Source: Xiphydria camelus (taxonomy: Eukaryota > Arthropoda > Insecta > Hymenoptera > Xiphydriidae). From it: 64,000 nt of DNA. Shown here in pieces: positions 1 to 64,000 of this stretch. The notes beneath the pieces were generated by a model. The model was not told the origin of the DNA, made no database searches, and saw nothing but the letters and a program-made list of their open reading frames with translations. The position numbers and the translations under genes are program-made. Position 1 is the stretch's first letter. Each line of letters opens with the position of its first letter. Location: contig OY783200.1 in the NCBI GenBank assembly GCA_963678675.1, positions 7,204,501 to 7,268,500 of the forward strand, given 5' to 3'.

Positions 1-889
1 ATTTACATATACTGCGGATGGAACTGGTGCATTGTTGAATGATGGCCTGAATTCAGCTGGAGAGATCGGTTTATTTCTTTGATCATTAATGGCAGGAAAG
101 TTCATGTGGGCCGATTGATTGTCGATGCCATTAGCAAAATTTATGAAAGCTGCTAGTCCAAGTGATGTTGAAGGTGATGTCATTAATGGCGAAATATTTT
201 CAGCATGATCGTGGTTTGCATAAGTTGTCGAAAAAGTCGGATTGGCAACGGAAAATGGATGAGTTGCAGTACCAGCATGAAATGTTGATGTTGCTGGCGT
301 AGTGTGACTAGACGATGTTGATGGTATAATCAACGTCGAAGGTAATGCAGCAGTTGTATTCGTATTCTTTATCATCAAAGGTAACCGAGGATTTCTCTCA
401 ACCACTGGCTTGCTTTTTTTGATTTGAAATTCAACTTGGCTATTGTTGTCTTTTTTTAATTTGTTCAGTGCTTTACTTTCTGAGTTAGCCTTTTTTTTAG
501 GTGCTTGTAGTTCGGTTTTTGTTTTCCTTTTAGTTCTACTCGTTTTTGAAATCGGCTCATTATTATGATTATTGTTAGCAACCATTAAAATATTATTGAC
601 TCGCTGCACTGCTTGTTTGGTATCGCTTTCATCTAAAATTAATATTAAAATGGACACCGGTTTTAATATTAATAGACTGAATACATCAATTCCAGTTGTA
701 AGTGAACAAATAGCATATTACACACTTATACTTACTGCAAATCGCGAGAACTTTGGCTTTATTCCCACTGATCATAGTGTCAGCCCCCACAAAACGATGT
801 TGATATGGCAAAACATCTAACAAAGTCACTCCTGTTTCATGTGTTTCACCCCACAAAACTATTGCACATTGTTGTTGTTTAGAACTCAT
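1..889 (-). CDS. Two-exon accessory gene of a Tnp2-type transposon, 3' end off the window
   Basis: I infer two exons on the minus strand, 889-736 and 632 to beyond 1. The ATG is at 889-887. The donor GTAAGT follows position 736 and an acceptor AG sits at 634-633. Joining them keeps one frame (phase 1), open to the window edge with no stop. The N-terminus (MSSKQQQCAIVLWGETHETG) has the hydrophobic VxW/VxF start and length of the first exon of the DUF4806 gene at 39023, and the later part is Ser/Thr/Pro/Lys-rich and Asn-rich. It diverges from the transposase starting at about 1307, an arrangement that suggests a TNPA-like partner of that transposase. BEN or DUF4806 domains would lie outside the window, so domain identity is inference. 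Confidence 0.55.
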
Positions 890-1306
890 CTAAAAATATA
901 TTGAGCAAAAATTTAATTTTATGTTGTTGAAATAACGAATTCTCTGTCTGAGAGGTTATGTTCAGATACGCTACCTTACTGTTGTCGATTTCGTTTTGCT
1001 TTTATACAATGTCTTCGAATGAAAAGCTTCTTGATACTGACAATTATTCACTAGAACTAAATAAACCTCGAATAAAATAAAATTTATGATAAAATCGATT
1101 ACGTTTGTGTTATAAATTGCTCTTTTTCCCTTGATGCTGCCAAATGGGAGAGCCAACGCCTTCTTCTACAGTGGTGACACCAAGCGTCCGTGTGTGCCGG
1201 CAGCACGCGAAACGATCCTAACCTCTATTTCTATTCACGTCTGCAGCGGTAACGTTCGAATTATTCTCTTGAGAATGTTTTCATTTATTATTTTTCTTTA
1301 AAGAAA

Positions 1307-4300
1307 ATGTTGCCTAACAAAGCGTTCCATGAACTCGGTAATAGACAACGCGCTGTTCGCATTAATGTTGCGCGGGCTCGTGTTAGAGACAATGTTGATA
1401 ATAATGCAGTGGAAGACAACATACAATACGAAGGACATGAAAATCAAGCTCCTGCTAACGCTCCTGTCATGTAAGTAATTTCGTTTTCAATACATTGTTC
1501 AAAAAAATAGAAAATAAATGTTTGTATTAATTACATTGTTCCAAAAACGTGATTAACTGCTTTCATTTTGAAAATGTATCACTGAGGTTTGATAACCGTA
1601 ATAGCAGCAAGAATCTTGAAAAGTAGGAGGATTTTTTAAGCTAAATAACCAATGAAGAAGCAAAAAATTATCGATCAATAAGTGACAGCTGAAATTAATC
1701 ACAAACTATTATGGATTTGTAAAAACAAGCAATTAAAATGAAATTAATATATATATATTTATTTTATTTTATTTCAGAGATGCAGTAAATGATGGCCACG
1801 TTTTGGACCCAGCGCATATGATTGACCCATGGGAAAATCTGTTGCATAATTTACAATTCAACAATGAAAATATGTAAGCTGATTTTGTAATTTTAATAAT
1901 AAGTTCACTTTAACGCCCAGATAATTTTACAGGATGTTGATAGGAGAACCCGTTGCTGACATACAACAGGTTCACGACCACATTAATGGAGATGATTTCA
2001 ACATGGAGAACGTCTTTGAAGCTGATGAAGCTGGAGAACAAGTAGACCACTCAGAAGACGAACAATCCGAAGATGAAGAGGACGGAATGGATGATAGAGA
2101 TGATAGAGATGATCCATTGTATCATGACGCTCAGATCACGGTGAAAGAGAGTATGCTACTCATATTATCTCTCATGCTACGCCATAATCTCAACATGACT
2201 TGCATCGCCGACGTGATAAAAATTATCGAACTTCATAGCCCCAACATGCATTTCAAAAGCAATAGTTTATATAAATTTAAAAAATTTTTCAATATTGGAG
2301 CAGCTGGCAATGTGAAGAAACATTTTTATTGTACTAAGTGTTACCAAGAATTAGAAAATGACAATAGTGTCTGTCCATCATGCCAGCAGACTGAATCATC
2401 ACATTTTATTCAACTGTCTGTAATTCACCAGTTGCGAGAAATGTATAAAAGACAAAATTTCTACGAGAACTTACAAAAGAGATTCGACAGAAATGACAGA
2501 GAAGCTAATTTGATCTGTGATGTTTATGATGGCGCATTATATAAACAGTGGTATGAGAATGGGTTTCTTTGGTCTCCAAACAATATTTCTGTGACTTGGT
2601 ACACGGATGGTATTCCAGTCTTTAAGTCCTCTAAAGTGAGTGTATGGCCGGTGTTTCTCTCCATTAATGAAATTCCATATGAAGATCAGAAGAAAAAAGA
2701 GAACACCCTGCTCATGGGTCTGTGGTACGGAGACAAGAAGCCACAGATGATCATTTTTTCTACAAAATGCGATCACATATTGATAAACTCTACCGTGGAA
2801 TTGAAGTGGTTCTGCATAATGAACAGAGAATTAATGTGAGAGGAATTATGCTTATTGGAACAGCAGATTTACCAGCAAAATCAGACTGTTTAAACTTCAT
2901 CCAATTCAATGGCAGATATGGCTGTCCAGTTTGCTTTTGCCCTGGAGAGAGTATCCGGATCGGGCCCAGGAGTTCTTTACAGTGCTATCCATATGTGCGA
3001 CAATTCGAGGAAAGAACTACACAACGTTGTTTAGAGTACGCCGATCTTGCCAGACAAGGTGCACCCGTATTCGGGATCAAAGGTCGAACAGCCCTATGGC
3101 TGCTTATGCCCGATTTTATAAAGGGAATGGCTTCGGATCGCATGCACTTATTGGATGGTGGTGTCATGAAAAAAATTTTCACACTCTCTGTTTCCATAAA
3201 TCATACTCCGCATATCCATTTTCCCTGACGAGAAGCATTGATATTATTAATTCAAGATTAAAGAGTATAAAACCTCCAAAATTCGTCCACAGAATGCCGC
3301 GTAGTGTGGATGATTTAATACACTGGAAAGCATCGGAGTTGAAAATGTTCTTGTTTTATTATTCAATTCCTGTGTTTGAAGGAATTATGACACCAGAATA
3401 TGCGAATCACTTTTTAACACTCATCGTCGCTGCCACTATTTTAAGTGCCGATAAAATTTCCAACATGGCCATTGATGTAGCTGAAGATTTGCTGCATCGA
3501 TACGTTAAAAATTTTCAAGACTTATATGGACTCCAATTCTGTACAATTAATGTGCATTTACTTTTGCACTTGCCGAATTGTGTGAGAAACTTGGGACCTC
3601 TGTAGGCATATTCCTGTTACGAATATGAAGATCTGAATGGCCAGGCTCTAAAGTCAATCCATGGAACTTGGCATTTGGAAACTCAAATAGCAACGTCACA
3701 CACTCAATTAATTAAAATGGTTCGGTTTCTTCAAGAACTGCCAGCAGGACGCATACGAAATTTTTGCTCACAAAAAAAACACCAGGTCAAAATTATCGAG
3801 GAAGTCATTGCTGACACTTACTCGGTAGGAACATACGAATATCTTGAAGAAATACCAAATGTCATCGAAAATGCATTGACAAACATAGGATTGAACTGTG
3901 AGAATTCGCATGTATGGCGGTATTTACGAATGCTAAAAAAAATAAATTGTATGTAGCAGAAATGCGTGGAAAAGTTTTACAAACTTTTTCGGCAGCTATT
4001 CAATACCGTGAAAATGAAGAATTTTATTTTGGAATCACACTTTGTTTCGTGAAGTTTTGTAATAACGATTGTGGACGTAATAATTGTCATTGTCAACATA
4101 ATCATTATGCAATTATTTGTCAGATTATATGCGATTCTGTTTTCGAAGCTGAAGGTGATAATAATAAGTATACCACAAGAGGCTATATGTACAAGTGCCA
4201 TGAAATTAATGAATTTCGAGTGATTTCGTTAGATTCGATACTGACACCTTGTGTATATATGTGCATAGAGAATCAGTCATACATAGCGGTACCAATTAAT

Positions 4301-4318
4301 ACTAAAGAACTCGAATAA
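1307..4318 (+). pseudogene. Tnp2-type (CACTA/EnSpm-like) transposase, spliced, decayed
   Basis: Three exons fit: about 1307-1470 (donor GTAAGT at 1471), 1778-1873 (donor GTAAGC) and 1933 onward, with consistent phases. The start is near 1307; I could place it only to within a base. An acidic linker comes first, then a Tnp2-like core: a short zinc-like cluster (CTKC...CPSC near 2335-2385), the YTDGIPVFKSS segment near 2600, GRYGCPVC near 2915, and the DRMHLLDGGVMKK segment near 3140. Breaks: a frameshift in the T-run near 2755, another near 3180-3200, an in-frame TAG at 3603-3605, and a frameshift in the A-run near 3937. It is a paralogue in kind of the intact transposase at 35707 but belongs to a different subfamily. 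Probably inactive unless the homopolymer breaks are assembly errors. Confidence 0.75.
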
Positions 4319-5284
4319 ATTATTGTTATTAATATTATAAATCATGAATTTTTTTTTCATATGAACTAGATAACCGCTTCATATTTTGTAACACCATACT
4401 AATGTTGAATAAAAATTATTTTAAATTCAAACTTGCAATTTTCAAATGTCAATCAAATTTATCAAAATTTCCACGTTATATCCGTTATCACAGGTCTGAA
4501 TTTTTGTTTAATAATTTTAAAAATTGGAATCTATAAAAACTATAGTGTTGAAATTTAGTAATAAATTTCAATATACGAATTAAAAAATATTAAAGTAACA
4601 TGGAATCTCAATGTTAAATTTACATAAAAATTTTTATTAATATTTTTAAAATATATAAAAAATATATACATATTTAATATATATTATGTATTAAATATTT
4701 ATTTATTCTTTATAATTTTTAATTATAATTTTTCCTTACGTGTAATACAAAATTTTTTCCAAAACTTAAAAAATTCACAGTCGAAAATTTCCTAAGTGCC
4801 GAACTTTTTCTAAGTCCGGCCGCGCGTTCATCATGTCGAAAATATTCTAAGTCCAATTCGGCAATTGGAAGGGATAGAGACTCAGTACTCTCTCTACTCT
4901 CTCTCTTTGTAGGTATTCTTTCGGAACTATCAGAATAATGTGGAGGGGGGCAGTGGGTACTCTGGGTAGTCTTTCGGATCTAAAAACTTGATGTGGAAGG
5001 GGCAGTCAGTACTGTCGGTATTCTTTCGGAACTAAAAGTATAAAATTCGGTATTGTGGGTATACTTTCAGACCAAAAATTTCGACTTATCGCCCGAGCAG
5101 TCTTCGAGAGGCCAGTATTTAGACCACTCGACCACTGCCGGCGACCTATAGATCTAAAATTAATTATGCAGGGAATTGTTTTGAAATTAAAGGACATAAT
5201 GTCCCTTTCGAAACTGCAGAAACTATTGTTGTATCGACAAGGGCAATTTCAACAATTTATGTTGGATAAAAACCTACGAATTTA
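4319..5284. other. AT-rich stretch without recognisable gene
   Basis: 3' flank of the transposase relic. It is AT-rich and contains a short CT-rich microsatellite near 4887-4912 and repeated phrases of the form 'cggtattctttcggaactaaaag' variants between 4910 and 5050. I see no gene, RNA or clear transposon end. Confidence 0.4.
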
Positions 5285-5760
5285 AAAGGATACATACCGC
5301 GATTAAAAATAAGCGATGGAATATACCTTAGTAAAACATTAGTATCGAACAATAACGGCAAAGCTCATTTAAAAATATTTAATACTACTGAAAGAGAAAT
5401 TGAAATACTAATCCCGACGTTAGAATTATACACGTACGAGGACAAATGAAATAATAAAGTCAATAATAATACTATTAAATCAGATGAATCAAATTATAAT
5501 GAAAAAAAAACCTATTCTAGGGCAAATCAACGGACAGATCGCAGTATCGCGTTAGAAGACCTTAACAGAATAGAATAAATAAACAATGAAAAAAATACCT
5601 ATTCTAGGGAAAATCAACAGACAGATCGTAATATCGCGTTAGAAGACCTTAATAGAATAGAAGTAAATAAAATAACAGAAAATGTTATTAATAATTCAAA
5701 AAGTACTCAGCAAACAGATCATAATAGACAAAACAGGGAGGTAAAAATAATCAAAGGTTG
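5285..5760 (+). pseudogene. Ty3/gypsy pol fragment: end of protease and linker
   Basis: An open stretch at 5285-5449 ends in TGA and reads as the C-terminal part of a gypsy-type aspartic protease (GYIPRLKISDGIYL, then an IPTLELYTYED ending). It is followed by an Asn/Thr/Glu-rich linker that holds an 87-bp tandem duplication. The frame is broken by the TGA at 5447-5449 and TAA codons further on. It belongs with the RT fragment at 6815-7812, which has similar AT-rich codon use. Decayed and non-functional. Confidence 0.55.
5511..5683 (+). repeat. 87-bp tandem duplication inside gypsy linker
   Basis: Two copies start at 5511 and 5598 (CCTATTCTAG...), sharing the block that reads YSR.NQ.TDR.IALEDLNRIE. 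The second copy lacks the in-frame stop present at the end of the first. The period of 87 is a multiple of three, so the duplication itself did not shift the frame. Confidence 0.75.
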
Positions 5761-5849
5761 AATTAACGGTGGAGCTATTTTCAACTGCACTATTTGGCAG
5801 AATAGTGAGGAAAATGTGATTTCCAGCCCAGGGTTATCTGCGTTCATAC

Positions 5850-6804
5850 GGTAGCGACAAAAGAGCTGCCAATCCCATGTTAGTAGTGCACCCCATAGTA
5901 CCAGCGGTAACCACGTCAGCACAGTTATCAGCAGCTCCGGCGCGGATTGAATCAGTACAATATTACTTCAAAAGGAAGAGATAGTAGCCCAAGTTTCTCC
6001 AACTCTATTCCCTCGGCGTATTTTTCATGACTATTCGGAGAACGGTGAAGACGCAATGTACTTTTTGCTCCCAACTTTCTACTCCGAAAATAATATTCCA
6101 GTATTATAGAACGGCAAATGTATTTTGATGAAGACTCGCTCCCTGAAATTTACTATTTACACGAAGGAAACGATTTTCGGAAATTGTACCTTAATTTTAA
6201 TCGTACGGGATCAACTAAGCATGTAGTAGTAGAGGATAGCGTTTCTGCCGAAGCGGAAATGATGTTATTGAGATACTCATTGGTTGGACGACATATGAGG
6301 AAGATATGGCGCCGCAACGAAGAAGAGTCGAACAAAATGTTGGCTAGGTCGTTTCCCAAAGAATATATCGCTAATCAAACTGCCCTGTTCGCCTTCGCGG
6401 ACAGAGTGAACCATTTTCTAAATCGTAATATGACAATCGAGGAAAGGAATAAATTATCTCGGCATGTTCCGGGAGTCTTTAAATATACTCGTAGATCACC
6501 CAGACAAGGACTCTATCTGCTTAATCTAGTTCATTACACTAAGCATAATAGGTCTAGAAACACTAAGCTATTCATTTTTGCTCTATGCGCTATCGTATTC
6601 AGCGATGCCCACACTGGATTAGTACCTTCTCAAATCTCTGCACGTGGTTCACTCGAAATACGTGTCTCATGTTTTGAAAAAGGACTTTTTGTCGACTTTT
6701 ACATTACTTATCAATATTCTATGGTTAATTTTGAGTATAGCGAAAGAGAGGTTACGTTGGCACAAAAAAGATGCCAATTTAGCCTATCGTATTCTGGAGC
6801 ATGA
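5850..6804 (+). pseudogene. Unrecognised protein-coding-like segment between gypsy protease and RT
   Basis: About 950 bases that do not look like gypsy pol. One frame near 5870-5990 reads MLVVHPIVPAVTTSAQL... and, after a break, another reads EIVAQVSPTLFPRRIFHDYS. A longer ORF at 6118-6804 (228 codons) has mixed, protein-like composition with the phrase DFRKLYLNFNRTGSTKHVVV. I do not recognise the family. The layout (an insert within a retroelement, several frame breaks, no typical transposon ends) would fit a fragment of a captured gene or an endogenous RNA virus, but that is inference only. Confidence 0.35.
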
Positions 6805-6814
6805 GAATCCAACA

Positions 6815-7812
6815 GCCGAATAGAAAAACAGAGAGAATAAAAGAAATAAAAGAATTATTACGTTTAGATCATAATGAAGAAGAGAGAAAAGAAGTCGAAT
6901 ATTTGATTGAAATAAGTGAGGATAGATTTCATTTACAATATAATTATTTAGAAGCAACAGATATACCTATTAGAACACAAAATTCTAACGTTAGATGAAA
7001 TACCAATTAATAAACGCCAATATAGATTTCCTCCAATTCACAAACAGGAGATCAATAAACAAGTCGAAAAACTATTAGAAGGTGAAATAGTAAAACCTTC
7101 TCAATCACCTTATAATATACCACTTTGGATAGTCCCTAAAAAGAAAAAAGCCGATTCAGACGAACTACGTTATCGACTAGTATTAGATTTCAGATCCTTA
7201 AATGAAAAAACAATAGGAGATTCTTATCTATTACCTAATATCGTGGATATATTAGACCAATTAGGTAGAGCAAAGTATTCTTCAGTGTTTGACTTAGCTT
7301 CAGGCTTTCACCAAATAAAAATGGAAGAAAAAGATCGCCATAAAACCGCATTTTCCACACCATATGGTCATTATGAATTTAATCGCATGCCTTTTGGATT
7401 AAAAAATACACCAGCACCATTTCAAAAATTAATGGATCACGCATTAACTGGCCTACAAGGAATCGAATTATTTGTATACCTTGATGATATTGTAATCTAT
7501 GCTAATTCCTTAGAAGAACATCGAGAAAAATTCATAAAACTACGACCAGCAAAACTAAGTTTACAACCAGATAAATGTGAATTTTTACAAAAAGAAGTTG
7601 CATATCTTGGTCACATAATAAGTGAAAATAGAGTAAAACCAGATCCAAAAATGCAACAGCCACAATTCCGATCCTACAAACAGATGGAACGTTTCGCTGG
7701 AGTATTATACATGGAGAGAATTTGGAGTAAGGAAGAAAACGTATTCAACCTCGTAGAATTATTTGAGGGAAACTACACCGACGAAAACAGCGAGCCTGAA
7801 GAAACAGTCTAG
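6815..7812 (+). pseudogene. Ty3/gypsy reverse transcriptase fragment joined to a 3'-ORF remnant
   Basis: The reading passes from one frame (6815 to about 6980) into a second (6988-7812) by a frameshift near 6980. RT motifs are clear: RLVLDFRSLNEKT, VFDLASGFHQIKM, MPFGLKNTPAPFQ and the catalytic YLDDIVIYA, then AYLGHIISENRVKPDPKM. Immediately after (from about 7650) the reading switches to WSKEENVFNLVELFEGNYTD, which resembles the ORF following env at 43750 (WNQEENIFHL, NYPDDEP). RNase H, integrase and env are therefore missing, most simply by one internal deletion. Non-functional. Confidence 0.8.
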
Positions 7813-8150
7813 GAAATCATCAACCATTTACTGCAACAAGATGATGAAATAGAAGAAAGCTATTGGGAAGATTTGGACAACTGGAAGGAACAATTGAACC
7901 CCCCGCCACCAGAAGCCATGGACCCCGAACTACTGGAGCCCATGATAGAAGTCTATTATATACTCCCCAATAATGGAGACGCCTCAACTGACCTGGGGAA
8001 TTAGAGGAACAAAGGACATCCCATCATGGATGATCTTATGGTGCACATTCCCGGATGATTAAGACTCCGCAAATAAAGAAGAAGAAGAGTTACACTAATT
8101 ATTAAGTAAGATTATTCTTTTTCTTTAATAAACGACATCTACACATATTA
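7813..8150 (+). pseudogene. Remnant of gypsy third ORF and 3' leader to LTR
   Basis: After the TAG at 7810-7812 the same frame continues acidic (YWEDLDNWKEQLNPPPPE) to a stop near 8004, like the acidic C-terminal half of the 43750 ORF. Downstream is AT-rich with AATAAA-like signals near 8130. No LTR is identifiable here. Confidence 0.4.
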
Positions 8151-8879
8151 CACAAATTATAATACATGTATTACTTTATACTTAAACTTCATGTAACATC
8201 ATACAGAAATATATATGGGGGATCCCAAATCAACTTTAAATGCCGCCGACCTTTAAGTCACAGATTTTGTTGTACGTTTTTTTATGTAATACTTTACTAT
8301 TAATAATAAATTCTCAAATTTCTTTTTAATCGAACATTGCGTTCTTGTCCTATCATGTATTGAAATGTTCCATATTTTCTAATCTTGTGAAATTTATTCC
8401 TAACTCTCCTACTACATGAACTGTAAGAAAAAAATTCCTTACACAAGAAATGCTCTTTGTATCCTGAACTTAGTGGACAAAATTGATATAATTTCTAAAC
8501 AAGGGAATAATATGAGAAAAAGTAGTTTATTTTACAAATATTTAATTTTCTGAAATACGCCATTTTCGTTTTGAACGAAATTTTAACCATGAATTCCTTG
8601 GTGTACTAGGAAAATACTGAGCCCGAAACGAATTTGGGATGAGCATTTGTTCATCTAATATGAAACAATTACTGAATAACAAAAAAAGGAATTCTTTTAA
8701 AAATAAAGTGTTAGCATCGAATGTAATGATTTTTTTATTTAATTTAATTTTGTAGACTGTATTATCGTTAAAAAAAGAATATCTTTTCGTAATTACAGTG
8801 ATTAGCAGCAGGAATAATACAATGTGTTTGAAGTGTATGAGGAACAACTTTCGCAAACAAGAATTGTTCAGTTAAAAAG
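8151..8879. other. AT-rich stretch, nothing recognised
   Basis: About 730 AT-rich bases. A 104-codon open frame on the minus strand (8542-8856) is Phe/Leu/Asn/Lys-rich with no motif, and I do not support it as a gene. Confidence 0.3.
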
Positions 8880-9050
8880 TTTTTTTTACCAAACCTTTTA
8901 TAGTTACAACAGATGCTTCAGGGTATGCAATAGGCGGAATTTTATCGCAGGGCCCGATAGAAAAAGATCGACCTATCACGTATACTTCAAGGGTATTAAC
9001 AGATTGTGAAAAAAGATACGATACTTATGAGAGAGTGGTTTTTGCTGCAA
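8880..9050 (+). pseudogene. Ty3/gypsy RNase H fragment
   Basis: Read with minor frame adjustment, this stretch gives the TTDASGYAIGGILSQGP motif followed by RPITYTSRVL and EKRYDTYER, the start of the gypsy RNase H domain. The catalytic Asp of TTDAS is visible. It ends abruptly at about 9050 against the foldback element. It may derive from the same insertion as the RT relic at 6.8-7.6 kb or from another copy. Confidence 0.7.
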
Positions 9051-9057
9051 AAAAGAA

Positions 9058-12000
9058 GCACTCTCAGCAGAGGAAATTAGGTCTGGCTTGCTGAAAAAAT
9101 TTGAAGGCAATATTACGATATCCCAATTGTATATTTTCCCACCCTAGCGGTCACGCACGAGCTACTCGTTACAAGGATCGCGGTAACGGGAGCTCTATGT
9201 TTGCCATTGTTGCCAGAACATAATCTCAAAATACAAAGTAAATAGTTCGGTAAACAGAGCTTGCTGTGTTGCCACATCACCTCGTAGATTCGTCGTCGTA
9301 TCACCAACTTCAATCGCCAATTTTTCATTTAACGAGAAATGTGAGAGTTTAAGTGAATCAGTATGGAAAAAACATTTTACTCAAAAGGAACATATCCTAC
9401 TGAATACAGATAATACAGAGAGAAGTAAACATTTTCTTGGGCAGGGGTCGGCTCAGAATAAATTCATACCATGGCAACATAGCAATATGGTTACCAACCT
9501 AACATTGCCAGAGGATAAAGCGTTGCTTTTATTTATCTAACAATGTGTGCGTCACTTCCGCCGCGGCAAATAGAGAAGTTCAAATTGATGTACGAGTTTC
9601 TAATTTTTTTGCAGGTAAAGAAGTGCGATAAAAATTCACAAAGAATGTTTTCATTACTAATTCATCGTGTGCTTTTTTAATAGAAATAAAACAATTGTGG
9701 AGGCTTCTCAGAGACATCCTAGTGTCTACTACTGTAGTTTGTCGAATGATAGAGCTTGAAAAAACATTTGGAGCAGGATATAAATGAAGGATTCAGGTTA
9801 CTAAAATTCTGATCTCTTCAGGGAGATTATTGTTGTGAAGTTTTGATACCTTAACTTATTTTCTTTGACGAGCCTCATTTTTGGATTACGTCTTTTTGAA
9901 GAAGGGGATTCCCGCTAAGAAGTTCCATTGGGAAGGGAATGAATTTAATGGGATGCAAGCGATATTTACAAAGGAATGGGAGGATAGCTGGCGGGCAAGG
10001 AGTTTAGGGACAAGGCAAATCTCGGTATACGGAGGTTACTATTTTGCGTGCTTACAATGCACTTTTTTAATAAAAATTTTAAAACCATTTCAAGCTTTGC
10101 GAACTTAATTTACTACTACGCTTTACTGTTTTTCGATATTTTTCGCCAAGCGATGCATTCCAATCAATATCTTAATATTTACATAAATCGTACCGTATTC
10201 ATATTCTTTTTTTTATCATTTATCTCAGATTATCTGCAATAAGAACCTTCGTTGACCTTCAAAATCACTGTCTCTGCGTCAGAAAATGAGAACTTCTGGA
10301 TTGAACCAAACAGCTACAGAAAAGGTGCTTAGTCCAATTTTACCCTGAGTGAAATACAGGACGGAGATCACCTCCATTATCCGTATGCCTAGTCTCTACC
10401 GAGTCTCTCAATATACCTCTCTGAATTCTACAAAATTCTAGTATTGTTTCTATATTGCACAACGTCAAGTTTAATGGAGGAAGTCTTTTTTTATTTTCTC
10501 CATCTCTTTCTCCGTTACACTTCTCTGTATTTAAGGCGACGCACGAATTAGCTAAATCGCTGTAACGTTTAACCGTCGCCTTGGAACGTTGGTCTCCCGT
10601 TCCGCACTTGCGAAAATGTTCCTTTCACATGGCATACTTGATGATTCTTAGGGTTTGATAGGCTAGGCGTACGGATAATGGAGGTGGTCTTCCTCCTGTA
10701 GATCACTCGGGGTAAAATTGGATTACACTTTTTCTCTACCGTTGACAAGTAATGTAGCTGTTTGGTTCAACTCAGAAGTTCTCATTTTCTGGCGCAGAGA
10801 CAGTGATTTTGAAGGTCAAAGAAGGTTCTTATCGCAGCTAATCTGAGATAAATGATAAAAAAAAGAATGTGAATACGGCATGATTTCTGTAAATATTAAG
10901 ATATTGATTGGAATGCATCGCTTGGCGAAGAATATCGAAAAACACACTAAAATGATAAACCTACAACCACACCCACCCACTCATGTGCCAAGAGCGATCG
11001 AGGTATACAAGAGGAACGATACGCAAAATAGTAACCTCCGTATGCCGAGATTTGCCTTCTCCCTAAATTCCTTGCCCGCCCAACTATCCTCCCATTCCCT
11101 TCTAAAATAATATCGCTCGCATCTCATCAAATTCATTCACTTCCCAATGGAACTTCTTAGCGGGAATTCCCTTCTTCAAAAAGAAGCAATCCAAAAATGA
11201 GGTTCGTCAAGGAAAATAAATTAAAGTATCAAAAATTCGCAACAATAATCTCCATGAAGAGATCAGAATTTTAGTAACCTGAATTCTTCATTTATATCCT
11301 ACTCTCCGAACGTTTTTTCAAGCTCCATCATACGACTAATTACAGTAGTTGACACTGGGACGTTTTTGAGAATCCTAAAACGCCGAGACCTTTGCAATAA
11401 AATTCTCATCTACCAGTTTGTAAGATTTTAGCTCCGGTCATATTTAAGTTAATGAGAGGCTATCCTCTGTTGCTCAGAAGCTTTCCTGGAAGGAGAGATG
11501 ACTCGTGTCTCCTCTTCGTCTTTTTTTATCTACTCCTTCGACAACAGAGTACTCCTGCTTGCAACAGCCTTCTCTACTGCTGGAATTCACTGAACCGCCT
11601 CCTCTGTTCTTCCTGGGCTAACTGCCCCAACGGGATCTACAGATACTGCTGGTTGTATATGTTAGCGTTAAAGTATGAAATCTGTTATTCTATGAAATCA
11701 CGCGTTAGTCTATGGAATAACTAATGCGATCAGTTAAAGTATATAATTTCAGTGTTTTCAATACTTTAACTAGTTTTTCTATATATTAACGCCGAAGAAT
11801 CTGTGAAAGTATGAAATAAACATTATAATGTGTTAAGTGTGCAAGGATCTGAAAAGTTAATAACACCAGTGACTGAAAAAGAAGCAGAAGTGAAATACTG
11901 TTGTTGAAATGAATCGCTTTTTGAGGTTTTATACGATACTCCTAACCTAACCTAACCTAACCTAACCTAAACAAACCTAACCAAATAATGCACAAACTGA

Positions 12001-12405
12001 AACTAATACTAATGAAATCGACGTAGATACTGGGGCAGCAGAAATGTCTTATGTTTTAATAAATTCAGCATCGAACGCGAAAGAGAAGAAGCTTTAACTA
12101 ACAGTAGGTAGTTAATTCATAAAATACCTAGTTACTCTATAAATTAACTAGTTAGAATGTTGAATAAATATTTCATACTTTAACTAAAATGATACGTTAT
12201 TCTATACAATAACTAGTTATTACATTGATTAACTGAATTTCATACTTTAACGCTAACATATACACTTCTTGATTCCGCTACCGCGATCCTTGTAACTATT
12301 AGCTCGTGCGTGACCGCTAGGGTAGAAAAATACAGAATTGTGATGTGGTAATATTGAGTTCAGATTTTTTTTAGCAAGCCAGGCCTAATTTCCTCTCCCG
12401 AGAGT
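9058..12405. repeat. Large foldback element with nested inverted arms
   Basis: Outer inverted arms are 9058-9200 and 12265-12405 (shared core: CCCTAGCGGTCACGCACGAG and its complement). Inner arms are about 9719-10400 and 10650-11350; they share, inverted, the blocks around 9780, 9900-10030, 10150-10280 and 10640-11330, and flank a spacer of about 250 bases. Arms are diverged. A telomere-type run lies in the right half. Open frames inside (9881-10242, 10880-11110, 11452-11724) have no domains. Most likely two foldback or MITE-like elements, one inserted in the other. Confidence 0.7.
11939..11981. repeat. Interstitial CCTAA (TTAGG-type) telomere-like run
   Basis: Five consecutive CCTAA units followed by imperfect AAACCTAACC copies. 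TTAGG is the usual telomere repeat of insects. The position inside a foldback element and the short length argue for an interstitial remnant or a repair scar, not a chromosome end. Confidence 0.7.
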
Positions 12406-13014
12406 CCTACACTCATGCCCCTCTCCGCAATTGAAGAGCTACCATGGTGAGCGGTTAAGTAACAGTTTTAGGTTTTCTCGCGTTGCAGTCGATTTGGATC
12501 GACTGGACGGAGGTCGCAGTCATTCGGACCCCTGGCGCCCAAAGATAGTGCTCGCGAAGAGTCACAGCGCCTTTTTGCCAACCGACCTCCCCATGTCTCT
12601 CCGCCGGGATTCGTGGGACGGCAGAGGTCGTGCGGGGTCATTCAACTATTACGTTATAGCGCGGGGGGGGGGGGGTATATTTTTGTGACAATTTATGATG
12701 GCGGGGAGGAGAGGTCATGTATGGAAAAGTACGTCACACTGTCGTATTCTCATTTCGTCGGTTAACTGAATGTCTATTTCGCTCTCCTCTATTTTCCTAC
12801 ATAATTTGGATGCATCTTTCTAGATGTCCTACTGTACCGGTATTCCATTTTTACCAGAGTGTGATTCTTTTTTTACCGGCGATAAAGAAAATCTTATAAT
12901 ACCAAAACCTTATAAAAAAGTTCCTGTGACATTTTCCCGTATCTGCTCTACTTTACGACATATGAAGAAGGGGGCAAATAATTTGTGACGCCCCTGACCG
13001 ACAGAGATGAGTGT
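12406..13014. other. No recognised gene; poly-G run
   Basis: Mixed-composition stretch. It holds a G homopolymer of about 12 bases near 12662-12675 next to GTATATT. Short open frames at 12431-12688 and 12717-12899 show no motifs. Confidence 0.3.
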
Positions 13015-13214
13015 ATATGTCGCAGGCAAATAGCAACTTTAGGCAGATAGTATCTGCCTAGGCAAATACTAACTGCCTGGGCAAATAGCTTTATTATGTT
13101 TATTTCTGATTAAACACCATTTGCCTAGGCAAATAGTATCTGCCGGAACCGTTGTTAGGCAAATAGTATCTAGTCTATTTCAGTTCAATAATTTGTGGTT
13201 ATGTGCATATTATA

Positions 13215-13563
13215 GGCCCGTTGCACACGTCCGTCTTTTAACCGTGCGGTACCGCTGCGGCGCCGGAATTGCGGTCGGTGATACCATAGATAGATTGTAG
13301 CGCTGCACACACACCTCCGGTGACGTTGCGGCGCCGTGCGTTCCTCTTGCGGCAGTCTTTCGCCGCAGTTCCCCACGACACCGCAACGACACCGCACACG
13401 CACCTCTGGCTTCTCAGTACTTTCCCGTCTATAGAGTGCATTGAATTGCTGCGGCAACGCAGCGGCACCGTAACGACGTGTGCACCGGGAGTGATATCAC
13501 CAACCGCAATTCCGGCACCGCAGCGGTACCGCACGGTTAAAAGACGGACGTGTGCAGCGGGCC
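13215..13563. mobile_element. MITE with GGCCCGTTGCACACG-type TIRs
   Basis: A 349-bp segment with long inverted arms: left GGCCCGTTGCACACGTCCGT, right ending in ACGTGTGCAGCGGGCC (one central mismatch). The arms continue through CGGTACCGCTGCGGCGCCGG and its complement. It is flanked by ATA on both sides (13212-13214 and 13564-13566), a likely 3-bp target duplication. The GC-rich open frames on both strands here are consequences of the palindrome, not genes. Confidence 0.75.
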
Positions 13564-13724
13564 ATAAGTAGTTGCTCCTCAGATAAACTTCAGTATTTCA
13601 GTAATTTATTAGGTATGGGTTTGATAATTGTAGATGGATGTTTGTTTATGTTATCCAGTGCGGGAAATTTCTAATTCCTAATCAAGCTTTTATGTCGTAG
13701 GCAAATGGTCGTTTCAGACAAATA

Positions 13725-14075
13725 GCTTTGCCTAGGAAAATAGCTCTTGTGGCTTCGCTCGCTCCTCTAACTCTAATCTAACTTAACCCAGTCCAATGCA
13801 TTAAAATATAAATAAATTAGATTTGGTAAGATTAAGTTAGGTTAGGTTAGGCTTGAATCGGCGGAGCGAGCGGAGCCACAAAAGTTATTTGCAGGCAAAT
13901 AGCTTTGCCTAGGAAAATATCTCTTGTGGCTTCGCTCGCTTCGCTCGCTCCGCCGACCCTAACCTAACCTAACCCAGTCTAACGCATTCAAATATTAATA
14001 AATTAGATTTGATAAGATTAGGTTAGATTAGGTTAGGCTTGAATCGGCGGAGCGAGCCACAAAAGTTATTTGCCT
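13725..14075. repeat. Tandem pair of about 175-bp palindromic units with TTAGG tracts
   Basis: Two direct copies (about 13725-13900 and 13901-14075). Each begins TTGCCTAGGAAAATA, has the palindromic arms CTTGTGGCTTCGCTCGCTCC and its complement, and a centre with CCTAACC and GGTTAGGTTAGG tracts of the insect telomere type. Confidence 0.65.
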
Positions 14076-14425
14076 GAAATGACCATTTGCCTAACCAACC
14101 GCTCGCATGTTTTAGGAATAATTTGAAAAAATCTTGTATGCAACACGTTAGGAAATGCATTCTGTGTAACTCGTGTGATAGATATTGCAATAATCTCACT
14201 CGTTACGCAAAATGAGGCATTTCCTAACTGGTTATATAAATAACTAATCTATATGCTATATGCCTAAAGAACATTTAGGCAGATACTGTTTGACTAGGCA
14301 AATAGTATCTGCCTAGTCATTTAGGAATGAATTATAAAGAAAAGCTATTTGCCCAGGCAGTTAGTATTTGCCTAGGCAGATACTATCTGCCTAAAAAGTT
14401 ACTATTTGCCTGCGACATATACATC

Positions 14426-14734
14426 TGCACCGCTTTTGCTCCTCTTGCCGCGTGTAGCGAACCGACAGCTACCCTTCCGAATAGGGAACTTGCACATATT
14501 TTTTTTACATCATAGATGGATTGAGCACGTAAAAAAATTTGGAACGTATTTTTTAATTTTTTCTCTGACGCGAAATTAAGCCGTAAAAGATTAATAAAGT
14601 TTGCGATAAACTCGGCCCACTTGAAACAGCCGATCGAGCGCTCATAAAATACGCAAAAATACGCATAAAATACGAAACCAGTCACGAAACCTCTTGTCAA
14701 CCAAATCGACCCCGATAAAAAAAAAGTGAAACTT
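14426..14734. other. Junction between foldback element and GC-rich retroelement
   Basis: Transition from AT-rich repeat DNA to the GC-rich LTR element. Nothing recognised. Confidence 0.25.
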
Positions 14735-15723
14735 TGTGACGTGGAGAATCGCTCCGCGTCACAAAAAGGGTGCACTCGGGCCCCTTTCGAAAAATGCGCG
14801 CGAATCGATTAGCGATAAGGCCGCGCGAAGCGTCACGAGCGCGATCGTGACGAGAAGGCGAGCGAGTCGGAGGAGTCAGATTTACGATCACGTTCAGGAA
14901 GCGAGCCTCGTCGAGAGTGTCCCGTAAGAGCGTAGCGAGTGAACCACGATTGTTCCCCGAGTTCGCGAAGTTAGTGCAGTGCGATAACGAGAGCGAGCAA
15001 AGGAGCCGCGACGAGATCCCCCGAGAGAGCTCCTCCCAGGAGGCTGAGGTCGACGCCGAGAGGACTCCCGGATCTGCCACCCGGAAGCCTTGGAGCCGGG
15101 ACGCGCCCAGGCAGGAAACGACCGCTGCAGCCCCGGTACGCTCCCCCTTTCCTTGCGCACGACCTCCGACTCGCCTTCGCGCCGTAGCTAGCCGTCCGAG
15201 AGAGAGCACCCGTTTTCGTCTAGCGCTCGCCGTCCGAGAGCGCACGTTTTCGTCAGCGCCTCCGCGCCGATAGCGCATCGTTAGCGCCTTTCGTCTCGTC
15301 GACGAATCGAGTGGTGTCCGCGACGTTGTGCGGCATCACTCCGCTTTCTTGAGTTGCGACCGCGAGCGTCGCCCGGGGACCTCCGTTTAGTCCCCGGCCG
15401 AATAAACGTTTCTTTTGTTTTTTTTTGAACACAGTCGATTTTTCTTTTTCGCGAACCCGTCCGCGAATCCGTCCTCCCGAGTCCCAGTCAGCGTCCACCG
15501 AACTGCCCCTCTACCATTTGCTGTTGTAGCCGGACCCGTTCGAGATCGGAACGGTACCGATCTCGCGATTTCCGCGCGTTCCCGGGGAGCTCGATCGTCT
15601 CCCCTCGCGGTGCATGCGCGGTGCACCTGGCGCCCACCGTCTTTTCCGTTTCGTGCGCGGCATCGGGGCCGCGAGATTGTGAGTAGCGGAGGGCACCGAG
15701 GGCCCTCACCGAACGCTACGTCA
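14735..15723 (+). repeat. Putative 5' LTR of GC-rich retroelement
   Basis: The stretch starts TGTGACGT and ends CTACGTCA (TG...CA, with a TGACGT/ACGTCA inverted edge). It has an AATAAA at 15401-15406 and is followed five bases later by a primer-binding-site-like sequence. It is rich in CpG. Length about 989 bp. No second copy is in the window, so both boundaries are inferred. Many short overlapping ORFs on both strands are composition artefacts. Confidence 0.4.
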
Positions 15724-15728
15724 TAAAT

Positions 15729-15746
15729 TGGCGCCCAACGTGGGGC
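15729..15746 (+). promoter_or_regulatory. Primer-binding-site-like sequence
   Basis: TGGCGCCCAACGTGGGGC lies just after the putative LTR. The TGG start and position fit a tRNA primer-binding site of an LTR retroelement. I cannot name the tRNA with certainty. Confidence 0.6.
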
Positions 15747-16499
15747 CGCCGCCGTTGAAAAATAAATTGTTCCTCCGCGAATTATAAATTCGACGCGACC
15801 GTTAGTCGTCGCGAATCGCCGTTAGGAATAATTCGCCACGTTGCGAATTCGAACCCTTATCGGCAGAGGACAGTTTTTGCGTTACCTCGGAGGCTGGGAC
15901 GAGGACGAGGCTGTTATCGTCGCGCTTTCGACTGCGTCGTCGTTTTCTTTCGCGCTTTCTTCTTTGTTTTCGCCGCTTCTTAGTTCGACGTAAGATCCGG
16001 TTCGGTTCGAGCGACTCGACCGTTGCGGGGTCAAGCGGACCCAGCACACGGCGAGTAGTGGGCCGATTCCCCCCGGCTCACCGACGCGTAGTAGTAGGAG
16101 TAGCGATAAGCGAAGGGGTGTGCGTGATTGCGACTCGCTCGCGGCTCCGCGGATCCGTTTTACCGACCGCGGTGAAACACCGACGGATTCCCGTTATCCG
16201 GGCCGCGACCCAGATACGCGTGTGAACAGCTGATCGGCCAGAGACTTATCGAGTGCGATAGTTCGAGGCGGGTGCGGGCCAGATCAGCTGAGCGATCGAC
16301 GACTGATTCGTCGAGCACGCACGCGAGTGGATTGGAGCGCGGGTTCCAATTCCCGATAGTGTCGGCGAAATACGATGTCACGTGCGTCGGGTGACTCGCG
16401 AGTGAGCCGCGTCTCCTTCGCCCTCGAGGAACTCCGAGATCTCGCCGAGGTTCTCGGACTTGACCCGAGCGGAGATGTTCTCACTTTAGGCGCGCGCGC
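15747..16499 (+). other. Retroelement leader, no gene
   Basis: GC-rich untranslated-leader-like region between PBS and gag. Nothing else seen. Confidence 0.35.
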
Positions 16500-17912
16500 G
16501 TGACAAGGGAGATGGGATTGACTCGACTCCGGAGGTCGGAGATAGAGGTCGCTCCACCGCGTGAGAAAGATCCGATGGTCCAGGGGGATCGTCGTCAAGC
16601 CGGTCCCGTTCGTCTCGAAGTGACGGCTCGTCCCGATACACCCGTCGGAGAGCCGACGAATCGGACGGGCAAAGACGAACTTCGAGATTTCCTCGGAGGC
16701 CCTATACCGGAGCCGCCTCAGCAAGTACCGACGAGGAGGGGGGAGGTCCCCGGCGATGAAGAACGGAACGTGTCTTTTCCCGAACCGCAGGCGAGGATCA
16801 CCAACGGCCCGCAAGACCTCGGGGGGAGCGTCCTCGGAAGACTCCTCCCCGACTCCGAAGCTCGAATTCTGCCCGGAGACGCGCCCGTGCGGGGTTACAC
16901 GCCACCCACGACCTCGACGGCGTACGAGAGGCCACCGGCTACCGCAGCCCCATCGTTACGGGCAACCGCCGCTCCCTGGATACCCCTCTCATCGACGGCT
17001 ACGACCAGAGTCACGGAGTCGCTGCCTCGCACGATCGTCAGCGCATCCGTGGGAGCACCGATCGTCACACCGATCGAGACGACGATCGGGCGCCTGGAGT
17101 TCCTGGATAGGAACGCGGGATCGCCGATACCGAGGCCCAGTCTGCGACCAGCCGCCCCGGAACAGGCGCCTCCTCCTCCAGCACCGAGTCGGAGAGGGCC
17201 AGCTGAAGGGCCGGAACCCCGATCTCGCGACCAGGAGCCGCCGAGATTCCTGGCGAACGTATCGCGGCCACTCCGCGAAAGAATGGAGGGAGAGTTCGGC
17301 CAGGCCACCCAGCGCATCCTCCGAAAATACCTGGGAGAGCCGGGAGCTTTACCTCACGACCAGGACCCTCTCGGCTTTCTAGCGGACGTCTCGCGCACGA
17401 TCCGCGAGGAACTGGAGGGCGAGATCGGCCAGGCCGTCCGGCGCGTCTTGACCACGTGTTTGGATCGCCCACGACGGGACGAGAGGGAAAGAGAGGACGC
17501 TCGCCCCCGACCAACGAGCGCCGCTCCGTCCACGGCCATGGGTCAACCGAGACACAACCCTCCACGCCAGGCCGAGAGACCGATACCCGGCGAGGAAGCA
17601 CAGCGACGAGGCGGAGCCGTTACCTTCGCCCGGAGTAGCTCCCCGTTACGACCTCACGTCACCCCGCCGGACTTCCCCGGTTCAAGGATAACACAACATT
17701 CGAACGTGCGCGACCGGGCGCCGCTCGAGATGGTGTACTCGTCTCCGAGGGATCCGACCGCCATCGTCTATCGTTGGAGGCTGAGTTACGCCGATCGGCG
17801 CGACGGAAGCGCGGAGGACTTTATCGAGAAGGTCGAAGACAAGGCGGAATTCGCCCGCCTGGATCTCGATAGCCTCCTGGCCGCGATGCCGGCGATACTG
17901 GACGACTGGCCA
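16500..17912 (+). CDS. Gag-like protein of an LTR retroelement, C-terminally truncated
   Basis: A long GC-rich ORF (first ATG 16512; open upstream from a GTG at 16500). The first about 350 residues are Pro/Arg-rich and disordered, with an internal duplication reading PRFLANVSR.LRE..EGE.GQA and LGFLADVSR.IREELEGEIG. The last part, VYRWRLSYADRRDGSAEDFIEKVEDKAE, has the capsid-like signature of Ty3/gypsy Gag (a W..SF.G..G..A..FL-type motif). The frame formally runs on to 17999, but about 17912 is where Gag-like character ends. No zinc knuckle or pol follows, so the element is truncated. Confidence 0.6.
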
Positions 17913-19261
17913 CCGGGGTATGCACGTATGACACTTACAATATCGAGAACTCTCTTCGCGTGGCACAGAGGATGGAAAACTCAGCACAGGATAGGATAAC
18001 CCGCGCTGGGTATATGAGAAGGGCAGTTGAAGAAGGGAAGAAATCTTGGGCCCTTACGGATGAACTAGTGGCACCAGCCCTGTACGATGGGTTCTTACCG
18101 TACTATGATTGGTATGCCCAAGCCAAAGGCTCCATAAGGGGAACCAACATGCAGGGGTTGGTGGAGACTTTAGTTACACCGACGGTCCAGTGGGACTGGA
18201 GTCTCAATAAAGTAGACTCTGCAGGGGCTATCCCATCCCTCACCGGGGTAAGGACCCCGTCAAGCTGGTGGGCAACGACAGCTAGTAGGCATTGGGGAGC
18301 CTACAGGCTACGCGAAGCGGACGCGGGACTGTGGACCAAGGACCAAGGTGCACAGTCCCCGTTTATAGGTAGGTACAAGCAGACGGGAGATGGTCAAGAC
18401 GCTCCAGACATGGAGGCACTGATGCTGAGGCTCAACCTCCTTACGTCCGAGTGGGAGCCTACATACCAAGCCCATCCCTCGGGGACAGCCTTGAAGGGAG
18501 GGGTGTTCTGCGTGGATACACTCGGCTACCACGGCGCACTTACTGCTGCCGGAATAACCAGGGATGTGACCATGACGAACCCCGCCATTAACTGGGGGTG
18601 GAAGGTCCCCATATTTTCGAGAGATTGGCCCCGCGACCAGTTGAAATCCCTGACACTTTTGTTGGGGGTGGCCAACCACATTACAGCTTCCGACTTCCAC
18701 CCCACGACATGGCTATGTGCAGGCTTCATCAACCAGGGGGTAGCTGAACAGGCCACCCAGTACGTCCACCGCGCCCTGGTTATTGACTTGGACGAGATAG
18801 AGAGGGTAGGGGCGAAACCGGCGGGAAACGGGAAAGGGGTGAATGTCGTAGAACCCGGACATCCACCCCTATCGATCCCACAACTCGAGGCCCTTCTGGC
18901 GGAAGCCAGGCTCAGGGAGAGGGGTAGCGGTAAGTGGGGACTCGGAGGACTTCCAAACCCCCTCGGGATCCGACGCGTCAAGCCTTGGGGTGCAATCCTC
19001 AAAGGCACAGGGGACGGATGCAAATACGCGGGTGCTACGCGATTCTGGGAAGTTAGGAGCCGTGCAGATCCAGGACTTGGACCGTACACTGACGGACCCA
19101 GAACCTATGACCCAGAAGCAAGACCCCGCGGATCTTGCGAAGCTGAGGGAGAGACAGCAGCAGGCTAGACCCCCGGACATGGGGTAAGGCCAAGCCGATA
19201 TTCCCAGAACCATTTTGGGACTACAGCAGGTTCCTGCAGGCTTTTGACGAGAGGATGAAAG
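17913..19261 (+). pseudogene. Coat-protein-like ORF, candidate endogenous RNA virus
   Basis: An open frame from about 17913 (first ATG 17975) runs to 19168 and is rich in Trp, Gly, Leu and Pro. Its globular, non-repetitive composition and phrases such as NWGWKVPIFSRDWPRD and HPTTWLCAGFINQG recall capsid proteins of toti-like double-stranded RNA viruses; this is a memory-level resemblance, not a search. Near 19000 the better reading moves to another frame (ending 19187) and then to a third up to the 12.6-kb element, so there are at least two breaks near the end. It abuts Gag directly with no promoter or stop between them, in a different frame. Alternative: an unrecognised retroelement protein. 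Confidence 0.45.
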
Positions 19262-20280
19262 TAGATAAGCTATGGGGGTTCTAGCACATCAATCCGGACG
19301 GGTTGCCTACTTTCAGGGGCAAGATGGCGGGAAATTTGAATTCGCGCACCACGTGACCCAACGGAGCTCTGCCATTGGTCGAGCCCCCACTCCCAAACCC
19401 CCATCAGATGTCGCCACCGTCGGCGGCAGCCATTTTGAATTTTACGCCAACAGAGCTCCGCCATTGGTCGAACCCCCACCCACGGAGTTCCACCATTGGT
19501 TGAACCCCCACCCACGGAGCTCCACCATTGGTCGAACCCATACTCCCCAACCCCCGCCAGATGTCGCCACCATCGATGGCAGGCCATTTTGAATTTTACC
19601 CCAAGAGAGCTCCGCCATTGGTTGAACCCCCACCCACGGAGCACCACCATTGGTCGAATCCACACTCCCCTACCCCCGCCAGGTGTCGCCACCGTCGGTG
19701 GCAGGCCATTTTGAATTTTACCCCAAAAGAGCTCTGCCATTGGTCGAACCCCCACTCCCCAGGTCTCGCTCGTAACACCATCAGGCAGACCTCCACCTCG
19801 CTCGCAGCGCCATCTCGACATCGCTCGCAACGCCATCTGGCGGACCCCCACTTCGCTCGCAGTGCCTTCTCGATGACCTCCCCCACTTTGGTACCAACTT
19901 GAACGTGGTAACGCTACTGCGCACGTCCTGCTATCAAATTTCGCTGACTCGGTCTTGCTTGCACGTGCATCAAATTCCAACGCTACTGCGCACGTCCGGT
20001 CCCCGGAATCGTTGTGTCTCCGGCTATCAAATTTCGCTGACTCTCGCGTGTGCAGGCTCGGTCTTGCTCCAAGCAGCTGCAAACTTGCACGTGCATCAAA
20101 TTCCAACGCTACTGCGCACGTCCGATCCCCGGAATCGTTGTGTCTCCGGCTATCAAATTTCGCTGACTCTCGCGTGTGCCATCCAGACAGAACAGATTCC
20201 AGTTTGCACGTGGCAACGCTACTGCGCACGTCCGATTCCTGGAATTGTTGACAGACCTTGAGACATGATGACATCACTGT
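19262..20280. repeat. Left terminal repeat region of the 12.6-kb element
   Basis: Two arrays follow the 20-bp end. At 19320-19770, units of about 120-155 bp centre on CCATTTTGAATTTTACC and GAGCTCCGCCATTGG(T)(T/C)GAACCC; the CATTTTGAAT core recurs at 19431, 19585 and 19707. At 19900-20265, units contain CGCTACTGCGCACGTCCG, GGAATCGTTGTGTCTCCGGC and ATCAAATTTCGCTGACTC. The first array matches the right end in inverted orientation. Open frames across this region on both strands are products of the repeats. Confidence 0.8.
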
Positions 20281-20353
20281 CTACCCCCACTTCTCACTGT
20301 TGCTAGGCAGAATGCAGCTGAACGATTCACCCCCACCACTGAGTAGTGATTGG

Positions 20354-20395
20354 CTATAAAACCCCCAAGTCTTTGAGGTGTCGCCATCAGTCACA
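20354..20395 (+). promoter_or_regulatory. TATA plus initiator of the OB-like gene
   Basis: CTATAAAAC at about 20354 lies about 33 bases before CATCAGTCACA, an arthropod TCAGT-type initiator, which sits about 15 bases before the ATG. Similar initiators precede other genes of this element. Confidence 0.6.
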
Positions 20396-20404
20396 GCTAA
20401 GAAA

Positions 20405-20716
20405 ATGGACTTCACGAAACTCAATGAGCTCAGCAGATCAGCCGGATATTTGGAGGTTAAAAAATTCTCTGAACTAGAGGTTGGAAAGGAGTATCTGATC
20501 ACTCGAGTGAAGATGGTTACAACAAAATACGGTTTGAAGATCGTTGTCGACCTGGAGAAGAGTTTTGGAGTCTTCCTCCCATCACGAGTCAATAAACTCT
20601 TCAAGGATGCTGATGATGAGGAGTTTAAGAAGTTGGTCAAAGAGTGCAGCGAGAATAAGCTGCACTTGAAGTATCTAGGTGGAGAGTACAATTTTTTCGA
20701 GTTTTTTAGGAAATAA
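20405..20716 (+). CDS. Small OB-fold-like protein, copy 1
   Basis: 103 residues starting MDFTKLNELSRSAGYLEVKK. The ATG at 20405 is chosen because copy 2 and its surroundings start at the same residue; the frame is open a little upstream. The centre reads VGKEYLITRVKMVTTKYGLK then IVVDLE, followed by VFLPSRVNKLF and LHLKYLGG near the end. The alternating beta pattern with YxI...KYGxKxVV is what an OB-fold single-stranded-DNA-binding protein could look like, which would fit a self-replicating element; this is inference. It lies just inside the left terminal repeats and is intact. Confidence 0.65.
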   Translation: MDFTKLNELSRSAGYLEVKKFSELEVGKEYLITRVKMVTTKYGLKIVVDLEKSFGVFLPSRVNKLFKDADDEEFKKLVKECSENKLHLKYLGGEYNFFEFFRK

Positions 20717-21298
20717 ATTGTGAAACAAACTGGAGTTATGAATAAAAATTGCAAAGAAATAAATGTGTTTCATTCATTTATAACTTTAAAACCTCACCCC
20801 GTCGAAAGAAATAATTTCTCTCTCTCAACGATTGCTCATCGGTGTACTACAGAAGCGAATCTACAAATCGTCGCTCGCGATTATTTAGTGTAAGCAAGTA
20901 GATAAGACTCAAGCCGGTGAGAAGAAATGTCCAGCATCAGCATGTTAACGGCACGTGCATCCCGCTCTCCAGCCAGCGAGAAGAAATGTCCAGCGTCAGC
21001 GCGTTGACGGTACGTGCATTCCGCTCTCCAGCCGGTGAGGAGAAATGTTCAGCGTCAGCGCGTTGACGGTGCGTGCATTCGCTCATTCGTACATCTAACT
21101 GTATGAGTCATTCTACTTCAGAAGCGAACCTACGAATCGTCGCGCGAGATTGTTTTATCTATAAAACTTGATGAGGTTTGCAGCGATGCGCACAACCTGA
21201 TACTTTATTATTCTGATATGAAAAGGGCTACTAGGTCCAGCTCATCTCCTCGAGATGCATCTCATTAGTCTGCTTAAAACCGCGCCAAAGTGTAAATC
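20717..21298. repeat. Intergenic region with 59-bp tandem repeats
   Basis: 3' end of the OB-like gene (AATAAA signals near 20740-20760), then three 59-bp units starting at about 20919, 20978 and 21037 (GAGAAGAAATGTCCAGC... CCGCTCTCCAGCC). Just before them GTAGATAAGACTC echoes the element terminus. The 21230-21290 part holds CATTAGTCTG, an initiator-like site before the next gene. The whole block reappears at 45461-46029. Confidence 0.7.
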
Positions 21299-21872
21299 AT
21301 GCCGAACGCAAAATCCGACATTGACAGTACTGTAGAGGAGTTTGAACATGTGAATTATCCTGGGTTTAAATTTCGCGGGCGGTTTATAATCTGCCCGAAG
21401 ATATGGAAGATCCTCAATGACAAAAATCGCAACGCTTTGATACGGCAACTGATTGCATCAATAAAGTTAAACGGGGTTGAAGCTGACCACACAATAGAAG
21501 GAGCCGTTTATGTAATGCGTGGGAGTTTTCTAGTACCGGTAAGAGCATCAATAATATTTTCTTCTTCTTCTTGTTTTTTTTTCCTTTAACTAAAGCATGT
21601 TATTTTATATCTATTTATAGAAATTAAGGGGTCGTGCAGCGCAAAGAGCGGCTGCACAACAAGCCCGGAGGGTGGAGGAAGAGGAGGAGGAGGAGGAGGC
21701 AGCGGCGGCGGAGGAGGACGAGGCAGCGGAGGAGGAGGAGGCGGAGGAGCAGGTGGAGGTGGAGATGGAGGAAGAGGAAATAGTGGTGTTGGCGGAGGAT
21801 GGGGAGGAGATGGGTGATGAGGTGGTGGTGGAGGTGGATGAGGTGGTGGAGGGGGAGGAGGAGGAGGGGTAG
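21299..21872 (+). CDS. Spliced acidic-tail protein, copy 1
   Basis: Two exons, 21299-21538 and 21621-21872, with a GTAAGA...TTTATAG intron of 82 bases and phase 0; product 163 residues. Exon 1 encodes a compact basic domain with NYPGFKFRG, ICPKIWKILNDKNR and GAVYVMRGSFLVP. Exon 2 encodes KLRGRAAQRAAAQQARR followed by a very acidic tail of Glu/Asp/Val/Ala built from GAG/GAA runs. The second copy at 46030 keeps the same intron at the same place, which supports the splice model. Family not recognised. The acidic tail suggests a chaperone-like or DNA-mimic role, but nothing in the sequence proves this. Confidence 0.75.
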
Positions 21873-21956
21873 TTTGTAATATATTATTTTAAACATATTA
21901 TTTTAAATTTTTCTCAATTTTATTAATAAAAATATATATACAGGTTACATGCAGTT

Positions 21957-22721
21957 TTACTCCACCTCTCGGCAATAAATACAATCCTTAATCATAGGTC
22001 GCGGACCGTCATAATCGTCTCTGCCTCTCGACACCCGGTGATGTCTTCGACATCGACGACAATCGGCGATACTCTTGTTCTCGACATATTTAGCTGGTAG
22101 TCTGTCCCACGCATTGTCGATCGTGTTCGCGGCAAATACGGTGAGAAAGTCTATAGGGAGCTGGGCGATATCTTCTGCGCTCATCGAGGTGAGACTCTCC
22201 GTCTCGAAGAAAATCTTCAGGGAATGTATCAAAGATGGAGGATTACCCTTGTACTTCAGCCAGGTTTCCAAGCGTTTCACATTCTCAACGGCACAGAAAT
22301 GACCATCGGAGTAGTGGCGCTGACATCTGAATGTTGGCTCGCTGCGCAGTTTCCTCAGCGAGGGCCAACCCAGTTCATCCAAATTGACAATGGTGCACTC
22401 GGTGTACTCTTGCAACCAGACTTTCTTCTCCTCGCCCTTCACATACACCGTGGAGACGCCATGTAGATGAGGTCCGAGCACATTTTCAATCATGATGTAC
22501 GGCACGTCCCCAGAATTCCACGAAAGTCCATGGAAGTTACGTTGCAACCAGGAATTGCTGCGGTGATACATCGTAGGCAGTTCCCACCAAGGAACCGGCG
22601 GTTTGAATAGGAAAGTCGTGGCTTCCCGTGGGTCAGAGTTGAGGGTGACCACGGCAAGTTCCTTCGCCACGAATCGGTTGTGGGGCATCTGGAAGCTCTG
22701 TACGTCCACCACGACTTCCAT
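21957..22721 (-). CDS. 254-residue zinc-tailed protein, copy 1
   Basis: Intact ORF beginning MEVVVDVQSFQMPHNRFVAK. The start region has TAAATAG and a TTCAGT initiator just before the ATG. The N-terminal VVVDVQ...KELAVVTL pattern resembles the first strand and acidic residue of an RNase H-fold exonuclease (inference). The middle has a Cys/His cluster (CQRHYSDGHFCAVENVKRLE) and the C-terminus ends in CRRCRRHHR...DCIYC, two CxxC pairs typical of a zinc ribbon. The copy at 24301-25053 is clearly homologous along its whole length. Family not recognised by name. The position beside a DNA polymerase suggests nucleic-acid processing. Confidence 0.7.
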   Translation of the reverse strand: MEVVVDVQSFQMPHNRFVAKELAVVTLNSDPREATTFLFKPPVPWWELPTMYHRSNSWLQRNFHGLSWNSGDVPYIMIENVLGPHLHGVSTVYVKGEEKKVWLQEYTECTIVNLDELGWPSLRKLRSEPTFRCQRHYSDGHFCAVENVKRLETWLKYKGNPPSLIHSLKIFFETESLTSMSAEDIAQLPIDFLTVFAANTIDNAWDRLPAKYVENKSIADCRRCRRHHRVSRGRDDYDGPRPMIKDCIYCREVE

Positions 22722-22860
22722 GGTGGAACTGAACTCCTCGGAGTTATGCCAGTCTATTTACCACACCGCGAGAAATTTCTTTCAGTAGAGGTGTTATAAA
22801 TGAACTAAACACTTTTTTTTTCACCCAATTTTTATTCATAAACTCAGTTCGTTTGACAAT

Positions 22861-23173
22861 TCACTTCTTTACAAACTCGAAATAATTGTATGTGCCGCCT
22901 AGGTACTTCAAGTGCAGCTTATTCTCGCCGCATTCCTTCACAAACTTCTCAAACTCCACATCGTCACCATCCTTGAAGATCTTCTTTACTCTCGCTGGGA
23001 GGAAGACTGAGAAACTGTTTTCCAGGTCCACCACAATCTTCAGACCGTATTTCGTCGTGATCCTCTTCACTTTGGTGATCAGATACTCCTTTCCAACCTC
23101 TAGCTCGGATAATTTTTTGGTGTCCAAATATCCGGCTGATCTGCTGAGCTCGTTTAGTTTCGTGAAGTCCATC
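22861..23173 (-). CDS. Small OB-fold-like protein, copy 2
   Basis: A 103-residue ORF homologous along its whole length to the product of 20405-20716 but on the opposite strand (MDFTKLNELSRSAGYLDTKK; KYGLKIVVDLE; VFLPARVKKIF). The frame is open further upstream to 23355, but the ATG near 23173 is preferred because it aligns with copy 1. The upstream sequence is a set of three initiator-bearing repeats. Ends in Lys-Lys-stop, like copy 1. A partial duplication with inversion inside the element is the simplest origin. Confidence 0.65.
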
Positions 23174-23272
23174 CTCGTAACTGCGGCTGATAGCGGTACT
23201 CCAGAGATGCAGTGTTCTGATGGCAGTACCCCAGAGATGTGACGTTCTGATGGCGGTACCCCTGAGACATGT
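23174..23272 (-). repeat. Three about 30-bp promoter-like repeats upstream of OB-like copy 2
   Basis: Read on the minus strand, GGGGTACCGCCATCAGAACG, GGGGTACTGCCATCAGAACA and GGAGTACCGCTATCAGCCGC follow each other at about 30-bp spacing. Each contains the CATCAG initiator core seen before other genes of this element, so the core promoter itself appears multiplied. Confidence 0.6.
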
Positions 23273-23379
23273 AGTCCATTCCTACTCGGTAGTGGGAGTA
23301 AATCTCGCGCATGGCAACAGCCAATCAGGGTTTCACGTTGCGCCAGATGACGCAATGCCTTCCAAGAACTGTTTACCGC

Positions 23380-23660
23380 AATGGTGTTCCTGGAATCCTG
23401 GTGATGTCAAGGTCTGTCAACAATTCCAGGAATCGGAACTGCGCAGTAGCGGTGAAATCCTTTGTAATTCGATCCTCAGAGCAAGTCCGAACCCGCGCGC
23501 ACGGACGCTTCACGCGATAAGGCTGGTCGATTCCCCATTGCGTCAACAATTCCAGGAATCGGAAGTGAGTAGTAGCAGTATATCGTATGACGTCATCGCT
23601 CACGAGTGGAAGAACACGCGCGGAACTGCGCAGTAGCGACGAGTTCGTGCCTGTCGAGAA
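23380..23660. repeat. Internal copies of the terminal-repeat motif
   Basis: The block GTCAACAATTCCAGGAATCG followed by GAACTGCGCAGTAGCG occurs at about 23418 and 23545, partly again near 23620, and inverted at 20216-20250 in the left terminal array. The core ATTCCAGGAAT is palindromic. It lies between two divergent gene units. Confidence 0.6.
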
Positions 23661-23665
23661 GCTAT

Positions 23666-23740
23666 GACGTCATCGCGCAGGAATGCGCACCGCGGTCACG
23701 CCATCAGTCACAGTCACATCGTGCTCACGAAACGACAACA
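23666..23740 (+). promoter_or_regulatory. Core promoter shared with the polymerase gene
   Basis: CACCGCGGTCACGCCATCAG followed by TCACATCGTGCTCACGAAAC and GACAAC lies directly before the ATG. The minus-strand leader of the polymerase (30110-30165) is nearly the same, with CCATTAGTCACA as initiator. Same-strand alignment shows only a few differences over about 55 bases. Confidence 0.7.
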
Positions 23741-24021
23741 TGTCTTCCGATCAGTGCCTGAATCGTCTCGAGATAGGTTCGCATTCGAAAGATTGCAACA
23801 ATCAAGTTTTCTCAACGGAATTAATCGTCTGCTTCCTACGAGTTCCCGTGGAATGGGATAATTGGACATTCGATCGTGTTACGAGTGCAGGCTTTGTCCT
23901 ATCCGAGGCGCGGCGACTACCTTCAGGCGCGATATTTTCAATTGAAAATAAGTTTTATAAAATAATTGACGGATGTGTCACCCCCATTCCACATGCCACT
24001 GTAAGAGCACAGCAGATGTAA
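23740..24021 (+). CDS. 93-residue orphan sharing its leader with the DNA polymerase
   Basis: Starts MSSDQCLNRLEIGSHSKDCN. The first residues (MSS.QC) and the 5' leader match those of the polymerase ORF at 30110, so it has the same promoter and translation start but a different body. The body has VPVEWDNWTFDRVTSAGFVL and a basic-hydrophobic end. No domain recognised. It could be a regulatory small protein or the remnant of a recombination that put the polymerase promoter in front of another gene. Confidence 0.5.
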   Translation: MSSDQCLNRLEIGSHSKDCNNQVFSTELIVCFLRVPVEWDNWTFDRVTSAGFVLSEARRLPSGAIFSIENKFYKIIDGCVTPIPHATVRAQQM

Positions 24022-24300
24022 CCTGGGACCCTTCGCCACATCGCATTTATCACTACGAGTGTGTAAATAATTTCTGAAAAGGGTCCACAATTAAATAAAA
24101 GAGAATCAAAAAAAAATATGTGTTGATTCTGTTCTTCCTGCGAATCCTTTTGATGTTGGAATATCCTCTCGGCGTACACACACTTGCCACGCAGAAAGGC
24201 ATTTCTTCCTCTTCCGTCAACTATTCTACCATCAGGGGATCATTGTTTAAATAATGAGGCAACATTTGATTCCTTCTCCTTTTATTTGTACAAAAAAAAA

Positions 24301-25053
24301 TTAGCTATCTTGGCAATATACACAATCCTTGATCATGGGTCGCGAGTTGTCTTTGCCTCTCGGCACCCGATAATGTATGCGACATCGACGACAATCGGCG
24401 ATACTCTTGTCCTCGCTATATTTAACCGGTAGCCTGTCTCACGCATCTTCGATCGTGTTGGCGGCAAAGACGGTGAGAAAGTCTTTAGGGAGTTGGGTGA
24501 TGTCTTCGGCAGTCATCAAGGTGAGGCTCTCCGTCTCGAAGAAAATCCTCAGGGAACGTTCCAGGCATGGAGGATCATCCTTGTGCTTCAGCCAGGTTTC
24601 CAAGCGTTTTGCATTCTCAGCGGTGCAGAAATGTCCATCGGAGCCATGACGCTGACATCTGGATGTTGGATCGCTGAGCAGTTTCCTCAACGATGGGCAG
24701 CCCAGTTCATCCAAATGAACAATGGTGCACTCGGTGTACTCCCGCAACCAGGCTCTCTTCTCCGCGCCCTTTACGTTTACCGTCGAGACATCACGTAGAT
24801 GAGGTTCGAACACTTTTTTGATCATGACGTACGGCACGTCCCCAGAGTTCCACGTGAGTCCGTGAAAGTTACGTTGTAGCCAGGAATTGCAGCAGCGATA
24901 CGTCGCAGGCAGATACCACCAAGGAAATGGTGGCTTGAAGAGGAAAATCGTAGCTTCCCGTGGCTCAGAGTTGAGTGGAAGCACTGCAAGTTCCTTCGGC
25001 ACGAACCGGTTGCCGGGTATCTTGAAACCCTGTACGTCGACCACGATTTCCAT
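24301..25053 (-). pseudogene. 254-residue zinc-tailed protein, copy 2, one nonsense codon
   Basis: Homologous over its length to 21957-22721, starting MEIVVDVQGFKIPGNRFVPK. The frame is open from 25053 to 24439, is stopped by a TGA at about 24436-24438 where copy 1 has Trp, and then continues open to the TAA at 24301-24303, including the CxxC zinc-ribbon tail (CRRCRIHYR, CIYC). One base change is therefore the only visible lesion. Its promoter context (TTTCAGTCCCACC before the ATG) is preserved. Either a recent null or a read-through or assembly difference. Confidence 0.7.
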
Positions 25054-25195
25054 GGTGGGACTGAAATCCTCGGATCTCTGCCGGACTATTTACCACACCG
25101 CTGATCGGCTATACGATCGTGGAGGATGAGGCAATACGCTACAATGTTGGCGGGGGAAATTTGCACTCGCTTCAAACTTTAGACGAACGTCCACC

Positions 25196-25664
25196 GGTTC
25201 CGATTTCAACTTGGCAGGCGTCAGGCCCTGGTGATTGACAGTGAACTTGAAAGGTGTCAGCCTCTGGTGACTGACAGTGAACTTGACTGGATGTCGGGTC
25301 CCTGGCCACCGACAGTGAGCTTGGTGGGCGTCATTCCCTGATGACTGACAGTGAACTTGGTATGCGTCAGATCCTGGTGACTGACAGTGAACTTGACTGG
25401 GTGTCGGTTCCTGGTGACTGACAGTGAACTTGACTGGGTGTCGGTCCCTGGTGACTGACAGTGAACTTGGCAGGTGTCAGTCTCTGGTGACTGACAGTGA
25501 ACTTGGTAGGCGTCAGGCTCTGGTGACTGACAGTGAACTTGGTAGGCGTCAGGCTCTGGTGACTGACAGTGAACTTGGTAGGCGTCAACCCCTGGTGACT
25601 GACAGTGAACTTGGTAGGCGTCAGGCTCTGGTGACTGACAGTGAACTTGACTGGGCGTTCTGCA
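25196..25664. repeat. 36-bp minisatellite, about 13 copies
   Basis: The unit is CTCTGGTGACTGACAGTGAA followed by CTTGGTAGGCGTCAGG, repeated head to tail with point differences. The period is divisible by three, so several frames on both strands stay open and give 12-residue repeat peptides; I do not treat these as genes. It separates the zinc-tailed gene from the ATPase-like ORF. Confidence 0.85.
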
Positions 25665-25728
25665 GCTGTTACACGGAGTGCCTCCACTTTTTATCCCCGC
25701 CTTTCTTAATGATATACATTGAAACACT

Positions 25729-26142
25729 CTAAACACAAATATGGTTTGGTTCTGCACGTATTACAAAACGTGTCAACTTTTTAGTCAAATTTCTGGATGT
25801 CCTGCGTCCGAATAATTTTGAATTTTTATCGTAACACCCCGAACAATATCTTCGGATTTTGCGAATGTCTCCTTCGTTTTTTCGCAATTGGTGAACAATT
25901 CTTTTTTCAATCTGCATATTAATTTCCTCATCTGATTGTTGCGTAAGTACTCCATTGGGATGCATCACGGGGGTGGTCAAAGTGTTTGTCTTGCCGCAGT
26001 TGGATGGTTTGCAAAATACTGACCCCATGCTATTTGGAAGCAAATCACAATGTCGCTTATTCTCGGCACACCATTGCGCGAGCTCGTCAAAGTTCACCAC
26101 GGGCAGTCTGGTAGACTGTTCGGTGAATCGTAGTTCGGTCAT
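25729..26142 (-). pseudogene. Packaging-ATPase-like ORF with internal deletion
   Basis: 137 codons starting MTELRFTEQSTRLPVVNFDE. A Walker A-like motif, KPSNCGKTNTL, lies near residues 46-56 in the context typical of the A32/FtsK-type packaging ATPases of Polinton-like and adintovirus-like elements. Instead of the rest of the ATPase (Walker B etc.) the frame continues into RYCSGCYDKNSKLFGRR, a Cys-rich tail typical of another zinc-binding domain. It is much shorter than a normal ATPase (usually over 200 residues), so an in-frame deletion or fusion is likely. A TATA box (CTATATAAAC on the minus strand, about 26172) lies about 30 bases before a CCAGTCATG start. Confidence 0.5.
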
Positions 26143-26363
26143 GACTGGTGCGAGAGCTACAAGTGGTATGTTTATATAGGGATACGCGCACGCACAGCTC
26201 TCCTGGCAAATACGAGGAGAACCTTCGGATGAAGCACAGCAATCGATTGGAAGTCTTTAGTGCTGCGGTACTTGAGGTCTCTCTCTCTCGTAATGCTGGT
26301 TAGTTTTACTTAAGTAAATCCACACCTATATTTGCATCCACATACACGCACGCACACCTATAT

Positions 26364-29300
26364 TTACACATCCACATCCATATTTACATCAGTTATTCTG
26401 CAGTGCCCCCAGGGCAGAGTGTCCGTAGTGTCGGGTTGCAGGCACCTCTTGTCGTCGTGCGGACTGAGCGCAAGTTTGGTCTGCTGCACAGTCTGCACTT
26501 CGTGTAGCCTCGACCGAAAGAGGTACTGCGAGCGATGTTGTGTGGTATTTTGCCTCAAGCAGGCGACGTAGTCCTCGAAATCTATGGTTCTCGTGAGCAC
26601 CGACGTCTTGACGCCCTTGGCCTTCTTCATGCGGTCCTCGCCGTTGACCCGCACGCTGTACATTTTACTGCGGAGTCCGACGAATTCCGTCATGATCTGG
26701 CCGTTGCACTCGTCCTTCATGAGGCCGACCACCTTCTTGTTCACCAGCGGCATCTCGAAGGCGTTCTCGGTGGGGTAGTCGGACGTGTCGAAGCGCCCAA
26801 TGTGACGCTTCATCACGTCGTAGACGTCCCCACCTCGCACTTCGTAGATGAGACTGTCGGTGTCAGTGTAGAGCAACTTGCAATTGCTCTCGAAGGTCGG
26901 TATCATGAAGTCGTAGTGAAACTCGTAAACACAAGTTTTCGACAAGTCGAGTACGCAGAACCCCACGTAGATCGGCTTATTCAGCAAAACCTCGATCTTG
27001 TTGAGCTGCACGGCTACGAGGTTTTCAGCGAAAACGGCTCGGCTGTGGAAGTTGGGCTTGGCGACGAGTGCTTCGGCACCGTATCTGCCCTTCCACTTGG
27101 TTACGAGTTTGACGTCAACACGTTTGCGCACGTTCTCCATCGTCTTACCGAACACCGCGTTGTTCATGAGTTTGAACAAGTTCTTCTCAAACTCATTGCG
27201 GGCTCGTTTCCTCATACCGCTGTTCAAGTCTATGTAGCTCTTGAGCCACGGTGACTGGTCGAACTTCAGGGCTCTGTGGATGTTGGTGAGCCGTAGACCG
27301 TGCTCAAGAGCTTGCCTGAGGTTGCGGTAGTGGATGATGTAACGCGATTTCGAGTACAACGTCGTCAGAAGCTTGGACTCCTTCGAGCCCGGTGGCTTCA
27401 TCTGTTCGGGACACAGCGGTAGGTCTCGGTGGGCGTCGTGGATGGCTTCCGGATAGTCCAAGTCCACCTCAAGTATGTATCCGATGGGCGAGTCATCGGA
27501 CACATTCCACTGGAAGTCACCGGCGAGGTTCTCCACCCACTCGAAGCCACCGTACGGGAGATGTTGCGTCATCGCCCAGCCGTACAAGTTGTTCACATCG
27601 AAGTACATGAGGTACTTCGTCTCCTCTTCGGGATTGTAGTCCCTCATGTACGCGTTGTTGGCTCGGGCGTAACGGTTGCTGCACTGACTGACACCGCCTC
27701 GGATGCCCCGTTCGACGAACATGAGCATGTCGATATCGGTGAGCAGTTGCAGCTCGATTGCGGTGTACTTCAACGTGGCGTCCCACGTGAGGCCGGGTGT
27801 GGTGTAGTAATGGGCTGGATCCAAACCGTACGCTTCGAGGCAGTTGTCACGAAAGTTTTCGAAAACGTCGGCCAGCAGCAGGACGTCGGTCTTGAGGTAG
27901 AGATCCGCGTACTCGCCCAGAGTTCCCACGTTGAACTCACGCCAGACCCTCTGGGCGTGTTCGTAGTCCTCGTCGGAGATGCCGCAGCCGTTGAGACGGC
28001 TGTGAAATTGTTGCTGGGTCAGCAACTCCGTCGCATCCAGTTTGTCCCACGCGTCGAGGAACTCGTAGGGAAAGACCCCTTTCCGCCTCAGCAATGCAAA
28101 CTGCTCGGCTCGGATCTGTGGAAACTGGCTCTTGGTGATTGGCGCCTCCGCGAGGTAAGACGCCAACTTCTCCAGCGACGATGCCATGAACCGGAAGGAG
28201 TCGATGAACCGAAGAGCGATGTCGCTGCCCTTTAGATGTTTCGTGAACGAGACGTATCGCTCCATGTTCAAGGGCAGGAGGTCGATCCGACCGTCGAAGC
28301 AGGTACATATCTCCTTGATGATGAGGTGGCTGTCGTAGCCGCTGAGATTGTGGAAGACTACGGGAATGGTGCGCGAATCTTGATAATTCAGGTTACAGTC
28401 CTGGTGCGCTGCACCCCTGTATCTGCCGGTGAGATGACAGTGGTCCCGAACTCTCTTCACATCCAGCAGCGACTCCCCGCAAATGTGACACTTCTCGGCG
28501 CTGTGGAAAGCCCTCTCCTGTTCCTCCGTGAGCGGTTGCATGGGTACGGTGTGCTCGAGGACTCCTTCGACCTGCTCGACCAGCTCAGAAAGTTCACACG
28601 CGAACCATTCAGCAGGTTTCGGGCCGCGAAAGCTGTTCTAGCGGGACAGCGTGTGGTCGTAGCTACACCTCACGTAGTAACCCACGCTGAACGGTTCGTA
28701 CACTTGACAAACTCTCGTCTTGCTCGTCTGCTGCAGGTCGACGTTCTTCAGGAGACACTCGAAGTCTGCGTAGACGACAAACGGCACCCTTTCCTTGAAG
28801 TTGAAGTTCTTAAACTTCAAGGTGCTGTGCATCGGTGCAGGCATCTTGACTTTGCACCGATTCACCTGGACGCAGTCGACTTCGTGGGCTTCCAGCTTTT
28901 CAGTACTCAGGAAGTAATGTAGGCAGCGATCACAGATGTACTTCTTCACCTTTGTTCTTGAAAGTTGTGCGCTGACCAGCCGAGAGAGGTCCTTTATCCA
29001 CACGTAGTGGTAGTTGGTGTGAGTTTCATCATCCTCGTTCACCTCCTCCTCATTCGATTCCTCGTCGACGTATCGATCTTGAATCATGAGGAGATTCACA
29101 TGTTTGGTCTTCTTGTGCGAGGTGACGTGGATGGGTGCGACCGAAAATTTTTCTTTGCGCTTCAGCAGAACGTAAATGTTGATTGAGAGCTCATTCTGCT
29201 TATCAAACTTCGGGACCTCTCTCGGCGTCACTGGGAAGTCTATGCCCGCAAAGTTCAATTCGTTTTCGTACGGCTTGTACTTTGACACACGGTTGGGATG

Positions 29301-30110
29301 GTCACGCCGATCAACGGGATGCAGTGCAGAAAGGAGTGCCCACTTAAAACACTGGTCGTCGGTATTCTGCACGTTAACACAGGCCTCCTTCCTTTTGATA
29401 AACCCAGGAAGTTCCAGATAGGAGCTACCTCTCATTGGGTTGTACCGGTTCACGTTGACGGTCAAGTTGATGACGACTCGCAACGTCCAACCCGAGTCTC
29501 GCTCCTGGAATTCCTCTATTTGCCGGAGAATGGGGTCCCGCACATTCTCGATGAACCATTGTCTCAAATCGGTGGTCTGCAGGATTGGGACGTTCTTCGT
29601 GGCGAAGGTCTTCAGTTCGACGATCTCTTCGTCATTCTTGAAGATGCTGTACTCGCCCTCCAGTACAGCATTCACCTTCAACGCATTCTCCCTCTTGAGC
29701 GCGTTCTTGATGCGCGGTGTGAAGAGGGCCAGCGCGTCCTGCAGGAAGGCGGTGGGATCCAGATTTCGCAGGTTTACGATCACACCCGTGCGGATGCGTC
29801 CGTCGAACGCCGACTGGAGATCCTCCCACGAGACGCGTCTCTGCCCGCGCTGATCAAGACGTCCACCTCTCACGAGCAAGCTGTTGAGTTTTCGATTATA
29901 ACTCTTCACCTGTCGAATGGCGGCCAGGTACCGTTGTTTGCCGGCGACCGATGTTCCTTCTCGGCGCATCAATCGTCCGAGCAGCCGCAAACTCTTGACC
30001 CCTTGTCGGATCCATCGCGTGATGTTGATGGGATCGACACTCTTGCGAGCGATGAGCTCGAAAGCCTCTCGATGGGTATTCACAATATCCTTGCACTGTT
30101 CCGAAGACAT
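26364..30110 (-). pseudogene. Protein-primed family B DNA polymerase, split by one TAG
   Basis: Two same-frame ORFs (30110-28641 and 28637-26364) are separated only by the TAG at 28638-28640; in total about 1,249 codons. From the N-terminus: a basic region possibly acting as or near a terminal protein; a C2H2-like finger (CDRCLHYF...H) near residues 395-420; Exo I YADFE near 450; a C/H cluster CHICGESLL...HCHLTGRYRG near 540-560; Exo II NLSGYDSH near 590; Exo III YLKTDVLLLADVF; Pol A YFDVNNLYGWAM near 834; the Pol B-like NNAVFGKTMEN; Pol C YTDTDSLIYE near 1080; and a C-terminal KLALSPHDDKR. This organisation is that of protein-primed viral and Polinton-type polymerases. The start is supported by the shared promoter leader. 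Except for the amber codon it looks intact. Confidence 0.85.
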
Positions 30111-30175
30111 GTTGTCGTTTCGTGAGCACGATGTGACTAATGGCGTGACCGCGGTGACGTGCGGTATTTAAGTAA
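30111..30175 (-). promoter_or_regulatory. Polymerase core promoter and leader
   Basis: On the minus strand, CTTAAATACC (TATA-like), then CACCGCGGTCACGCCATTAG TCACATCG, then GACAACATG. It matches the leader of the 23740 ORF. Confidence 0.6.
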
Positions 30176-30179
30176 AGAC

Positions 30180-31907
30180 GTTTTGCGGCGGGGGTGAGGT
30201 GGGGGAGGTAAACGTGTTCGTGCCTGTCGAGAAGATATGACGTTATCGCTCGGGAATGGCGTGTGAAACTGCGTCATCGTTCAGGAAAGACTCTCGGGTT
30301 GGTAGGAACTGCGTAGTAGCGGCATATCCTTTGAAATTTGATAGCAAAATTGCTCGGAGCAAGTGCGAACTTGCACGCGCGTACCTCTTTATCAAACATT
30401 GCGTTTCAAGGAGCGATTGCTTGTCGATGATTCCAAAGCTCACCTCTTTATCGTATAATGCCGCTCAGTCGGTAACGTGATCGCGCGTACCTCTTTACCG
30501 ACTGATGCCTCTCGGTCGGTAACGTCGGTAAGCTCGAACTCTTCAGTAGCGCGAAATGACACTGCGAGTGAAGTCGGGGAGCGGTAGTTTGATCAATGGC
30601 GGAGCTCTGTCAGGGTAAAATTCAAAATGGTTGCTTTGTTCTGTCGGTAAGTTAGAGCTCCGTCGGCACCGGCTGCCCCTGAAAGCATGCTACTAGGTCG
30701 TGGCGCACTACGTCCTAACCTGCACGACTTCGTCGCTCGCGAGATGGGAGGGAGCGGGAGTACGTAGTAGCGTTGCGAGATGATGCACGCGGGCCCACGA
30801 GATGGCGCTGCGAGCGAGTGAGGTTCAGGAGTGCGGGTTCGGCCCCCTGAAAGCATGCAACCAGAACGCCACTCTGTCGGTAAGCTCGAACTCTTCAGTA
30901 GCGTTGAAATTGCGCGAAATGACGCTGCGAGTGAAGTCGGGGAGCGGAAGTTTGATCAATGGCGGAGCTCTGTCAGGGTAAAATTCAAAATGGTTGCTTT
31001 GTTCTGTCGGTAAGTTAGAGCTCCGTCGGCACCGGCTGCCCCTGAAAGCATGCAACCAGGTTGTGGCACACTACGTCCGAACCTGCACGACTTCGTCGCT
31101 CGCGAGAGGGGAAGGGGGAGGGAGTACGTAGTAGCATTACGAGATGATGCACGCGGGCCCACGAGATGGCGCTGCGAGCGAGTGAGGTCCAGGAGTGGGG
31201 GTTCGACCCCCTGAAAGCATGCAACCAGAACGCCACTTTGTCGTTAAGCTCGAACTCTTCAGTAGCGTTGAAATTGCGCGAAATGACGCTGCGAGTGAAG
31301 TCGGGGAGCGGAAGTTTGATCAATGGTGGAGCTTTGTCAGGGTAAAATTGAAAATGGTTGCTTTTCTCCGTCGGTAAATCAGAGTTCCATCGGTAGCAGC
31401 TACCCCTGAAAGCATGCAACCGAGCCGTGACGCTCTACGTCGACTGCGGGAAGGGGAGGGGAAGGGGGTGCGTAGTAGCGTTGCGAGATGATGCACGCGG
31501 GAAGTGGGGGCCCGCGAGATGGCGCTGCCGGTGAGGTCTGGATCCGCGAGATGGTGCTACCGGTGAGGTCTGGATCCGCGAGATGGCGTTGCGAGCGAGA
31601 TCGGGGTCTGCGAGATGGCGCTACCGGTGAGTTCTGAATCCGCGAGATGGCGTTGCGAGCGGGTGAGGTCGGGGTGTGGGGGTTCGACCAATGGTAGAGC
31701 TCCGGTGGTGGGGGTTCAACCAATGGTGGAGCTCTGTTGGGGTGAAATTAAAAATGGCCGCCCGTGCTCCGTCGGTAAGTCAGAGTTCCATCGGTAACAA
31801 AGCACACAACCCATCCACACTCCGTCGGTAAGTTAGAATTCCGCAACATTCAAATTTCCCGCCATTTTTGGTCACGTGGGTGGCGCCGAACCCCCATAGC
31901 TTATCTA
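30180..31907. repeat. Right terminal repeat region of the 12.6-kb element
   Basis: Units of about 352-364 bp start with CTCGAACTCTTCAGTAGCG at about 30533, 30885 and 31249; each holds GATCAATGGCGGAGCTCTGT, CAAAATGGTTGCTTTG and CCCCTGAAAGCATGCAAC. Further right (31500-31700) short units with CGAGATGGCG(C/T)T(G/A)C recur. The block near 31680-31760 (GGGGGTTCAACCAATGGTGG...) is the inverted counterpart of the left array at 19450-19750. The end is 31888-31907. Confidence 0.8.
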
Positions 31908-33675
31908 ATCATCTCATATACAAACAGATTCCATTACGGTAAAACCCAGAAAGAGTCAAAGAATAAAAGAAATTGTTCCAAAATATGAACCCGACAATAT
32001 ACAAAAAACGACTGACGACGACTTAGACCTTATACAACCCATAGACGAGGACGGTAATATAATTTCTGATAACGAATCAATCACATCGGGAGATAGCTTA
32101 GACTCATTGATTTCAAATGACGAAGATACAACTGAAAATAAAAATGACGATACAAAAGAATTACACCAAGTTGAAAAAGAAAATGAATTAAACTCAAATC
32201 TTGCAGAACATAAAGATCAAATTTGGATGAGAAAAGATAATTATGCATATTTTATAACAAACAACGGAGACCCACGAGACGAAGGCTCAAAATCACTCGC
32301 AGAAAGAAATCAGTTACCTAAATTTAAAAATCTTCAAGAAGGAACTGCTAATTCAATACAAAAAGGACATTGTTTTCACTTTGCTTTACCAATAGAAGGA
32401 ACCGAAAAGCAATCATTAACAACCACTTTTAATAATATTACTAATGTAATTCAAAGTTTACGCGAAAAAGCCGACCAATTAAAATTACGATCAATAAGCA
32501 TTGCAAAACAAAAGAAATCCTTAAAATTCCATGGGTAGATATTAAAACACAATTCAAAATTGCTTTTCCAGGATCACAAACAAAGATAATAATTTGTCAC
32601 GGAATAATTAAAAATCCACCATTTAAAGACAGGAAAAATATTATAGAAGAAGGCCACGCCTTAGCAATAGGAGGTCATAAAGGTGTTACGAAAACGTACA
32701 AAAGAATTAGACAAAGGTACTATTGGGAAAACCTTAAAGTAGATATTCAAAAATTCATTCAACAATGTTTAAGTTGCCAATTAAAAAAATTAAGAAGAGT
32801 TAAAACGAAAAATCCCATGATTATTTCTGATACACCAGGTCGAGCTTTTGACAAAATTTCTATCGATATCGTTGGCCCTATGCCAAAATCAAAAAATTGT
32901 AATGAATACATTCTAACAATTCAAGATAATTTAACAAAATATTGTATTGCCATACCATTACCAAACGCAACAGCGCCTATAATAGCAGATGCTTTTGTAA
33001 AACGATTTATATGTACATTTGGTGCTCCAAAAGCAGATCTAACAGATCAAGGTACAAATTTCTTGAGTGGAATGTTAAAAAGATTAGCGAAGCGATTTCG
33101 AATTAAACAATTTAAAACCACCGCATTCCATCCTCAATCAAACGGATCACTCGAAAGATCACACCACGTTTTAGTAGAATATCTCAAAAATTTCGTCAAT
33201 AAAGATGCAGAATGGGATGATTGGCTGGAACTCGCGACTTTTGCTTACAACACAAGCACACATGAAGGTACTGATCATACACCGTTTGAACTAGTTTTTG
33301 GACAATTAGCAAGACTACTATCCAATGATCCTATCTGCGACAACGAACAAATAGAAACCTACGACGGATATTTAATTGACTTAGTAACAAGATTACATGA
33401 TATCCAAGAAGTAGCTAAACAAAAACTTATAAGTTCAATTCAAATCAAAGAAATATTACGATAGAAAAATCAATCCTCAAACATTCAAAGTAGGCGATTA
33501 TGTATTCTTATTAAAAGGAATTAAATCAGGAAAATTTGGTGATCAATATACAGGACCACATGAAGTCTTAGAAATTATAAATAAAACAAATGTAAAAATT
33601 AGAATTAAGAAAAATACAAAAATAGTCCACATCAATAGATTACGAATATCACACATAAAACCAGACCAAAACTAA
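31908..33675 (+). pseudogene. Ty3/gypsy pol 3' part: linker and integrase
   Basis: A charged linker (32107-32538 ORF) is followed, after a frameshift near 32525, by the integrase: an H2C2 zinc domain (GHKGVTKTYKRIRQRYYW...CLSC) at about 32665-32780 and the DDE core with FDKISIDIVGPM (first Asp), TDQGTNFLSG (second Asp) and HPQSNGSLERSHH (Glu). A second frameshift near 33455 precedes the C-terminal domain (FKVGDYVFLLKG; RLRISHIK), which stops near 33675. It would have integrated the element's cDNA in the nucleus. Now broken. Confidence 0.85.
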
Positions 33676-34049
33676 CAATAAGAACAAGGATATAAAAAAA
33701 AAACCACATCTTCATTTCAGGTTGACCAACAAGAAACACATTCTACAACAATGATTCTTCAACTGTACATACACATATACCTAATAACAGGAAGCAACGC
33801 TATTATAGTGTACGACTGCGGAACCAGCAAATCAAATGTAGCTACATACTCAATGTTAGAAATCGAAAAATGCGACATACCTACAACGGAACCTAATATA
33901 ACGAAAACACAAATTCAATTGTATGAAATCAAGGAATTTTCAAACACTAAAATTATACAATGTAAAGTTGAAATCTTTCGCACTATACACCACTGCGGCA
34001 TGCATTCCCACACAGGTCTAATCCAAAGCGGTCAACTAAGCTATGTCGA

Positions 34050-34051
34050 TA
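34050..34051. repeat. Target duplication TA, left copy
   Basis: TA directly before the left TIR CCCTAATAACAC; matched by TA at 42016-42017 after the right TIR. Confidence 0.7.
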
Positions 34052-34063
34052 CCCTAATAACAC

Positions 34064-34700
34064 CGATCTGCTAGAAACATCTTTTTTAAGTACCATTTAG
34101 GTTCTTATGTTTCAGACATGAATGGTACATCGCTGCGATGTTTGTAATGAAACATCTCTAGAATGATTATCCCAAAATGTTCTAGACACATCCGTTTAAA
34201 AATATCTACATATAGACTCTTTTTAATACTTCCATGTAAAATGGCTAAAATTATTTCAAAACTACCATTTTGGGTAGTTTCTAAAAACGTTTTAATAGAA
34301 TATAAAACGCAAAGGAATATTTATTATTTACTTGTGGTGTTAGAACAATAACAGCAAAACTTATTTTTTCATTTGACTTAAAATACTTACGTATATAAAT
34401 CATTGACTATATATAAGTCAATGATATAAATAAAATCAACTCCTCCAAGGGTAAATCTTTAAATTTTCAAAAATGCCGCATAAGCGGCAGGCGTATATAT
34501 AACCTTTCGGCTCGGCGATAATGGCTGATGACGCGATCGTGGCAAGGCGCATGTGCCTGGCGCATGATGGCCGCCATTGGCGGCTTGGTCGTTCAGTGTT
34601 ATTGCCACATGGTCGGTAATTACCGGACTCTACCATACCTATATTTTCATGGTTTTTGATAACGGTAATCTCCTCTGTTACCGATCCTTTATCTACCATA
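34064..34700. repeat. Left subterminal region with GATGTTT/AAACATC motifs
   Basis: AAACATC or GATGTTT-like cores occur several times between 34064 and 34200 (near 34076, 34138, 34151), with ATTCATGTCTGAAACATAAG-type diverged inverted copies. No gene is seen between here and 35706 apart from the MITE. Confidence 0.5.
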
Positions 34701-34720
34701 ATTTAGGAACATCAAGCTTA

Positions 34721-34887
34721 AGGCCATCACACACAAAATTCCGTAAGGCCGTAAGCAGTAAGCGTAAGCGAATAGACCAATCAGGATCAAGTATTCCGCT
34801 GTCTGGGGACCTCGGACTTGATCCTGATTGGTCTATTCGCTTACGCTTACGTCTTACGGTCTTACGGAATTTTGTGTGTGATGGCCT
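34721..34887. mobile_element. PIF/Harbinger-type MITE
   Basis: A 167-bp near-perfect palindrome: AGGCCATCACACACAAAATT at the left and its complement at the right, arms about 75 bases and a spacer of about 17. It is flanked by TTA at 34718-34720 and 34888-34890, the TWA duplication typical of PIF/Harbinger elements. The arms look almost identical, so insertion is recent. Confidence 0.85.
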
Positions 34888-35706
34888 TTATTCATGCGAT
34901 TCGCAGTATGGCAGTTAAAAATCGGAACTCTCTGCAAAAAGGCGGTGTTTTTGTCGTTTTGGGCATATTTTTTCGGTATGATATGACCAGCTATTACCAA
35001 TTTTAAAAGATCATTGTTTCCACCTTTTTCCAACAAAAATACCATACATCGGTAATGGGCCGAAAAATCCGGTAATTTAGAACTTTTTGTCCGAAACGCA
35101 TGGCAATACTGTGGTCCTTGGTCGATGGTCTTTCGACGTTTGACGGTTGACATTTGTCGTTGTTTGACGTTGTTTGAAACTTGGCTAGAACATAAAACCC
35201 TTATAAAAGCATTTTAAATGGGGCAATTTTATAAGAAGGTTTGTATGCCCTCACGGTATTCATTTGGTTGGACTGTCTAATTATAAAAGTAAAATAAATT
35301 AACAAGGAGTCACCACAGACTTGTCCATAGAAAAATGTTAACAAAAACTTAGCAGACTTTTTAAAACTTGACTGAGGTTTCCAAAACTTTGAATAGGAAC
35401 TAAAAATTTTGCAAATTTTTTTGTATTTTAGAACCCGTGAACCGAGCCGTGAACTCTTTCAAGATTTGTATACTAATCATTGTCTGTGGTTTATGATCCC
35501 TCGAAGGATCCTTCATGTGAGTGGATAGATATATGTACCTAAGTATTAATACAAAATCTGTAATTATTTTTGCTTTTTATAGTTTATTATAATTATTATT
35601 CTAGGTGTGCCTAAGTATAGCTAATAAAGAGCTTTGGTTTTTGCTTCTGTGATCATGTATTTTTGGTAAGTATCATAACAATCATAAGTAACTTAATAAA
35701 ATTAAT

Positions 35707-37809
35707 ATGGAGCCCCAAGAAAAAAGAAAGCTCTTTAACAAATTAAATCAACGTTTTAAACGCCTTAAGCAGAAAGAAACGTTTTCTGAACCATCAACTT
35801 CACAGACTTTAACTTTTGAGCAAAGTTCTATTAGTGAGGCCTTAAACAATGAGGGCGTTATTCCTGAAGCTTTTAAGTCTGTATCTGATCCTTTGTCATC
35901 AGATCATTCAAATCATAGTTCAGGTGAAGGTTCAGACACAGACAGCATATCCAAAGGCTCAGACTCGACCTCAGATAAAAATGATTCCTTATTTGAAAAC
36001 GTATTGCAACCCTTTCTATTAAATGAAAATGATCAAAAATTTAAAGATGCATCTCAAAATGTACCTTTAAATTTTTCTTTGGCAAATTGGGCTGTAAAAC
36101 ACAATATAAACCACTCTGCATTATCCGATCTTTTAAATATTTTACGACGCGATAATCCAGATCTGCCTACAGACCCAAGGACACTTTTAAAAACACCAAG
36201 GAACACTGGTTCCCAAATTAAAAATGTAAATCCAGGTTTCTATTATCATTTTGGATTAACACAATGCTTAAAAAATTTAATATTGGAGTTTTTGAAAGAA
36301 AATACTTTTGACAGTAATGTTTTACAAATATGTGTGAATGTAGATGGTTTGCCTCTTTCCAAAAGTTCTGGAAACCAAGTTTGGCCTTTAATGGTCAACC
36401 TTTTAAAAAATAAAAACTTTGTTGAAATTTGTGGCATTTACCAAGGCAATGAAAAACCAAAAAGTTGCAATGAGTTTATATCTGACTTTGTTGAAGAAGC
36501 TGTAGAACTAATAAATACTGGGTTTTTGTTTAATAATACAAACTATAAAGTCGAAATAGTTGCTTTTATTTGTGATGTTCCAGCAAAGTCATTTTTAAAA
36601 TGCATTAAGGGACATAGTGGTTATACATCATGCACTAAATGTAATATTGAAGGCGAATATATAAAAAATAGAACCTGCTTTCCAGGTCTACAGGGGTTTC
36701 ATTTAAGAACAGACTTAGGTTTTCGAGCAAGAGAACAGGAAAACCATCATATTGATACAAGCCTTTTAGAAAATATTCCGGGGCTAGATATGGTGAAATC
36801 TTTTCCGCTTGATTACATGCACTTGGTATGTCTAGGCGTCATAAAGAAACTTCTAAATAACCTATGGCTTTCTGGAAAAGCACCATATCGTTTTTCTTTT
36901 CAGCAAACCAAAAATATTTCTGAAGAATATATTGCATTTAAAACACAAATACCAAATGAATTTTTAAGAAAGCCAAGATCATTGTTGGAAGTTAAACGAT
37001 GGAAAGCTACAGAGTTTCGACTCTTTCTATTTTATACAGGTCCTGTAGTTTTGAAACAAAATATTCCAGAAGAAATATATGACAACTTTTTATCCCTCCA
37101 TGTGTCAATGACCTTGCTATCAAAATGTCATAATTTAGTATATGCTCAACAATTATTAAATCATTTTGTGGAAACATTTTCTTTACTTTATGGAGAGGAA
37201 AATGTTTCCCATAATGTCCATAGCTTGCTACATCTGACTGACGACGTGAAAACATTTGGAAGCATTGAAAATTTCAGCGCTTTCCCTTTTGAGAACCATA
37301 TGATGTTTATAAAAAAGCTTGTGCGTAAAGGTGACAAACCTCTTCAGCAAATTGTCAATAGAATTTCTGAGCGGACAAGCAGAATTTTAACTGAAAATAA
37401 AAGTAACAATAATTTTCCCAAACTTAAAATAGAACATTCTAGAGGACCACTTCTTGGCAATACCGAGGGAAATACTTTAAGTATAAAGCAATTTAAAAAA
37501 ATTTATTTTAAAAACTTTTTGTTATCTTTAAACGAAGCTGACAATTGTTGTGCACTTTATGATGGAAGTATAGTTATTATAAAAAATATTATAGTCCATA
37601 ATACATATACTAAAATAATTGGTCACACATTTTCATGCTTAAAAAATTTTTATACCACGCCTTGTGAGTCGTCCAAACTCAACATATTTTTAGCAAGTAA
37701 TTTAAAAACCGATCTTCAATCATGGAATATAAGCCAAATCACCTATAAATGTGTTAAGTTAAGTTTCAAAAACAATTTTGTTGTATTTCCTTTAATTCAT
37801 ACAATATAA
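35707..37809 (+). CDS. Tnp2-type transposase, intact, 700 residues
   Basis: A single uninterrupted ORF with an ATG in a good context. Residues 1-110 are charged and Ser-rich. The Tnp2-like core follows: CVNVDGLPLSKSSGNQVWPL (about 208-230) with the first candidate catalytic Asp, AFICDVPAKSF (about 286-296) with the second, the zinc-like KGHSGYTSCTKCNIEGEYI (about 300-320), and FPLDYMHLVCLGVIKKLL (about 365-383). Length and motif order fit animal CACTA/EnSpm transposases, which cut at the TIRs and reinsert the element. There are no frame breaks, unlike the relative at 1.3-4.3 kb. Alternative name: uncharacterised Tnp2-domain protein. Confidence 0.85.
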   Translation: MEPQEKRKLFNKLNQRFKRLKQKETFSEPSTSQTLTFEQSSISEALNNEGVIPEAFKSVSDPLSSDHSNHSSGEGSDTDSISKGSDSTSDKNDSLFENVLQPFLLNENDQKFKDASQNVPLNFSLANWAVKHNINHSALSDLLNILRRDNPDLPTDPRTLLKTPRNTGSQIKNVNPGFYYHFGLTQCLKNLILEFLKENTFDSNVLQICVNVDGLPLSKSSGNQVWPLMVNLLKNKNFVEICGIYQGNEKPKSCNEFISDFVEEAVELINTGFLFNNTNYKVEIVAFICDVPAKSFLKCIKGHSGYTSCTKCNIEGEYIKNRTCFPGLQGFHLRTDLGFRAREQENHHIDTSLLENIPGLDMVKSFPLDYMHLVCLGVIKKLLNNLWLSGKAPYRFSFQQTKNISEEYIAFKTQIPNEFLRKPRSLLEVKRWKATEFRLFLFYTGPVVLKQNIPEEIYDNFLSLHVSMTLLSKCHNLVYAQQLLNHFVETFSLLYGEENVSHNVHSLLHLTDDVKTFGSIENFSAFPFENHMMFIKKLVRKGDKPLQQIVNRISERTSRILTENKSNNNFPKLKIEHSRGPLLGNTEGNTLSIKQFKKIYFKNFLLSLNEADNCCALYDGSIVIIKNIIVHNTYTKIIGHTFSCLKNFYTTPCESSKLNIFLASNLKTDLQSWNISQITYKCVKLSFKNNFVVFPLIHTI

Positions 37810-39022
37810 AATAAAAAATATGTTATTACCAATTTGGACATTTTTAATAGAAAACCTTAATAATTTTTAAGCAAATTAAAAAAAAAGAGCCAACTACAGT
37901 TGGAAGCAGTCTTATCATGCGGGTCCAAAGGTCACATTTTTCATTAAATGTCATTCATTTGACAGATTGTACTCGCAAAATCTGTCAAAAATGAAGTTTT
38001 TATTGAAAATTGTGACTTTTGAGCCTGCACAATAAGACCGCTTTTGACTATAACTAAGGTTAAAATTTTGCATAGACCGCCTTTTACAATTATCCATGTG
38101 ATCTTGTTTTCATTAGTTTAAATGAACAGTAAAAACTTGTCATTTCATTGTTCAAATTTTTATTTTGACAGATGAATGAAATTATCCATAGAATTTTTTT
38201 GTTAAGTCTTATACAGTATGTCGCATGGGCAACCGATCAGGTGGGGGCCTTCAGGATTTGACTTCGGTAGTGATTAATAGATGAGTGGGCTGGCGGAAGA
38301 GTGCGCCGCGCACGAGCGAGAAGTAACGTCATCTAGTAGCGTTAGCGAGAAGCGAGAAGTGTCAAACGTCAGATCTCCCGATAGTTGTCCATTCGGGAGA
38401 TCGAAGCTAACCTCGAAGTCGTGAATTTGTGAATGAAAATAAGTAATTGGTAGAAGTGATATAAACTGTTACTGCGATGATGTGCCAGTGGCAAAGTACG
38501 GACCTCTGGCATATGAATTTACAGCGTCCGATGTTTTTATAGCAGCTTTACCTCTTTTGGAATAACCATCGCTCGAGCTCACGGTCTATTCTGCGATTAA
38601 CGTTAACGTAGTCGTGATTATGCTCGGGCGATGGATGTTCCAGAAGAGGTAAAGTTGATATTAAACATCGGACGCGCTGTAAATTGACTTGCTAGTGCAC
38701 GCTTTGCAACTGGTACACTATCGCAACAATAATTGGTCGACGAATAGTCACCACCATCGATCGCTGCCCCCTACGATGAACAATTCGTGGAAAGTAGAAA
38801 TAGTTAAAACGGATATAAACTTACCGTGATAGACGTTTGATGATAACTTGGCCAATCCCGATCAAGTTTTTTTCATGATGGAATAAGAATATTATTTCTA
38901 TTTGCATAAATAAACACGATGAGAATCCAAGTTTCCAGCTTAGTAACTTCTTTTCCAAGGTATTGAGGAATGATCGCTAGAGTTTCATCGTTCTAATTTT
39001 CAGAGTCTCCATATCCATCGTC
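37810..39022. repeat. Region between transposase and DUF4806 gene with a palindrome
   Basis: AT-rich 3' flank of the transposase. It holds an imperfect inverted repeat at about 38474-38727 whose inner arms (AATTTACAGCGTCCGATG and complement, 38516-38685) flank a spacer including CTCGAGC. Probably a small MITE. The promoter of the DUF4806 gene should lie between 38730 and 39020, but I see no clear TATA box. Confidence 0.55.
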
Positions 39023-40747
39023 ATGCCTTCACCAAAGAAAACTTGGACGATTGTGTGCTTTTTAGCAGATGACAGTGTCGAAGCAGTTCCCACCAGGTGG
39101 ATAAACGGAGATGATTGCTTGTGGCCTGCAGTTACAAGGGAAAAACTGCATATCCTTATTAAAAAATGTGAATTCAATTCATGTTGGCCCTCACACAAAG
39201 TGAAGCCCTTTAGAAATGCGACATATGGTAAAGTATTATAGCCTTTTATGTATTTTTTGTTACATGTATCATACACTATTTTTTCTACAAATCAAATCGT
39301 AAAAAAATATTTAATTTTTAGATGATTATGCGATTGCTCGGAAAAAGGCCGCCAAGGCCGAAATGACAAGTGACCTTAACACTGATGAGGGTGAAACTGT
39401 TGGGATTAGGACATCAAGCGCAAAAAGGTTTAGAAAAAAAAAAGTTTTTTCGTCATCTGATTCCGAAAACTCAGATTGGGACAACGAGATCCTTGCAAAA
39501 AAAAAGAAAATACCCGCACCACCAACTTGGACAGATAATTTCACAGATAAAGCAGCAGATGTTGACAAAGAAAATGATTTACAAGGTAAAATATGTATAT
39601 ACCTACAGGGTACAACAAAAAGTTACTTAATCACATGTCATCATCAATCATGATAGTATTCCTATTCTGTTACAGAGAATATCCAACTAATAAAAAACTA
39701 TCAGTGCCAGAGCTCCGCTACTTTTGGAGCCAGAAGCTCCGTTACTCCTGTAGCCAGAGCCGGTCCAAATAAGCAAATTAAAAGTAATTAAAATATTGGT
39801 AAACTGATTTTATGAGTATAGATGTTTTGTCTTTAGTAATTATAATGTGATATAGGTATGGCATCATCAACATCATCAGAAACTCGTTCAGGTTGTTGTT
39901 GCAATCCGCAAGTCCTGTACAATATTCAAGCACTTTTAGTGGAAATCAACACAAAAGTGAGCAAATATAAGTGCACTAATGAGGATAAAGATGAGACAAA
40001 TATTTTAGAAAAATCTAATTTGGATTTTCCAATTAAAACGAAGCAGGATCTTATACAGTTTGAACAATTTCTTTCTGTAACTGAAAACTATTCAGGATTG
40101 GTAAATATTTTGTATTTATTTTTATGTTAGCCACAATTATTATTTAAATTTTTTAGGAATTTTTATTAATTCATTTTTTTGGGTTTATAGGTTCGACTGT
40201 TTACGCAAATGGGTGGCTCGAATTCCTACGAATTTATAAGACGTTGCGTTGCTCCGCTAATAAGTAATGTTTTAGCAGAACAATTTTCCTTTTTAGGAAA
40301 AAAAGGAAAAGACACCTTCAGGACCACTGCTTTGGCAAAAGCAATAATCGGTAAATATAGAAATACTATACTTATAAAATCAAAAATTTGGAAAACGTGT
40401 AACTACTTTTTGATATTTTTTAAATCCATAAAAAGTTTACTTAATTTTTTAAAAGTAAGGAAACACCGACCTAATAACATATGTGCTGCATCAGCAAGCG
40501 CAACATGGTAACAAAAGAAAACCTGTTTAAATTATTTACCACGATATTTTTGCTATCAGATTTTAATTTGCTTTTTTAAAATTTTACTGCTAATAGGTAC
40601 TGCATGATTACAAGAAAATACCCTGTGCTTGCTTTGATTATTGCTAAATTTCCAGGATTTAATAGCGCCGGCTTTTAGTTTTAAGATGTTCAGTTATTTT
40701 TATTATTGTTTGCACATAATCATTTTCCTAGGTTGAGTTTAGTGATG

Positions 40748-40805
<58 letters not shown>

Positions 40806-41523
40806 TTTATACAGGCTGATTCAAAAGTAAACGTAATCCTTTTAGGGGCGTAATCTTCGACTAAAAATAAGAGGAAAAGCTCCTAATAACATGGGTCCGG
40901 AAATGCATAGTTTTCAAGATACAGGAAGTTTAAACTTTTAAGAAGAAAACAGTTTTTTATTATTGGCTTAAAAAATATGTACTCGATTCTGTTGAAATTT
41001 GGCAATGTTATTTGTTGTATTAAGAGGCTAATTTAGCTATAAATAGATTTAAATTATTAAGTCCAGTGGCGTCCCGGGGGACACCTCAGCGAATGTTATT
41101 GGTAAAAAAATATACGTTACTGCCTTTTTTGTAACTTTAATATTTTTGTTATTAAGAATCTAAAAATAGAACTTTTTTGGCTCTTGTATTTTTTATCTCA
41201 CTTTGTTTTCGAGAAAAAAAATAAAAACCGCTTATTGCATGTCCCTGTAGCTAAGCAAAGCACATTTAATTACCATTGACACCCTGTATCTTGAAAACTA
41301 TGCATTTCCGGACCCATGTTATTATAGGAAATTTTCGTCCTATTTTTAGTCAAGGATTATGTTTACTTTTGAATCACCCTGTATGTACAGGTTAAAAAAA
41401 AGATTAATTTCAGATGCTGCACATAAATCAGGTATTTCTAAAACCCAAAAGGAAACTGAACTTAAGATTGGTGATTGGCTGCGAAGGGCAAAGGAACGAA
41501 GAATTAGAGAAGAACAAAAATAA
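39023..41523 (+). CDS. DUF4806-domain accessory protein of the CACTA-like element, six exons
   Basis: Exons 39023-39227, 39322-39585, 39676-39783, 39856-40100, 40191-40350 and 41414-41523; all five introns are GT-AG and the phases give one open frame of 363 residues ending in TAA. Exon 1 has MPSPKKTWTIVCFLADDSVE and a Trp/Cys-rich N-terminal module. Exon 2 is basic and acidic with RKKAAKAEM and a KRFRKKK-type nuclear signal. Exons 4-6 make the DUF4806 domain: FPIKTKQDLIQFEQFL, MGGSNSYEFIRRCVAPLISN, FSFLGKKGKDTFRTTALAKA, IGDWLRRAKERR. DUF4806 proteins are common uncharacterised proteins in ants and other animals with such elements. By analogy with plant TNPA it could bind the subterminal repeats; that is inference. 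Confidence 0.85.
40748..40803. repeat. (CA)n microsatellite
   Basis: About 27 uninterrupted CA units within the last intron of the DUF4806 gene, directly before the MITE. Confidence 0.95.
40812..41381. mobile_element. TA-flanked MITE in the last intron of the DUF4806 gene
   Basis: TIRs CAGGCTGATTCAAAAGTAAA and the complement of CAGGGTGATTCAAAAGTAAA, with a second inverted block (GGGTCCGGAAATGCATAGTT and complement). Flanked by TA on both sides. About 570 bp with no coding potential. TA duplication and TIRs suggest a Tc1/mariner-type non-autonomous element. Being intronic, it leaves the gene's reading frame intact. Confidence 0.7.
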
Positions 41524-41763
41524 TTAAAAATTATAGGTTAGTTTCGGTTTAGTTGTTTTTTATGGGCAATTTATATAAAATACCAAAGTGTATCTCTAAA
41601 AATGCTAGTTTTAGGTGCAATTTTAAATAACCAGAAACTCAATAGAGTGTATTTGTTAATAAGTCGTTTATGTATATTTCTTTTTTTATTATTAAAAAAT
41701 AGTTTATCATTTTTTTTAAATTCTTGTTGCTTCTTTTTAAAAGGTTTTTAATTCCTAAACCTA

Positions 41764-42003
41764 AAATCTATTAAAGACATACTACAAACATATCAAGGAT
41801 GTTTCATATACCTGCCCCAGATGTAATAAGTACATCCCACGTCATCTTAAAAACATCCTAAAGGGATGTTTTTAAAACATAGCAAATGATGACATGGCTG
41901 TTGCCAGCAACATCTCAGGGATGTCCCCGGGAAAATAAGGATCTCCCAGGGATATCTCTATTATCCCGGATGGATGTTTCTGGAATGTTTCTGCGACGTT
42001 AAT
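41764..42003. repeat. Right subterminal repeats of the CACTA-like element
   Basis: GATGTTT/AAACATC and CATC(C/T)C cores recur about ten times in 240 bases (near 41798, 41850, 41866, 41912, 41972, 41983), in both orientations, ending at the TIR. Such clusters are the transposase-partner binding regions of CACTA elements. Confidence 0.6.
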
Positions 42004-43749
42004 GTGTTATTAGGGTACTGTAACGCGTAATGATTGCGAAGCCATGCATAACACCGGCATGACGACGAAAGCGGGCACACTAATAACAAACCTTAAAGTA
42101 AATAGCACGACAGTAAGAAGCATTACATTTGCCGGAATCATAGATTCAGATAGAAGCTGCAGAGGAGGATATTATTCGGACATTACAGGAACCTGGGATA
42201 ACGTCGTAGTTGACGGATACATAAAAATTACACTAGTTCAATACGAAGCAAACATAAAATTAAATACGAACGAAATTATATTAAATTCAGGAATCAAATG
42301 CTCCTTAACAGCAACAACATGCGTCGACTATGAAGGAGGATACACTTTCTGGAATAATTATCCAACCGACGACTGTACCTTCGACCGATATCAAATATTA
42401 TACCACGGAATAGCAGATAAGATTAAACCCAACGAACTAAACGAAAAAACTACATTTTCCGTTTTCTATGGCGAAGTCACTTTTATATACTCAATAATAG
42501 GTACATTCAGAATATGCGGATCGATCTACTATAGAACAGAACATCCGAAACTAGTCATCTACGAGACACAACACGGTGACAATCCCACGAAACCAAATAA
42601 AATAACAACACAAAATTTAGATATGTTTACCTACATCAATTCAAAATTCATTTACGTAGAAAGACACACCAGAAATCAACTAACTCAAATTTACCACGAC
42701 ATGTTGCAAAAACAATGTAATCTAGAAAGGAAAATATTAACAAACGCATTATCAATAGCACTCCAATCCCCGGACGAATTTGCTCTAAGAACAATGAAAA
42801 GCACGGGCTACATGTCACTAATAGCAGGCGAAGTAATACACATAATAAAATGCATACCAGTAGAAGTAACAATACGAGATACAAAAGAATGCTACAGTCA
42901 ACTACCAGTATGGTACATGAACGACACATACTTCATAGCCCCCAGAACACATATACTAATGAGAGTAGGCACACAGATAACATGCAACAAATTAGCACCA
43001 CCAATGTACCTCATAAATAACAATTGGTACAGAAAATCACCACATTTAGATGAAATACAAGCACCACAAATACTAGGACCGGAAACAAAACCCACATGGA
43101 AATATAAAAATCCAGCCTCATTAGCCACAAGCGGAATATATACCACAGCAGAATTGCAAAAACTCAGAGATCACATTATGTTCCCGGCAGAGAAACCGGC
43201 AATTATTAGCAACATTGCAAGGGGAATGACCGGTAGAGACATTGCAGAAAATGGTATGTCAATATCAAAATTTTTAGATGAAAACACCATTCATAAAATT
43301 GCCGAAAATACGTGGAATAAAATGTGGTCTAGCTTCTTAACATTCGGCACAGCGAGCGCAGGATTCCTAGGAATTATATTTATATTCCGATTAATTAAAT
43401 TAATTGCGGACACTATTGTACACGGATACGCGCTACATACGATATACGGATGGTCCATCCATCTACTTGGTGCCATATGGGACTCAGCAACCTACCTATT
43501 ATTGCACTTGGGAAAAACCAAACAACAACAAAAAGATGCACATACAGAGTACGAATTAACACTTCAACATCACCCAAACGAACATTCCTCAACCCAACCC
43601 GAATCCCATCCATCAACACTTTACCCTCCCATTGCCCCACCTTCAAACGATACCATTCAACAAAGAACAAATACATATCCCATATAATCATGAACAAACT
43701 CCCTAAACATCCTAATCACCAATCCTCTCTTTTCAACATTCGTTAAGAG

Positions 43750-44232
43750 ATGGAGTACCCCTGGGCACCAACCGAAAGGAAACTCAACCAACTTGCCCAG
43801 GAAGGGTATCTTCAATGGACCTGGAACCAGGAAGAAAACATTTTCCACTTAAGAGAAATGATAACCCAGAACTACCCCGACGACGAGCCCTGGGACGAGC
43901 CAAGGACCATAAAAGAAACAATTAAGCAATCCATAATGGCGAGACACCGTAGAGCGCTACGACGGTACGAACGCCACCAAGAAAGGATAGCAGAGGAAGA
44001 AGACTGGAGGAACCACGTGGAGAAACCTCCGTTGGACCGCTCATACCTGGACAAACTGGACGTGTTCACATACACTCCAGATGAATGGGAGTTACTAAAT
44101 TGGCCCGAAAAACTGGCCGAACTAAGGGAATGGGATCCCCCAACCCGGGAGGATATCCGGCCAGAACAACTCAGATTCCCTGACGACTGGGACAGCGCGA
44201 ATGAAGAGGAGGATTGGGAGTTCCCAGAGTGA
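43750..44232 (+). CDS. Third ORF downstream of env, acidic, unknown
   Basis: 160 codons starting MEYPWAPTERKLNQLAQEGY. Very rich in Glu, Asp, Trp, Arg and Pro, with the central IKQSIMARHRRALRRYERHQ helix and a terminal run of Glu/Asp. It lies 62 bases after env and before the polypurine tract. A related stretch follows RT in the deleted copy at 7660-8004 (WSKEENVFNL... NYTDENSEPEE), so it is a conserved part of this retroelement family and not a chance ORF. Function unknown; position is that of an accessory gene. Confidence 0.6.
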   Translation: MEYPWAPTERKLNQLAQEGYLQWTWNQEENIFHLREMITQNYPDDEPWDEPRTIKETIKQSIMARHRRALRRYERHQERIAEEEDWRNHVEKPPLDRSYLDKLDVFTYTPDEWELLNWPEKLAELREWDPPTREDIRPEQLRFPDDWDSANEEEDWEFPE

Positions 44233-44669
44233 GACGTGCATCAGTAATCCCATTTATCCTACCTACTATTTTTCTTTCCCATTTTCTTTTCCTTTCTACA
44301 AACAAATTCCTTCAACAAATTATTTCCCTTCCCTAATCCGTTATACATATTTCATTACAGACTTAATTATTAATTATCGTTTTTTTCTTTACTTACATTT
44401 AATACTTACATTAAGACAACTGAATTCTATTTCCAACATAATAATCATCTATTTCTGTAATCATCTATAATATAGTAATCCGTTAATTTTAATAAATCAT
44501 AAGTACATACAATTTCCGTTAATTTCTTTAAATATTCAAGATATAGTGTTCAGGAAATAATCTACGAACACGGCTGCAATAATAATATACATATGAACTA
44601 ACTAAAATTTCTTCAAAAGAGGGATATGAACCCCAACCTTCACGTTAGGCTCACCTAACGTTCAGACTT
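44233..44669 (+). other. 3' untranslated part of the env-bearing retroelement
   Basis: AT-rich, with an inverted CACGTTAGGCTCACCTAACG just before the polypurine tract at 44640-44660. No gene seen. Confidence 0.4.
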
Positions 44670-44680
44670 AAGGGGGGAGG
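44670..44680 (+). promoter_or_regulatory. Polypurine tract
   Basis: AAGGGGGGAGG immediately before TGTAACG of the LTR; primer for plus-strand DNA synthesis. Confidence 0.8.
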
Positions 44681-45460
44681 TGTAACGTCCTAACGTAGCC
44701 GTTTTCATAGAATAAAACGCAGCGGCGAATTAAGCGATAGGATAAGAGGAATCAAATAGCGACGAGCAAGGCCGCTGCGAAGGCCGGAACGCCGACCCCG
44801 CATCGAGCCAAAACTGCACCGCGAGTAACACGAATCCTCGCGCAAGGTGAAGGCGCGAAAACCTCCACGTGCCACCCGCGTAGCATTAAAGGAAATGCAC
44901 CAGCGAAAAACAAGACGCCAAGTGGCCACCGATCAGCCGCTGACAGGAAGAAACCTCCATGATTCAACGCATTCCTTCTCCTTCCCCTTTTCAACATCAG
45001 GAAGGACCCCCACCCGGAACTAAGTCAAACGATATAAAAGGAGAATCCCGGACAGAGAAGGGGCTTGCCATTTTTTTTCCGCTAGCTACTTCTTTACAAG
45101 AGTTATCAGTCGCCTGTTCTAAGATCCGTGCTGTACTTTCGTCCAGTCCCTTCGCTTATTGTACCCTTGTGAAATCCAATAAAAATCCGATTCTGTTCAA
45201 AGTGTGTGTGTGTGTCGTGACTTTTTACAACCCCTCCGTACGAACTTGACCAGGACGGGGGAAGGAAGGAGCAGACCCGAGGAGAGGAGAACGACGACAG
45301 GAGGAGGGAGAGAGAGAGAGCGAGAGTTCAAAGCCCCAGGCAAAGGTAAGTGGCAACAGATTGTTCTCTTAAGACATAGAAACTTGCGTGTGTATCCCAG
45401 CTCTCCATTCCAGTCCCGAGTTAATAGTTAGTGGTTTAACGAGTTGTCCATGGCGTGACA
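44681..45460 (+). repeat. 3' LTR (LTR A) of the env-bearing gypsy element
   Basis: 780 bp, TGTAACGTCCTAACGTAG ... TGGCGTGACA, starting TG and ending CA. It is homologous along most of its length to LTR B at 55465-56281 (shared GGAATGAT-free blocks such as AAACGCAGCGGCGAAT, GATATAAAAGGAGAATC/TATATAAGGAGAATC, AGGCAAAGGTAAGTGGCAAC). TATAAAAG near 45033 is a TATA box and AATAAAAATCC near 45178 a polyadenylation signal. Divergence from LTR B shows they belong to different insertions. Confidence 0.85.
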
Positions 45461-46564
45461 AAATCGTGAAACAAACTGAAGTTATGAATAAAAATTGCAA
45501 AGAAATAAATGTGTTTCATTCATTTATAACTTCAAAACCTCACCCCGTCGAAAGAAATAATTTCCCTCTCTCAACGATTGCTCATCGGTGTACTACAGAA
45601 GCGAATCTACAAATCGTCGCTCGCGATTATTTAGTGTAAGCAAGTAGATAAGACTCAAACCGGCGTGTTAACGGTACGTGCATCCCGCTCTCCAGCCGGC
45701 GAGAAGAAATGTCCAGCGTCAGCGCGTTGACGGTACATGCATTCCGCTCTCCAGCCGGTGAGGCGAAATGTTCAGCGTCAGCGCGTTGACGGTACGTGCA
45801 TTCGCTCATTCGTACATCTAACTGTATGAGTCATTCTACTTCAGAAGCGAACCTACGAATCGTTGCGCGAGATTGTTTTGTCTATAAAACTCGATGAGGT
45901 TTGCAGCGATGTGCACAACCTGATACTCTTTATTCTGATCTGAAAAGGGCTACTAGGTCCAGCTCATCTCCTCGAGATGCGACTCATTAGTCTGCTTAGA
46001 GCCGTGCCTGAGTAGGTATAAATCGAATCATGCCGAACGCGCCGTCTGATAGTGATTATAGTGTGGACGAGTACGAAGGTATAAACTACCCGGGGTTCAA
46101 ATTTCGCGGGCAGTCTTTTATCTGCCCGAAGATATGGAAAATCCTCGGCGATAAAAAACGTGAAACTTTGAGAAAGCAGCTAATAAAATCAGTGAAAATA
46201 AACGGGGTCCAAGCTGACCACCAGATAGATGGGGCTGTTTATGTAATGCGTGGGAGTTTTTTGGTACCGGTAAGAGCATCAATAATACTTTCTTCTTCTT
46301 TTTTTCCTTTAACTAAAGCATGTTATTTTATATCTATTTATAGAAATTAAGGGGTCGTGCAGCACAACGAGCGGCTGCACATCAAGCCGAGAGGGTGGAG
46401 GAAGAGGAGGAGGAGGAGGAGGAGGAGGAGGCGGCGGAGGAGCAGGAGGAGGTGGTGGTGGAGGTGGATGAGGTGGGGGAGGAGGAGGAGGAGGGATAGT
46501 TTTTTAATATAACAATATACTTTTACAATACTTTTTATACATTTTATTAATAAAAAAAATATAT
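45461..46564 (+). mobile_element. Fragment of a second copy of the 12.6-kb element
   Basis: From the 3' untranslated region of the OB-like gene (AAATCGTGAAACAAACTGAA at 45461; compare 20713) through the 59-bp repeats (one unit fewer) to the spliced acidic-tail gene. High similarity to 20713-21900. The left edge is exactly the end of LTR A, the right edge is near 46564. So the LTR element inserted into, or recombined with, another copy. Confidence 0.85.
46030..46499 (+). CDS. Spliced acidic-tail protein, copy 2
   Basis: Exons 46030-46269 and 46344-46499 with the same GTAAGA...TTTATAG intron as copy 1; 131 residues. Exon 1 (YEGINYPGFKFRG, ICPKIWKILGDKKRE, GAVYVMRGSFLVP) is well conserved with copy 1 although many codons differ, which suggests selection on the protein. 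The acidic tail is shorter because of fewer GAG units. Family not recognised. Confidence 0.75.
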
Positions 46565-46801
46565 ATGTAAAAGGAAAACCCTTTCACTTAGAGGCTGTGG
46601 TGGATGAAAGCCTACACTCTCTCTCTGCCGTACCGACCGGTACACTATTAGACTTTTAGTGGAGAAAGAGAGAAACGTGGAAGTCAGAGCATTGTTTTCG
46701 ATTCCTGTTTATAGGTTAGAAATGAATTACTTTATTCTATTATTCGTTATCTGTTTATATTTTTATGTGTTGCAAATAAATAAAACCCTGTTTATATAGG
46801 C
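46565..46801 (+). repeat. Possible 5' LTR of the decayed gypsy element
   Basis: TGTAAAAGG...TATAGGCA, about 237 bp, with AATAAATAAAACC near 46776, followed by TGGCTCTATCTCAC that could be a primer-binding site. No partner LTR is in the window. Confidence 0.3.
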
Positions 46802-46901
46802 ATCAAATGGCTCTATCTCACAAGGAACCCCAGATGTGAAGTGCATTCTTACAAATCGAAAACCTAACCTCTGCACGATGACTACTTAATTTCGCTTCTA
46901 T

Positions 46902-48137
46902 GTGAACGTGGAAGAAGCAGCGGACAAAAAAACAAACGTGTACAGACCGAAATGGATTCAGCCGGTTGATTCGGAGCTCTATTACGAGTTTCCCGGAGAA
47001 TTACAGAGCATGAACAAGCATCCGGAGATTTACACGATAAGTAAGGTTAAGACGGTCTTATCTGCAATGAAAACGAGAGGAGCGTACCGTACATTTACAC
47101 TCACGCTACCACCAGAGATAGCGGCATTGTATATAGACGCCGACGGAGATGTAATGTACAGAGACCTTTACTTGCAAGCAACGACAAACCCAGAATACGG
47201 AGTGAAAACGACGAGGAAAGAAAAGGAGGAGGACATATCTACGTTGCTCTAACAAATAGTCCGCGCTACAAAAAAAGAGGAAACACTGAGGAAGAATTTA
47301 AGGAAAATACGTGAAGACTTTATACTAGAAAGCGCTTCGACGGGAAAAACTACCCGGTAAAGAGTTGGTTCCAAACATTTGACAAAGAATGTGAGCGATG
47401 TCACATTGTATCAGATGAGGATAAAATTCTGATACTCTGCGTCTATTTCTTGATGGGACAGCCAAAGATTGGTTCGCCTCAAAGACAATTACAATCGGTT
47501 TAGATGAAAATTTCGACGTATGGAAGGAAACGTTTCTGGACAGTTTTCGGGAAACGAGTTGGCAAAAGAGCAGAGAGACATATTCGTTCCGTTATATTGG
47601 AGGCAGCTTGGTGGATTACGCTTTACGAAAAGAAAACTTACTCGTACATATTCGAGAAGATTTTCCAACGGACATACTTATCGACTTGATTGTGACCGAC
47701 TTGCCAATAGGGATACAAGATAAAATCGAAAAAAGAAAGTCACATCAATGGAGGATTTGTTATCAGAGTTACGCAAACTGGAAAGCCTGGTACAGAAAAG
47801 GAAAACGGTTACAAAGATCAACCCAGGAACTTCAACTCCCGGCCAGAAGAACCAGCCACCAGTGCCCATTACAGAAAGAAAACCGTGCACATATTGCGAT
47901 AAAAAAGGTTTTCCAGGAAGATTTCACCCCGAGGCACTATGCAGATTAAAACAGAAAGAACAAAATGACCAACCGAGAAACATCAAGACAGTAAACAACG
48001 TAGAGGTCCAGGATACGTTGAACGAAGCAATTACCGATCAAAAAACTAGTCTTGCCACCACTGATAACATTAGAAGTATTTCTGAATGGAAAAAGGATAC
48101 AAGGAATTTACGACCCAGGTGCGAACGTAACTTCTGA
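46902..48137 (+). pseudogene. Gag of decayed gypsy element
   Basis: Three frames carry it: 46902-47252, a middle part to about 47740 with WFQTFDKECERCHI and DWFASKTITIG, and 47748-48137 with a knuckle CTYCDKKGFPGRFHPEALC near 47885-47943. The capsid-like middle and the single CCHC identify Gag. No proper ATG precedes the first part. Confidence 0.65.
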
Positions 48138-48157
48138 ATTCGAGGATTACAAAGAAA

Positions 48158-49859
48158 ATGGGTCTGACTACAGAAGAGGATAGAAATACCTTCAGAACAG
48201 TCGGTGGCAAAAAGAACTTCACAGGTAGACTATCGACTAGAATGAGAATTCACAAAATAGAAAAGACGATGGAGGTTTTTGTTGTTGACGATGAGAATTT
48301 CGAGTATGATATTCTACTTGGTCTCGACACAATAAAGAATTTCTGCCTGAAGCAGGATTACGATCTAAAAATCTACCAAAATAAACATTTGGAGGGTAAA
48401 GAAGAGGAGATTAGAAACCTTAACACAAACAAACAAATCCAGGAAAATTTGGTAAATTTTAATGAAGGAATATACACCGAACAATTCAGAGCAAAACTAG
48501 ATCATCTACCAAGTGATAAAAAGGAGAGAGGATCCAAATCTTAATAAAAAAACACGAAACGGTCTTTGCAAGAAATAAATTCGATGTTGGGCAAGTTAAA
48601 GATCACGAAGCTCACACCAAACTCCTGGAACATAAATTTGTAGCAAAAAAACCATACCGTTGCTCCGTACTGGATAACAGAGAGATAGAAGGACAGATAA
48701 GAGAATTACTGAAAACAGGACTGATTGAAGAATCATGCTCTCCATTCGCATCCCCGGTTATTCTCGCGTACAAGCGGGAAGAGGGGACTAAAACAAGAAT
48801 GTGCATCGATTTTCGAGAGTTAAACAAATTACTTATATCGGAGCCACAACCGTTTCCCCTAATAGAGGAGATTATAGCCAAGACACGAGACTCGGAATGG
48901 TTTACTACACTGGATATAAATCCCGCTTTTTGGGCGATTCCTCTAAGGACCAAAGACAGATACAAAACAGCGTTCGTAACACAAGAGGGCCACTGGCAGT
49001 GGACAATCTTACCGTTTGGCCTGAAGACATCTCCCGCGCAATATTTCAACGAATTCTGAGCAATATAATTCGAAGGAACAATTTAAATTCCTTTTGCATA
49101 AACTACACATTGACGATATTCTTATTTTCTCTAGATCCTTCAAGGAACATATGGAGCATTTGGAGAGACTATTGAATGCTATCCGCGAAGAAGGATTCCG
49201 CTTAAAATTCATCAAGTGCAACTTTGCGCAGAACGAAGCAAAATATTTTGGGCACATAATATCGAAGACTACTGTACGCCCATTGAGAGATAACTTAAGG
49301 TCGATTCAAGAATTTCCTACACTGGATTCCCGAAAGAAAATTCGGCAATTTCTGGGGAAGATAAACTTCTATCACAAGTACCTCGAAGATGCTGCGCGAC
49401 TGTAGGAACCACTACATGACCTGCTCTGGAAAGACACCCGCTTCGTATGGTCACAGGATTGCCAGAGAGCATTTACGAAAGCGAAGGATTTATTGTGCTC
49501 ACAACCGATATTAGCATTTTATGATGTGAATGCACCGACGGTTATTATTTATACGGACGCCAGCATAGACGGTCTAGGAGCAGTACTAAAACAGAGACAA
49601 CCAGACGGTGAACTAAAACCGGTAGCTTTTTTTTTCAAAGAAGCTGAATAAATACCAAAAACAAAAAAAAGCAATTTTTTTGGAATGCCTGACCATAAGA
49701 GAGGCAATCAAATATTGGCAATTCTGGCTTATCGGAAGACAATTTTTGGTCATAACCGACCATAAACCACTGGAGGGTCAAAATATCCGATCAAGAACAG
49801 ACGAAGAACTAGGTGATATGATGCACTTTCTATCTCAATTCGACTTTCAAATTAAATAC
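48158..49859 (+). pseudogene. Protease, RT and RNase H of decayed gypsy element
   Basis: 48158-48544 has the end of the protease (FEYDILLGLDTIKNF). RT follows: TKTRMCIDFRELNKL, WFTTLDINPAFWAIPL, TILPFGLKTSPAQYF, then after a frameshift near 49050 the HIDDILIFSRSFKEH catalytic box, and KYFGHIISKTTVRP. RNase H starts at about 49540 (VIIYTDASIDGLGAVL) with a further shift near 49640, and the reading TDHKPLEGQN near 49757. It stops at the insertion point 49859. Confidence 0.8.
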
Positions 49860-50163
49860 TGTTATATCTTCGCGAAAGGTTACTCACTACCGAAGCGCTT
49901 GGCTGCTCGCTTACAACTGACTCTCCACCTTTTCTCCCCGATACGCACTCGCAGGTAGCGAGGGCGAACGGGACTTTTGCAAACTCCGGAACGTACGCAA
50001 GTTCTCGAACGTTCCGGAGGTACCTGTCACCGAACGCTCCCTTGGTGGGACCTATTGGCAGGTAACGCGGCAAGCGGAGCCTCTCGGGATGTCCGTGGTG
50101 GGTGGAAACCCTCGGACATTCCGGAGGCGCTGATTCATGCGCCTTCTTGGCCGGGGCGCAACA
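49860..50163 (-). repeat. 3' LTR of the CsRn1-like element
   Basis: In element orientation starts TGTTGCGCCCC and ends CGAAGATATAACA. Just upstream (minus strand) is AAGGAGGGAGG, the polypurine tract. Confidence 0.9.
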
Positions 50164-50178
50164 CCTCCCTCCTTAGGC
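50164..50178 (-). promoter_or_regulatory. Polypurine tract of the CsRn1-like element
   Basis: Minus-strand AAGGAGGGAGG directly before the 3' LTR. Confidence 0.75.
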
Positions 50179-50367
50179 TTGGTGCTAATTGCGCTTTGAC
50201 CTCGCCGGTTCCGTTTGGTATTGTAGACGGTCTGGTTGTCTGCGTGTCCGTGAGGAGCGTCGGGGTTGCTCTGTGGTTGCCGAGGTCGTTTGCGGCTCCG
50301 GCGTCGAAGGTTCGGCCTCAGCTGTGGTAGGTACTGGTAAATCAAATGTGTCCAGAAATAGGTGGAG

Positions 50368-53300
50368 TTATTCCTCGTCAACATCCGTTCGTGGTCGCAG
50401 TTGGTTGACGTGATATTGTCCTGCTCCCGTTTCGCTTTTGACGGTATACACGACTCCTTGCCTCTTCTCTATTTGTCCTGCTTCCCATCGGGAATTTTCC
50501 GAACGCTTGGCGTAGACTAAATCGCCTGGCGCAAATGCCCGGACTCGGGCTCCATGGTGTTTATTGTATTGAGCTGCCATTGCTTGGTCGCGGTCCGTTC
50601 CGCGTTTTGATGGTAGGAGGAGTCCGAGACCTGTCCGCGGCATTCGTCCTAGGAACACCTCAGCCGGTGACTTTCCGTTGGGTGCTGACTGGCACGGCGT
50701 CGTTCTGTAATGAAGCAAGAATTCGGTGACCGTATCCGTCACGTTTCTTCCCTCTTTAGTTTTCAACAACGCCCTTTTGAAAGTGTCGACAAATCTCTCG
50801 GCTTGCCCGTTTGATTGTGGATGATATGGCGGAGAGAACATTTGTTTTACGCCCTGGCTTGTGCAAAACTCCTTGAATGTCGCACTGCTGAATTGTGTGC
50901 CATTGTCGGTTACGAGAAGCTCAGGAAGTCCAAAAAGAGCGAATAGCGATTTGAGTTTTGAAATCACTGCTGAAGATGTCGGGTGAGGCATGACGCAGAC
51001 ATCGGGATACTTCGAGTAGCTATCCACGATGATAAGGAACCACTTGCCGCTGATTGGTCCTGCGAAGTCCATGTGTACACGTTGCCACGGGTACGTAGTC
51101 TTGGGCCATGGTTGAAGGGCGTGTTTGATCGGATTTTTTGCTGCTTCTACGCATTGCCGACATGCTTTTACGATCTTCTCGATATATTTGTCGATGTGTG
51201 GCCAGTAGACGTATGCTCTAGCCAATTGTTTCATGCGTTGAATCCCGGGATGACCTTGATGAAGGAGTTTGAGAACAGCTGAGTGGTAGCGTTGCGGTAC
51301 TACGACACGTTCTTTAAACATGACGCACTCTTGAATTATCGTTAAGTGCTCCCTTTGGCAGTAGAAAAGCTGGACGTCGTCATCGATTGGCCAATCGTTT
51401 TCTCGGAGTGCGGTTTTCACCATCGTTAACGTCTTGTCGCTCATTGTTGCGTTAACCAGATCGGTGAAAGTGATGGGCAGGTTTCGAACATCTTCGGCGA
51501 GTCTTGCGCCCAGTTCGTCGTCGACACTGAGCGCGCCGATGACAACCGCGTCGTCTGAGCTAGTGGTGGTGCTGGCGATCAATCTCGACAATGCGTCAGC
51601 TTGTCCGAAATTGTGAGTCCGTTGATACTCGATGTGGAAGTCATATGACCGCAGTATAAGTGCCCATCGCTGGAGTCTGTTTGCTGCGTATCCTGGGACC
51701 CCCTTCTTGGAACCGAATATTCGCAGTAGCGGCTCGTGATCCGTTTGAAGCGTAAAACGTCGACCGTAGACCATTTTGTGGAATTTCGTTACGGCGAAAA
51801 TTAATGCGAGTCCTTCCTTCTCGATTTGGCTGTAATTTTGTTCAGCCGAAGTGAGTGCGCGGGAAGCATGAACGACTGCTTTGCGGGATCCATCAGGCAT
51901 GATGTGTAGCAACACCGCGCCAATTCCTTGATTTGACGCATCGGCAGCTACGATCATTGGAAGAGTTGGATCGTAGTGTGTTAGGAGTAGGTCGGACGTG
52001 AAAACGTTTTGGAGCTGCTGGAATGCTTGTTTGCATTCGTGGCTCCAATTCCATGTTTTGTCCTTCCTGAGTAGAAGATCCAATGGCCTCCGCATCTTAA
52101 CCATATTCGCAACGTATGGTTGGTAGTAATTTACCATGCCCAGATAGGATTGGAGAGCCGCGACGTCGGTTGGTGCTGGCATTTTTGCGATGGCTTGTAT
52201 CTTCTCTGGGTCAGGTCGGCGGCCGTTTTTGTCAATGATGTGCCCCAGGTATTTGATCGATGGTTGGGCGAAATGACACTTCTCCTCCTTGACCTTGAAA
52301 CCGTATTCTGAAATTGCTTCGAATACGGCGTGTAAATGCTCGCAATGTTCTTTGCTCGATTTACTGACGACGATGATGTCATCCAGGTATGCGATCGCGA
52401 AGTTGAATTTGGCGAGCATGGAGTCCATGATCCGCTGGAATATTCCTGGTGCTGGTTTCGCGCCGAATGGGAGACGGTTGTACTGGAACAATCCTTGAGG
52501 CGTGTTAATAGTGCATACCTTTTTGGACTGGTCGTCCAACTCTACTTGGAGATAGGCGTCTGAAAAATCGATTTGGCTGAAAATCGTTCCTCCATTGAGC
52601 GTAGCGAAGATATCTTCTGGAAGTGGAAGCGGATGGCTGTCTAATTCCAATGCTTGGTTAAGTCCAGTTGAGTAATCGTTGCATACACGGACTGCTCCAT
52701 TCGGTTTTCGTATGGCTACGATGGGTGCCGCCCATTCCGCGTATGATACTGGTGTGATGACGCCGAGGCTCTGGAGTCGGTTTAGTTCGTCTCTAACGGC
52801 GTCCCGACTTGCGTATGCGATGACACGCGCGCGTTTGAAAGTAGGTAACACGTTTTGTTTCACCTGCAGCTGAGCCTTTAGTTTAGTGCACAAACCGAGT
52901 CCTGGTGCGAAAACGTCCTGGAATTTCTCACTGATCGACTTGAAAATCTCGGTCGGTAGCATGTGTACGGCATTAATAGTCCAGTAATTTTTTAGTGGTA
53001 CGTCTAGGAATCCAAGTGCGTCGCAAGCATAGATGCCTAATAAGTTATCGGCTCCTGCTTTAGCGACGCATATACCTTGCTGTGTTGAGCGGCCATTGAA
53101 ACTCAACGTCGTTCTGAGCTGTCCGATGAATGTGCTGCATGCTGTTCCGTCGAACGCCTGTCCCTGTGTGTTGCAGCTAGCGAGCTCCGGCGAACCTATC
53201 GCGCGATGTGTGTCCTCATTGATAATGGTGACCTCCGAGCCAGGATCGATCATGAAATTGACTGGCGATCCGTCGATTTGTACGTCGCAGCGAATTAAGT

Positions 53301-54291
53301 TCCTCGTCTGGCTGATGCTGTTTACCCGCACGTAGTTCACTTTTTTAGCGTGTCCTTCGGTTCGGCGATATTCGTGTACGGCTTCGCAGACTTTCTCCGT
53401 ATGTCCTTTCTCTTTGCACTTTGTACATACGTGCTTTGTATAAGGGCATTCCTTCGACCAGTGTAGTCCGTCACAGCGGAAGCAGTTGGTTTTCGGTGGT
53501 TCCGATCCCCTTCGCTCCTTCCTGTCGGTCTTCTTTACCTGAATGGCGTTGACCTTTGGTTGTGCTTTTTCGAACAATCTTGCTTCGGATGATGTTTTCA
53601 GGAACGCTCGAACATCTTCGACCAACTCGTCGAACGCGATGTTTTCTCCCTTTTTACGGAGCTGGTGCAACACACGCGTACGGGCTGCATTGTCCACTGG
53701 TGATTTCATCGCGACCATGTACATGAAACACTTGAACTGCTCCTCTGATAGTTCGGAGTAGTTATATCGCCGATACGCGTCACGAAAACGATTGGTGAAC
53801 GTGTCGAATTGCTCTCCGTCGGTTTTCGTGATTTCGAGGAACGCGAGACGGTCAAGTTCTATTGATGCCGGACGTGCGAATAGCTTTTTTAGTCGTTCTA
53901 TTGTCTCGGAATACTTGAACTCGAGTACGTCTTTAGGTAAGCAGTTCCTTTGGTACTCACGGAATGCCGTACTGGAGAGTTTGCTGATGATTAGTTTCAC
54001 CCGGTACGTGTCTTGTTCCTCCGTATATGGTGGCTTTACATCCGGGAAAGCACAATCTACTGCCAACTCGAAGCGTTTCATCCAACTGTCAAAAACGTAC
54101 GGGTCGTCGTCATCTGGGATGAATTCCTGGAGCTGGATGGCTTGTGTGTTGATTGCTTGACTGGATGCGGCTACTGGTGGGTGTGGCCTTGTTGATGGTA
54201 TTGTGTCCAATTTCTTCATCATTGCCATCATCACATCCTGCTGCTTCAACATTAGCTGTAGTAGCTCGGTGGAACTGGGTTCTCTAGCCAT
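50368..54291 (-). CDS. Gag-pol polyprotein of CsRn1-like gypsy, intact, 1,307 residues
   Basis: I choose the ATG at 54291 (MAREPSSTELLQL), just after the primer-binding site; the frame is open further into the LTR. Order: capsid with FIPDDDDPYVFDSWMKRFEL; knuckles CFRCDGLHWSKEC and CTKCKEKGHTEKVC; protease FMIDPGSEVTII; RT with VRVCNDYSTGLN, QIDFSDAYLQVEL, LPFGAKPAPGIFQ and YLDDIIVVS; RNase H VAADASNQGIGAVL, TDHEPLLRI, GQADALSRL; integrase H2C2 zinc domain, MDFAGPISGKW, TDNGTQFSS and SNGQAERF (DDE complete); a C-terminal FAPGDLVYAKR. One frame with no stop or shift, which fits CsRn1-clade elements. Probably competent for retrotransposition. Confidence 0.92.
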   Translation of the reverse strand: MAREPSSTELLQLMLKQQDVMMAMMKKLDTIPSTRPHPPVAASSQAINTQAIQLQEFIPDDDDPYVFDSWMKRFELAVDCAFPDVKPPYTEEQDTYRVKLIISKLSSTAFREYQRNCLPKDVLEFKYSETIERLKKLFARPASIELDRLAFLEITKTDGEQFDTFTNRFRDAYRRYNYSELSEEQFKCFMYMVAMKSPVDNAARTRVLHQLRKKGENIAFDELVEDVRAFLKTSSEARLFEKAQPKVNAIQVKKTDRKERRGSEPPKTNCFRCDGLHWSKECPYTKHVCTKCKEKGHTEKVCEAVHEYRRTEGHAKKVNYVRVNSISQTRNLIRCDVQIDGSPVNFMIDPGSEVTIINEDTHRAIGSPELASCNTQGQAFDGTACSTFIGQLRTTLSFNGRSTQQGICVAKAGADNLLGIYACDALGFLDVPLKNYWTINAVHMLPTEIFKSISEKFQDVFAPGLGLCTKLKAQLQVKQNVLPTFKRARVIAYASRDAVRDELNRLQSLGVITPVSYAEWAAPIVAIRKPNGAVRVCNDYSTGLNQALELDSHPLPLPEDIFATLNGGTIFSQIDFSDAYLQVELDDQSKKVCTINTPQGLFQYNRLPFGAKPAPGIFQRIMDSMLAKFNFAIAYLDDIIVVSKSSKEHCEHLHAVFEAISEYGFKVKEEKCHFAQPSIKYLGHIIDKNGRRPDPEKIQAIAKMPAPTDVAALQSYLGMVNYYQPYVANMVKMRRPLDLLLRKDKTWNWSHECKQAFQQLQNVFTSDLLLTHYDPTLPMIVAADASNQGIGAVLLHIMPDGSRKAVVHASRALTSAEQNYSQIEKEGLALIFAVTKFHKMVYGRRFTLQTDHEPLLRIFGSKKGVPGYAANRLQRWALILRSYDFHIEYQRTHNFGQADALSRLIASTTTSSDDAVVIGALSVDDELGARLAEDVRNLPITFTDLVNATMSDKTLTMVKTALRENDWPIDDDVQLFYCQREHLTIIQECVMFKERVVVPQRYHSAVLKLLHQGHPGIQRMKQLARAYVYWPHIDKYIEKIVKACRQCVEAAKNPIKHALQPWPKTTYPWQRVHMDFAGPISGKWFLIIVDSYSKYPDVCVMPHPTSSAVISKLKSLFALFGLPELLVTDNGTQFSSATFKEFCTSQGVKQMFSPPYHPQSNGQAERFVDTFKRALLKTKEGRNVTDTVTEFLLHYRTTPCQSAPNGKSPAEVFLGRMPRTGLGLLLPSKRGTDRDQAMAAQYNKHHGARVRAFAPGDLVYAKRSENSRWEAGQIEKRQGVVYTVKSETGAGQYHVNQLRPRTDVDEE

Positions 54292-54305
54292 TACGACTGC
54301 GCCAC
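54289..54305 (-). promoter_or_regulatory. Primer-binding site of the CsRn1-like element
   Basis: Minus-strand GTGGCGCAGTCGTAATGG directly after the LTR. TGGCGCAGTCG is the pattern used by many insect gypsy elements. It overlaps the gag ATG. Confidence 0.75.
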
Positions 54306-54609
54306 TGTTATATCTTCGCGAAAGGTTACTCACTACCGAAGCGCTTGGCTGCTCGCTTACAACTGACTCTCCACCTTTTCTCCCCGATACGCACTCGCAG
54401 GTAGCGAGGGCGAACGGGACTTTTGCAAACTCCGGAACGTACGCAAGTTCTCGAACGTTCCGGAGGTACCTGTCACCGAACGCTCCCTTGGTGGGACCTA
54501 TTGGCAGGTAACGCGGCAAGCGGAGCCTCTCGGGATGTCCGTGGTGGGTGGAAACCCTCGGACATTCCGGAGGCGCTGATTCATGCGCCTTCTTGGCCGG
54601 GGCGCAACA
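54306..54609 (-). repeat. 5' LTR of the CsRn1-like element
   Basis: Same 304 bp as 49860-50163, no difference seen by eye. Promoter for the gag-pol transcript. Confidence 0.9.
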
Positions 54610-54614
54610 AATAC

Positions 54615-55464
54615 GAACCAGGAAAGGGCAACGTGGAAGCGGTTTGCCTTTCGCGCAATCCAGTTCTCTTGCATTTGAACGATGTAGAAGAACAGATAAA
54701 AACAGTGAACTTTATTACGGCCGAGGATATAAAACAGGACCAAAGTATAAACAGAGATTTGCAGGAAAATCCGAAGAAGATACTACTCGAAAACGGAATA
54801 TTTTATAAGGTGAAAGGAAGCCAAAAACGAATAATGATTTCGGAAGAATTCGGAAAGCAACTGATAGTGAAAATTTACAGGGATTATGGGTACATTTGTA
54901 AAAGCAAAATTATGGACAAAATAAGAGCTTTGTATTATCTACCGAATATTGAGAGGATAACAAAACAGACTTATGAACAATGTGAGATTTGTGCCAAGAA
55001 TAAAACGCGGAGAAAACATTACGGCCTCCTATCCAAACTCTGTCCACCAAAGGAGCCGTTCGAGATTGTTTCCCTGGATACGATTAGAGGATTCGCGGGA
55101 AATAGATCGACAAAAAAATATCTGCATCTCTTGGAAGATCATTTCACCAGATACGCTTTCATACTGACATCGAAAAATCAGACATCGGAGGACTTTACAA
55201 AACTACTAAAAAAAATCCAAGATAAGCACCAAATAAGGACACTACTTACGGATCAGTATAGTGGCATTAACTCGAACTCATTTAAAAATTATTTAAAACA
55301 TCAAAACATAAACTTAATATTTACAGCAGTAAATTGCCCATTCTCCAACGGGTTTAATGTGAACGATTAAATCAGACTCTCTCGTAAACCGAATCCGATG
55401 TAAAATAAATGAAACGAAATCTCGAGCATGGTCAAAAATCGCAGAAGAATGCACCGATGAGTAT
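54615..55464 (+). pseudogene. Integrase part of decayed gypsy element
   Basis: Open from 54615 to 55370: an H2C2-like zinc region (DYGYICKSKIMDKIRALYYL...CEICAKNK), a core with FEIVSLDTIRGFAG (first Asp) and IRTLLTDQYSGINS (second Asp), then the frame breaks at the SPFSNG-type segment before the Glu. Remnants continue to 55464, where LTR B begins. Confidence 0.75.
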
Positions 55465-56281
55465 TGTAACGTCCTAACGTAGCTGTTTTCATGGAATAAA
55501 ACGCAGCGGCGAATACAGCGATAGGATAAGAGGAATCAAATAGCGACGAGCAAGGCCGCTGTGAAGACCGGAACGCCGACTCCGCATCGAGCCAAAACTG
55601 CACCGCGAGTAACACGAACCCTCGCGCAAGGTGAAGGCGCAAAAACCTCCACGTGCCACCCGCGTAGCATTAAAGGAAATGCACCAGCGAAAAACAAGAC
55701 GCCAAGTGGCCACCGAGCAGCCGCTGACAGGAAGAAACCTCCATGATTCAACGCATTCCTTCTCCTTCCCCTTTTCAACATCAGGAAGGATCCCCACCCG
55801 GAACGAAGTCTAACGGCTTATATAAGGAGAATCCTGGACACCGAGAGGAGCTTTTTGTCTTTTCCTTTGAGTTACGCGTGTTCTGTTCAAGATCTAGAGA
55901 AAATAAAGAAGTTCTGTTCGAGATCTAAAGAAAATAAAGAAGTTCTGTTCGAGATCTAAAGAAAATAAAGAAGTTCTGTTCGAGATCTAAAGAAAGTGAT
56001 TGTGATTTGTTGAAACCTCAACCTCTATCCCTGTCGTGCTACCTTCTCAAGAAAGTGAGTGACCAAGGAGAGACTGCACCTCACTCGATCCACCCGACAG
56101 AATCGTACGGCCGACAGAAGGAGGAAGAGAGAGAGCGAGAGATCAAGGTTGGAGCTCCAGGCAAAGGTAAGTGGCAACAGATTGTTCTCTTAAGATATAG
56201 AAACTTGCGTGTGTATCCCAACTCTCCATTCCAGTCCCGAATTAATAGTCAGTGGTTTAACGAGTTGTCCATGACGTGACA
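55465..56281 (+). repeat. LTR B, 5' LTR of a gypsy element of the env-bearing family
   Basis: 817 bp, TGTAACGTCCTAACGTAG ... CATGACGTGACA. Homologous to LTR A but about 37 bp longer because of a 31-bp tandem repeat. TATATAAGG near 55819 is the TATA box. It inserted into the integrase relic at 55464. Confidence 0.85.
55880..55997 (+). repeat. 31-bp tandem repeat within LTR B
   Basis: About four copies of TTCTGTTCGAGATCTAAAGA AAATAAAGAAG, absent from LTR A. It lies after the TATA box, so it would be in the R/U5 region of the transcript. Confidence 0.85.
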
Positions 56282-56749
56282 ACGAACCCCTTTTTGGTGC
56301 ATCGGCCGAGTCTGGTCAGAAAGATCGCGGGTTCGGCTCCCGCTATACGGAAGGTCCCGATCATTTGCTCGCGTAGAGTGCCGGATATTAGGTTCGATTC
56401 CTAAAATTTAGCTTGGTGCTATCCGAACTGACCAGTCGAATCTAATTACCACTAATTATTAATTGCTCAATTGAAAAAAAAAAAATAAATAATAATAATA
56501 ATAATAACAAACAAACATTATTACAAATTATATCAATGATCAATATTACTTATCAATTACAAATGAGCAAATACTATGTCAGATTCTGAGACTAATCCCA
56601 TAAGACAAACTTGAAGGAAAATCCCAGTAATACAATTACCACAAACTCCTACACGAACTTCCACAGATTTTAGCGACAGTTTTCTAGAAACCTCCCTAAC
56701 AACCATAGGTCGCCCAAGTATCGACAATTCAAATAACTCGAATACAACC
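56282..56749 (+). other. Leader between LTR B and gag
   Basis: A possible primer-binding site TGGTGCATCGGCCG starts at 56295. Two T-arm-like motifs follow, GGTTCGGCTCCC (about 56331) and GGTTCGATTCC (about 56392). Further on AAT repeats at 56487-56505. No ORF. Confidence 0.4.
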
Positions 56750-58024
56750 ATGGCAAACAATCAAAAGATTTCTCTTAAAACAGCAATAGAAATTGTACCG
56801 CGTTTTAATGGCCAAAATATACCTTTAGGCGATTTTCTCGAAGCATGCGAAGAAGCGAAAAATATGCTACCACGCGAATCGGAATCCGACTTAGTTAAAT
56901 TAATTCTCACAAAATTAATCGGCGAAGCGAAACGCTGTAGTGTAGGGCAAACATTAACATCAGTCGACCAATTAACAACATTTTTAGAGGAAATATACGC
57001 TCCAGAAAAAACAATTCATCAATATTACGGAGAATTGAGCGACATTTGCCAATATCACAATGAAAACGTCATAACATATCTAAATCGGGCCAGGGAATTA
57101 GCTAAAAGAATTACCGACGGCCACAGAATAGAAAATCGTATAACAGACGACAATTTCGGAGCAGAAGTAAACAGAGACTTGCTAAAATATTTCATTCGCC
57201 GTTTAAATCCAGACATAAGATGTAATATGGGAAAAGTAGATAATCTAAAAAGCGCCCGAATTAAAGCAGTAGAACTCGAACGAACGTTAACACGCGTAGA
57301 ACAAATGCGAGGCAAAGGACCACAAAATTCAAACGACCAAATAACTCCTGCAACAAATAGCCAAATTGTTAAATGTCAAATATGTAACATAGAAGGCCAC
57401 ACAGCCAATCAATGCCACATTCACAATAAAGACAACTTCAGAAAAACGGGAACCAATATAATATGTCAACTATGTAATAAACATAATCACACCGCGGATA
57501 TTTGTAGATCGCGAACACAAAAAATAAATATCGTACAAACAGAATTTCAAATCTGCCAAATATGTAATCTAAGAGGTCATACAGCAAATAATTGCCGATC
57601 GCTATTTCAACAAAATAAAGTACAAATGTTTTGTCAAATATGCAAAAGAACTAACCACAATACGAATAACTGTAGACAACGTTCTAAAAATTTCCCAAAC
57701 GAAAACACCTGTCAATTCTGCGGAAAATCGGGACATAAAGCGAACGTCTGCAGAAGCATTATTAATAATCAAAATTATAATCAAAATAATAATACGAAAC
57801 CTCAAACAAAATGTGATTATTGCGGAAAATTTAATCATACGATAGGCAAATGCTTCTTGAAACAACGAGCTAATACAACGCAACAATTTCAAACGGGAAA
57901 CTCCAACAGTTCCCCATCACAGGGCGCTACATGGGGAACGAATTCAAACACACAAACGCGTCCTATACACTTAATCCAATACAATCAAAGCCTATATAAG
58001 GAAGAAGTGGCATCAGATAAGTAA
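56750..58024 (+). CDS. Gag with six CCHC zinc knuckles
   Basis: Intact ORF of 424 residues starting MANNQKISLKTAIEIVPRFN. Residues 1-200 are the capsid (IVPRFNGQNIPLGDFLEACE is the typical gypsy Gag start). Six knuckles of C-x2-C-x4-H-x4-C follow at about 207-370: CQICNIEGHTANQC, CQLCNKHNHTADIC, CQICNLRGHTANNC, CQICKRTNHNTNNC, CQFCGKSGHKANVC, CDYCGKFNHTIGKC. The tail is Gln/Asn/Thr-rich. Insect gypsy Gags usually have none to three, so six is a lot. Pol does not follow; the element is truncated at about 58090. Confidence 0.85.
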   Translation: MANNQKISLKTAIEIVPRFNGQNIPLGDFLEACEEAKNMLPRESESDLVKLILTKLIGEAKRCSVGQTLTSVDQLTTFLEEIYAPEKTIHQYYGELSDICQYHNENVITYLNRARELAKRITDGHRIENRITDDNFGAEVNRDLLKYFIRRLNPDIRCNMGKVDNLKSARIKAVELERTLTRVEQMRGKGPQNSNDQITPATNSQIVKCQICNIEGHTANQCHIHNKDNFRKTGTNIICQLCNKHNHTADICRSRTQKINIVQTEFQICQICNLRGHTANNCRSLFQQNKVQMFCQICKRTNHNTNNCRQRSKNFPNENTCQFCGKSGHKANVCRSIINNQNYNQNNNTKPQTKCDYCGKFNHTIGKCFLKQRANTTQQFQTGNSNSSPSQGATWGTNSNTQTRPIHLIQYNQSLYKEEVASDK

Positions 58025-58180
58025 CTTCCTAACTGACTGTCTTAACCTCATTTTCATTCCTTATACAGAACAAATATCTTTGTGGTTATTCTATTTTTTG
58101 TTTTCAGCGCCATACGAGAACGGGACGGATTGGCGGAAATTTGATTTTTCTTCGCAGTCAAAAATCAACCTAGGTAGAAA
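58025..58180. other. Break point of truncated gypsy element
   Basis: The sequence passes from gag 3' flank to palindromic repeat. The short frame at 58080-58271 (NGTDWRKFDFSSQSKINLGRKEFSRI) could be the start of protease, but it ends quickly. Confidence 0.3.
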
Positions 58181-58632
58181 AGAATTCTCTAGAATTGCGG
58201 TACAATGCCACGGTAGGAATATCAGGTTCTACCGACATGACATGCTTCGACAAGGTCTGTATCAACTTTAGTGGTATATTAAGGGCACTGCACTAATCCT
58301 GTGGCACATTTTTCTATCTGGGAAAGCATATTATTATGGTAGTACAGCTGTACAGCGTTCCGATAATATATAATTGGAACTTTTGATAATACGAAAGGGG
58401 GATTATATCGATAAAGAAAAGATAATAAAATAATTACTCCATTATTGTAATCCAATTCTATCGTATCTCCTACTTTTCTACCACGGCTTTCCCAGATAGA
58501 AAAATGTGCCACAGGATTAGTGCAGTGCCCCCAATATAATGCTAAAGTTGATACAGACCTTGTCGAAGCATGTCATGTCGGTAGAATTTGATATTCCTAC
58601 AGTGGCATTGTACCGCAGAGTTCTAGAGATTT
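58181..58632. repeat. Inverted repeat, arms about 150 bp
   Basis: Arms about 58181-58334 and 58486-58632, sharing TGCCACGGTAGGAATATCAG-like, GACATGACATGCTTCGACAA and TGCACTAATCCTGTGGCACA blocks in inverted orientation. The spacer shares a TAATTACTCCATTATTGTAA motif with the palindrome at 60.1 kb, so the two are related elements. No ORF. Confidence 0.75.
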
Positions 58633-59681
58633 TTAATTCCGGCATATTAGAGGTAAAATGCATGTATACTGTCAGTACGGGAAGACGGTATATTTCTACA
58701 TATTGGAGAATCTAAGTCGTGGGAGAAGAACAAAAACATCGGAGTAACTACAATATATCGGGGTAACTATAATACTTTATTTCTATTTTTTTTCTCATCG
58801 GTGCTTGCCCTCTGCCTTCCTACTACAAGTTTCGATTTATATACTAAATTTTATTTTATTTTTAGTTCATCGCCTCCACTCCATCGCCTTCGACTTCTTC
58901 TACCCAGAGAGGATTTCTCACGGACCAATAGTGGGCGTTGTGATTATTCACTAATCCTTCGTTGTAGAATTTCGATTCATCTGTGAACAAAATCTTCTGA
59001 CGAACGAGGGATCGTCCACTTGCCGTTCCAAAAACCAGTCGGAATAGTTCATTCGTCGAGCTGGATTTGCTTTCTCCGGTGCATGTATGTATTTCATTTT
59101 AAAAGGATGAACATTCTTTTCTATTTCTTATAGTCTTATTCTTTCTAGGAGAGCATCGATGTTCCACTGCTTTCGTATTCTTTCAGGTCTTTCTAAAATA
59201 ATTATAGAAATCACATATATAATTCAGCTCTGACAAGTACAATTTTATCGAGCTGTCTTATTGAGCTGTTTCTTTCAATGTAATGATTCCAAAATATTTC
59301 TATAACGTTTTGCAACTTTGTGAATTTATCGAGAAAGATATATTTCTAACATAGGGTAGTGTTAAAAAATATTGCAAAATATCGCAAGAATATCAGAAAA
59401 ATTACTTGTAAAGACGTGTTTTATGGGATGTAATTTCTTAATTAAATATTTGTTAAGATAATTTAACATAAATCTCACTTTCGTAATTTCTGTCGGTTAT
59501 GAGACTGCTGGATTGCCGTACCTTTGGTCCAATATTGAAAATAAATCTTCTCAAGGCTGAATACGACTTGGGCATGTTTCATCCTTCTAACCGTAGACTT
59601 GCTAACCTCTGATTCTAACCTTTCTTGCCATAGCCTGAATATTCTTTCGAGGGTTATTCCTTACTCTTTCTAGCAGAGCAT
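58633..59681. other. AT-rich with a diverged direct copy of the next palindrome arm
   Basis: 59150-59420 is a diverged direct duplicate of 59682-59920 (AGAGCATCGAT..., AATAATTATA, GACAAGTACAATTTTATCG). The rest is AT-rich with no gene seen. Confidence 0.5.
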
Positions 59682-60750
59682 CGATATTTTGCTGCATCTA
59701 TATTTTTCTGGAACTTCCTAAAATAATTATAAAAACCCTATATAATTCAGCCCGAACAAGTACAATCTTATCGGACTATACCTTATCGGGGAGATTTTTC
59801 GACATAATGATTCCGAAACGTTTTTATCGAGAAGTATATATTTCTAACATACGGTAGTGTTCACGAATATTGTAAAATATCGCAGGAATGTTACAGAAAA
59901 GTTACTTGCAAGAATGTGCTTTGTGGGGTGCAAATGGTGATATTTGTAATCCATCGTTACACCAGAGGCGAAGAAGAGATGAAAGAGAAGTGAGGTACAT
60001 GTACACTTCACGTTTGACAGGTCGGTATATAAATTTAAACTTGTGATTGTATAATACGAAAGACGAAAAACTTATATCGATAAAGAAAAAAAAATGATAA
60101 AGTAGTTACTCTATTATTGTAATCCAATTCCATTATATCCCTTATTTTTCTGCCACGACTTTGATTGTTGATAGTGGATGGATCAACCAATAAATTTGAT
60201 TTTTCTTCGCTATCAGCAATTAAAGTCGTGGCAGAAAAATAAGTGATACAATGTTATTGGATTACAATAATGGAGTAACTACTTTATTATTATTTTTTCT
60301 TTATCGATATAAGTTTTTCCTCTTTCATATTATACTATCACAAGTTTCAATTTATATACCGACCTGTCAAACGTGAAGTGTACATGTATGTACCTCACTT
60401 CTATTTCATCTCTTCTTTACCTTTGGTGTAACGATGGAAATTACAAAATATCATCATTTACACCCCGCAAAGCACGTTTTTGCAAGCAACTTTTCTGTAA
60501 CATTCCTGCGATATTTTACAATATTCGTGAACATTAGTGTATGTTAGAAACATTCCTTTACTCATAATATATATTTTTCGATAAATTCGCGAATGTTGCA
60601 AAACAGCATAGAAGCATTTCGGAATCATTACGTTGAAAGATCTCCTCGATAAGGTACAGCTCGATAAGATTGTACTTGTTAGGGCTGAATTATATAGGGT
60701 TTTTATATTCCAGAAGAATATAGGTGCAGCAAAATATCGATGCTGTGCTG
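59682..60750. repeat. Palindrome of about 1.07 kb
   Basis: Arms of about 500 bases around a centre near 60200. Inverted blocks: GCAGAGCATCGATATTTTGC, ATTCAGCCCGAACAAGTACA, CCACGACTTT and GATAAAGAAAAAAAAATGAT with their complements. Moderately diverged. No transposase. A foldback or MITE-type element. Confidence 0.75.
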
Positions 60751-60779
60751 GAAATTTATTTACGAGTAAGGGGACGAAA

Positions 60780-61163
60780 CCTGCCTAAAAAATGAGATTT
60801 CAACAAACAAACAATAATGATATCAACAAGCTGCAACTTTTAGTCGCGAAAGATATGATCACATTAAACAATTTCTGAAGAAAAAAAATTTATACCACCC
60901 TCACCACCCCCTTAAACTCACTCGACAGCCCGCTTCTGTAACAGCAAACGGAGCTATTGATTGGTGCGATGGACGTTGAGCATTCTTCTTCTTATCGCTA
61001 ATCACAAAAGCGGGCTGTCGAGTGAGTTTAAGGGGGTGGTGAGGGTGGTATACATTTTTTTTCTTCAGAAATTGTTTAATGTGATCATATCTTTCGCGAC
61101 TAAAAGCTGCAGCTTGTTGATATCATTTTTGTTTGTTTGTTGAAATCTCATTTTTTAGGCAGG
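60780..61163. mobile_element. 384-bp near-perfect inverted repeat (MITE-like)
   Basis: Arms of about 165 bp, CCTGCCTAAAAAATGAGATT at the left and its complement at the right, separated by a spacer of about 55 bases containing TTGATTGGTGCGATGGACG. The arms differ at only a few positions, so it is young. The flanking duplication is not clear. A 60-codon frame across it (60961-61143) is not a gene. Confidence 0.8.
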
Positions 61164-61422
61164 TAAGGATCGCCTTTCTCTCTCGACCCACCATTTTACA
61201 TTTGGAAAATGTTTTTTTGGGGGGGTTTTCTTTTACTTAATGTGTGATTTTGTACTTTGGTGTCACGGCCGAAACCATATTCGACAAATTACCTGATGCA
61301 CTTTCTTTGTCAGAATATAAAGGAAAATGCGTGATTGTGCGATCGGTCAAAATTTTCAGTAAGTGACAGCGCATACTTTCTATACAGTAGAATAATGTTT
61401 CAGGTTTCTTGCCTAAAATTAA
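61164..61422. other. No feature recognised
   Basis: Flank between the MITE and the Ulp1-like relic. Confidence 0.25.
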
Positions 61423-61850
61423 TTACACAGCGAACGCAATAGCAAATAAACCACAGTCAGTATTATTTTCTTGTCTTTGAACCTTCGGAAATCGTATGTT
61501 ATCAAGATTGAAATCAGGATATAATCGTTGGAGAAAAATTTTCTGATGTTCATCGATGTTGCTATTATTCAACGAATCATAAATTAATAATTGATCTTGG
61601 CGGCAATCGTAGTAACTGTATACCCAGTGATTTAGTGAAGGCAAAATTTGTATATGATCAGTTTGCGAAGGCACCGGAAAAATTTTAGCAGGTTTTTGGA
61701 TGTAAATGGTGTCGTAAGGCATGTATTGAGTACTATTCTGGACAATAGAAGTAAAGACACTCATGTGTTTGTCATTAAGACATTCACCGTTCTCAATTTT
61801 CTGTATTTCTTCTCGTTGAAGAAGTAGAAGATCCAATAAATTGTGGTAAT
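61423..61850 (-). pseudogene. Ulp1/C48-like cysteine protease fragment
   Basis: The minus-strand frame gives the C48 order: NHWVYSYYDCRQDQLLIYDS with the catalytic His (HW) and Asp (YDS), then PKVQRQENNTDCGLFAIAFA with the Gln and the catalytic Cys (DCG). It runs into a TAA at about 61421. The start near 61836 is a TTG, so the true N-terminus lies upstream, probably in other exons or a shifted frame (61793-62032). Such Ulp1-like domains occur in transposon-encoded and orphan proteins. Here it is a truncated relic. Confidence 0.65.
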
Positions 61851-62719
61851 TTTTGCCACGTTACTACTCTTTTAGTGACCCTTATCACCACTTGTTGCGA
61901 AGCATACGAATGTTCAGATAAAATGTAATTCTGAGAATTTGGTATTGATTGTTGCTCTTTACCGGTTTCTACGGGATCGCTAAGGTGTATGCGATAAAAA
62001 GAAGAATGATCAACGTCCATCGTACCAATCAATAGCTCCCTTTATTTTTTAGACTTATCATTGACATCGACACATATACAAAAATCTAAGCCAGCGTAAC
62101 ATCTATAGATTATTTTGAAGTTACGAAACTGAAAGAATCATTATGAACAGCAACGATATGTGTAGCATTGTCGAGCGTCTTGGTCTTGATATTCCATCGA
62201 GTTCCAGGACTTACCTCCACAAAATTAGTACGAGTATGTTTCGCATCCCTTACAATAATTATATATACCGCGTGTACTTCTTCTATCAGGTTCTGTTTTA
62301 TATCATCGTCAAAGTTCATGTACCATTTAACCATTTAGCCAGTCGAGTCTTTCCAGCTCTGTTTTGAATTAGAATGAATCGTATCTGTCAAACGGAATTT
62401 GCGGTTGCAAATTTCTCCTTTCGTTTCCAGATTATCGTTTATTATACAAACCATTATTTTGTCGGATCGTTACGGTTGACAGATGATAGATAATAATCAA
62501 TACTTCGAGAGGTACTGTTTTACCAGCATAGAGCAGACGGAATAGCGATCTCGCATCAAGCTATCGGAGAATACGCCATCTGTGTGAAACTCATGACACT
62601 AAAAAACACGGGATTCGGAACGGGTTTTATAATTGTTAAATACGGAGAGTGTTTTCAAGTACGATAATAAACATTAACAAACATCTTTAACGCGTGTCTT
62701 GGCAATATTTATATACATA
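61851..62719. other. Flank of the Ulp1-like relic, no supported gene
   Basis: Minus-strand open frames at 61793-62032 and 62110-62334 ([20 protein letters not shown]) have mixed composition and could be decayed upstream exons of the Ulp1-like protein. I cannot show splice sites. The rest is featureless. Confidence 0.3.
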
Positions 62720-62982
62720 CTAGCAGCCCGTCCCGGCTTCGCACGGGTAGATTGTGGATTGATTTTGTCCATCCACCATTGTTTAAATACATTTTTAATA
62801 CAAAACTTTTCGTATTTTTCCCGGGCTACGTAATGGTCATATTGGATTTGACCTTGACCATGACCTTCAAGGTTATATCGAGGTCAAATTAATTTTTTTT
62901 CACGTTCAAATGTGTCCTTGACCATTTTTTTCATGTTACCTTTATTGTCAGCGGAGGTCAAATTTAGGTCAAGTATAGTTCG

Positions 62983-63498
62983 ACTTTTTGAACACCCTGT
63001 ATAAGATTTACTGACTCAGAAACCTTCGCGGATATGCGTCCAACTGTTCCCCAAATTTTTATCGCAATCGGATGAACGGTTTAGGAAGGCATAATAATCA
63101 TCCGTACCGGTACTTTTTGAACACCCTGTATAAGATTTACTAACTCAGAAACCTTCGCGGGCATGCGTCCAACCATTTCCCAACTTTTCATCGCAATCGG
63201 ATGAACGGTTTAGGAAGGCATAATAATCATCCGTACCGGTACTTTTTGAACACCCTGTATAAGATTTACTAACTCAAAAACCTTTGCGGGCATGCGTCCA
63301 ACCATTCCCCAACTTTTTATCGCAATCGGATGAACGGTTTAGGAAGGCATAATAATCATCAGTACCGGTACTTTTTGAACACCTTTTATAAGATTTACTA
63401 ACAATAAGAAACCTTCGCGGGCATGCGTCCAACCATTCCCCAAAGTTTCATCGCAATCGGATGAACGGTTTAGGAAGGCATTTGATATTACCTTAAAG
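62983..63498. repeat. 129-bp tandem repeat, four copies and a partial fifth
   Basis: ACTTTTTGAACACCCTGTAT starts at 62983, 63112, 63241 and 63370, exactly 129 bases apart; each unit includes CGGGCATGCGTCCAACCATT and CGCAATCGGATGAACGGTTT. A further partial unit starts near 63619. Confidence 0.9.
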
Positions 63499-63732
63499 GT
63501 CACGGTCAAGGTCAAATCCAATACGACCACTGGGTAGCCAAGGGAAAATCCTTAAAGTTTTGTATTAAACATTTTTCTCTAAAATGTTTTTCCGCTGAGA
63601 TAATCGGCCATACCGGGACTTTTTGAATACCCTGTATAAGATTTACTAACTCAGAAACCATCGCAGGCATGCGTCCAACCATTTCCCAAAATTTCATGGC
63701 AATCGGATGAACGGTTTAGGAAGGCATACGAG

Positions 63733-63736
63733 ACAT

Positions 63737-63779
<43 letters not shown>
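63733..63779. repeat. (GACA)n microsatellite
   Basis: About eleven GACA/CAGA units at the tail of the interspersed repeat. Confidence 0.9.
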
Positions 63780-63783
<4 letters not shown>

Positions 63784-63805
63784 TTCATTTTTATATAGAT
63801 AGATG

Positions 63806-64000
63806 ACATAAGAAGAGCATTTTTTATAGCGCCCGCTGTTGTCTATAACCATTGTCAGCTGGAAAAACGGTAGTGAAATATCGTATAGGTTAAATTTCCG
63901 TTCTTTACTGTAAATAAAGCGTCGTTCTCAGAGCTTCATCGTGTCGCCAGCGACACTTGAGTAACCAATAAGAATAAAGCCGCTTCTCCCCACTCTTCTG
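63806..64000. other. Right edge, nothing recognised
   Basis: No feature seen in the last 195 bases. Confidence 0.25.

Follow-up and report, generated by a model that had tools for sequence, protein, structure and literature searches.

Introduction

In vertebrates, Maverick elements carry a recognizable signature, in which 6-bp duplications accompany ends of the (AGT)2//(ACT)2 or (AG)3//(CT)3 type (PMC8097293). The abundance of Polinton/Maverick elements in wasps is already in print (PMC6035795). Here we describe an element within a stretch of 64,000 nucleotides, the window, from the hymenopteran Xiphydria camelus (assembly GCA_963678675.1, contig OY783200.1, positions 7,204,501 to 7,268,500, forward strand). 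An earlier note on this DNA had offered two alternatives for the element, a degraded Polinton relative or a separate lineage with a different means of movement. The former proved right, as full copies share its genes, and the latter found no support, since complete copies with integrase and capsid reside in the same genome. Our best explanation, to which we assign a probability of about 0.9, is that the window copy belongs to a high-copy Polinton/Maverick element of the adintovirus type, and that decay, internal deletion and recombination have shaped it. The claimed new class of replicon is removed, and its place is taken by a clear example of a Polinton that has decayed in a family whose copies exchange modules.

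Complete and capsid-less relatives in the same genome

The 357-Mb genome contains at least 91 matches to the family B DNA polymerase (PolB) and at least 106 to the capsid gene. In one copy (G000:C24:7471831-7487506, the C24 copy), genes for an rve integrase, a double-jelly-roll (DJR) capsid protein (PF21738, E 3e-121), an A32-type ATPase, a phospholipase and PolB occur together with the 254-aa, OB-like and acidic genes of the window element, and the whole is flanked by 6-bp duplications. The earlier note had held that this would be an ordinary Polinton or adintovirus if integrase and capsid turned up together in a full copy, as they do in C24. It had also advised collecting full copies to define ends, duplications and gene content. 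Ten loci were examined, and the Maverick gene set lies beside PolB at four of them (C24 by Pfam and tblastn, and three of the nine others); the capsid gene of C6:9.37M falls outside the examined piece, yet is among the genome-wide capsid matches. The integrase of a full copy matches rve at E 1.8e-11 and shows a weak chromodomain match (E 0.0031; 17.8 bits, the cut-off being 25.1).

Perfect 6-bp target duplications and AGTAG-type ends were found in all seven copies with both ends located (two full, four capsid-less, and the C17 copy, of which only the ends were read), and four of the ten loci displayed one end only. In six two-ended relatives the two arms align along their whole length, ~600-930 bp, at 94-99%. 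The capsid-less derivatives C1:18.65M, C14:26.48M, C6:12.28M and C29:16.80M also lack the penton-like gene and the phospholipase; C29:16.80M retains a full-length integrase, and the other three have integrase pieces only. With perfect 6-bp duplications at all four, these derivatives moved as units.

The complete relatives would replicate as linear DNA with their own PolB, probably by protein priming, and would insert by means of the retroviral-type integrase, leaving a 6-bp duplication; they encode both a capsid and a packaging ATPase. That the window element instead represents a distinct class of insect replicon with its own mode of movement, a reading encouraged by its want of integrase and its scant capsid sequence, is scarcely credible, given that complete Polintons of the same genome hold these very genes alongside integrase and capsid.

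Ends, arms and deletions of the window copy

Once its outermost bases are counted, the window copy ends at 19260 and 31909, and the matching inverted ends reported earlier were borne out by an exact 18-nt inverted match between them (AGATAAGCTATGGGGGTT). The long terminal arrays had likewise been thought to match each other in inverted orientation, which does not hold: their best mutual match is out of register, pairing 322-415 of the left arm with 150-243 of the right, and the two arms resemble different subfamilies. The left terminal region (19260-20280) is of the arm type that the C17 relative has at both ends, and the right terminal region (31654-31909) is a C24-type arm with altered outermost bases. 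The arms are thus not a single terminal inverted repeat. The flanking hexamers, GATGAA and CATCTC, show no 6-bp target duplication.

Neither integrase nor capsid had been recognized in the element, and only the first half of that statement stands. No integrase was found within 19260-31909 (best match E 0.42). The 3' tail of a double-jelly-roll major capsid gene is present at 25098-25209 on the minus strand (residues 371-407, in two frames) and is all the capsid sequence found in the window copy. The start of an FtsK/A32-type packaging ATPase gene (residues 14-91 of 263) lies at 25948-26178 on the minus strand, inverted relative to four full copies. A tandem repeat of ~12 copies of a 36-bp unit (25208-25649) lies at the deletion edge at 25208, an edge visible at the DNA level in comparison with three full copies; a second array, ~2.5 copies of a 364-bp unit, occupies 30549-31441. 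A shared promoter-like motif, CGCCATCAGTCACA, is found at 20382-20395 (plus strand), with a TATAAA, read from the sequence, beginning 27 nt upstream, and further exact sites occur at 23699 (plus) and 30132 (minus).

The polymerase had been assigned to family B, and this was confirmed (PF03175, E 2.8e-27; 26364-30110, minus strand). The gene, of the protein-primed type, is collinear with adintovirus PolB, its N-terminal piece being 44% identical to the PolB of Megastigmus wasp adintovirus and its C-terminal piece 61% identical to adintovirus PolB, and no OTU-like domain was matched in it by Pfam. It is not intact, as an in-frame TAG interrupts it at 28638-28640. For the N-terminal piece, dN/dS between the window copy and eight relatives is below 1, at 0.10-0.28; in the derivatives, selection on PolB could not be told apart from recombination. 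C1:18.65M and C14:26.48M have identical ATPase genes, yet their N-terminal PolB pieces are not the same, nor are their OB-like genes, a pattern suggesting that modules have been exchanged between element copies.

Because the window copy lacks an integrase and a duplication, carries a stop in PolB and has arms of mixed subfamilies, we regard it as a remnant of deletion and recombination; without a 6-bp duplication and matching arms, it is filed as derived from the family and not as a working member. It has lost the integrase, the penton-like gene and the phospholipase, along with the greater part of the capsid and ATPase genes, and has gained the stop in PolB. The two-subfamily arms would be most simply explained if copies had recombined, ectopically or during replication, as the similarity among copies suggests, and the window copy is probably immobile now.

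Two other histories bear on the same observations. An artefact of assembly, joining two Polinton copies, might also account for arms of two subfamilies, flanks differing in composition and a missing duplication, and is very improbable in a genome assembled into 38 contigs, with the window inside one of 25.5 Mb and with decay (stop codons and deletions) spread across the element. Alternatively, the window layout may be that of a mobile capsid-less derivative that used the integrase of complete copies and lost its duplication later. The four capsid-less derivatives that moved with perfect duplications argue for this, as do nine loci, including C1:18.65M and C14:26.48M, that carry one common truncated Maelstrom-like piece. 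At C29:16395606-16401695, two Maelstrom-like matches, at 91% and 74%, are arranged with a PolB match in the order of the window copy and at similar spacings, so that both loci may have inherited the rearranged layout from one ancestor, and this layout may have been mobile. The left arm there matches that of the window copy at 92.8%. Against it stand the absent duplication, non-matching arms and interrupted PolB of the window copy, and at the C29 locus the right end was not found in the two 2.5-kb pieces read; we consider a mobile derivative unlikely, and favor a decayed recombinant copy.

Small genes

The earlier note had described the small genes as duplicated or multicopy. This holds for the OB-like gene, whose two copies (20405-20716, plus strand, 103 aa; 22861-23175, minus strand) are 81% identical, and for the 254-aa gene treated below; the acidic-tail gene has only a partial second copy, at 45461-46565 on the plus strand, which includes the 3' flank of the OB-like gene. 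The first acidic-tail gene (21299-21872, plus strand) has one putative intron at ~21539-21620, placed by splice-like signals. A 93-aa protein is encoded at 23741-24021 (plus strand) and has one relative (L027, 68%). The fold of the OB-like protein is not established: an OB-fold was rejected on structural grounds, with a model pLDDT of 55.8 and every PDB match at E 0.39 or above, so that "OB-like" conveys only how the sequence and its predicted strands were read, in the earlier note and here. No relatives of this protein were found among 5.8 billion proteins, its two DUF4898 matches, at 17.2 and 18.3 bits, were weak and fell short of the cut-off of 25, and comparison with PHROGs yielded nothing useful. 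The acidic gene and the 93-aa gene each occur in only one of the 22 pieces examined, and the full copy C1:13.88M has neither the OB-like nor the acidic gene, so that the complement of small genes is not constant.

A Maelstrom-like gene behind the capsid

The most interesting part of the element is the gene for a 254-aa protein, present as an open copy (21957-22721, minus strand) and a second copy with one in-frame TGA (24307-25053, minus strand), the two being 75% identical. Structure modeling predicts a DnaQ-like fold, with the zinc residues of Maelstrom, a protein that acts against transposons, at nearly equal spacing. E21, C133, H136, C143 and Q8 are invariant in all 11 aligned proteins of this type (five from the same genome), which combine the ECHC zinc residues with loss of the DEDD catalytic residues, one criterion for the MAEL domain. 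The D-x-Q...E spacing equals the D122-x-N124...E137 of Bombyx Maelstrom, in the residue numbering of PMC4408791; ECHC is also present in Lassa nucleoprotein (PMC4408791). Other DnaQ folds score equal to or higher than Maelstrom against the model, none of eight family members matches Pfam MAEL even at E 10, profiles of the family found no Maelstrom chain in the PDB, and no HMG box was matched by Pfam. In view of the absent sequence match to the MAEL family, the protein is named Maelstrom-like only.

Of 36 near-complete capsid matches (those covering at least 399 of 417 residues, among 106), 29 are followed by a Maelstrom-like gene that begins 26 or 29 nt behind them. Part of the Maelstrom-like matches was used for this count; those of the truncated derivatives and short fragments were set aside, an omission that can only have lowered it. 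The model is also matched by an uncharacterized protein of Drosophila-associated adintovirus 2 (26% identity, Foldseek E 1.2e-12) and by the ichnovirus proteins GfV-D6-ORF1, GfV-B38-ORF1 and AsIV-cont00151-ORF1 (33-36% identity, Foldseek E 1.1e-12 to 3.7e-09), for which a search for described functions found none. Position and likeness together raise a testable question, whether virus-like transposons of wasps mimic a host piRNA factor. We offer as a long shot that insect Polintons/adintoviruses and ichnoviruses might bear a catalytically dead, Maelstrom-type RNA-binding protein beside the capsid gene that would blunt host piRNA silencing of the element, with capsid-less derivatives that keep PolB spreading as satellites of complete copies.

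Comparison with known systems

Scans of viral contigs with PolB, the Maelstrom-like protein and the capsid found no relatives save one distant contig (L001). The ichnovirus proteins matched by the Maelstrom-like model come from a wasp symbiotic virus, as ORFs, and not from a Polinton. Adintoviruses, represented by Megastigmus wasp adintovirus and Drosophila-associated adintovirus 2, resemble the element in the C-terminal piece of PolB (61% identical) and in the protein matched by the Maelstrom-like model. Also among the closest described systems is the Polinton/Maverick of Hymenoptera, which has in common with the relatives in the same genome PolB, rve integrase, A32-type ATPase, DJR capsid, 6-bp duplications and long terminal inverted repeats; the window copy differs from it in missing the integrase, most of the capsid and ATPase, the matching arms and the duplication.

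Full-length relatives in the same genome

The element at window positions 19260-31909 is a degraded, recombinant copy of a Polinton/Maverick. The window occupies positions 7204501-7268500 of contig C28 in a genome of 357 Mb that contains at least 91 matches to its family B DNA polymerase (PolB), 15 of the 91 having an open frame of at least 1150 aa with no stop inside the match, as read from the match table. Twenty stretches were fetched around ten of these PolB loci and each was searched piecewise. Four of the ten carry integrase, p157, p290, ATPase, phospholipase and penton-like genes alongside PolB; the capsid gene and a 254-aa Maelstrom-like gene lie inside the fetched piece at three of these, and are placed next to the fourth (C6:9.37M, whose PolB is interrupted by an insertion) by genome-wide match listings. 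In the copy on contig C24 (pieces L030, L016 and L017), Pfam recognized a DJR-like domain (E 3e-121), Phospholip_A2_4 (E 3.6e-11), Pox_A32 (E 2e-07) and rve (E 1.8e-11). The penton-like gene, tentatively so labelled from its position, had no match in Pfam and no blastp match at E 0.05 to proteins of L001, where integrases alone matched. L001 itself, an IMG/VR contig from the PolB scan, is a distant Polinton-like virus with integrase, ATPase-like and PolB genes, the last 37% identical to the query.

Since the C24 copy also has the acidic-tail, OB-like and 254-aa genes, the gene classes that the earlier note could not place, the 93-aa gene excepted, do occur in a full Polinton. The combination of these small genes varies: C1:13.88M, also a full copy, carries the 254-aa gene and no OB-like or acidic-tail gene (best E 0.94), and the acidic-tail and 93-aa genes were each found in one of 22 pieces searched. 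At the tenth locus, C21:14.84M, only PolB and the 93-aa gene were seen.

What the window copy keeps

The polymerase and inverted ends reported earlier are both real. PolB (26364-30110, minus strand) lies in a single frame that a TAG at 28638-28640 divides into an open piece of 725 aa and another of 490 aa. The C-terminal piece matches DNA_pol_B_2 (PF03175, E 2.8e-27) and shares 61% identity with 'PolB [Megastigmus wasp adintovirus]'; for the N-terminal piece, identity with this protein is 44%. Among the 120 matches listed of 7975 scored, the top organism-named ones are hymenopteran (Venturia canescens, 68%; Neodiprion lecontei, 66%; Leptopilina boulardi, 64%), with one from the fly Hermetia illucens (60%); because of these best matches, the host is probably hymenopteran. 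The neighbors of PolB are two OB-like genes, two 254-aa genes, one acidic-tail gene and one 93-aa gene. A lone fragment of the family at 45461-46565 carries the acidic-tail gene and is 86% identical to 20715-21771.

The earlier statement that neither integrase nor capsid is recognizable holds for the integrase, whose best match within the element is at E 0.42, a better one at 32.9-33.4 kb being part of a neighboring LTR element. It fails for the capsid: comparison with the full copies shows that residues 371-407 survive, spread over two frames (E 2.8e-05, against 0.025 for the best capsid match in 20 block shuffles). Residues 14-91 of the ATPase are also retained (E 1.9e-32). Penton-like, phospholipase, p290 and p157 genes had no match within the element up to E 5. 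With full copies in the genome and this capsid tail and ATPase start retained, the note's alternative of a degraded Polinton relative is borne out.

The window has three exact sites of CGCCATYAGTCACA, one each at PolB, the 93-aa gene and the first OB-like gene; allowing up to two mismatches gives four (0.45 expected). With at most one mismatch it lies 32-37 nt upstream of PolB in six of ten other copies and totals eight sites across the 22 pieces (50 scrambled motifs: mean 0.02, maximum 1). It fits a putative core promoter of the arthropod type, TATA plus initiator.

Ends and flanks

Perfect 6-bp duplications flank all seven copies with both ends located (GGCCTA, GAGACA, AGAGTT, TAACTC, AATGTG and TATTTC, and TCGAGG for the C17 copy); in the first six, the arms match over ~600-930 bp at 94-99% identity. 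Outside this count are C10:33.54M, C28:7.34M, C21:14.84M and C6:9.37M, each with a single end (at most four mismatches), and C29:16.39M, where the motif search found no end. The window copy has no 6-bp duplication (flanks GATGAA and CATCTC) and its arms do not match each other end to end; the left resembles the C6:12.28M and C17 copies and the right resembles C24.

The DNA to the left of this copy is rich in GC; that to the right is rich in AT and contains an LTR-type integrase. Adjoining the left side is a two-ORF unit (16500-19168, plus strand; 499 and 402 aa, ~60% GC) without a Pfam match, whose first ORF looks gag-like by eye. Elsewhere, a 547-aa open frame (42044-43687, plus strand) among LTR-retrotransposon-like genes matches a Monjiviricetes fusion glycoprotein (PF24664, E 3.3e-197) and is probably a captured viral envelope gene, and a 129-bp unit is tandemly repeated at 62983-63481 (3.9 copies, 93% matches).

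Capsid-less derivatives and module exchange

Five of the ten loci (C1:18.65M, C14:26.48M, C6:12.28M, C29:16.80M and C28:7.34M) are without capsid, penton-like gene and phospholipase. In these five derivatives the ATPase lies on the same strand as PolB, and in the four full copies on the opposite one. C29:16.80M has a full-length integrase, and the other four have only pieces of one. Both ends, flanked by perfect duplications, are present in four of the five, so such derivatives have moved, presumably by means of integrase supplied by full copies. An in-gene stop interrupts the ATPase in all three derivatives tested, and the p290 frame is open in 4/4 tested. One truncated Maelstrom-like piece is common to nine loci, of which C1:18.65M and C14:26.48M were fetched; the two fetched places (L012/L013 and L014/L015) have PolB open frames of 1311 aa and perfect target duplications. 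At C29:16395606-16401695, PolB and two Maelstrom-like matches have spacings resembling those in the window, possibly a sister of its rearranged layout.

Copies also differ in relatedness from gene to gene. Between C24 and C1:13.88M, identity is 95.5-99.2% across the stretch that runs from integrase past the capsid gene to the 254-aa gene, 95.7% in the 3' part of PolB, 91.2% in its N-terminal piece and just 59% for the end (first 300 bp). C1:18.65M and C14:26.48M share an identical ATPase and a 99.9% identical p290, with OB-like genes at 68.6%; the OB-like gene of C14:26.48M is 99.7% identical to that of C10:33.54M. Distances between copies in PolB correlate with those in the 70 terminal bases next to it (Mantel r 0.56, P 0.010, n=10 copies; r 0.51, P 0.0008 minus the C10/C1:18/C14 group), which is compatible with a PolB that would recognize its own end and is equally expected from the physical proximity of PolB to that end.

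The ends of the relatives start with AGTAG, like (AGT)2//(ACT)2, one of the end motifs that a study of vertebrate Mavericks uses together with 6-bp duplications (PMC8097293). The lead worth pursuing is the Maelstrom-like gene adjoining the capsid gene; the Polinton/Maverick family is already known, and the window element is an ordinary remnant of it.
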